Assembly: GCA_902513955.1 (NCBI GenBank)
Contig: CABXOW010000013.1
Span: forward strand, 1 to 32,901
DNA from: an uncultured Pelagibacteraceae bacterium
GTDB lineage: Bacteria > Pseudomonadota > Alphaproteobacteria > Pelagibacterales > Pelagibacteraceae
Length of the DNA stretch: 32,901 nt
Reading direction: 5' to 3'
The notes under the pieces were generated by a model, which saw only the letters and a list, made by a program, of their open reading frames with translations, was not told the DNA's origin and made no database searches. The position numbers were made by a program, and so were the translations under genes. Shown piece by piece: positions 1-32,901 of the stretch (positions within the stretch are counted from its first letter, which is position 1; each line of letters opens with the position of its first letter).

Positions 1-1783
1 TAGTGCATGCTTCTTTAAAACAAGCTCTACCAGCAAGTTCAAAAGCTAGAACGCTTGAGTCCACATCATGATGTAAACCATCTAAAATTGTCACTTTATA
101 ATCTATCATTGGAAAACCACAAAGAATTCCATTGTCAGAAACTGTTTCAATTCCTTTTTCTACACCTGGAATAAATTCTTTAGGAATTGCACCACCCTTA
201 ATTTTACTCTCAACAGATCTTCCAGCACCTGGTTCTTGAGGTTCAACAAGAAGTTTAACTTTTGCAAACTGACCAGCACCACCGCTTTGCTTTTTATGTG
301 TATATTCAACTTCAGATGCATTTTCTAATGTTTCTCTGTATGCTACTTGTGGAGCACCTACATTTGCCTCAACCTTAAATTCTCTTTTCATTCTATCAAC
401 AATTATATCTAAGTGTAATTCACCCATACCTTTAATAATTGTTTGACCAGATTCCTCATCAGACGTGACTCTGAATGATGGGTCTTCTTTAGCAAGTCTT
501 CCCAAAGCTTCACCCATTTTTTCTTGGTCAGCTTTTGTTTTTGGTTCAACAGCAATTTCAATGACAGGATCTGGAAATTCCATAGGTTCTAATAAAACTG
601 GTTTCTCTTCATCACATAAGGTATGACCTGTGATAGTATATTTTAAACCAGCTAATGCAACTATATCACCAGCATTTGCTTCTTTAATATCTTCTCTAGA
701 GTTAGCATGCATCAATAACATTCTTCCTACTCTTTCTTCTTTTTCTTTTGACGAATTATAAATTCCTGTACCAGTTTTAATAGTTCCTGAATAAATTCTT
801 ATAAATGTCAAAGAACCAACAAATGGATCGTTCGCAACTTTAAAAGCTAAAGCAGAAAATGGTTGACTATCTTCAAATTTCATTTCCATCTCATCTTCAG
901 AACCAGGTTTAGTTCCTTTAATTGATCCAATGTCAATTGGGCTAGGTAAGTAATTTATTGTAGCATCAAGCAACGGTTGAACACCTTTATTTTTAAAAGC
1001 TGAACCAGTCGTTATTGGTACAAAGCTAAAATTTAATGTCCCTTTTCTTATACATCTAACTAAATCTTCTTCTTTAATTTCATCTCCATTTAAGTAAGCT
1101 TCCATTAATTTTTCGTCTTGTTCAACAGCTGTCTCAACTAATTCTGTTCTATATTTTTGAGATATTTCTTTTAAATCATCTGGTATATCTTTGTAATCCC
1201 ATTCAGCACCCAATGCTTCATTTTTCCAAACTTGTGCTTTCATTTTAACAAGATCAACAACGCCCGAAAGTGATGCTTCAATTCCAATTGGTATTTGAAT
1301 TGGTAATGGTTTACATCCCAATCTAACTCTAATCATATCAACACATCTAAAAAAATCTGCACCAGTTCTATCTAGTTTGTTAACAAAACAAATTCTTGGA
1401 ACTTTATATTTATCAGCTTGTCTCCAAACAGTTTCTGATTGAGGCTCAACTCCTGCCACACCATCAAAAACACAAACAGCACCATCTAAAACTTTAAGAG
1501 ATCTTTCAACTTCAATAGTAAAATCTACGTGACCAGGGGTATCAATAATATTAATTCTATGATCATTCCAAAAACAAGTAGTTGCTGCAGAGGTAATAGT
1601 AATTCCTCTTTCTTGTTCTTGTTCCATCCAATCCATAGTTGCAGCACCATCATGTACTTCTCCTATTTTATGGCTTTTACCTGTGTAGTATAAAATTCTT
1701 TCTGTAGTAGTAGTTTTCCCGGCATCGATGTGGGCCATGATCCCGATATTTCTATATTTATCTAATGTATGAGTTCTAGCCAT
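1..1783 (-). CDS. fusA: Elongation factor G (3' end outside window)
   Basis: Translational GTPase that drives ribosomal translocation and, with RRF, ribosome recycling. The minus-strand frame opens with ATG at 1783 and stays open to the window start, giving about 594 of an expected ~690 residues; the C-terminus (domain V) is missing only because the window ends. The protein starts [20 protein letters not shown], followed by the P-loop AHIDAGKT (residues 17-24), the switch II motif DTPGHVDF and the specificity motif NKLD. The later GMGELHLDI and the domain IV segment are also readable. It lies 6 bp after rpsG, as the third gene of a classic str operon (rpsL-rpsG-fusA). Identification is by family motifs and context. 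Confidence 0.97.
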
Positions 1784-1789
1784 GATTTA

Positions 1790-2260
1790 TTACCATCTAA
1801 AATGTGCAAACGCTTTATTAGACTCAGCCATTTTATGCACATCCTCTCTTTTTTTAACTGCAGCCCCTTTTTTTTCATATGCATCGAACAGTTCATTAAA
1901 AATTTTATCTGACATATGTTTGTCTTTTCTTTTTCTTGCAGAGTCTACTAACCATCTAATTGCTAAAGCCTGAGCTCTCTTATTTTTTACCTCAACAGGT
2001 ACTTGATAAGTAGCACCACCAACTCTTCTCGATCTTACTTCAACAGTTGGCTTAATATTATTTATAGCTTCATTAAAAATATTAATAGGTTCATCTTTTG
2101 ATTTGGTTTTAATTTTTTCGATTGCATCATAAACAATCTTAGCAGCAACACCTCTTTTGCCATCGTACATTATATTGTTAATTAATTTAGGAATTATAGT
2201 TGAATTAAATTTTGGATCTGGAACTACATTTTTTTTTGGTTGGGTTTTTTTTCTAGACAT
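1790..2260 (-). CDS. rpsG: 30S ribosomal protein S7
   Basis: Primary binder of the 3' major domain of 16S rRNA; it nucleates assembly of the 30S head and contacts E-site tRNA. The 156-residue length is normal for bacterial S7. The typical segments are present: IPKLINNIMYDGKR near the N-terminus, the central NIKPTVEVRSRRVGGATYQVPVEV and the ALAIRWLV helix, ending in ...AFAHFRW. Its start codon shares a base with the rpsL stop (TAATG), so translation is probably coupled to S12. fusA follows after 6 bp. In E. coli S7 is the autoregulator of the str operon; whether that holds here cannot be seen. Confidence 0.98.
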   Translation of the reverse strand: MSRKKTQPKKNVVPDPKFNSTIIPKLINNIMYDGKRGVAAKIVYDAIEKIKTKSKDEPINIFNEAINNIKPTVEVRSRRVGGATYQVPVEVKNKRAQALAIRWLVDSARKRKDKHMSDKIFNELFDAYEKKGAAVKKREDVHKMAESNKAFAHFRW

Positions 2261-2631
2261 TATTTACCTTTTTTAGTTCCGTATAAAGATCTTCTTTTTT
2301 TTCTATTAGCAACACCTTGAGTATCAAGATTACCTCTTAAGATATGATAACGTACGCCCGGTAAATCTTTTACCCTACCACCTCTGATTAATACCACAGA
2401 GTGTTCTTGAAGATTATGACCTTCCCCAGGAATGTAAGCTGTTACTTCAAAGCCATTTGAAAGTCTTACTCTTGCAACTTTTCTTAATGCAGAGTTTGGT
2501 TTTTTTGGAGTCGTTGTATACACTTTAACACACACACCTCTTTTAAGAGGTTGTTTTTGTAACGCAGGAACTTTATTCCTGGTTAATTGTTTAACTCTTT
2601 TTTTTCTTAACAACTGATTTATAGTTGGCAT
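2260..2631 (-). CDS. rpsL: 30S ribosomal protein S12
   Basis: Decoding-centre protein that helps control translational fidelity. The 123 residues match the family length. The highly conserved loop [19 protein letters not shown] and the [20 protein letters not shown] segment are intact. The lysines in these two loops, the usual sites of streptomycin-resistance substitutions, are unsubstituted. It is the first gene of the str operon here, preceded by a 172-bp gap after rpoC with a promoter-like sequence, and it overlaps rpsG by one base. Confidence 0.98.
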
Positions 2632-2743
2632 AAAATTTTTTAAAATTAATTAATTTATTTTTAGAAGAAAATAACTGACAGGTTATTTTGTGGCAGCGTT
2701 TAGTACTATTAGTAGGTACTACATTCCAACCAAAAACATCGCC

Positions 2744-2771
2744 AAATTACTTATTAATACGTCTTTGTCAA
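2744..2771 (-). promoter_or_regulatory. Putative sigma-70 promoter of rpsL-rpsG-fusA
   Basis: On the minus strand a perfect TTGACA (2766-2771) is followed after 16 bp by TAATTT (2744-2749), placing a start about 105 bp upstream of the rpsL ATG. This lies in the only sizeable gap (2632-2803) between rpoC and rpsL. A short inverted repeat (aataac...gttatt, 2670-2687) follows in the presumed leader. The -35 is convincing, the -10 is weak; the gap may be read through from rpoC as well. Confidence 0.5.
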
Positions 2772-2803
2772 ACTAAAACTTCAAGTATTAAGTGATATTT
2801 TTA

Positions 2804-5800
2804 CTAATTTGCGGGAGTTTCTGAAGCTTCTGATGTTTCTAATTTATCTTGTTCGGCAATAAAATTATTATCATCTTCAAGTGCTTTTTTGTTCCACTTA
2901 TTTTTAATACTACCTGTACCAGCTGGAACCAATCTACCAACAATAACATTCTCTTTCAGACCATTTAATGGGTCAACTTTACCTTTAATTGCTGCATCGG
3001 TTAAAACTCTTGTTGTTTCCTGGAATGAAGCGGCTGAAATAAACGACTCTGTTTGTAATGAAGCTTTAGTAATACCCATCAACACACGTTCACCGACAGC
3101 AGGTGTTTTACCTTCTGCAGCCAACTTCTCGTTTATGTTATCAAATTTTATTCTATCAATGACTTCGCCTGGTAAATAACTAGAGTCACCTGAAACTTTT
3201 ACTTCAACTTTTTTAAGCATTTGTCTTAATATAGTTTCAATGTGTTTATCATTAATAATTACACCTTGTAATCTGTATACTTCTTGAACTTGATTAACAA
3301 AGTACTCTGTTAATTCTTTAATTCCCAATACTCTTAAAATATCATGAGGTAATGGTTGTCCATCAAGTAAGTACTCACCTTTTTGAATTTTTTCACCTGG
3401 GTTAAAGTTGATATGTTTTCCTTTTGGAATCAAATAATTTGAAGGTTCGGCTCCATCTTCAGGAACAATAGATACTCTTTGTTTTCCTCTAACTTCTTTA
3501 CCAAATACAACTTGTCCATCATTTTCGGCAATGATTGCGCTATCTTTTGCTTTTCTTGCTTCAAATAATTCAGCAACTCTTGGTAGCCCACCTGTGATAT
3601 CTTTTGTCTTTGTAGTTTCTTTTGGAAGTCTTGCAATAACATCTCCTGCAAAAACCTTTTGTCCATCTTTAATCGAAAGTATTGAATCTGGTACTAAGTA
3701 ATATCTTGCTTCATTATCATCTGCCTTTTTAATGACATTACCTTTTTCGTCTCTAAGAGTGATTCTAGGTTTTAAATCTGTACTTTTAGACTGCGCTCTC
3801 CAGTCAATAACTGATTTAGAAGATATACCAGTAGCATCATCTGTAGTTTCTTGAATAGAAACTCCGTCAATTAAATCTACAAAGCTTGCTGTACCACTTT
3901 TTTCAGCTATTACAGGAGTAGTGTATGGATCCCATTCGCAAATTTTTGTGTTACCTTTAATCTTATCGCCGTTATTAAAAAATAATTTTGATCCATAAGC
4001 AACTTTATAAACTGCTATTTGAACTCCATTATCATCTTCAATAGATAACTGAGTATTTCTACCCATAACTATTAGATTTTTTTTAGAATCTTCCAATATA
4101 TTAGAGTTTATAATTTTAAGCGTTCCTTCGTTTTTACTAACAATTTGAGAATCTTGTTTAACAGAGGCTGTTCCACCAACGTGGAATGTTCTCATAGTTA
4201 ACTGAGTACCAGGCTCACCAATTGACTGAGCAGAAATCATACCAATAGCTTCTCCAACATGTACCATTTTTCCTCTAGATAAATCTCTTCCATAACAAGT
4301 AGAGCATACACCCTCTTTTGAACTGCAAGTCATTACAGAATAAACTTTGATAGATTTTACACCGGCTGCATCAATTAAATCACATCCTGTTTCATCAATC
4401 ATTTTTGATTTTTTAATTACTACTTCACCTGAAAGTGGGTTTTTTACCTCACCTGCTGTAACTCTTCCCAATGCTCTTTCAGATAAACTAACTACAACAT
4501 TTCCACCTTCTAAAATTTCTGAAAGCTCTATAAATCCTGGATCATCACATTGAATTTTTGTAATTGTTAAATCTTGAGCAACATCGCAAAGTCTTCTTGT
4601 TAAATAACCTGAGCTAGCTGTTTTAAGTGCCGTATCAGCTAGACCTTTTCTGGCTCCGTGAGTTGAATTGAAGTATTCTAGCGCAGTCAAACCCTCTTTA
4701 AAGTTTGAAATAATTGGACTTTCAATAATTTCACCTGAAGGTTTTGCAATCAGACCTCTCATACCCGCAAGCTGCTTCATCTGAGCTGCAGATCCTCTAG
4801 CTCCACTATCTGCCATCATATAAACTGAATTAATTTTTAGGCCTTCTGGTGTTTTTTCTGTAGCTGATATTCCCTTCATCATTTCACCAGCGACTTTATC
4901 TGTACATTTTGACCAAGCATCTACTACTTTATTGTATTTTTCACCCCTTGTAATCAATCCTTCAGAATATTGAGTTTCATAATCAGCAATTAAACCTTTT
5001 GTATCTTCAATTAATTGAGTTTTGCTTTCTGGAATTACAAGGTCATCTTTACCAAAAGAAATTCCTGCTTTAAAAGCATGTTTAAAACCTAAATCTTTTA
5101 ATTTATCGCAAAAAATAACAGTCGTTTTTTGTCCACAAAATCTAAATACTACATCGATAATCTCAGATACTGTTTTCTTGGGTAATAATCTGTCAACTAA
5201 AGAAAATTTAATATTATTATTTTTAGGAAGTAAGTTTGCTAATAAAAATCTTCCAGCTGTTGATGTGTATTTCTCATATTTTTTATTTCCATTTTCATCA
5301 ACAGTTTCAATTCTAGATATAATAGTACTATGAACTTTAATTTGTTCTGAAGCTAAAGCAAATTCTATAGCATTAACATCAACAAAATAACCTATGGGTT
5401 TATCTGTCAATGGTTCCTGTGACAGGTAATAAATACCTAAAATCATGTCCTGACTTGGTACAATAATCGGTTTACCATTTGATGGAGATAAAATGTTGTT
5501 TGTAGAAAGCATTAATATTCTGGCTTCTAATTGAGCTTCCAAACTTAATGGAACGTGAACAGCCATTTGATCACCATCAAAGTCTGCATTAAAAGCAGCA
5601 CAAGTCAAAGGGTGTAATTCAATTGCATCACCTTCTATAAGTTTAGGTTCAAATGCTTGTACGCCTAATCTGTGAAGTGTAGGAGCTCTGTTTAAAATTA
5701 CCGGGTGTTCTCTAACAATTAATTCTAATGCATCCCAAACAGCATTTGTTTCTTTTTCAACTAATTTTTTAGCTTGTTTGATTGTTGATGCTAATCCAAG

Positions 5801-6973
5801 CTTATTTAATCTAGCATACAAGAATGGCTTAAATAGCTCTAAAGCCATTTTTTTTGGCAAACCACACTCATGAAGTTTTAGGTCTGGACCAACAACAATT
5901 ACAGATCTTCCTGAGTAGTCTACCCTTTTACCAAGTAAGTTTTGTCTAAATCTACCTTGCTTACCTTTTAGCATTTCCGCTAAAGATTTAAGAGGTCTTT
6001 TTCCAGTTCCAGTTATTATTCTTCCTCTTCTACCATTATCAAATAATGCATCCACAGATTCTTGAAGCATTCTTTTTTCATTTCTAATAATGATGTCTGG
6101 AGCTTTTAGATCCATTAATCTTTTTAATCTGTTATTTCTATTAATAACTCTTCTATAAAGATCATTTAAGTCTGAAGTTGCAAATCTACCACCATCTAAC
6201 GGCACTAATGGTCTTAATTCAGGTGGAATAACTGGCACAACTGTTAAAATCATCCATTCAGGTTTTTGACCAGTTTCAATAAAAGATTCTACTAATTTTA
6301 ATCTTTTTATAGCTCTTTCTTCGTTAACTTTAGATTTTGTCTCTTTAATAAAGCTAACTAGATTTTTTCTCTCTAATTCTAAATCTAAATTTTTTAACAT
6401 TTCGAGAACAGCTTCAGCACCAATACCAGCGGTAAATGACTCTTCGCCAAAATCATCTTGGTATTTTGCAAGTTCTTCTTCATTTAGAAGTTGATTTTTT
6501 TGCAATCCAGTTAAACCAGGTTCTATTACGATAAAGTTTTCAAAATATAAAACTCTTTCAATTTCTTTAAGTTTCATATCAACAGCTAAAGCTATTCTGC
6601 TAGGTAAAGATTTTAAAAACCAAATATGGGCAACCGGTGTAGCTAAATTAATATGACCCATTCGTTCTCTACGAACATTAGATTTTGTTACTTCAACACC
6701 ACATTTTTCGCAGATAATACCTCTGAATTTCATTCGTTTGTATTTTCCACACAAACATTCGTAATCTTTAATTGGTCCAAAAATTCTAGCACAAAATAGA
6801 CCATCTTTTTCAGGTCTAAAAGTTCTATAATTTATTGTTTCTGGTTTTTTAATTTCACCAAAAGTCCATGATTTAATTTTTTCAGGACTTGCTAAAGAAA
6901 TTTTAATGCTATTAAAATTTTGAGCTTCAGAAATTTCAGTATTTTTAAATAAATCTGTTAGTTCTTTTTTCAT
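2804..6973 (-). CDS. rpoC: DNA-directed RNA polymerase subunit beta'
   Basis: Largest catalytic subunit of RNA polymerase. The 1389-residue length is typical for alphaproteobacteria. The N-terminal zinc ribbon is visible ([20 protein letters not shown], around residues 70-90). The active-site motif [12 protein letters not shown] (around residue 460) holds the three Mg-binding aspartates. The [18 protein letters not shown] switch region and the second cysteine cluster ([16 protein letters not shown]) are present, followed by the bridge-helix/trigger-loop region [16 protein letters not shown]. The tail is rich in acidic residues and Ser/Thr. It starts 3 bp after rpoB and is clearly cotranscribed with it. 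Confidence 0.99.
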
Positions 6974-6976
6974 TTT

Positions 6977-9900
6977 TTAATTAAGCTCCACGTTTAATGC
7001 TAATGATTTAATTTCTTTAACTAGAACATTAAATGACTCGGGAATACCTGACTCAAAGTTTTCTTCACCTTTAACTATAGTTTCGTAAACTTTAACCCTA
7101 CCTGCTACATCGTCTGATTTAACAGTTAATATCTCTTGAAGTGTATACGATGCTCCATAAGCCTCTAATGCCCAGACTTCCATTTCACCAAATCTTTGAC
7201 CTCCTAATTGTGCCTTACCACCCAATGGTTGTTGAGTTACCAAACTATAAGGACCTGTTGATCTAGCATGAATTTTATCTTCAACTAAATGGTGGAGTTT
7301 AAGCATATAAATAATACCAACTGTTACAGGTCTATCAAATTTTTCACCTGTTCTACCATCCCACAAGTATGTTTGTCCTGTTCCTGGTAAATTAGCTAGT
7401 TCTAACATTTCTGTTACATTTTTTTCTTTAGCACCATCAAATACTGGAGTTGATATTGCTATACCATTTTGTAAATTTTCACATAAATCTTTAAATTCTG
7501 GTTTTGACAGCTTTTCAACTTTTTCATTAAAAATTTCTTCACCATAAACAGATTTTAGGAATTTCGATATTTTTTCAGTTTTTTCAATTTTTTTATTATT
7601 TTCATTAACTAATTTTTTAACTTCCTCACCAAATTCTTTACAAGCCCATCCTAAGTGAGTTTCCAAAATTTGACCAACATTCATACGACTAGGTACACCA
7701 AGTGGATTTAAAACTATGTCTACTGGTCTTCCATCTTCCCTGTAAGGCATATCTTCTACTGGAACAATTTTACTAACAACACCTTTGTTACCGTGTCTTC
7801 CTGACATCTTGTCACCTGGTCTTAGTCTTCTTTTGATTGCAACGAAAACTTTAACCATTTTCATTACACTTGGTAATAAATCATCACCACTTCTAATTTT
7901 TAAAACTTTATCCTCAAATCTCTCAGTAATATCTTGTTTGGCTTTATTGTACTGGTCTTTTAGTTGAGCTAAAGTTGCTTCATTATTAACATTTGCTACT
8001 GTTATTTTAAATATATCATTGATAGATAACTTATCGATCGTTTCAAAATCTAATTCAGTACTTTCTGCTAAATCTTTAACTTTTTTAGTCAAAGAAGATC
8101 CTGATAAGAATTGTGATGCTCTTTGTTTAATACTTCTCTCTAAAATCTCTTCTTCAACAATTTTATCTTGTTGTACTTGTTCAATTTCAGCTCTTTCAAT
8201 TGTAATAGATCTTTCATCTTTTTCTATACCGTGTCTATTAAATACTCTTACATCAACAACAGTTCCACTGCTGCCTCTAGACATTCTTAATGATGTATCT
8301 GTTACATCTATTGCTTTTTCACCAAAAATTGATCTTAAAAGCTTTTCCTCAGGCCCAGAAGCTGAGTCTCCCTTTGGAGTAACCTTTCCAACCAAAATAT
8401 CACCGGCATTAACTTCAGCGCCAATATAAACGATACCAGATTCATCAAGATTTTTTAATGTTTCTTCGTTCACGTTTGGAATATCTCTTGTAATATCTTC
8501 TTCACCTAATTTTGTATCTCTTGCCATTATTTCATATTCAACAATATGAACAGAAGTAAACACATCATCAGTGACACATCTTTCAGAAATCAAAATTGAA
8601 TCTTCAAAATTATAACCTTGCCAAGGCATAAATGCTACAGTTACATTTTTACCTAAAGCTAGCTCACCTAATTTAGTAGATGGACCATCAGCTATAATAT
8701 CTCCAGATTTAACCTTGTCGCCAACTCTAACTAATGGTTTTTGATTAATACATGTATTTTGGTTTGATCTTTTGAATTTTTGTAAATTATAAATGTCTAC
8801 ACCTGATTTAGAAAAGTCAGTTTCTTCAGTTACTTTAATTACGATTCTTTTACCATCAATTTTGTCTACAGTACCGTCTCGTTTTGCAACAATAGTAACA
8901 CCAGAGTCTAAAGCAACATCACTTTCGATACCCGTTCCTACTAATGGAGACTCAGGTTTCAATAATGGAACTGCTTGTCTCATCATGTTTGATCCCATTA
9001 ATGCTCTGTTTGCATCATCATTTTCTAAGAAAGGTATTAATGAAGCTGCAACTGAAACAAGCTGTTTAGGCGATACATCGATATAATCAATAGTATCTGG
9101 TTTTGCTAAAAGGAAATTCAAATTTTGTCTACAAGAAACTAGTTCTTCAACTATTTTTCCATCTTTATCTAATTTTGTATTTGCTTGGGCAATGGTAAAT
9201 TTAGTTTCTTCCATTGCAGATAAATACTCAACATTGTTTTGAACAACGCCATCCTTAACTTTTTTATATGGACTTTCGATAAAACCATATTTATTAATTT
9301 TTGCATAAGTTGATAAACTGTTTATCAGCCCAATGTTTGGTCCTTCTGGAGTTTCGATCGGACAAATTCTTCCATAGTGAGTTGGGTGGACGTCACGAAC
9401 TTCAAAACCCGCTCTTTCTCTAGTTAAACCACCTGGTCCTAAAGCTGAGACTCTTCTTTTATGTGTTATCTCAGATAACGGATTTGTTTGATCCATAAAT
9501 TGTGAAAGCTGAGAACTTGCAAAAAAATCTTTTAACGAGACTGTTAATGGTTTTGCATTAATTAAATCTTGAGGCATTGCAGACTCAACATCTAATGTTG
9601 TCATTTTTTCTTTAATAGCTCTTTCCATTCTGTAAACACCGATACGAGCTTGATTTTCAACTAATTCACCAACAGAACGTACTCTTCTGTTTCCTAAATG
9701 ATCAATGTCATCAACTTCATCTTTTCCATCACGTAAATCCAACATTTTATGAATGATAGCTATAATATCGTCATTTCTTAAAATAGTGATTTTATCTGAA
9801 CATTCTTGGTTTAATCTTGAATTCATTTTAACTCTACCAACATCAGAAAGATCATATCTGTCTGAGCTAAAAAATAGATTATTAAAAATTTGAGTAGCTA

Positions 9901-11062
9901 TTTCAATTGTTGGCGGCTCACCAGGTCTAAGCATTTTATAGATTTCTGTAATAGCCTCATCTTTTGAATTATTTTTATCATTTAAAATTGTGGTTAATAA
10001 ATAAGGCCCTTTGTTAATTGAATTTGTTACAGAGATTTGTAAAGAATGTATATTTGCATCTAATATTTGTTGAATAACAGCATCATTAAGTTCTGTACCT
10101 ATTGAAAAAGTACCTTCTTCCTCTTCATTTACCTTAACATTTCTGTGTAAACATTTTCCAAATAAAGACTCTTTCGATACCAAAATGTCTTTAAGGCCAT
10201 CATTTGCTAATTTTTTTGCATTTAAAAAATTAATTTTATCACCTAATTTTATTACTACCTCACCAGTCTTTGCATCAACTACTTCCTCTGAAAAGTTTTT
10301 AGCTTTATAATTTTCTGGATTAAATTTTGTTTTCCACTTTTCAGTTTTAGGGTCGTAACTATATTGTTCGTTATCATAAAATTCATCTGCAATTTCTGCT
10401 ATAGAATATCCTAATGCTAATAGTAAAGTTGAAGCAAAAATTTTTTTTTTTCTGTCAATTTTAAAATATAGAAAATCTTTAACATCATATTCAAAATCTA
10501 ACCAAGAACCTCTATTTGGAATTACCCTGCAGTTAAATAATAATTTACCACTTGCATGGGTTTTACCTTTGTCATGATCAAAAAATACACCAGGACTTCT
10601 ATGCATTTGATTTACGACTACTCTTTGCACGCCATTAGTTATAAAAGTACCACTGTTGGTCATCATAGGTACTTCACCCATGTAAACTTCTTGTTCTTTT
10701 GCTGATAAGATGTCTTTTGTATTATTTTCCTGGTCTATTTCATAAACAACTAATCTTAAAGTACATTTAAGAGCTGATGAATATGTTAAACCTCTGGTTA
10801 TACATTCTTCAACGTCAAATTTTGGTTTTTCTAATCTATAAGAAACATATTCTAATGTTGCCTTGTCATTTAAGTCTTCAATTGGGAATATACTTTTAAA
10901 AACTCTATCAAACCCTTTAGTTAACTCTGTTTCAGAATAAAATTCAGTTAATTCTTTGTAAGAATTTTTTTGTACTTCGATTAAATTTGGAATGGATAAG
11001 CTTTCTTTAAGTTTACCAAAACTTTTTCTTATGTTTTTTTTTTCAGTAAAAGATAATTGCAT
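6977..11062 (-). CDS. rpoB: DNA-directed RNA polymerase subunit beta
   Basis: Second catalytic subunit of RNA polymerase. It has 1361 residues, a normal length. The rifampicin-binding cluster reads [20 protein letters not shown] with the usual sensitive residues D, H and S (SALGPGGL) in place. [17 protein letters not shown], the [12 protein letters not shown] block and the C-terminal [19 protein letters not shown] and [24 protein letters not shown] blocks are intact. An uninterrupted run of 11 A (coding strand) lies in codons for DRKKKIF near 10441-10451. The gene follows rplL after a 56-bp spacer containing a strong hairpin, the usual place for rpl-rpo attenuation or processing. Confidence 0.99.
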
Positions 11063-11074
11063 CTATGTTTAATA

Positions 11075-11098
11075 ATACTGATTAAAAATAATCAGTAT
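11075..11098 (-). promoter_or_regulatory. Hairpin between rplL and rpoB (attenuator or processing site)
   Basis: A perfect 10-bp inverted repeat with a 4-base loop: atactgatta, loop aaaa, taatcagtat. It sits in the 56-bp gap between rplL and rpoB. On the minus strand it is followed by TATTAAAC, not a long T tract, so it is a poor full terminator. In E. coli the same gap holds an attenuator and an RNase III site that set the ratio of L7/L12 to RNA polymerase; a similar role is inferred from position. Confidence 0.6.
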
Positions 11099-11118
11099 CC
11101 GAATTCTTTCTTATTAAT

Positions 11119-11484
11119 TTATTTAAGTTCTACTTTAGCGCCTGCAGCTTCTAACTTAGCTTTGATCTCTTCAGCTTCTTTTTTATTTACACCAGACTTA
11201 ACTTCTTTTGGTGCACCCTCTACAAGATCTTTAGCTTCTTTTAATCCTAATGAAGTTGCTGCTCTAACTTCTTTAATAACGTTAATTTTTTTCTCGCCTG
11301 CTGATATAAGCATAATTGTAAAATCATCTTTGTCTTCTGCTGGAGCCGCACTACCTGCTGCTACTGGAGCTGCTGCTGCAATTGGAGTTACACCCCATTT
11401 TTCTTCTAATTGTTTCGATAACTCTGCTGCTTCTGCAACAGTCAAACTTGAAAGATCTTCAATAATTTTATTTAGGTCAGGCAT
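11119..11484 (-). CDS. rplL: 50S ribosomal protein L7/L12
   Basis: Stalk protein that recruits and stimulates translational GTPases (EF-Tu and EF-G are in the same window). It has 121 residues: an N-terminal dimerisation domain ([22 protein letters not shown]), an Ala/Pro-rich flexible hinge ([20 protein letters not shown]), and the globular C-terminal domain with [20 protein letters not shown] and [20 protein letters not shown]. It begins 3 bp after rplJ and is followed by the hairpin before rpoB. Confidence 0.98.
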
Positions 11485-11487
11485 AAT

Positions 11488-12009
11488 TTACTCTTTGGGT
11501 TGTGTTTCAGAATTTTCTGCGGACAAATTACTCATTTTTTCTGAGTATGCAAGAAAAATACTCACTAATTTTGATGCTGGAGCATTCAAAATACCGACAA
11601 TATTTGCTCTCGCTTCGTCTAAAGTTGGTAAACTAGCTACATTTTGGACACCAGCCTGATCTAAGACTTCGTTATCCATTATTCCGCCAATTAATTTTAA
11701 ATTTTCGTTATCTTTTGCAAATTTTGAGAGAATCCTTGCGGACATTATAGCGTCTTCACCAAACGCAACAGCTGTTGGTCCGGTAAATAACCCTGACAAT
11801 TCTTTGCACTTAGTTTTTTCTAAAGCTAATTTAGTTATTCTATTTTTTGTTATTTTAAAGATTATTCCATGCTCTCTCATCTGTGCTCTTAACTCATCTA
11901 GTTGAGTCATTGTTAAACCTTGATAATGAGTAACCATAACAGCTTTGCTATTTTCAAACTGAGTTGTTATTTCTGAAATATAATTCTTTTTTTGCTCTTT
12001 AGTTAACAT
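11488..12009 (-). CDS. rplJ: 50S ribosomal protein L10
   Basis: Anchors L7/L12 dimers to the 50S base. 173 residues, normal for the family. The N-terminal domain shows YISEITTQFENSKAVMVTHY, GLTMTQLDELRAQMREHG and FKITKNRITKLALE, and the C-terminal helix that binds L7/L12 dimers follows. Only 2 bp separate it from rplA, so the long autoregulatory L10 leader known from E. coli is absent here; control would have to act at the upstream end of the operon or within rplA. Confidence 0.97.
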   Translation of the reverse strand: MLTKEQKKNYISEITTQFENSKAVMVTHYQGLTMTQLDELRAQMREHGIIFKITKNRITKLALEKTKCKELSGLFTGPTAVAFGEDAIMSARILSKFAKDNENLKLIGGIMDNEVLDQAGVQNVASLPTLDEARANIVGILNAPASKLVSIFLAYSEKMSNLSAENSETQPKE

Positions 12010-12011
12010 GA

Positions 12012-12701
12012 TTATATCGACTTCCCTAATTTGACTTTATACGAAACTCCCATTGATGAAGTAACAAAAGTATTCTTAATTAAATCACCTTTTAAAGTAT
12101 TGTTAGATTTTTCTTTTTCTAATGCATCTAATATTGCGTGAAAATTTTTTAATAATTGATCATCATGAAATGATTTTTTTCCTATACTAACACCTATATT
12201 ACCATCTTTGTCATTTCTAATTTCAACTTGACCAGATTTTGCATTAGTCACAGCCTCTTTAATATTTTCAGAAACAGAACCTAGTTTAGGATTTGGCATT
12301 AATCCTTTTGGACCCAAAACTTTACCCAATTTAGAAAGCTTAATCATCATTCCAGGTGTGCATATTAATTTTTCAAAATTCAATTCACCGCCTTTAATTT
12401 TTTCAACAAATTCATCGCTACCAACAATATCAGCTCCTGCATCTTTGGCTTCTTGTGTTTTATTATCTTCACAAACAACAGCCACTTTAACTTTTTTTCC
12501 AGTACCACCTGGTAAGTTAACAACGGTTCTAATATTAACTTCACTTTTCTTTTGTTTATTGTTTATTTGAAAAATTAAATCTACAGACTCATCAAATTTA
12601 GTTGTACAATTTTTTTTAACTTCAGGTAATAATTTTTCAATGCCCTCAACGTCAAGATCTTTTGTTTTTTCAGGTAATTTTTTATATCTTTTTGATGACA
12701 T
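12012..12701 (-). CDS. rplA: 50S ribosomal protein L1
   Basis: Forms the L1 stalk beside the E site and guides release of deacylated tRNA. 229 residues; the signature segments are RTVVNLPGGTGKKVKVAVV, the GLMPNPKLGSV motif after KLGKVLGPK, and the C-terminal FVTSSMGVSYKVKL. The start overlaps the rplK stop by one base, as expected for the L11-L1 pair, where L1 represses translation of the bicistronic message in many bacteria. Confidence 0.98.
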   Translation of the reverse strand: MSSKRYKKLPEKTKDLDVEGIEKLLPEVKKNCTTKFDESVDLIFQINNKQKKSEVNIRTVVNLPGGTGKKVKVAVVCEDNKTQEAKDAGADIVGSDEFVEKIKGGELNFEKLICTPGMMIKLSKLGKVLGPKGLMPNPKLGSVSENIKEAVTNAKSGQVEIRNDKDGNIGVSIGKKSFHDDQLLKNFHAILDALEKEKSNNTLKGDLIKNTFVTSSMGVSYKVKLGKSI

Positions 12702-13126
12702 TATTCTTTTACCTCTATACCCATTGATCTAGCTGAACCTGCTATAATTTTTACTGCTTCATCTAAATCATGAGCATTTAAATCATTCATCTTTTGATTA
12801 GCAATATCTTCTAATTGTTTTTTTGATATTGAAGCAACAATATTTCTTCCTGGTTCTTTTGATCCACCTTTAAGTTTTACTGCTTCTTTAATAAAGAAAG
12901 ATGCTGGAGGAGATTTAATTTTAAAATCAAATTTTTTATCTTTATAAACTGTAATTTCCACTGGAACGGGTTTTCCAGCCATTGTTTTAGTTTTTTCATT
13001 AAAAGCTTTACAAAACTCCATAATATTTACACCACGTTGTCCTAACGCTGGTCCTACAGGAGGAGCTGGGTTTGCTTGACCGCCCTTAATTTGTAACTTT
13101 ATAAATCCACTTATTTCTTTTGCCAT
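12701..13126 (-). CDS. rplK: 50S ribosomal protein L11
   Basis: Component of the GTPase-associated centre; it binds 23S rRNA and the stalk base. 141 residues. The N-terminal proline-rich switch region reads [20 protein letters not shown] followed by [12 protein letters not shown], and the C-terminal rRNA-binding part ends in [11 protein letters not shown]. It overlaps nusG by one base and rplA by one base, so the whole nusG-rplK-rplA set is translationally linked. Confidence 0.98.
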
Positions 13127-13656
13127 TAACTTACTTTCTCAACTTGGTTATATTCTAAATCTACAGGTGTTGGACGTCCAAATATAGAAACAGAGACCTT
13201 AAGTCTAGACTTTTCTTCATCTATATCTTCTACCATTCCACTGAATGATGCGAAAGGACCATCTACAACCTGAACTTTTTCACCAACGTTGTATTCTATA
13301 CCAGATTTTGGCTGAGCCACACCATCTTTTATTTGTCCTAAGATTTTTTCAATTTCTTTATCTGATACCGGAACAGGTATTCCTTTTGATCCTAAAAATC
13401 CACTAACTCTCTTTATATTTTTAATCATATGATAAATGTTGTTATCCATTTCACTCTTTATCAATACATAGCCGGGGAAATATTTTTTTTTACGTTGAAT
13501 CCTTTTACCTCTTTTAACCTCAGTTACATCGTGTGTAGGAACAATAATTTCTTCAAATTTTTCACCAATTTTTGCTTTATCTGCTTCTTCTTTAATTAAT
13601 CCAGCAACTTTATTTTCAAAGCTGGAGTGTGATTGAACTATGTACCAATTTTTCAT
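13126..13656 (-). CDS. nusG: Transcription termination/antitermination factor NusG
   Basis: Binds the RNA polymerase clamp, suppresses pausing and links transcription to Rho or the ribosome. The 176 residues consist of an NGN domain ([20 protein letters not shown] ... [11 protein letters not shown] ... [17 protein letters not shown]) and a C-terminal KOW domain ([20 protein letters not shown] ... [16 protein letters not shown]). Both domains are complete. It shares one base with the secE stop. Confidence 0.98.
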
Positions 13657-13847
13657 TAAATGCTCACCTTAAGCAATAGTTCTAAGAAAAACTTTAAAAC
13701 TTGATCTAAAAGAAGAAAAAACAATGACATTGCAACAGCCATTGCAAAAACCATCAAGGCACCTTGTAAAGTCTCTTTCCATGTGGGCCATGAAACTTTA
13801 AATGCTTCCTGTTTTACTTCCTGAATAAATTTAATTGGGTTTTTCAT
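13656..13847 (-). CDS. secE: Preprotein translocase subunit SecE
   Basis: Small essential clamp around SecY in the SecYEG channel. The 63 residues are the minimal single-helix form seen in many bacteria: an amphipathic N-terminal helix (FIQEVKQEAFKVSWPTWKET) with the conserved Lys-Val-Trp-Pro-Thr segment, then one transmembrane helix (about residues 29-60). It lies 16 bp after tRNA-Trp and is fused to nusG by a one-base overlap, the standard order. Confidence 0.96.
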   Translation of the reverse strand: MKNPIKFIQEVKQEAFKVSWPTWKETLQGALMVFAMAVAMSLFFLLLDQVLKFFLELLLKVSI

Positions 13848-13863
13848 AATTTTTAGCTCTAAT

Positions 13864-13939
13864 TGGCAGGAGCGGAGGGACTCGAACCCTCAGCCTCCGG
13901 TTTTGGAGACCGGCGCTCTACCAATTGAGCTACACTCCT
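13864..13939 (-). tRNA. trnW: tRNA-Trp (CCA anticodon)
   Basis: A 76-nt cloverleaf read on the minus strand: acceptor AGGAGTG pairs with CGCTCCT, the D arm is GTAGCTCAATTGGTAGAGC, the anticodon loop CTCCAAA carries CCA, the T loop is GGGTTCGAGTCCC, the discriminator base is G and CCA is encoded. It sits between tuf (9-bp gap) and secE, a widespread bacterial arrangement, and is probably cut out of a tuf-secE transcript. Confidence 0.97.
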
Positions 13940-13949
13940 ATTTATAGAG

Positions 13950-15140
13950 TTACTCTATAATTTTAGTTACTACTCCTGCTCCAACAGTTCTTCCACCTTC
14001 TCTAATAGCAAAATTTAATTGTTCTGACATAGCAATCGGTGTAATCAACTTAACAGTAAATTTAGCATCATCACCTGGCATAACCATTTCTGTACCAGCT
14101 GGTAATTCTACTTCCCCGGTTACGTCCGTTGTTCTAAAGTAAAACTGTGGTCTATATTTAGTAAAGAATGGAGTGTGTCTTCCACCCTCATCTTTTTTAA
14201 GTACATATGCCTGAGCTTCAAATTTAGTGTGTGGAGTAATTGATCCAGGCTTACAAAGAACTTGACCTCTTTCGATGTCAGATCTTTCAATACCTCTCAA
14301 TAAAATTCCTACGTTATCACCAGCTTCACCTGAGTCTAAAAGTTTTCTAAACATTTCTACTCCAGTACAAACTGATTTTTTAGTTTCTTTAATACCTACG
14401 ATTTCAACTTCTTCACCAGTTTTAATTACACCTGATTCAATTCTACCAGTTGCAACTGTTCCTCTTCCTGAAATTGAAAACACATCTTCAACAGGCATCA
14501 AAAATGGTTTGTCAACATCTCTAGCTGGCTGTGGAATATGTTCATCAACAGCTTTCATTAATTCTAAAATTGAATTTTTTCCAATTTCATCATCTCTTTT
14601 TTCTACTGCTGCTAAAGCTGAACCTTTGACAATTGGAGTTTTATCTCCAGGATATTTGTAAGAAGTTAAAAGTTCTCTAATTTCTTCTTCTACAAGTTCG
14701 ATCATATCTTTATCATCAACTTGGTCTACTTTATTTAAGTAAACAACTATAGCTGGAATTCCAACTTGTCTTCCTAAAAGAATATGTTCTCTTGTTTGTG
14801 GCATAGGACCATCAGCAGCGTTAACTACTAAGATAGCTCCATCCATTTGTGCAGCACCAGTGATCATGTTTTTAACATAGTCAGCATGACCTGGGCAATC
14901 AACGTGAGCGTAGTGTCTTTTTTCAGTTTCATACTCAACGTGAGCTGTTGAAATTGTAATTCCTCTTTCTTTTTCTTCAGGAGCTTTATCGATTTGATCG
15001 TAAGCTACTGCTGCTGCTCCACCTGCTTCTGCTAATGTAATTGTGATAGCTGCAGTAAGAGTTGTTTTACCATGGTCGACATGACCAATAGTCCCAATGT
15101 TACAGTGGGGTTTATTTCTAACAAACTTTTCTTTTGACAT
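13950..15140 (-). CDS. tuf: Elongation factor Tu
   Basis: GTPase that delivers aminoacyl-tRNA to the ribosome. 396 residues with all three domains. The P-loop GHVDHGKT (residues 19-26), switch motif [34 protein letters not shown] and NKVD are present, and the domain 2/3 segments [12 protein letters not shown] and [17 protein letters not shown] close the protein. Codon choice and conservation look like a highly expressed core gene. It is embedded in a tRNA-rich transcript (tRNA-Tyr, tRNA-Gly, tuf, tRNA-Trp). No second tuf copy is visible in this window. Confidence 0.99.
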
Positions 15141-15186
15141 TACTTTTTTACCTCAGTTTTTGTTTTCATTAATAATTTTTTTTTCT

Positions 15187-15260
15187 TGGAGCGGGTAAAG
15201 GGAATCGAACCCTTACATCCAGCTTGGAAGGCTAGCGTTCTACCATTGAACTACACCCGC
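15187..15260 (-). tRNA. trnG: tRNA-Gly (TCC anticodon)
   Basis: A 74-nt cloverleaf on the minus strand: acceptor GCGGGTG pairs with TACCCGC, the D arm is TAGTTCAATGGTAGAAC, the anticodon loop CTTCCAA carries TCC, the T loop is GGGTTCGATTCCC, the discriminator is T (usual for glycine) and CCA is encoded. It lies between tRNA-Tyr and tuf. Confidence 0.97.
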
Positions 15261-15304
15261 ACAACCCCAAGAGTAACACTCCATGTTACTTAAAATTCAT
15301 TGAA

Positions 15305-15390
15305 TGGTGGAGGGGGAAAGATTCGAACTTTCGAAGACCGAAGTCAACGGGTTTACAGCCCGCCCCATTTGACCGCTCTGGAACCCCTCC
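15305..15390 (-). tRNA. trnY: tRNA-Tyr (GTA anticodon)
   Basis: An 86-nt class II tRNA on the minus strand. Acceptor GGAGGGG pairs with CCCCTCC, the anticodon loop is CTGTAAA (GTA), a long variable arm follows, then the T loop and encoded ACCA. It is the first gene of the minus-strand tRNA-tuf-secE block; a promoter-like sequence lies 47-74 bp upstream. Confidence 0.97.
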
Positions 15391-15436
15391 TTTGGGGAAG
15401 TGTCCCCTGTTCAATAAAGCTTCAAACAACATGGGT

Positions 15437-15464
15437 TTTATATATTTTATTTAATCAAATGCAA
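15437..15464 (-). promoter_or_regulatory. Putative promoter for tRNA-Tyr/tRNA-Gly/tuf
   Basis: In the divergent gap between tRNA-Tyr and the rlmB-like gene, the minus strand reads TTGCAT (15459-15464), a 16-bp spacer and TATAAA (15437-15442). The distance to the tRNA-Tyr 5' end (15390) is suitable for a short tRNA leader. Sequence-only prediction in AT-rich DNA. Confidence 0.45.
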
Positions 15465-15518
15465 CACGTGATTTAATAGGAAAATATCCAAAAAAACGTG
15501 TAAAAATGATAAAAATTT

Positions 15519-16262
15519 ATGAATAAAACCTCTTTTTTTATCGCTGGTCAACATGCTGTTATCGAAGCTCTTAGAAATCCTAATAGAAAGGTTTTAAGAG
15601 TTTTTTTAACAGAAGATGCTAAGAAAAATATTCACAGAAAAAACCCTAAAAAAAATGTTTTAGAAGACGTTAAAGTTTATTTTAAATCTAAAAAAGAATT
15701 AGACAAATACACATCTAAAGAACAATTAATGCATGGAGGTTATGTTGCAGAAATTGAACATTTAGATCAACCTGATTTAAAAGAATACATTAAAGAAAAA
15801 AAGAATTGTACATTTGTTTGTTTGGATGAAGTAACTGATCCAAGAAACATTGGTTCACTTATCAGAAGCGCATCTTCATTCAACATTGATGGCTTGATAA
15901 TTAAAGAAAGACATTTTCCCAAAGATAGCAAGCTTATGTACAAGTCTGCAAGTGGTTGTATGGAACATTTAAATATTTTTCAAGTTGCTAATATCAATTC
16001 AACTCTTAAAAATTTAAGAAATAAAAATTTTTGGGTTTACGGTTTTGATGCAAGAGGAGATAAAGATTTTACCGAAGTAAAATGGGAAGGAAAAAATGTT
16101 CTTTTGTTTGGATCCGAAGGCTTTGGTATGAGAGAACACACAGGCAAATATGCAGATTTTTTTGTTAAAATTGATATAAATAAAGATATTGAAAGCTTAA
16201 ACATATCAAATAGTGCTGCAATAGTCTTTCATCATTTAAGTTATTTAAAAAAAAAGAGTTGA
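15519..16262 (+). CDS. rlmB: SpoU/TrmH-family rRNA 2'-O-ribose methyltransferase, RlmB-like
   Basis: Probable SAM-dependent 2'-O-methyltransferase of the SPOUT superfamily; the best family match is RlmB, which modifies G2251 in the 23S rRNA P loop. The 247 residues begin with an RNA substrate-binding domain (FIAGQHAVIEALRNPNRKVL, with the typical 'G.H.V.EAL' motif). The knotted catalytic domain follows: motif 1 CLDEVTDPRNIGSLIRSASS, motif 2 VLLFGSEGFGMRE and motif 3 SLNISNSAAIVFHHL. The conserved Asn and Arg of motif 1 and Glu of motif 2 are present. It is divergent from the tRNA-tuf block and 33 bp ahead of tRNA-Thr. A different rRNA or tRNA target within the family cannot be excluded. Confidence 0.87.
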   Translation: MNKTSFFIAGQHAVIEALRNPNRKVLRVFLTEDAKKNIHRKNPKKNVLEDVKVYFKSKKELDKYTSKEQLMHGGYVAEIEHLDQPDLKEYIKEKKNCTFVCLDEVTDPRNIGSLIRSASSFNIDGLIIKERHFPKDSKLMYKSASGCMEHLNIFQVANINSTLKNLRNKNFWVYGFDARGDKDFTEVKWEGKNVLLFGSEGFGMREHTGKYADFFVKIDINKDIESLNISNSAAIVFHHLSYLKKKS

Positions 16263-16295
16263 TTATTTAACAAATAATTAATAGTTATTGCGCAT

Positions 16296-16371
16296 GCCCT
16301 TGTAGCTCAGTTGGTAGAGCAATTGATTTGTAATCAATAGGTCCGCGGTTCGAATCCGTGCGGGGGCACCA
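16296..16371 (+). tRNA. trnT: tRNA-Thr (TGT anticodon), intact copy
   Basis: A 76-nt cloverleaf: acceptor GCCCTTG pairs with CGGGGGC (two G-T pairs), the D arm is TAGCTCAGTTGGTAGAGC, the anticodon loop TTTGTAA carries TGT, the T arm contains GGTTCGAATCC, the discriminator is A and CCA is encoded. The 3' half and 31 bp beyond it are duplicated at 20568-20647, so this tRNA is the attachment site of island A. It is the functional copy. Confidence 0.97.
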
Positions 16372-16402
16372 TCACTCAATAAAATCAACACTAATTATTT
16401 TT
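16323..16402 (+). repeat. Left copy of 80-bp direct repeat (att-like, tRNA-Thr 3' half)
   Basis: Runs from the 5' strand of the tRNA-Thr anticodon stem through the encoded CCA and 31 bp further. It matches 20568-20647 without gaps at 74 of 80 positions. The two copies bracket island A (pilin array), the pattern left by site-specific integration at a tRNA gene. Confidence 0.9.
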
Positions 16403-16409
16403 GCTAAAT

Positions 16410-16469
16410 TAAATTTTAACTAAATTTTAACATGGAGTGCAGTCATAGTGCAGTCAGATTGCAGTCAGA
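16410..16469. repeat. Tandem 11-bp direct repeats beside tRNA-Thr (2 + 3 copies)
   Basis: Two exact 11-bp units taaattttaac (16410-16420, 16421-16431) are followed by three near-identical 11-bp units: gtgcagtcata, gtgcagtcaga, ttgcagtcaga (16437-16469). They start 38 bp beyond the tRNA CCA, inside island A. Repeats at exactly one helical turn next to an attachment core resemble integrase arm-type sites or response-regulator operators; neither is proven. Confidence 0.85.
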
Positions 16470-16481
16470 TCAAGTAGTTGT

Positions 16482-17147
16482 TTAATTAATTCTATATATA
16501 ATCTTAAAATCTTCTTTTTCTGTACAAAAATAATGCAACCAAATAGAAATATAAGTATAAAATGAAACTATAAACATTGATTGTGATCCTGTTGCAATTG
16601 CAAAACCAAATGGAATAGCAATTGCATAAGTATACATAGCATTAGAAGACCATTTAAAAATTCCTCTTTTTTCAAAAGGCATATCTCTATATTTTGGATC
16701 GAAATGATCAGCACCAGCAGCTCTAACAAATCCAAAATATTTTTTAACTGAATACATTGTATAGAGACCTGGTATAAAAACTATAACAGACAAAGCCCAT
16801 GATATTAATCCAGGTTTATATAAAGAGCCATAATCAACAAAGCACAAAACTACTGCAGAAAATCTTAAAATAATTAAAGTAAAAAAACCTATTAAATACC
16901 CTTTAAGCCCAATTGAACTACTAACTGACTTCCAACATAATTCTGATCTCCAACAAATCCAAGTATAAACTTGATGAACTAAAGGTATGGTCATAGCAAT
17001 CATAAACCAACTTAGAGCACTTATTCTAAGAAAAGTATTTGTATTGCTTTTAAGATCAACAAATTGATAGCCAATATAAAATAACGCAATTGTTCCACCA
17101 ACGTGCCAAATTTGATGTCTAAAGAAAAAATTTAATTTATTTTCCAT
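16482..17147 (-). CDS. Integral-membrane methyltransferase-like protein (ICMT/PEMT superfamily)
   Basis: 221 residues with about five or six transmembrane helices (for example GGTIALFYIGYQF, WFMIAMTIPLVH, YLIGFFTLIILRF, LISWALSVIVFIPGLY, and a pair between residues 165 and 205). The C-terminal part SSNAMYTYAIAIPFG followed by IWLHYFCTEKEDFKIIY resembles the 'RNPMY...HY..TEE.D' signature of isoprenylcysteine/phosphatidylethanolamine methyltransferases, which bind SAM at the membrane face. The usual Arg-Asn-Pro is Ser-Asn-Ala here, so activity is uncertain. It is the most tRNA-proximal gene of island A and separate from the pilins by 83 bp. A role in modifying lipids or pilin N-termini would be pure speculation. 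Confidence 0.55.
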   Translation of the reverse strand: MENKLNFFFRHQIWHVGGTIALFYIGYQFVDLKSNTNTFLRISALSWFMIAMTIPLVHQVYTWICWRSELCWKSVSSSIGLKGYLIGFFTLIILRFSAVVLCFVDYGSLYKPGLISWALSVIVFIPGLYTMYSVKKYFGFVRAAGADHFDPKYRDMPFEKRGIFKWSSNAMYTYAIAIPFGFAIATGSQSMFIVSFYTYISIWLHYFCTEKEDFKIIYRIN

Positions 17148-17174
17148 AATTTTAATTTACCCAGAACCACGATC

Positions 17175-17193
17175 CCTAAAAGTTTTTTCATTT
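17175..17193 (+). repeat. 19-bp direct repeat flanking pilin A1, left copy
   Basis: cctaaaagttttttcattt; matches 17854-17872 (cctataagttttttcattt) at 18 of 19 positions. The pair brackets a 679-bp unit holding one pilin gene and its upstream 11-bp repeats. Confidence 0.7.
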
Positions 17194-17230
17194 GTAAATA
17201 ATTTAGCACAATATAATTTATTTTTACTAG

Positions 17231-17797
17231 TTAATTTTTTGAAGATATTGTGCTCTCAGTAAATTTATTTAATTCGCACATTGTTGTAAGTTTGCATTCA
17301 AATGGATCAGATAGGCCCGCATTTGCACCACAAGCAAATCTAGTAGTTCCCACAATTTGATTATTATTTCTTGAAGGTGTTATAACTGCAGGAAGAGGAT
17401 CTCCTTCAAAAGGATTTCTATATCCCAATCCATAAAAGTGATCATATATTACTGCTTCGCTACCTTGATAATAACCATAACAACTTGGATGACTAGTATT
17501 ATTTGCTGCAACTGCTGCACAAATATCAGTTCCATGAGCATAATACTGTGTGTTTGATGGAAGCCAATGTAACCAGCACATACCTGAATGTTCGACTACA
17601 TCGCAAGTTGATTTAAGATCAACATTTCTCCATTTTCTAAGTATTTCTTTTTTAAAAATTTTATGTTGATTTTTACATTGAGTCATTTTGGTACCTTTAA
17701 CATACCCGCTATAAGCAACTACACCTACAGCAGCAAGAATACCGATGATGGCTACTACGACTAAAAGTTCTATTAGGGTGAAACCTTTTTGTTTCAT
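17231..17797 (-). CDS. Type IV pilin-like protein A1
   Basis: 188 residues starting MKQKGFTLIELLVVVAIIGI: a short basic leader, the prepilin peptidase site Gly/Phe, Glu at mature position 5 and a hydrophobic N-terminal helix. This is the class III signal of type IV pilins and type II secretion pseudopilins, which assemble into filaments from the inner membrane. The variable domain (from about residue 35) has eight cysteines, the most of the set, and the NPF motif (RNPFEGDPLP) also seen in sibling pilins. It stands apart from the other five pilins of island A, with its own upstream 11-bp repeats and a TATAAT 12 bp before the ATG, and is flanked by a 19-bp direct repeat, so it looks like a separate cassette. 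Confidence 0.85.
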   Translation of the reverse strand: MKQKGFTLIELLVVVAIIGILAAVGVVAYSGYVKGTKMTQCKNQHKIFKKEILRKWRNVDLKSTCDVVEHSGMCWLHWLPSNTQYYAHGTDICAAVAANNTSHPSCYGYYQGSEAVIYDHFYGLGYRNPFEGDPLPAVITPSRNNNQIVGTTRFACGANAGLSDPFECKLTTMCELNKFTESTISSKN

Positions 17798-17820
17798 AAC
17801 ATTATTATACTATCTCTCTA

Positions 17821-17842
17821 TGCTATAGTCCTGCTATAGTTG
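17821..17842. repeat. Two tandem 11-bp repeats upstream of pilin A1
   Basis: tgctatagtcc tgctatagttg. The position and flanking text (atctctctatg before it, a TCCTATAA octamer after it) match the tgtacaagt repeats upstream of pilins in islands B and C, but the core of the unit differs (ctatag instead of tacaag). Read toward pilin A1, GAGAGATAG and then TATAAT follow. Confidence 0.7.
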
Positions 17843-17853
17843 TCCCACAAAAT

Positions 17854-17872
17854 CCTATAAGTTTTTTCATTT
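17854..17872 (+). repeat. 19-bp direct repeat flanking pilin A1, right copy
   Basis: cctataagttttttcattt, one mismatch from 17175-17193. Its last bases overlap the stop codon of pilin A2. Confidence 0.7.
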
Positions 17873-18374
17873 AAAACTCAGCAGTAGATACATCTGTACT
17901 AAGGCAATCGCTATTTCCTGTTCCATATCTAGTAATCACAATTATTTTATTTGCTCTCCCTGCAATACTTATTTGACCAAAAGTATTAAGATTACACTCT
18001 GTATTCTTGGTAGGTTGTACTCCTGTTCCACCGTCAAATTGATTTTTCCATTCTTGTTCTCCTGTATTTTGGTGTATAATTGAAAAATGCTGAGCAAACT
18101 TTGTTGCTAAATACCAAGGATCTGAAGTTGCTTTCTTTCTAATTTCATCACATTTAAGATTAATACCATGAGATAATTTTGGTTCCTCACCGAAAATACA
18201 TCTCGCAAGTTCCGCTTGAATAATTTTAACAACTAGTGCATGATTAGTTTTTGTTACTGCAACTTTTGCAGCTTTCGTATACCCATTATAAGCAACCACC
18301 CCTACTGCAGCTAGAATACCGATGATAGCTACAACGACTAGGAGTTCTATTAGAGTGAAGGCATTTCTATTCAT
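17871..18374 (-). CDS. Type IV pilin-like protein A2
   Basis: 167 residues, leader MNRNAFTLIELLVVVAIIGI, then the shared AAVGVVAYNGYTKAAK stretch. The variable domain holds four cysteines, a helix KTNHALVVKIIQAELARCIF and WKNQFDGG at the place where siblings have (W/F)KNP(Y/F). It is the last gene of a five-pilin run; its ATG lies 4 bp after the stop of A3, indicating one message. The asparagine before AFTL, where most siblings have Lys, is still compatible with prepilin processing. Confidence 0.85.
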   Translation of the reverse strand: MNRNAFTLIELLVVVAIIGILAAVGVVAYNGYTKAAKVAVTKTNHALVVKIIQAELARCIFGEEPKLSHGINLKCDEIRKKATSDPWYLATKFAQHFSIIHQNTGEQEWKNQFDGGTGVQPTKNTECNLNTFGQISIAGRANKIIVITRYGTGNSDCLSTDVSTAEF

Positions 18375-18378
18375 GGGT

Positions 18379-18861
18379 TTATGGGTATTGAGATATAGGC
18401 CATTGATAAACTATAACTTTACCCCTGCATCTCATTCTTAATTTAAATCCAGCACTCTCAGGATAATATGCTATGCCACCATCCATTGGTGGATCTCCAA
18501 TGTAAGTTAAAATAGGAATGTTGTATGTTAAATTAGGTTCGTATGGACTAGAGGCATAATTACCAAAACTTTTAGTTGTTTCACCTGCAATAGTTCCAAA
18601 ATTTTGGGGACAAGATAACATTCTATCTTTTCCAGGAGTATTATTTGTATATTGCATCTTTATATTAATTTCATTTTGAAACTCACAAAATGTATAATTT
18701 TGGACTATCATTTTTTTTAGAAGTGAGAAATTATTCTTACATACAGATTCTTTTGCACTAGCGGTATACCCATTATAAGCAACAACACCTACCGCAGCGA
18801 GAATGCCGATGATGGCTACTACGACTAGGAGTTCTATTAATGTGAAGGCTTTATGATTCAT
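18379..18861 (-). CDS. Type IV pilin-like protein A3
   Basis: 160 residues from the ATG at 18861 (MNHKAFTLIELL); an in-frame TTG one codon upstream is not needed. The ATG overlaps the stop of A4 by one base (TGATG). After the invariant N-terminus the variable domain has four cysteines (AKESVCKNN, YTFCEF, LSCPQNF, RMRCRGK). It lacks the KNP(Y/F) motif; instead it has PYEPNLTYNIPILTYIGDPP. It is the most divergent C-terminal domain in the run. Confidence 0.85.
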   Translation of the reverse strand: MNHKAFTLIELLVVVAIIGILAAVGVVAYNGYTASAKESVCKNNFSLLKKMIVQNYTFCEFQNEINIKMQYTNNTPGKDRMLSCPQNFGTIAGETTKSFGNYASSPYEPNLTYNIPILTYIGDPPMDGGIAYYPESAGFKLRMRCRGKVIVYQWPISQYP

Positions 18862-19370
18862 CAATCAAGTTTAATTGTATTTTCAAGTCTGTTATCTGAA
18901 CTATTGCACGGCGTTTTGATACAAGTGCAAACAGTAACATTATCCCATCCGTTTCTTGAGTTTATCCAAACAAATCCAGCATTTGCATCTCCACTTGCCG
19001 CATTTCTACACCAACCTGGTTGCTGAACTCTGTTACCAGTTGATTTGTATGGATTTTTCCATCTACCATTATTATCCATATCATTAATTAAATAATCAGC
19101 AAAAAATGTAAACTGGTTTCCATAACAATTAATATTATTTTTAGTTTTATTGTTTGGTATCGACATCATTGTTACACTGCCATTAATATTGCAATCTTGT
19201 ATTGTTAAAGTAACTTTTTTTACAACATTATTATGATTTGTTTTAGAGGCGTTAACTTTTGCTGCACTCGTATACCCATTATAAGCAACCACACCTACTG
19301 CAGCTAAAATACCGATGATGGCGACAACGACTAGGAGTTCTATTAGGGTGAAAGCTTTTTTGTTTCGCAT
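18861..19370 (-). CDS. Type IV pilin-like protein A4
   Basis: 169 residues from the ATG at 19370 (MRNKKAFTLIELL); the longer reading MEIV... begins inside the end of A5 and would spoil the short basic leader. The variable domain has six cysteines, GSVTMMSIPN, NNGRWKNPY and the tail CTCIKTPCNSSDNRLENTI. These blocks recur in pilin B1 of island B (GSVTMMKVYG, NNGRYTNPY, CICFEEPCSNSDNRLEEEI), so A4 and B1 are close paralogues in different islands. It starts 2 bp after the A5 stop. Confidence 0.86.
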   Translation of the reverse strand: MRNKKAFTLIELLVVVAIIGILAAVGVVAYNGYTSAAKVNASKTNHNNVVKKVTLTIQDCNINGSVTMMSIPNNKTKNNINCYGNQFTFFADYLINDMDNNGRWKNPYKSTGNRVQQPGWCRNAASGDANAGFVWINSRNGWDNVTVCTCIKTPCNSSDNRLENTIKLD

Positions 19371-19372
19371 TA

Positions 19373-19897
19373 CTATTTCCATTGTGCTGTATAAGTAATC
19401 ACGTTTGAACTATCGCTACAAGGACTATCAACACAGGTACATACTTCTATAGTTTTTGTTGAAGTTTTATAATCCATATTAACATATCCAATATATTTTT
19501 CTTGCGTACATGCCCAACTATTTCCTTCCATTGCAACATAATTTTTTCCCCATGGTTCTTTTGTATGGTTATTTTTCCATTCAATTGAGTTGTTTAAATC
19601 ATTGGTAAAATATGTTCTAAAAAACAAATATGTATTTACATCATACCAACATCCTTTTTCATATTCAGTTTTATCATATCGTTTCAACATCAGTTTTACT
19701 TTGCCATTGGAGCTAATATCACATTCTTGAATTAACAAATTAAGCTTTTTAACAGCTGTACTATGATTGGATTTTGATACCGCTACCTTTGCGCTGTTAG
19801 TATACCCATTATAAGCAACTACCCCTACAGCAGCTAGAATACCAATGATGGCTACAACGACTAAAAGTTCTATAAGTGTAAAACCATTTCTTTTCAT
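19373..19897 (-). CDS. Type IV pilin-like protein A5
   Basis: 174 residues from the ATG at 19897 (MKRNGFTLIELL), which overlaps the A6 stop as ATGA; the in-frame ATG 15 bp upstream would add MYYSQ from inside A6. The variable domain has WKNNHTKEPW at the KNP position and the same Cys-rich tail type as A4 (EVCTCVDSPCSDSSNVI). The mature N-terminus would be Phe after Gly, as in A1, while most other siblings have Ala before Phe. Confidence 0.86.
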   Translation of the reverse strand: MKRNGFTLIELLVVVAIIGILAAVGVVAYNGYTNSAKVAVSKSNHSTAVKKLNLLIQECDISSNGKVKLMLKRYDKTEYEKGCWYDVNTYLFFRTYFTNDLNNSIEWKNNHTKEPWGKNYVAMEGNSWACTQEKYIGYVNMDYKTSTKTIEVCTCVDSPCSDSSNVITYTAQWK

Positions 19898-20475
19898 CTG
19901 TGAGTAATACAAACAATTGTACTTAAAACTTTGTCAGAACCTGTTGATGAAAAAGTCCAATACTCATCTGTTAGACCCGATTGAACTACCATTTCTCTAT
20001 CACATCCATTTTTTTCAACAGTTAAACTGTAAAGACCAATTTGTCCTTTGCACATTTTTTTACCAAGGTGCGCTGACTGTATAGAAGTCATATCAGTCCA
20101 ACCAGACCAAATATCACAAGTTCTATCTTTACCTACACTGCCGTACGGATTTTTTACCATACCTTGATATCCAATGTGTGTTTGCAAAACATTTTCGTGA
20201 AATGGTGTCTTGTTATAGTCTGTAACGTTAGAGCAATCTTTATTTTGACCACCACCACTATTATTTGTTTGTCTAAAGATTGTACCACCATTCATTACAC
20301 ACTTCATCGCATCAGTTTGTATCCATTTAACTACCGCTTTATGGTTTTGCTTAACAACGGCTTTTTTAGCAGAACTTGTATACCCATTATAAGCAACCAC
20401 CCCTACAGCAGCAAGAATGCCTATGATGGCTACAACGACTAGGAGTTCTATTAGGGTGAAGGCTTTACGATTCAT
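19894..20475 (-). CDS. Type IV pilin-like protein A6
   Basis: 193 residues, the longest sibling, leader MNRKAFTLIELL. The first gene of the five-pilin run in island A (A6 to A2), all joined by overlaps or gaps of at most 4 bp. The variable domain has KQNHKAVVKWIQTDAMKCVM, a short Gly/Asn stretch (NNSGGGQNKD), VKNPYGSVGKDRTC and a long C-terminal extension ending SDKVLSTIVCITHR. The helix KxNHK resembles that of pilin C2 in island C. No promoter resembling those of islands B and C is found upstream (20476-20567). Confidence 0.86.
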   Translation of the reverse strand: MNRKAFTLIELLVVVAIIGILAAVGVVAYNGYTSSAKKAVVKQNHKAVVKWIQTDAMKCVMNGGTIFRQTNNSGGGQNKDCSNVTDYNKTPFHENVLQTHIGYQGMVKNPYGSVGKDRTCDIWSGWTDMTSIQSAHLGKKMCKGQIGLYSLTVEKNGCDREMVVQSGLTDEYWTFSSTGSDKVLSTIVCITHR

Positions 20476-20567
20476 ATAAAAACTCTACCAATGTTACCAG
20501 ATTTTTGCCAAACATAAATTATTTTTCAAATGTCGTTATAAACAAATAATTATTTAAGAGATGAGTC

Positions 20568-20647
20568 TTGATTTGTAATTAATAGGTCCGCGGTTCGAAT
20601 CCGTGCAGTGACACCATCGCTCAATTAAATCAACACTAATTATTTTT
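20568..20647 (+). pseudogene. tRNA-Thr 3'-half remnant, right att-like repeat
   Basis: Gap-free match to 16323-16402 (74/80). It holds the anticodon arm, variable loop, T arm and CCA but no 5' half, so no tRNA can form. Three of the six changes fall in the acceptor strand (gtgcagtgacacca instead of gtgcgggggcacca), showing loss of constraint. The rest of the gap 20476-20728 shows no gene or clear signal. Confidence 0.9.
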
Positions 20648-20728
20648 TAGAATTTTTATTTTTTTTCATAAATTAAAAAATTCCTATAATTATTGATATA
20701 GAAATTTAATATTATATATTTTATAAAA

Positions 20729-22408
20729 TTAATGGATGGCTTCGTTTTGATTGGAAATAACAGGGGTTTTTTTCTTAGCTAGTGCTTTTTTTTCAGCTCT
20801 TTCTTTTTTTCTTGTTAAGTAATTATCAAAAGCTTTAGTGCTTTTATTTGAACCATTTTTATTGTTTTGGTCTGTTGTAAATCTATCTGCATCAGACGAT
20901 GTAGCTTCCCAATTTACCATACCATCCATAGTTTCATTTCCTTGTATTGCAATGACTTGAGATTTTACGTTCGTTTTCTTTATATTATTTACTTCATTGC
21001 TCCCACTATGATGTCTAAACCCTCTAAAAGAAGTATCTTTATTTGTGTAAAGGTGGTCAATTTGTTCTAAAGTTCTTTTTTTTTGTTTATCATAATAATT
21101 TTTCATCAGCTCTGAATTGGCCCAACGTAAACATTCATAATATTCCTCATCGCTTAATTCTGTAAAATTACAACAAATTAAATCTGAGTTTAAATGTTTT
21201 CTTTCATAAAAATCTTCTGCTGGATTATCTTTGTCTAATAAACCCATTTTTATAGCATCATAATAAAGGGGCGAACCAGGATATGGCGTTACCGGTCTAA
21301 TTGTTCTTTTCTGAGCAAAATCATCATACTTGATTAAAAAATTAACTGCTTTTTCTATTGTCTCTCTATTGTCACCCTTATTTCCAAAAATGAAATTAAG
21401 ACCAGGGCTTATTCCAACTTTCAATGTGTCTTCAATACCCTGAACAATCATTTCTGGTCTAAGTCCTTTTTTCATATTATTTAAAACTGTTTGATCCACG
21501 CTTTCTATTCCATAATTGATAAATACACAGCCAGCATCTTTCATTAATTGTAATAATTCTTCACTACAATAATTTAATCTTCCGTTGCACATCCATTTAA
21601 TTGGTAAATTTCTTTTTATAAATGCTAGACATACTGCTTCCGTATGCTCAACTGATGACATTAACAGATCATCTTGGAAGGAAATATAATTAATTCCATA
21701 TTTCTTATGTACCATTTCAACTTCATCTAACAAATTTTCTGGTGTTCTCATCCTGTATCCGGGGTCCATACGATAACAAAAAGTACATTTAAAAGTGCAG
21801 CCTCGTGCTGACATTAATGGAAGTAAAAAATCTGTAGCTTGTGCTTTTGCAAACCTTTGCATTCTATAATATTCCATTGGAAATAATTCATATGGAATTG
21901 GAGGTAAATGATTTAAATTTGCAACCAAGGGCGCTCTTGGAGTTTTTCTAAGTTTACCATTTTCCAACCATGCAATTCCTGGAACATTTTCTAGAGATGT
22001 TTTATTTGTGATGGAATCCATCAATTTTGTAATTGTAACTTCTCCCTCGCCTAGCCCTACAGCATCACAACCAGATTTTTTTAAAAAAAACTCAGGCTCA
22101 GGGGTTGGACCATAACCTCCTAAAACGTAAAATGGTCGATTTTTAGAACTGTTAATAGCTTTTGATAAGCTTTTCATCTTAGCATACTGATAGTAGCCTC
22201 CAATTAGGCTAAAAACTAGGACATCAAACTTGTTTTCGTCAAGATATACTCTTAGATAATCGTCTGGCCAATGATGTTTATCTTGATTCCATATCGTAAC
22301 ATCATGTCCATCTCTTTTAACAATTGCTGCAAGGGCACCTACACCCATTGGGAATGTATGATCAAACGAACCATTATCATATACTACAAATAAAACTTTT
22401 AGTCCCAT
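20729..22408 (-). CDS. B12-binding-domain radical SAM protein (class B type)
   Basis: 559 residues. The N-terminal Rossmann-like part (about 1-135; KVLFVVYDNGSFDHTFPMGV, GHDVTIWNQD, VLGGYGPTPEPEF, GLGEGE) is a cobalamin-binding-domain fold. The radical SAM domain follows with Cys204-x3-Cys208-x2-Cys211 (ARGCTFKCTFCY), GNMK-like and C-terminal strands including NYGIESVDQ. Such enzymes use a 4Fe-4S cluster, SAM and usually methyl- or hydroxocobalamin for methylations or rearrangements; the substrate cannot be read. Residues from about 440 onward form a low-complexity Lys/Asn/Ser-rich tail ending in KKERAEKKALAKKK, not part of the family core. It is divergent from the cobalamin-riboswitch-controlled receptor gene, suggesting linked cofactor supply and use. 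Confidence 0.85.
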   Translation of the reverse strand: MGLKVLFVVYDNGSFDHTFPMGVGALAAIVKRDGHDVTIWNQDKHHWPDDYLRVYLDENKFDVLVFSLIGGYYQYAKMKSLSKAINSSKNRPFYVLGGYGPTPEPEFFLKKSGCDAVGLGEGEVTITKLMDSITNKTSLENVPGIAWLENGKLRKTPRAPLVANLNHLPPIPYELFPMEYYRMQRFAKAQATDFLLPLMSARGCTFKCTFCYRMDPGYRMRTPENLLDEVEMVHKKYGINYISFQDDLLMSSVEHTEAVCLAFIKRNLPIKWMCNGRLNYCSEELLQLMKDAGCVFINYGIESVDQTVLNNMKKGLRPEMIVQGIEDTLKVGISPGLNFIFGNKGDNRETIEKAVNFLIKYDDFAQKRTIRPVTPYPGSPLYYDAIKMGLLDKDNPAEDFYERKHLNSDLICCNFTELSDEEYYECLRWANSELMKNYYDKQKKRTLEQIDHLYTNKDTSFRGFRHHSGSNEVNNIKKTNVKSQVIAIQGNETMDGMVNWEATSSDADRFTTDQNNKNGSNKSTKAFDNYLTRKKERAEKKALAKKKTPVISNQNEAIH

Positions 22409-22540
22409 ATTGGAAATTTTTATTATATTTGAACATAAATAACAAGTTTAAATAAATTTAACTTATATAGCTATTTTTATTAACAATTTAAATTCTTGAC
22501 ACTGTTATTATTTTATTTTATCAAAAAAATATGTTGAATA

Positions 22541-22660
22541 AGTGAGTGGGAAATCAATGCGAAATTCATTGGCTGTACCTGCAACCGTATAGTCGGAGCA
22601 CCACCCAACATAGTCCGCTGTTGAATGAAGGCCAGGGAAAGTCTAGTTCTACTAATAAAA
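22541..22660 (+). ncRNA. Cobalamin riboswitch
   Basis: In the 315-bp divergent gap 22409-22723. Recognisable blocks in order: GGGAA, a stem with TCAATG-CGAAA-TTCATTG (the usual GGTGmGAATCC arm), GCTGTACCTGCAACCGTA (matching the GCUG-CCCGCAACUGUA core), a CACCACCC stretch suited to the kissing loop, and GGCCAGGGAAAGTCTAGT near the end (B12-box region). It sits upstream of a TonB-dependent receptor, the classic BtuB setting. Edges are approximate; the remainder of the gap on the left (22409-22540) is AT-rich and must hold the divergent promoters. Confidence 0.85.
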
Positions 22661-22684
22661 ATTAGCATCGGCATTAAAATAAAT

Positions 22685-22707
22685 CAATCTTGTTATTAAC
22701 AAGATTG
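22685..22707 (+). promoter_or_regulatory. Hairpin between riboswitch and receptor start
   Basis: A perfect 10-bp stem (caatcttgtt / aacaagattg) with a 3-base loop, directly before the ribosome-binding sequence agagaggtg (22711-22719) and ATG at 22724. There is no T tract, so control of translation initiation fits better than termination. Likely expression platform of the riboswitch; the alternative pairing was not worked out. Confidence 0.55.
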
Positions 22708-22723
22708 AATAGAGAGGTGTCGT

Positions 22724-24586
22724 ATGATCTTGAGATCAAGTCTATTTGTATCATTAATTATATTATTTCTATTTTCAAAAGTCAGTGCACAAATACTTGA
22801 AAATTGTAAATGGAATAATTCTAATGGCACTCCATGTGTTACAGTTAGCAAGACGCCTAATAGTTCTGATTACAATGAAATAGGCATTAACAAAAAAATT
22901 ATTACAAAACAAGAAATTATAGAGTCTGGTGCAATTGACACCAATGATATATTTAAATTAATACCAGGACTTGATGTTTTTCAATCAGGTCAGAAGGGTC
23001 AACAAACATCAATATTTACTAGAGGGTCTGAGTCTAATCACACTCTAGTGCTTTTAAATGGTATTGCTATTAACGATCAATCTACTACCGATGGTTTACA
23101 TGACTTTGGTCAAGACTTTGTACAAACAATACAGCAAATTGAAATTTATAAAGGTCCTAGTGGTGCTCATTTTGGACCAAGTGCAATTGCTGGTGCTATA
23201 AATTTTATTACTGATGTTGATTATTCAAATAGTTATTCTCTTGGTGGATTTGATAAAAGGAATAATTCTATATCAGGAAATCATACAAAAATTACAAAAA
23301 ATGGTTGGCATTTAAACTTAAAAGGTACACTGAATCAAAGTAGAACTGATAGCGCTATCGCAAAAGGAAATGAGGAGGATGAAACAAAAAATTATCAATT
23401 AAATATTAATAGTAAAAAATGGATAAATGATAATTTAAAAATTAATTCTACTTTATACTCTAGAAGAACTTTATCTGATTATGATGGGAGCGCCACAAAT
23501 GAAATTGGATATATTTCTGATAACAAAATGTATGCTCTTCAATCAGGTTTGGAATATAAAACAAAGAACTCAAATAATAATGTTACATTACACTACCATA
23601 GTTATGATAGAAATTATGAAAATGGAGGATATTTAGATGAATACTATAGTGAGGCATTAAATATAAAGCTAGAGAGCAAAATTATTGCTAATGAAAAACT
23701 TTCATTTGGATATGGAGGTCAATATAAGTACGATTGGGGTAGTTTTGAAAACCGAGGTAGCTATACCGCATCAACAAAAGGTCACGTAAAAGATTTAGCT
23801 GTATTCACAAACGCTGGGTACAAATTTAATGAAAAACAAATATTATCAATTTATACAAGGGCTGATGATCATAAAACTACAGGAAGTAATCAAAATTATA
23901 AAATAAACTTTACTCAAATTTTTGAGGACTTCAAATTAGGCTTAACACACTCAACAGGTCTTAGAAATCCATCTTTATACGAATTATATGGATCTGATAA
24001 TTTTGGAATAAGTGGAAATATACATCTTAAACCAGAAAAAAGTAAAACTAATGAAATCTTTGCAGAATATAATATTTCAAAAAAATTAAAATTTAGTTCT
24101 TCAGCCTATAGAACAACAATTTATGATCGAATAAAAACTAACTCTGCTTACTCAAAACACGAAAATAAAACAACTGATTTAAAGCAAGAGGGTATTGAAA
24201 ACGAATTATTTTTTAAAGGTATAGATAAATCCTTTTCTATATTTGCAAATTTTACAAAAAGCAGAAATGTTTCTGGTGGTCATCAATCTCGAAGACCAGA
24301 TTTAACTTACGGTTCAAATTTTACAAAAAAAATTTTATTTAAAAATTATGGCCCTTTTAATATAAATTTAAATTATAAGTTTACTGATAGATATTTAGAT
24401 TGGGATGGATCAGCAAATACATTTCAAAAAAGTACAAATCTAATAGATTTATCAATTAAAAAGAATTGGTTAGGAAACTCAATCTCTTTCAATATAACTA
24501 ATTTACTTAATGAGAGATACGAAAAACCAGCTACGTATAGCCAAGACGGTAGACAATTTAGATTTAACTTTACCAAATCATATTAG
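22724..24586 (+). CDS. TonB-dependent outer-membrane receptor, probably cobalamin (BtuB-like)
   Basis: 620 residues with a signal peptide (MILRSSLFVSLIILFLFSKV then SAQ). The plug domain (about 45-150) shows IITKQEIIESGAIDTNDIFK, IPGLDVFQSG, FTRGSESNHTLVLLNGIAIN and VQTIQQIEIYKGPSGAHFGP with SAIAGAINFIT, the typical receptor plug. The rest is a beta barrel of alternating aromatic strands, including GLRNPSLYELYG and ILLFN-type NLLNERYEKPATY, ending in an aromatic residue (RQFRFNFTKSY) as needed for BAM insertion. No clear N-terminal TonB box was pinned down. Cobalamin as ligand is inferred from the riboswitch upstream and the 22-strand family resemblance; it could also take a cobinamide-like compound. 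Confidence 0.85.
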   Translation: MILRSSLFVSLIILFLFSKVSAQILENCKWNNSNGTPCVTVSKTPNSSDYNEIGINKKIITKQEIIESGAIDTNDIFKLIPGLDVFQSGQKGQQTSIFTRGSESNHTLVLLNGIAINDQSTTDGLHDFGQDFVQTIQQIEIYKGPSGAHFGPSAIAGAINFITDVDYSNSYSLGGFDKRNNSISGNHTKITKNGWHLNLKGTLNQSRTDSAIAKGNEEDETKNYQLNINSKKWINDNLKINSTLYSRRTLSDYDGSATNEIGYISDNKMYALQSGLEYKTKNSNNNVTLHYHSYDRNYENGGYLDEYYSEALNIKLESKIIANEKLSFGYGGQYKYDWGSFENRGSYTASTKGHVKDLAVFTNAGYKFNEKQILSIYTRADDHKTTGSNQNYKINFTQIFEDFKLGLTHSTGLRNPSLYELYGSDNFGISGNIHLKPEKSKTNEIFAEYNISKKLKFSSSAYRTTIYDRIKTNSAYSKHENKTTDLKQEGIENELFFKGIDKSFSIFANFTKSRNVSGGHQSRRPDLTYGSNFTKKILFKNYGPFNINLNYKFTDRYLDWDGSANTFQKSTNLIDLSIKKNWLGNSISFNITNLLNERYEKPATYSQDGRQFRFNFTKSY

Positions 24587-24620
24587 TTGTGATTTTTTTT
24601 TAGTTTAATATAATTTATTA

Positions 24621-25109
24621 ATGAATTATTTGAAAATAAGTTTAGGAATATTTTTAATTCTTTCGGCAAGTAGATTTATTCCTCATCCACCAAATTTTAC
24701 AAGTTTGCTAGCATTAAGTTTTTATATACCTGTTATGTTAGGTTATAGGTATGTACCTGCTTTAATCATATGTCTTGCTTTAACAGATATTATTATTGGT
24801 TTTCATAATACATTATTATTTACCTGGGGAAGTATTATGTTTATAGGATTAATATCAAATTATTTTAAACAAAATATTTTTAAAAGAATGAGTGGTGCTC
24901 TACTTGGTGCCTTAATTTTTTTCATAGTAACTAATTTTGGTGTTTGGTCTTTAGGCTATTATGGATATTCTTTTGAAAATTTTATCACTTGTTACACATT
25001 AGCATTACCATTTTTTGCATATAGTTTAATATCTACTTTTATTTTCTCAGGAATTATTGAGATAATTTACAAACTTTTTAAAAAAAACTCTCAAACTTTA
25101 CAATACTAA
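24621..25109 (+). CDS. DUF6580-like small membrane protein, possible cobalamin-transport partner
   Basis: 162 residues, about five transmembrane helices. The N-terminal part SRFIPHPPNFTSLLALSFYI is the hallmark I associate with the DUF6580 family, and ALTDIIIGFHNTLLFTWGS and TNFGVWSLGYYGY are its other conserved-looking blocks. It follows the receptor gene by 34 bp on the same strand, so it should be under the same riboswitch. Its size and topology resemble substrate-binding (S) components of vitamin importers, and B12-regulated placement supports a role in moving cobalamin or a precursor across the inner membrane. That function is inference. Confidence 0.6.
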   Translation: MNYLKISLGIFLILSASRFIPHPPNFTSLLALSFYIPVMLGYRYVPALIICLALTDIIIGFHNTLLFTWGSIMFIGLISNYFKQNIFKRMSGALLGALIFFIVTNFGVWSLGYYGYSFENFITCYTLALPFFAYSLISTFIFSGIIEIIYKLFKKNSQTLQY

Positions 25110-25130
25110 GATTTTAAAAGTTTTTTCTTT

Positions 25131-25565
25131 TTAACTAGTTATAAATTTTTGTAGGTGATCAATAAGTTCTTTTTGTTCTTTAATCATAATTTTTAAAACA
25201 TCACCGATTGAAATAATTCCAACAACTTTTTTATTCTCTAATACTGGGAGATGTCTTATTCTATTTTCAATCATTAATTCCATACACTGATCAATTTTAA
25301 AATTTCTAGTAACAGTAATTAATTCTTTGGTCATAACTTCATCTAATAATGTATCTTTGCTATTCTTGCCTTTTAAAATAACCTTTCTTGCATAATCTCT
25401 TTCTGAAAATATACCTATAGGAAAATTATTATTATCAATGATAATGATTGCACCTATATTTTTTTCTGACATTAAAATAAGTGCTTGCATTACACTTTGG
25501 TCTTTTGAAATAGTCCAAATTTGTCTATTTTCATTTAGTTTTAAAAAGTTTTCTAATCTAGTCAT
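25131..25565 (-). CDS. CBS-domain pair protein
   Basis: 144 residues consisting almost only of two CBS motifs: SVMQALILMSEKNIGAIIII with FPIGIFSERDYARKVI, and ITVTRNFKIDQCMELMIENR with IRHLPVLENKKVVGIISIGD, then a short C-terminal helix. CBS pairs bind adenine nucleotides (AMP, ATP, SAM) and act as energy or cofactor sensors; the 'R/G-H-L-P-V' and 'G-I-I-S-I-G-D' motifs are intact. Stand-alone CBS proteins have no fixed partner. It is convergent with the DUF6580-like gene and 73 bp downstream of the small membrane protein gene. Confidence 0.85.
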   Translation of the reverse strand: MTRLENFLKLNENRQIWTISKDQSVMQALILMSEKNIGAIIIIDNNNFPIGIFSERDYARKVILKGKNSKDTLLDEVMTKELITVTRNFKIDQCMELMIENRIRHLPVLENKKVVGIISIGDVLKIMIKEQKELIDHLQKFITS

Positions 25566-25638
25566 AATCTTTTTCTATTAAAAAACTTTATCACTATGTT
25601 AGGAGTGTGTTAAGAATGTTTTTCAGTCAAGTAGTCTT

Positions 25639-25995
25639 TTATTTAAGTATAGCTGTTAATATTGATATAAGTGATAAAACTAGTACCCCTAAATAAAAAG
25701 GATAAAATTTATCATCAAAGGTTTTTTTAAACTTTAACTTATTTCTAAACAAACTATTGATGATGGCTATTATTAAAGGAATAAAAATAGACCCTAGTCC
25801 ATAAGCTACATTTTCTCCTGAAATCAAACTAATAGCAAAAATATAAGTTAGTGAAATGATAACTATATTTTTAGTTGTTAAATATTTTTTAAATTGAGGG
25901 TTTTGCTTTAAAATATAAATTCCTAAATATCCTGAGCCTAATAGTATAGCGATGACTATTCCTAGAATTATAATTTGCGAAATACCTATGCTCAT
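25639..25995 (-). CDS. Small integral membrane protein, unknown function
   Basis: 118 residues with four predicted transmembrane helices (IIILGIVIAILLGSGYLGIY, NIVIISLTYIFAISLI, IFIPLIIAIINSLF, YLGVLVLSLISILTAIL). No family motif recognised. It begins 4 bp after the NAD kinase stop and so is probably cotranscribed with it. The positive loop RNKLKFKKTFDDKFY separates helices 3 and 4. Confidence 0.7.
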   Translation of the reverse strand: MSIGISQIIILGIVIAILLGSGYLGIYILKQNPQFKKYLTTKNIVIISLTYIFAISLISGENVAYGLGSIFIPLIIAIINSLFRNKLKFKKTFDDKFYPFYLGVLVLSLISILTAILK

Positions 25996-25999
25996 AAAT

Positions 26000-26770
26000 T
26001 TAGCTAGTTTCTTTTCTTATTTGCTCAATTTTAATCTTTTTTTGTAGACTTCTATTTTTATCATAAAGAAGGTTAAACTTAATTTTATTATTAGTTTTTA
26101 TAGTAATTGATTTAGCATTCCTTACTTCTAAATTATCTGCAACAGCGCTTATGGGTCTTTTTGATGGATTTAAATTTGTGATAACAATTTTAGATTTATC
26201 ATTAACAATTTTACCCTTCCATCTTCTTGGTCTAAATGCACTTATAGGAGATATAGATAATTTTTTTGAATGAAGACTTAAGATAGGTCCATGTACAGAA
26301 AGATTATAAGCCGTACTTCCAGCTGGTGTCGAGACTAATACTCCATCTGAAACTAATTTTTTAATTATTTGTCTTGATCCTTGTTTAATTGACAATGAGG
26401 CTGCTTGCCTACTTTGTCTGAGTACAGAAACTTCATTTATTGCTATAGATCTTTTTGTTTGATTATTTTTATTTTTAACAATCATCTCCAAAGGTGAAAT
26501 TGAAACCATATTTGCTTTTGATAGGTTTTTAATAATATCTTTTGAAGAAAATTTATTCATTAAGAACCCATAATTTCCTGAATTAATTCCATAAAATCTT
26601 TTTTTATAATTTTTATTTTTTTTTAAAGTCCCAAGCATAAAGCCATCACCGCCAATAACAATTACAAGGTCCTTTTGTTTAAATTGATCGTTATCAATTA
26701 TTTTGGTGAGTAAATTTTTTATCTTTAATGATTTTTTATTTTTATCAGAGATTATCTGAAGCTTAGTCAT
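26000..26770 (-). CDS. nadK: NAD kinase
   Basis: Phosphorylates NAD to NADP using ATP or polyphosphate. The 256-residue length is typical of alphaproteobacterial forms. The catalytic GGDG motif (VIVIGGDGFMLGTLK, about residues 38-42) and GINSGNYGFLMN are present, as are the NE motif (AINEVSVLRQSR) and the SDGVLVSTPAGSTAYNLSVH glycine-rich motif. The start lies 4 bp after the tRNA-Leu 3' end with no terminator between, so the tRNA promoter may also serve this gene. Confidence 0.95.
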   Translation of the reverse strand: MTKLQIISDKNKKSLKIKNLLTKIIDNDQFKQKDLVIVIGGDGFMLGTLKKNKNYKKRFYGINSGNYGFLMNKFSSKDIIKNLSKANMVSISPLEMIVKNKNNQTKRSIAINEVSVLRQSRQAASLSIKQGSRQIIKKLVSDGVLVSTPAGSTAYNLSVHGPILSLHSKKLSISPISAFRPRRWKGKIVNDKSKIVITNLNPSKRPISAVADNLEVRNAKSITIKTNNKIKFNLLYDKNRSLQKKIKIEQIRKETS

Positions 26771-26774
26771 TTAG

Positions 26775-26860
26775 TGGTGCCCTCGGCCAGACTCGAACTG
26801 GCACTCCGCAAGCGGCAAGGATTTTAAGTCCTTTGTGTCTACCAATTTCACCACGAGGGC
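26775..26860 (-). tRNA. trnL: tRNA-Leu (TAA anticodon), intact copy
   Basis: An 86-nt class II tRNA on the minus strand: acceptor GCCCTCG pairs with CGAGGGC, the D arm contains TGGTGAAATTGGTAGACA, the anticodon loop CTTAAAA carries TAA, a long variable arm follows (GCCGCTTGCGG), then T loop GTTCGAGTC, discriminator A and encoded CCA. The part from the anticodon loop to the 5' end plus 68 bp upstream is repeated at 28877-28983, so this gene borders island B. Confidence 0.97.
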
Positions 26861-26928
26861 ATTAATGAATTTCATGAGTATTTATGCTAATATTTATAAT
26901 TGAACAAGGGTAATAAGTAAAATTTTTT
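26822..26928. repeat. Left copy of 107-bp direct repeat (tRNA-Leu 5' half and promoter)
   Basis: Identical to 28877-28983 at 105 of 107 positions without gaps; the only differences are two adjacent bases at 26909-26910. It starts in the anticodon loop and runs through the tRNA 5' end into the upstream promoter region. Confidence 0.93.
26879..26907 (-). promoter_or_regulatory. Putative tRNA-Leu promoter
   Basis: Minus strand TTGTTC (26902-26907), 17-bp spacer, TAAATA (26879-26884), about 19 bp before the tRNA 5' end. It is fully included in the duplicated segment and conserved in the copy at 28934-28962. Confidence 0.5.
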
Positions 26929-26943
26929 TATTTTATCTCTCCA

Positions 26944-26965
26944 TGTACAAGTCTTGTACAAGTTC
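26944..26965. repeat. Two tandem 11-bp repeats at left end of island B
   Basis: tgtacaagtct tgtacaagttc, preceded by tatctctcca and followed directly by TCCTATAAAATC (26966-26977), whose inverted copy lies at 28812-28823 near the right end. The same repeat upstream of pilin B2 forms part of a promoter; here the matching -10 position is degenerate (AAAAAT). Confidence 0.8.
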
Positions 26966-26981
26966 TCCTATAAAATCCCAC

Positions 26982-27635
26982 TTACTCCACAGCTAGTGAA
27001 GAAATAATATCCGTAAAAATTTTGTTCATTTCAATATGATTTTGATAAGAGGAAAGCTGTAATGTGTGATTAATTTTGGATCCAATTTTAGAAACTTGAA
27101 TAGTTGTAGTTGCAATATTATGATTAGAGAGGTTTATATGCTCATTTCTTGTGAGATATTGAAAATTTAGGTTATCTGCAGGAAATGTTTTACAATTAAA
27201 ATTTTGGATAATTTCATTGCTTCCTGCATTTTCTGCAACTTTTTTGTGTTTCTTTTTTATTTCTTTATTTTCGTTAATTGATTTTAGATGTATCAAGCTT
27301 AAATCACAATAAGTGTTATCCTTTACTGATTTTAAAACATCATTAGCATTATTCTTTTTAAATATATGTATATGTTCACCTGTTTTGTAAAAAATATCTT
27401 TATTAATTATTAATTCGCTTGTTTCATCAAATTTCATCTGTTGATAAATATTTGATAATTCTTTGAATTCATCTTTATTAAGATTAAATTCTTTATAATT
27501 TTTCTCTGTTAATTGGCTTAACGGAATAGCATTTTCTGGTATTTGAATTAATAAATTTGAATAATTATATGTATTCTTTGCCTCTACATTGAAATGTAAT
27601 AAACAAACAAAAAGAATTAATATTATTTTATTCAT
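26982..27635 (-). CDS. Secreted protein of unknown function, pilin-linked
   Basis: 217 residues, signal peptide MNKIILILFVCLLHFNVEA. The mature part is mixed alpha/beta with only two cysteines (TYCDLS, NFNCKTF). It includes a Lys-rich helix (NENKEIKKKHKKVAENAG) and a C-terminal helix. No family recognised. Its start overlaps the end of pilin B1 by 8 bp, so it is translated from the pilin message as the last gene of island B. Periplasmic action alongside the pilins is inferred. Confidence 0.75.
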   Translation of the reverse strand: MNKIILILFVCLLHFNVEAKNTYNYSNLLIQIPENAIPLSQLTEKNYKEFNLNKDEFKELSNIYQQMKFDETSELIINKDIFYKTGEHIHIFKKNNANDVLKSVKDNTYCDLSLIHLKSINENKEIKKKHKKVAENAGSNEIIQNFNCKTFPADNLNFQYLTRNEHINLSNHNIATTTIQVSKIGSKINHTLQLSSYQNHIEMNKIFTDIISSLAVE

Positions 27636-28152
27636 ATTTAATTTCTTCCTCCAATCTATTATCAGAATTACTACACGGTTCCTCGAAACAAATACATAAG
27701 GTTATATGATCCCAGGAATTTGGTGAATCAATATGAGTTATACCGACATATTGTCCTCCCCATGATGCCACTTTACAACCATTAGCTCTTTGTGCGCTCC
27801 AGGCAGTAGGATTATCAGGATGTGGAGGATATGGATTTGTATATCTACCATTATTCTCCATATGATTAATAAGATATCTTGTTATGAATGTTCGTTGATT
27901 AGGTTGATAACAAGTAACTACACTTTCAGTTTTGGAACCATAGACTTTCATCATTGTTACACTTCCATAAATATCACATTTTTGGATCACAAGATAAATT
28001 TCCTTCTTAATCGCTGCATGATTAGATTTTGCAACTGCAACCCTTGCGCTTGCCGTATACCCATTATAAGCAACCACACCTACCGCAGCGAGGATACCGA
28101 TGATGGCTACTACGACTAGGAGTTCTATTAGGGTGAAGGCCTTTCTATTCAT
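27628..28152 (-). CDS. Type IV pilin-like protein B1
   Basis: 174 residues, leader MNRKAFTLIELL with the invariant N-terminal helix and AYNGYTASARVAVAKSNH. The variable domain is clearly paralogous to A4: KCDIYGSVTMMKVYG, YLINHMENNGRYTNPY and the Cys-rich end CICFEEPCSNSDNRLEEEI. Six cysteines. It starts 4 bp after the B2 stop and overlaps the downstream secreted-protein gene by 8 bp. Confidence 0.87.
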   Translation of the reverse strand: MNRKAFTLIELLVVVAIIGILAAVGVVAYNGYTASARVAVAKSNHAAIKKEIYLVIQKCDIYGSVTMMKVYGSKTESVVTCYQPNQRTFITRYLINHMENNGRYTNPYPPHPDNPTAWSAQRANGCKVASWGGQYVGITHIDSPNSWDHITLCICFEEPCSNSDNRLEEEIKYE

Positions 28153-28156
28153 AAAC

Positions 28157-28699
28157 TTATGGCGTGGTTATATCATTTCTTGAATATCTTTGAGACCAAT
28201 TTCCGCTGTAATCATTATCCCACCTCATTGCAAGACGCATAGTTTTAGGTGATCCAGATACATTTGTTATAAATATATATCCAGCAGCTTGGCTATTATT
28301 TAATTTAGATGATGGATATCCAGAATTACTACAATGCAAAACATACTCACTATCAATACTATTTTGAATATAGTGATCTATGTATGGATTTTTCCATTTT
28401 AATGATTTGAAATGTGCAATCAAAATATGACAAGCTCCTAAGGGGCTATTATTGCAATAAGAATTAGTAACATCTTTAGAATTTCCTGATTGATCATTCA
28501 TCATCACAGGTTCACCTAAATCACATTTAGTATAATTTAAATTTATGAAGTTAACTATTTCTTTAAAATTATGTTTTACTGCATTAATTTTTGCAGCTTT
28601 AGTATACCCATTATAAGCAATCACTCCCACTGCAGCTAGTATTCCTATGATTGCCACAACAACTAAGAGTTCTATTAGGGTGAAGGCTTTTTGTTTCAT
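28157..28699 (-). CDS. Type IV pilin-like protein B2
   Basis: 180 residues, leader MKQKAFTLIELL; position 21 of the shared block reads VIAYNGYT, the minor variant also found in pilin C2. The variable domain has KHNFKEIVNFINLNYTKCDL, a CHILIAHFKSLKWKNPYIDH segment and five cysteines, ending without the CxCxxxPC tail. First gene of the island B pilin operon, behind a well-formed promoter (28709-28737) overlapped by the 11-bp repeats. Confidence 0.86.
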   Translation of the reverse strand: MKQKAFTLIELLVVVAIIGILAAVGVIAYNGYTKAAKINAVKHNFKEIVNFINLNYTKCDLGEPVMMNDQSGNSKDVTNSYCNNSPLGACHILIAHFKSLKWKNPYIDHYIQNSIDSEYVLHCSNSGYPSSKLNNSQAAGYIFITNVSGSPKTMRLAMRWDNDYSGNWSQRYSRNDITTP

Positions 28700-28700
28700 G

Positions 28701-28828
28701 ATTAAATAACTATAATTTTTTATCTCTCCATGTACAAGTTTTGTACAAGTCTACACAGATTAATTAAGCCTTATTATCTAATCTTAATTAAAAGCTAAAC
28801 TAAAGTTATGAGATTTTATAGGATGTTT
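28701..28828 (-). promoter_or_regulatory. Conserved 128-bp pilin leader, island B copy
   Basis: Aligns without gaps to 32774-32901 at about 111 of 128 positions. On the minus strand it holds TTGTAC (28732-28737), 17 bp, TATAGT (28709-28714), with a second TTGTAC unit exactly 11 bp further upstream. The rest of the gap 28700-29051 holds the tRNA-Leu remnant and its promoter copy; no gene is seen. Confidence 0.75.
28731..28752. repeat. Two tandem 11-bp repeats upstream of pilin B2
   Basis: tgtacaagttt tgtacaagtct. The promoter-proximal unit coincides with the -35 box. Same unit as 26944-26965 and 32804-32825. Confidence 0.8.
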
Positions 28829-28876
28829 AGACTACCTTGGACTTCTATGGACTGACTTTAACTTCTATCCCTTGGC

Positions 28877-28983
28877 TTTTAAGTCCTTTGTGTCTACCAA
28901 TTTCACCACGAGGGCATTAATGAATTTCATGAGTATTTATGCTAATATTTATAATTGAACAAGTCTAATAAGTAAAATTTTTT
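28877..28983 (-). pseudogene. tRNA-Leu 5'-half remnant with promoter, right att-like repeat
   Basis: Copy of 26822-26928 (105/107). It comprises tRNA-Leu nucleotides 1-39 (28877-28915), ending in the anticodon loop, plus the upstream promoter copy (TTGTTC 28957-28962, TAAATA 28934-28939). It lacks the 3' half. If transcribed, the RNA would run on toward the island B pilin operon. Confidence 0.92.
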
Positions 28984-29051
28984 AAATTTATTTTCCCGTT
29001 TCATAGTTTAGAATATTGAATATAAAATAAAAGTCTAAAAATTAAGCAAAA

Positions 29052-29927
29052 TCAATCTTTTGCAGAAATTTTAAATTTTATTTTTTTTTTAAAATTATCT
29101 TTACCTTTTCCGTTAACTTCTCCATCAAGACTATTTAATGCTAGTGTGCCTGAAGCATTAATATTTTTTTTCAAACAAATAAATGACCATGTTCCTTTCG
29201 TTTGTGAAAGAGCATATGTTCCAATACAATTTCCATCATCATTTGGTAAAGAAAATTTAATTTTACCAAATAAATCTTGTTCTGTGAAAGTTATTTTGCC
29301 TAATATAAGATCATCATAACCTTCCCAGCTCATTGCAAAAGACCTTTTGCCTCTAATTATATTTGAAGTAGATGCAACTTTTGATTTACTAGCTAATTTT
29401 TCCTTTTTTTTAATTTTTTTTTTATCAGAAATCTTAACTACTTTTCCTAAGTTAAATTCATCTTTTTTTATTTTTAAACATCTTCCAGAGGATTCATATT
29501 CATAATTTTTATTTGATTGATTTTCAGAATTTGGTGACCACCAATTTTCATTACGTGTAAATGCGTAACTGTCGTTAATTTTTATAAAATTATATGTATT
29601 TTCAACATATTGATCTTTATTTGTTACTTTATTATAAACCTCGTACCCTAAAGAATTTTTAATCAATTTTTGACCAGAAATTATTTGGATGGGTTTATCA
29701 TTACTATCTGAGTATTTGAATTTGATTGATATTGATTTATTTATATGAAATTTAACATAATTTACTCCTAAAATAGATCCAACTTTAAGAAGATAGTTTT
29801 GACCGTTTATAACTTTTAAAACTTTTTCTGGACACTTAAAATACTCATTATTTGCCAAAAGTTTTGTCGAAAAAAAAAAAATTATTAATAATGAATAAAA
29901 AATTATTATTTTAAATTTTGCTAACAT
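29052..29927 (-). CDS. Secreted protein of unknown function
   Basis: 291 residues from the ATG at 29927, whose ATGTTAG overlaps the stop of the upstream gene; the longer form from 29951 would put MQKARWKC before the signal peptide (KFKIIIFYSLLIIFFFSTKL). The mature protein has four cysteines and a Lys-rich linker near residues 170-185 (KKKIKKKEKLASKSK). The C-terminal beta-rich domain (about 195-290) has repeated G/T-x-W motifs (FAMSWEGYDDLILGKITF, GNCIGTYALSQTKGTWSFIC, SGTLALNSLDGEVNGKG), suggesting a small beta-sheet fold. No family named. A 12-base T run in the signal-peptide codons is noted separately. Confidence 0.72.
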   Translation of the reverse strand: MLAKFKIIIFYSLLIIFFFSTKLLANNEYFKCPEKVLKVINGQNYLLKVGSILGVNYVKFHINKSISIKFKYSDSNDKPIQIISGQKLIKNSLGYEVYNKVTNKDQYVENTYNFIKINDSYAFTRNENWWSPNSENQSNKNYEYESSGRCLKIKKDEFNLGKVVKISDKKKIKKKEKLASKSKVASTSNIIRGKRSFAMSWEGYDDLILGKITFTEQDLFGKIKFSLPNDDGNCIGTYALSQTKGTWSFICLKKNINASGTLALNSLDGEVNGKGKDNFKKKIKFKISAKD

Positions 29928-30949
29928 GCATTTCCAGCGTGCTTTCTGCAAGCTTCCATTGCTTCTTCATCAGTTCCGCCCATTGCATATACTCTAATAA
30001 TAGCTTCGATTGCTGCTGCTGCAGCAGCTTCCGATACTCCTTGTTGAACAGCATAGGCAATAGCTCTGTTTATTTCTCTAGCCAGTTCGTTTTCTACAGC
30101 TTGATCTATAGCTTGCCCAGTGACTTTTTCAATTTCAGAGATAAATGCATTAGCCATCTCCTCACCTATAGTTCTTTCAATTTCCTGTCTAATTTGTTCT
30201 GTAATTTCTTTTCCTGCATATTTTTCAGTTAAATCTTTAATTATTTTTTCTTGCTCTTTTGAAATAATTTTCTCAGTTTCTTTGGAAAATGCATCATGTC
30301 TTGTTTCCATAATTTTATCTATATCAGAAACAGATAAATTATACTTTAAAGATAATTCTTCTTTAACTTTTTTAACTGCTTTTTCAATTTTTTTATCAAA
30401 TAATTTAAAGTTTAAAGAAATCATTTTTTTTCCAGGAATAACTATAAAATAGTGAAAAGGCTTAACACCATCAACTTGCATTTGATGAAAGGTTGCTTGA
30501 TAACGTGAAACATATTTTCCTGTCCAATTAATCAATTTCCTTCCTTTATAAAAAAGATCGCTTTTTAAATTTTCTTGATCAAATTCAAATTTAAAAAATT
30601 TTTTTCCATTTTTAGTAAATTTAGTTTTAAAATTTCCATATAAAGTAACATCAGTGTCGCCAGTTAACATATTGTCAATTCTTATCGTACCTGGACTTAA
30701 AGTATGGACTCTAAAATTATCTATATAAAATTCATATTTTTCAAATTTTTCTCTACCTGACGAGCCACTTATTTGTTTTATTTTAATTTTAGTTTTAGTT
30801 TTTTCATTTAAATTTAAAATTTTTTTAAACTCATCTTCGGTAATTAAACCTTTTTCCAGCATTAATTTTAATTTTTCAGTTCTTTCATCTGATAAAGCTA
30901 AGTTAATTGATGTGATAAAAATAATTAAAGTAACGAATATTCTAATCAT
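29921..30949 (-). CDS. Secreted helical protein with SHOCT-like N-terminal motif
   Basis: 342 residues: signal peptide (MIRIFVTLIIFITSINLALS), then a SHOCT-like motif right after cleavage (EKLKLMLEKGLITEDEFKKI, about residues 25-45). A mixed domain with aromatic strands follows (about 55-180). The long charged helical region (about 185-300) is likely coiled coil, with a 5-Ala run (SEAAAAAAIEA) and a tail with two Cys (EACRKHAGNAC). SHOCT motifs are short helical oligomerisation elements. The gene lies 8 bp after the 220-residue SHOCT protein gene and overlaps the next by 7 bp, so the three form one operon. Function not recognised. Confidence 0.7.
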   Translation of the reverse strand: MIRIFVTLIIFITSINLALSDERTEKLKLMLEKGLITEDEFKKILNLNEKTKTKIKIKQISGSSGREKFEKYEFYIDNFRVHTLSPGTIRIDNMLTGDTDVTLYGNFKTKFTKNGKKFFKFEFDQENLKSDLFYKGRKLINWTGKYVSRYQATFHQMQVDGVKPFHYFIVIPGKKMISLNFKLFDKKIEKAVKKVKEELSLKYNLSVSDIDKIMETRHDAFSKETEKIISKEQEKIIKDLTEKYAGKEITEQIRQEIERTIGEEMANAFISEIEKVTGQAIDQAVENELAREINRAIAYAVQQGVSEAAAAAAIEAIIRVYAMGGTDEEAMEACRKHAGNAC

Positions 30950-30957
30950 TGATTAGA

Positions 30958-31620
30958 TTAATTTTGAAACAATTTTTTTTTTGCTTCTTCGAATTCTTCT
31001 TTGGAGAGTGCACCTCCCTCAAATAATTTGGTTAAAGTTTCTAATTCTTTAACTATATCATTTTCATTTGTTTTTGTTTGAGAAACATTGGTTTCTTTTT
31101 CTCCTGTAATTGTTATTGCATCATTTGTTTGACCTGTTGATATATCTATCCCAATTAATTTAGATAAATCACCGTCATAAAAACCTCCCTCTTGAATCTT
31201 TTTTGCTATCACGAAAGGACTTTTAAGATCTTTTTTTCGAATTTTAACTTTTGGACCACCATTTTTCCAAACAATTCGTCTTTTTTTTGCAAATATAAAG
31301 CAAGGTGATCCATTGGAATATTTTTCACATGCAATTATCGCACTTCGAGCAATTCCAGTTTCTACACATTTATTTTGATACTCTACTGGACAATAATAAT
31401 ACATGTAGCTAGTCCCATCCTCAGAAATCGCCATCATCATCGGGTCATTTTTTCTTTTAGCAGCGCCAGAATATTTTTTATTCCCAGCACCATACATGTA
31501 CATTATTACTGTTTCGATTGTTTCTTTGCTTAGTTTTAACTCACCTTTACCCCATTTTGCATAAGTTGGTTGTGTAAAAAAAACAGATGCGATAATAATC
31601 AAATATAAAAAAATTCTCAT
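30958..31620 (-). CDS. Secreted protein with C-terminal SHOCT domain
   Basis: 220 residues. Signal peptide MRIFLYLIIIASVFFTQPTY with AKWGKGEL after it. The central domain (about 25-150) has four cysteines (YYCPVEYQNKCVETG, IIACEKY, SPCFIFAKKRR). A flexible Thr/Asn stretch is followed by a textbook SHOCT motif at the C-terminus (ELETLTKLFEGGALSKEEFE then EAKKKLF). Stop-to-start spacing to the next gene is 8 bp. First gene of the three-gene operon of island C; the upstream gap 31621-31725 is AT-rich without a clear promoter. Confidence 0.75.
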   Translation of the reverse strand: MRIFLYLIIIASVFFTQPTYAKWGKGELKLSKETIETVIMYMYGAGNKKYSGAAKRKNDPMMMAISEDGTSYMYYYCPVEYQNKCVETGIARSAIIACEKYSNGSPCFIFAKKRRIVWKNGGPKVKIRKKDLKSPFVIAKKIQEGGFYDGDLSKLIGIDISTGQTNDAITITGEKETNVSQTKTNENDIVKELETLTKLFEGGALSKEEFEEAKKKLFQN

Positions 31621-31725
31621 ATAAAAATCTTATTAAAAATTATTAACTATTTCTATTATTTTTTTTTCAATTTTGAGTTGAAATATTTTATAATTATTTA
31701 ATAAAAACTTGATTAATTTTTTTAA

Positions 31726-31827
31726 CTAATAAATTTTTAATTTTAGTTGAAAGGCTAATACTGCCAAGATAACTATTATTGCCACAACAACTAGGAGTTC
31801 TATTAGGGTGAAGGCTTTGTGGTTCAT
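31726..31827 (-). pseudogene. Truncated pilin: leader and N-helix only (33 codons)
   Basis: Starts MNHKAFTLIELLVVVAIIVI, then LAVLAFQLKLKIY and a TAG stop. The first 20 residues match the pilins except Val for Gly at position 19, and at nucleotide level the first ~60 bases are near-identical to sibling pilins. The globular domain is absent. It lies directly downstream of pilin C1: its ATG abuts the C1 stop (TAA-ATG). It may be a deletion product of recombination in the conserved 5' segment, or a translated mini-pilin. Confidence 0.75.
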
Positions 31828-32259
31828 TTAATCAACAGGTATTGTAGCACTTAGCTGATCGGCAGAAGCACAACCTTGTCTAATACAAGTCATAACTGTT
31901 ACATTTGTTCCACTAGAATTTACTCCAACCATACCAAGTGTATATGTGTTTGCATTATGTAAAGCATTCACCGATGTGTTAAATGGATTTTTATCTTTTA
32001 GGTTTGCAATTGCACCTTTGTAAGCTTTTACAGAATTAGCTGGACAATCTTGGTTAACCATAAATTTTGCTTCACCTAGACTACATTTCATAACTTCTGC
32101 TGAAATATATTTTACAGTTTGTGCATGGATAGTTTTTGTTGCAGAAACTTTTGCTGCACCTGTATACCCATTGTAAGCAACCACTCCTACTGCAGCTAAT
32201 ATACCGATGATGGCTACTACGACTAAGAGTTCTATAAGGGTGAAGGCTTTGTGTTTCAT
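31828..32259 (-). CDS. Type IV pilin-like protein C1
   Basis: 143 residues, the shortest complete sibling, leader MKHKAFTLIELL. The variable domain has TIHAQTVKYISAEVMKCSLG, DKNPFNTSVNALHNANTYTL and the end VTVMTCIRQGCASADQLSAT, a looser version of the CxCxxxPC tail of A4, A5 and B1. Four cysteines. It starts 6 bp after the C2 stop. Confidence 0.86.
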   Translation of the reverse strand: MKHKAFTLIELLVVVAIIGILAAVGVVAYNGYTGAAKVSATKTIHAQTVKYISAEVMKCSLGEAKFMVNQDCPANSVKAYKGAIANLKDKNPFNTSVNALHNANTYTLGMVGVNSSGTNVTVMTCIRQGCASADQLSATIPVD

Positions 32260-32265
32260 TTAATT

Positions 32266-32775
32266 TTAAGATACTGGAAATTGTATACTAGACTCAATAC
32301 ATGTAGAATCTCCAGTGTTTGACCATATTAGAAATTGTCCTTTATTATTTCCATAAAAACTTGTTTTGCCTTTAGTAGCAGAACAACCATTGTTCCACTC
32401 TGGATTAGTGTTTGGATTATTCTGATCAAAAGGATTTTTAAAATTTTTGTCATAACCATATTCAGCCATAAAATGATATCTCATATGATTGTAACCTAAA
32501 TCCATCACTAAACTCCAGCCGTTGTTATAACTACAACCTTTTTCTTCAGTTGATCCTCTGTTTCTCCAACTTTTATAAGTAATCTTTCCATCAATTTCAC
32601 ACTCAGTTGCTTTAAGCACAAACCATTTTTCAATGTTTTTATGATTTTGTTTAACAACATTTTTTTTCGCAGAATTTGTATACCCATTATAAGCAATCAC
32701 TCCCACTGCAGCTAAGATACCGATGATAGCTACCACTACTAGAAGTTCTATTAGGGTAAAAGCTTTACGGTTCAT
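32266..32775 (-). CDS. Type IV pilin-like protein C2
   Basis: 169 residues, leader MNRKAFTLIELL with VIAYNGYTNSAKK. The variable domain has KQNHKNIEKWFVLKATECEI, FKNPFDQNNPNTNPEW and four cysteines, ending STCIESSIQFPVS. The helix after the conserved block resembles pilin A6. First pilin of island C, 7 bp from a TATAGT box within the conserved leader. Confidence 0.86.
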   Translation of the reverse strand: MNRKAFTLIELLVVVAIIGILAAVGVIAYNGYTNSAKKNVVKQNHKNIEKWFVLKATECEIDGKITYKSWRNRGSTEEKGCSYNNGWSLVMDLGYNHMRYHFMAEYGYDKNFKNPFDQNNPNTNPEWNNGCSATKGKTSFYGNNKGQFLIWSNTGDSTCIESSIQFPVS

Positions 32776-32901
32776 TAAATAACTATAATTTTTTATCTCT
32801 CTAAGTACAAGTTTAGTACAAGTTTGAACAAATTAATTAAGCCTTATTCTTTAATATTTATTGAAAGCTAAATTAAACTAATGGGACTTTATAGGATGTT
32901 T
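32774..32901 (-). promoter_or_regulatory. Conserved 128-bp pilin leader, island C copy
   Basis: Gap-free counterpart of 28701-28828 (about 111/128). TTGTAC (32805-32810), 17 bp, TATAGT (32782-32787) on the minus strand. The alignment runs to the last base of the window. Confidence 0.75.
32804..32825. repeat. Two exact tandem 11-bp repeats upstream of pilin C2
   Basis: agtacaagttt agtacaagttt, perfect copies in tandem, one unit covering the -35 box of pilin C2. Confidence 0.8.

Follow-up and report, generated by a model that had tools for sequence, protein, structure and literature searches.

Tandem 11-bp repeats beside tRNA-Thr in a SAR11 genome as probable arm-type sites of an integrase that the island itself does not encode

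What is the role of tandem 11-bp repeats beside a tRNA gene if the island that begins there encodes no integrase? The question is raised by a stretch of 32,901 nucleotides from an uncultured Pelagibacteraceae bacterium, here called the window, in which a tRNA-Thr(TGT) gene (16296-16371, plus strand; ARAGORN and blastn) appears to have been the target of an integration. The initial annotation had placed two exact and three near-exact 11-bp units 38-98 bp past the end of this tRNA, and ARAGORN and TRF agree with it: two exact copies of TAAATTTTAAC (16410-16431, plus strand; TRF) form an AT-rich spacer between the tRNA core and 3.2 copies of GAGTGCAGTCA (16435-16469), in which three 11-bp GTGCAGTCA units ending in TGCAGTCA (16435-16467, plus strand) are recognized as a putative left arm by TRF, by the lag-11 score, by a matrix and by the model R1. 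They are followed by the tail GATCAAGTAGTTGTTTAA (16468-16485, plus strand), which is conserved after the arrays of several relatives. Taking all five units as one array on one helical face turned out to be mistaken, as the two sets differ in sequence and an ATG intervenes, which shifts the second set by 3 bp against the 11-bp phase of the first (starts at 16410 and 16435, 25 bp apart).

Chance repetition in AT-rich DNA would agree with the TRF scores of the two sets (44 and 56), which are unremarkable among the 43 TRF rows of the AT-rich window, and for the TAAATTTTAAC pair, of which no tandem counterpart was found in the other tRNA-Thr flanks read, chance is the best account; this pair is not regarded as an arm site, and in this part the proposal of integrase arm-type sites had been too wide. 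For the three GTGCAGTCA units, where that proposal is strongly supported, chance is hardly credible: their lag-11 score was matched by 1 of 20,000 Markov-1 sequences of the same flank, the pair TGCAGTCA-N3-TGCAGTCA occurs in only one of 399 genus genomes, that of the window, R1 matches the arm with E=8.9e-6, and held-out arms in other genomes likewise lie at tRNA-Thr. A matrix built from other genomes gives left-arm scores of 31.9 at 16444 and 30.4 at 25601, the next best unrelated site reaching 7.5, and the corresponding right-arm matrix gives 20.5 at 20478 and 17.7 at 25581, followed by 3.6 (top scores of 20 shuffles, 9.6 for the left and 11.6 for the right arm).

The island and its ends

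A second match to the tRNA region in the genome of the window (20568-20647) comprises tRNA-Thr positions 28-76, which lie at 16323-16371 in the complete gene (blastn), at 92% and a further 31 bp, and the repeats therefore sit just inside the left end of an island of 4.2 kb (16371-20567). Like other tRNA-integrated islands, it has a complete tRNA at one end (16296-16371) and a direct repeat of the tRNA 3' part at the other (attR, 20568-20616, plus strand). Its genes are all on the minus strand and encode a PEMT-like membrane protein of 221 aa (16482-17147, PF04191) and six pilin-like ORFs (within 17231-20475, singly at 17231-17797, 17871-18374, 18379-18864, 18861-19382, 19373-19912 and 19894-20475), all six with the N-terminal methylation motif PF07963. 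By Pfam, no integrase is found among the ORFs of the island; the genome (82.8% complete) contains one PF00589 match, on another contig, and no integrase of the type of the viral contig L098, discussed below, at E<=1e-10. The supposition that the island keeps its cis sites while lacking the enzyme is strongly supported for the GTGCAGTCA units by the integrase-bearing elements with units of the same kind and by the arm match within elements, both described below. A short relic of the leader MKKLLGIVVLG is seen at 17160-17191 on the minus strand, and the same leader starts many cargo ORFs across several islands; further pilin-like ORFs with the same N-terminus are found beyond a tRNA-Leu (27628-28699 and 31828-32775).

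The candidate right arm (20478-20517, plus strand) has the best right-arm matrix score in the window, is of a degenerate TGTTACC type that also occurs in genome G035, is unlike the left arm, and is not found by the right-arm model R2 at E<=0.001. The match between the two arms of the island is only 15.2, which is rank 26 of the 27 elements compared below and a clear exception, and because the right arm fails to match the left one, this copy looks composite or partly dead. Behind attR follows a second cargo block (20729-25565) with a radical SAM/B12-binding protein (minus strand), a TonB-receptor plug protein (plus), a DUF6580 protein (plus) and a CBS protein (minus), and then a right arm (25581-25620, plus strand) that overlaps a left arm (25601-25642, plus strand) in one shared 11-bp unit, with no tRNA core in between. 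This left arm is also found by R1 (E=2.9e-5), which thus finds both left arms of the window; R2 at E<=0.001 finds neither of its right arms. The overlapping arms at 25581-25642 are read here as the scar of a fusion in which neighbouring elements were joined through their arms; such a fusion would explain composite islands with unmatched ends, and with a right end that is composite or decayed, the copy in the window may no longer move as a unit. The fused arms are followed by an ORF of 118 aa without Pfam family (25639-25995, minus strand) and by the chromosomal neighbour, an NAD kinase gene (26000-26770, minus strand); in eight loci of the same genus (G056, G021, G060, G049, G018, G027, G010, G012), the first ORF after tRNA-Thr is one similar to this NAD kinase.

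Arrays and matching arms in related genomes

A search with the tRNA region gave matches in 101 of 101 genomes, other tRNAs included, from which 40 same-genus and 20 order-level loci were taken as the sample of relatives. Among the same-genus loci with a complete tRNA-Thr (n=40, window included), 18 also show one or more tRNA-Thr 3' fragments further downstream, with 1.0-7.7 kb to the first of them, and such a fragment follows in 9 of the 20 order-level loci, while genome G007 has only a fragment and no complete copy. In one order-level locus (L080 of G083, oriented 1214-3204), four tRNA-Thr 3' fragments follow the complete tRNA about 400-550 bp apart, with one small ORF between each pair, like an array of cassettes, and arms of the SAR11 type were not seen there by eye.

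The sequences after the tRNA-Thr 3' ends differ and yet share a layout of 11-bp units and then a tail like ATCAAGTAGTCGTTT, for which a reading as an IHF site was considered and not adopted. Of 64 flanks, 22 score best at a lag of 11 (the runner-up, 26, is the best lag in 6), and lag-11 arrays were found in 27 of the 64, which because of partial homology are not independent, compared to 2.7 expected (at most 7 in 100 Markov-1 replicates), with a cut-off of 11.5 for the lag-11 score that was picked after the scores had been seen. At the complete tRNA-Thr sites, 20 of 40 have such an array in the same place, and 19 of these 20 genomes are integrase-less inside the island, some of the islands ending at contig ends (PF00589 searches of 61 genomes at E<=1e-8 and of 7 at E<=0.001). 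The one exception, G039, has a 451-aa ORF (phrog_1) and arms of another type, and its locus L074 (oriented 1202-8898) is a phage-like element of 7.7 kb at tRNA-Thr. The islands of G016, G054 and G028, with no PF00589 match inside, have arms that match each other in a style loosely similar to that of G039, hinting at a second integrase family behind arms of this kind; an integrase of G028 (C42:39045) adjoins tRNA-Leu outside the island and was rejected as the island integrase.

If the arrays are arm sites of an integrase, the two ends of an element should belong together, and this is what was found. In 27 elements, 23 from the loci plus G412, M17, L098 and G292, the best 19-mer match between the own left and right flanks averages 28.2, compared to 20.5 (sd 0.84) with permuted right flanks (p=5e-5), and for 11 of the 27 no other right flank scores higher than the own one. 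In two subsets picked after this result, the arm match persists without the integrase-bearing elements (27.2 versus 20.8 permuted, n=22) and within one arm family, the window left out (29.4 versus 24.0, n=15); the elements are related to each other and permutation leaves this relatedness in, which makes the permutation p-values optimistic. Unrelated repeats in different strains with the same island ends had been named as an outcome that would refute arm sites, and the sequences do indeed differ, but they change in step at both element ends, which is expected if arms follow the specificity of an integrase.

As the exact tail AATCAAGTRGTCGTTT occurs in only 4 of 121 genomes, models were used instead: R1 for the left arm (42 positions, from 12 arms) and R2 for the right arm (40 positions, from 15), both without tRNA sequence and trained without the right arms of G017 and G010, without arms that lack the anchor motif, and without the arms of the window. 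With the training genomes counted in, each model has a match at E<=0.001 in 64 of the 250 genus genomes, and the share is lower in genomes that are at least 90% complete (5 of 37 for left and 8 of 37 for right arms). Thirty loci were returned for each arm. Of the 21 held-out left arms, which come from genomes that had no part in the models, 19 are found some 65-90 bp behind a tRNA-Thr 3' end, the exceptions being G177 at a contig start and G119 elsewhere. Of the 19 held-out right arms, 17 are followed after about 50 bp by a tRNA-Thr 3' fragment, with G052 at a contig end and G115 without fragment as exceptions. For 57 of the 76 left arms, a right arm follows downstream on the same contig and strand, at a median distance of 1290 bp (84-6913 bp), and for none of the 76 is there one on the opposite strand. 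Cargo is barely common between species representatives; cargo identity as a sign of recent transfer was uninformative, since its 50 matches of at least 250 bp are by position mostly NAD kinase.

Integrases with arms of the same style

The sites of lambda-family integrases consist of a core with arm sites on either side, which are repeated at roughly the period of the helix. The SAR11 elements resemble them in core and flanking arms and differ in that the arms are found on elements that do not encode an integrase. Some integrase-bearing elements do have the same arm style. In the viral contig L098 (8.9 kb), a tRNA-Thr 3' core adjoins an integrase ORF (PF00589, phrog_1), TGCGGA-type units occur at 11-bp spacing in both arms, and a primase/helicase-like protein as well as a terminase small subunit are encoded. 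Relatives of this integrase are present in 19 of 399 genus genomes at E<=1e-10; sixteen of them are 27-37% identical, and three are close, namely those of G292 (76%), located at a tRNA-Asn-like core, and of G287 (73%) and G412 (65%, a fragment of 78 aa), both beside tRNA-Thr fragments. Besides two records that match G292 and G287, a scan of genome contigs turned up M17 (from AH-326-M17), a SAR11 element of 6.9 kb that sits at tRNA-Thr and encodes both an integrase and a DUF5906 primase. In L098, G292, G287 and M17, two 11-bp units are located shortly before the start of the integrase ORF, and the far side carries the same unit type in L098, M17 and G292, while the contig of G287 ends before. 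Two SAR11 elements of 6-7 kb look satellite-like, with integrase and primase: L217 at tRNA-Thr (7851-14853) and L141 at tRNA-Asn (about 2283-8773); a capsid gene was noticed in neither. The residue just before IRRSFHK is E in the integrases of L098 and G292, which have TGCG-type arms, and W in those of M17 and G287, which have TGTTG-type arms, and in this comparison of four sequences by eye it is a possible arm-recognition position.

Repeats of this kind could also serve as operators, or as some other regulatory or RNA element that belongs to the neighbouring gene or to the tRNA, as regulators can bind tandem 11-bp repeats. This is very improbable, however, because the repeats lie past the 3' end of a convergent gene (16482-17147), recur at the far element end beside another tRNA fragment, and flank integrase genes.

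The initial annotation had suggested to look for the same 11-mers with a neighbouring integrase in SAR11 genomes, and here the outcome was negative: among the 399 genus genomes, TGCAGTCA-N3-TGCAGTCA occurs in that of the window only, and neither these genomes nor the viral contigs examined yielded an integrase with TGCAGTCA arms. The motif is present in 42 viral stretches, none of which by eye resembles the SAR11 site. In 5 of 8 checked stretches (L176, L182, L193, L198 and L213), TGCAGTCA occurs twice at 11-bp spacing at the end of an ORF that by eye resembles a tyrosine integrase of other phages, apparently a parallel to the window arm and not a homology. The pattern TCCTATGTTG-N6-TAGTG gave 29 viral stretches, by eye with two repeated units in L098 only, and among 24 distinct viral contigs with a tRNA-Thr 3' half (two scans), 23 show the tRNA 5' half upstream, L098 alone being without it. 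Two element-end motifs tried on the viral contigs gave no match, and thus no packaged copy was found.

Borrowed integrases or relics

The GTGCAGTCA units are therefore best explained, with good though not full confidence, as arm-type sites for a tyrosine integrase of the phage family, carried by elements that lack the gene for it and are probably moved in trans. In this view they make up the left arm of an island that inserted at tRNA-Thr, one of many small elements in the same genus, most of them integrase-less, that each retain an attachment site of tRNA 3' core, left arm (two to five 11-bp units) and right arm (two units). The cargo would be moved when a satellite or temperate phage provides a related integrase in trans, which would attach to both arms and draw them to the core. 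The architecture, the arm match within elements, the stacking and the absence of integrases from the checked islands can be read directly from the DNA. Arrays, arm match and model results together suggest that SAR11 genomes carry small cassettes that are probably moved by borrowed integrases; binding, excision, transfer and mobility, as well as the identity of the helper, we infer. Against active spread count the zero packaged copies with two motifs, the lack of a TGCAGTCA integrase and the little common cargo, and against this explanation as a whole the unmatched arms of the window and its attR at 92%.

In another reading, the islands are decayed satellites or prophages that have lost their integrase and are immobile today, comparable to CIMEs, and arms persist because the decay is recent. 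The mismatched and decayed right end of the window island, the fused arms without core, the truncated integrase in G412 and the failure to find packaged copies all agree with relics. Relics are nevertheless rather unlikely, since arms match within the 22 elements that bear no integrase and yet differ between elements, a right arm is retained for most left arms, and cargo varies widely between loci; as this reading shares the interpretation as arm sites, its probability and that of movement in trans do not exclude each other.

CIMEs, cis-mobilizable elements, are described in passages of PMC5704250 as decayed ICEs or IMEs that have kept attL and attR, lost their integration genes and can be stacked at one target gene. 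The window island, too, has both attachment sites and no integration genes, and G412 keeps an integrase fragment that might stem from such a decay, but the arms of the SAR11 elements still match in most cases, the elements are small, with a median arm-to-arm gap of 1.3 kb, and their related integrases are of satellite or phage type. In being small marine islands they resemble the phage satellites PICMI (PMC10803314, in part) and the VEIMEs and tycheposons (parts of PMC11389934 and PMC10872708). PICMI models, as given in part of PMC10803314, require integrase and primase, which M17 has with its DUF5906 primase, AlpA and Fis not being noticed there, whereas the class of the window island is without both; of the PICMI set of int, alpA, primase and fis, none is among the Pfam matches of the window island. 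CALINs, integrase-less arrays of integron cassettes, are alike in that small cassettes without integrase are stacked and, in SAR11 probably, moved in trans (passages of PMC11389934), but the boundaries of SAR11 elements are tRNA-Thr cores with arms and not attC sites. For SAR11 hypervariable regions, PMC2217521 reports an absence of attC sites, an integrase gene in one region, and another region with pilin genes that is flanked by tRNA genes. A description of the elements presented here was not recognized in the accessible text of the open PMC literature, including PMC12595487, PMC9745183 and PMC7318151, with preprints and most subscription papers outside of it.

SAR11 bacteria are called the most abundant marine microorganisms (PMC12753301), and the turnover of their variable regions has so far been unexplained. 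Where no integrase is resident, matched arm arrays provide a concrete cis-signature of turnover by integrases, and their sequence predicts the helper that could move a given cassette. It may be, and this is put forward tentatively, that the integrases of passing satellites or phages capture, stack and exchange tRNA-anchored SAR11 cassettes at tRNA-Thr, each cassette having a core and matched arms but lacking a recombinase of its own, with the arm sequence as a password and with recombination between left and right arms as the process that fuses neighbouring packets. If this is true, it is the arm sequence that determines the integrase by which a given packet, with its one to a few genes, is moved.
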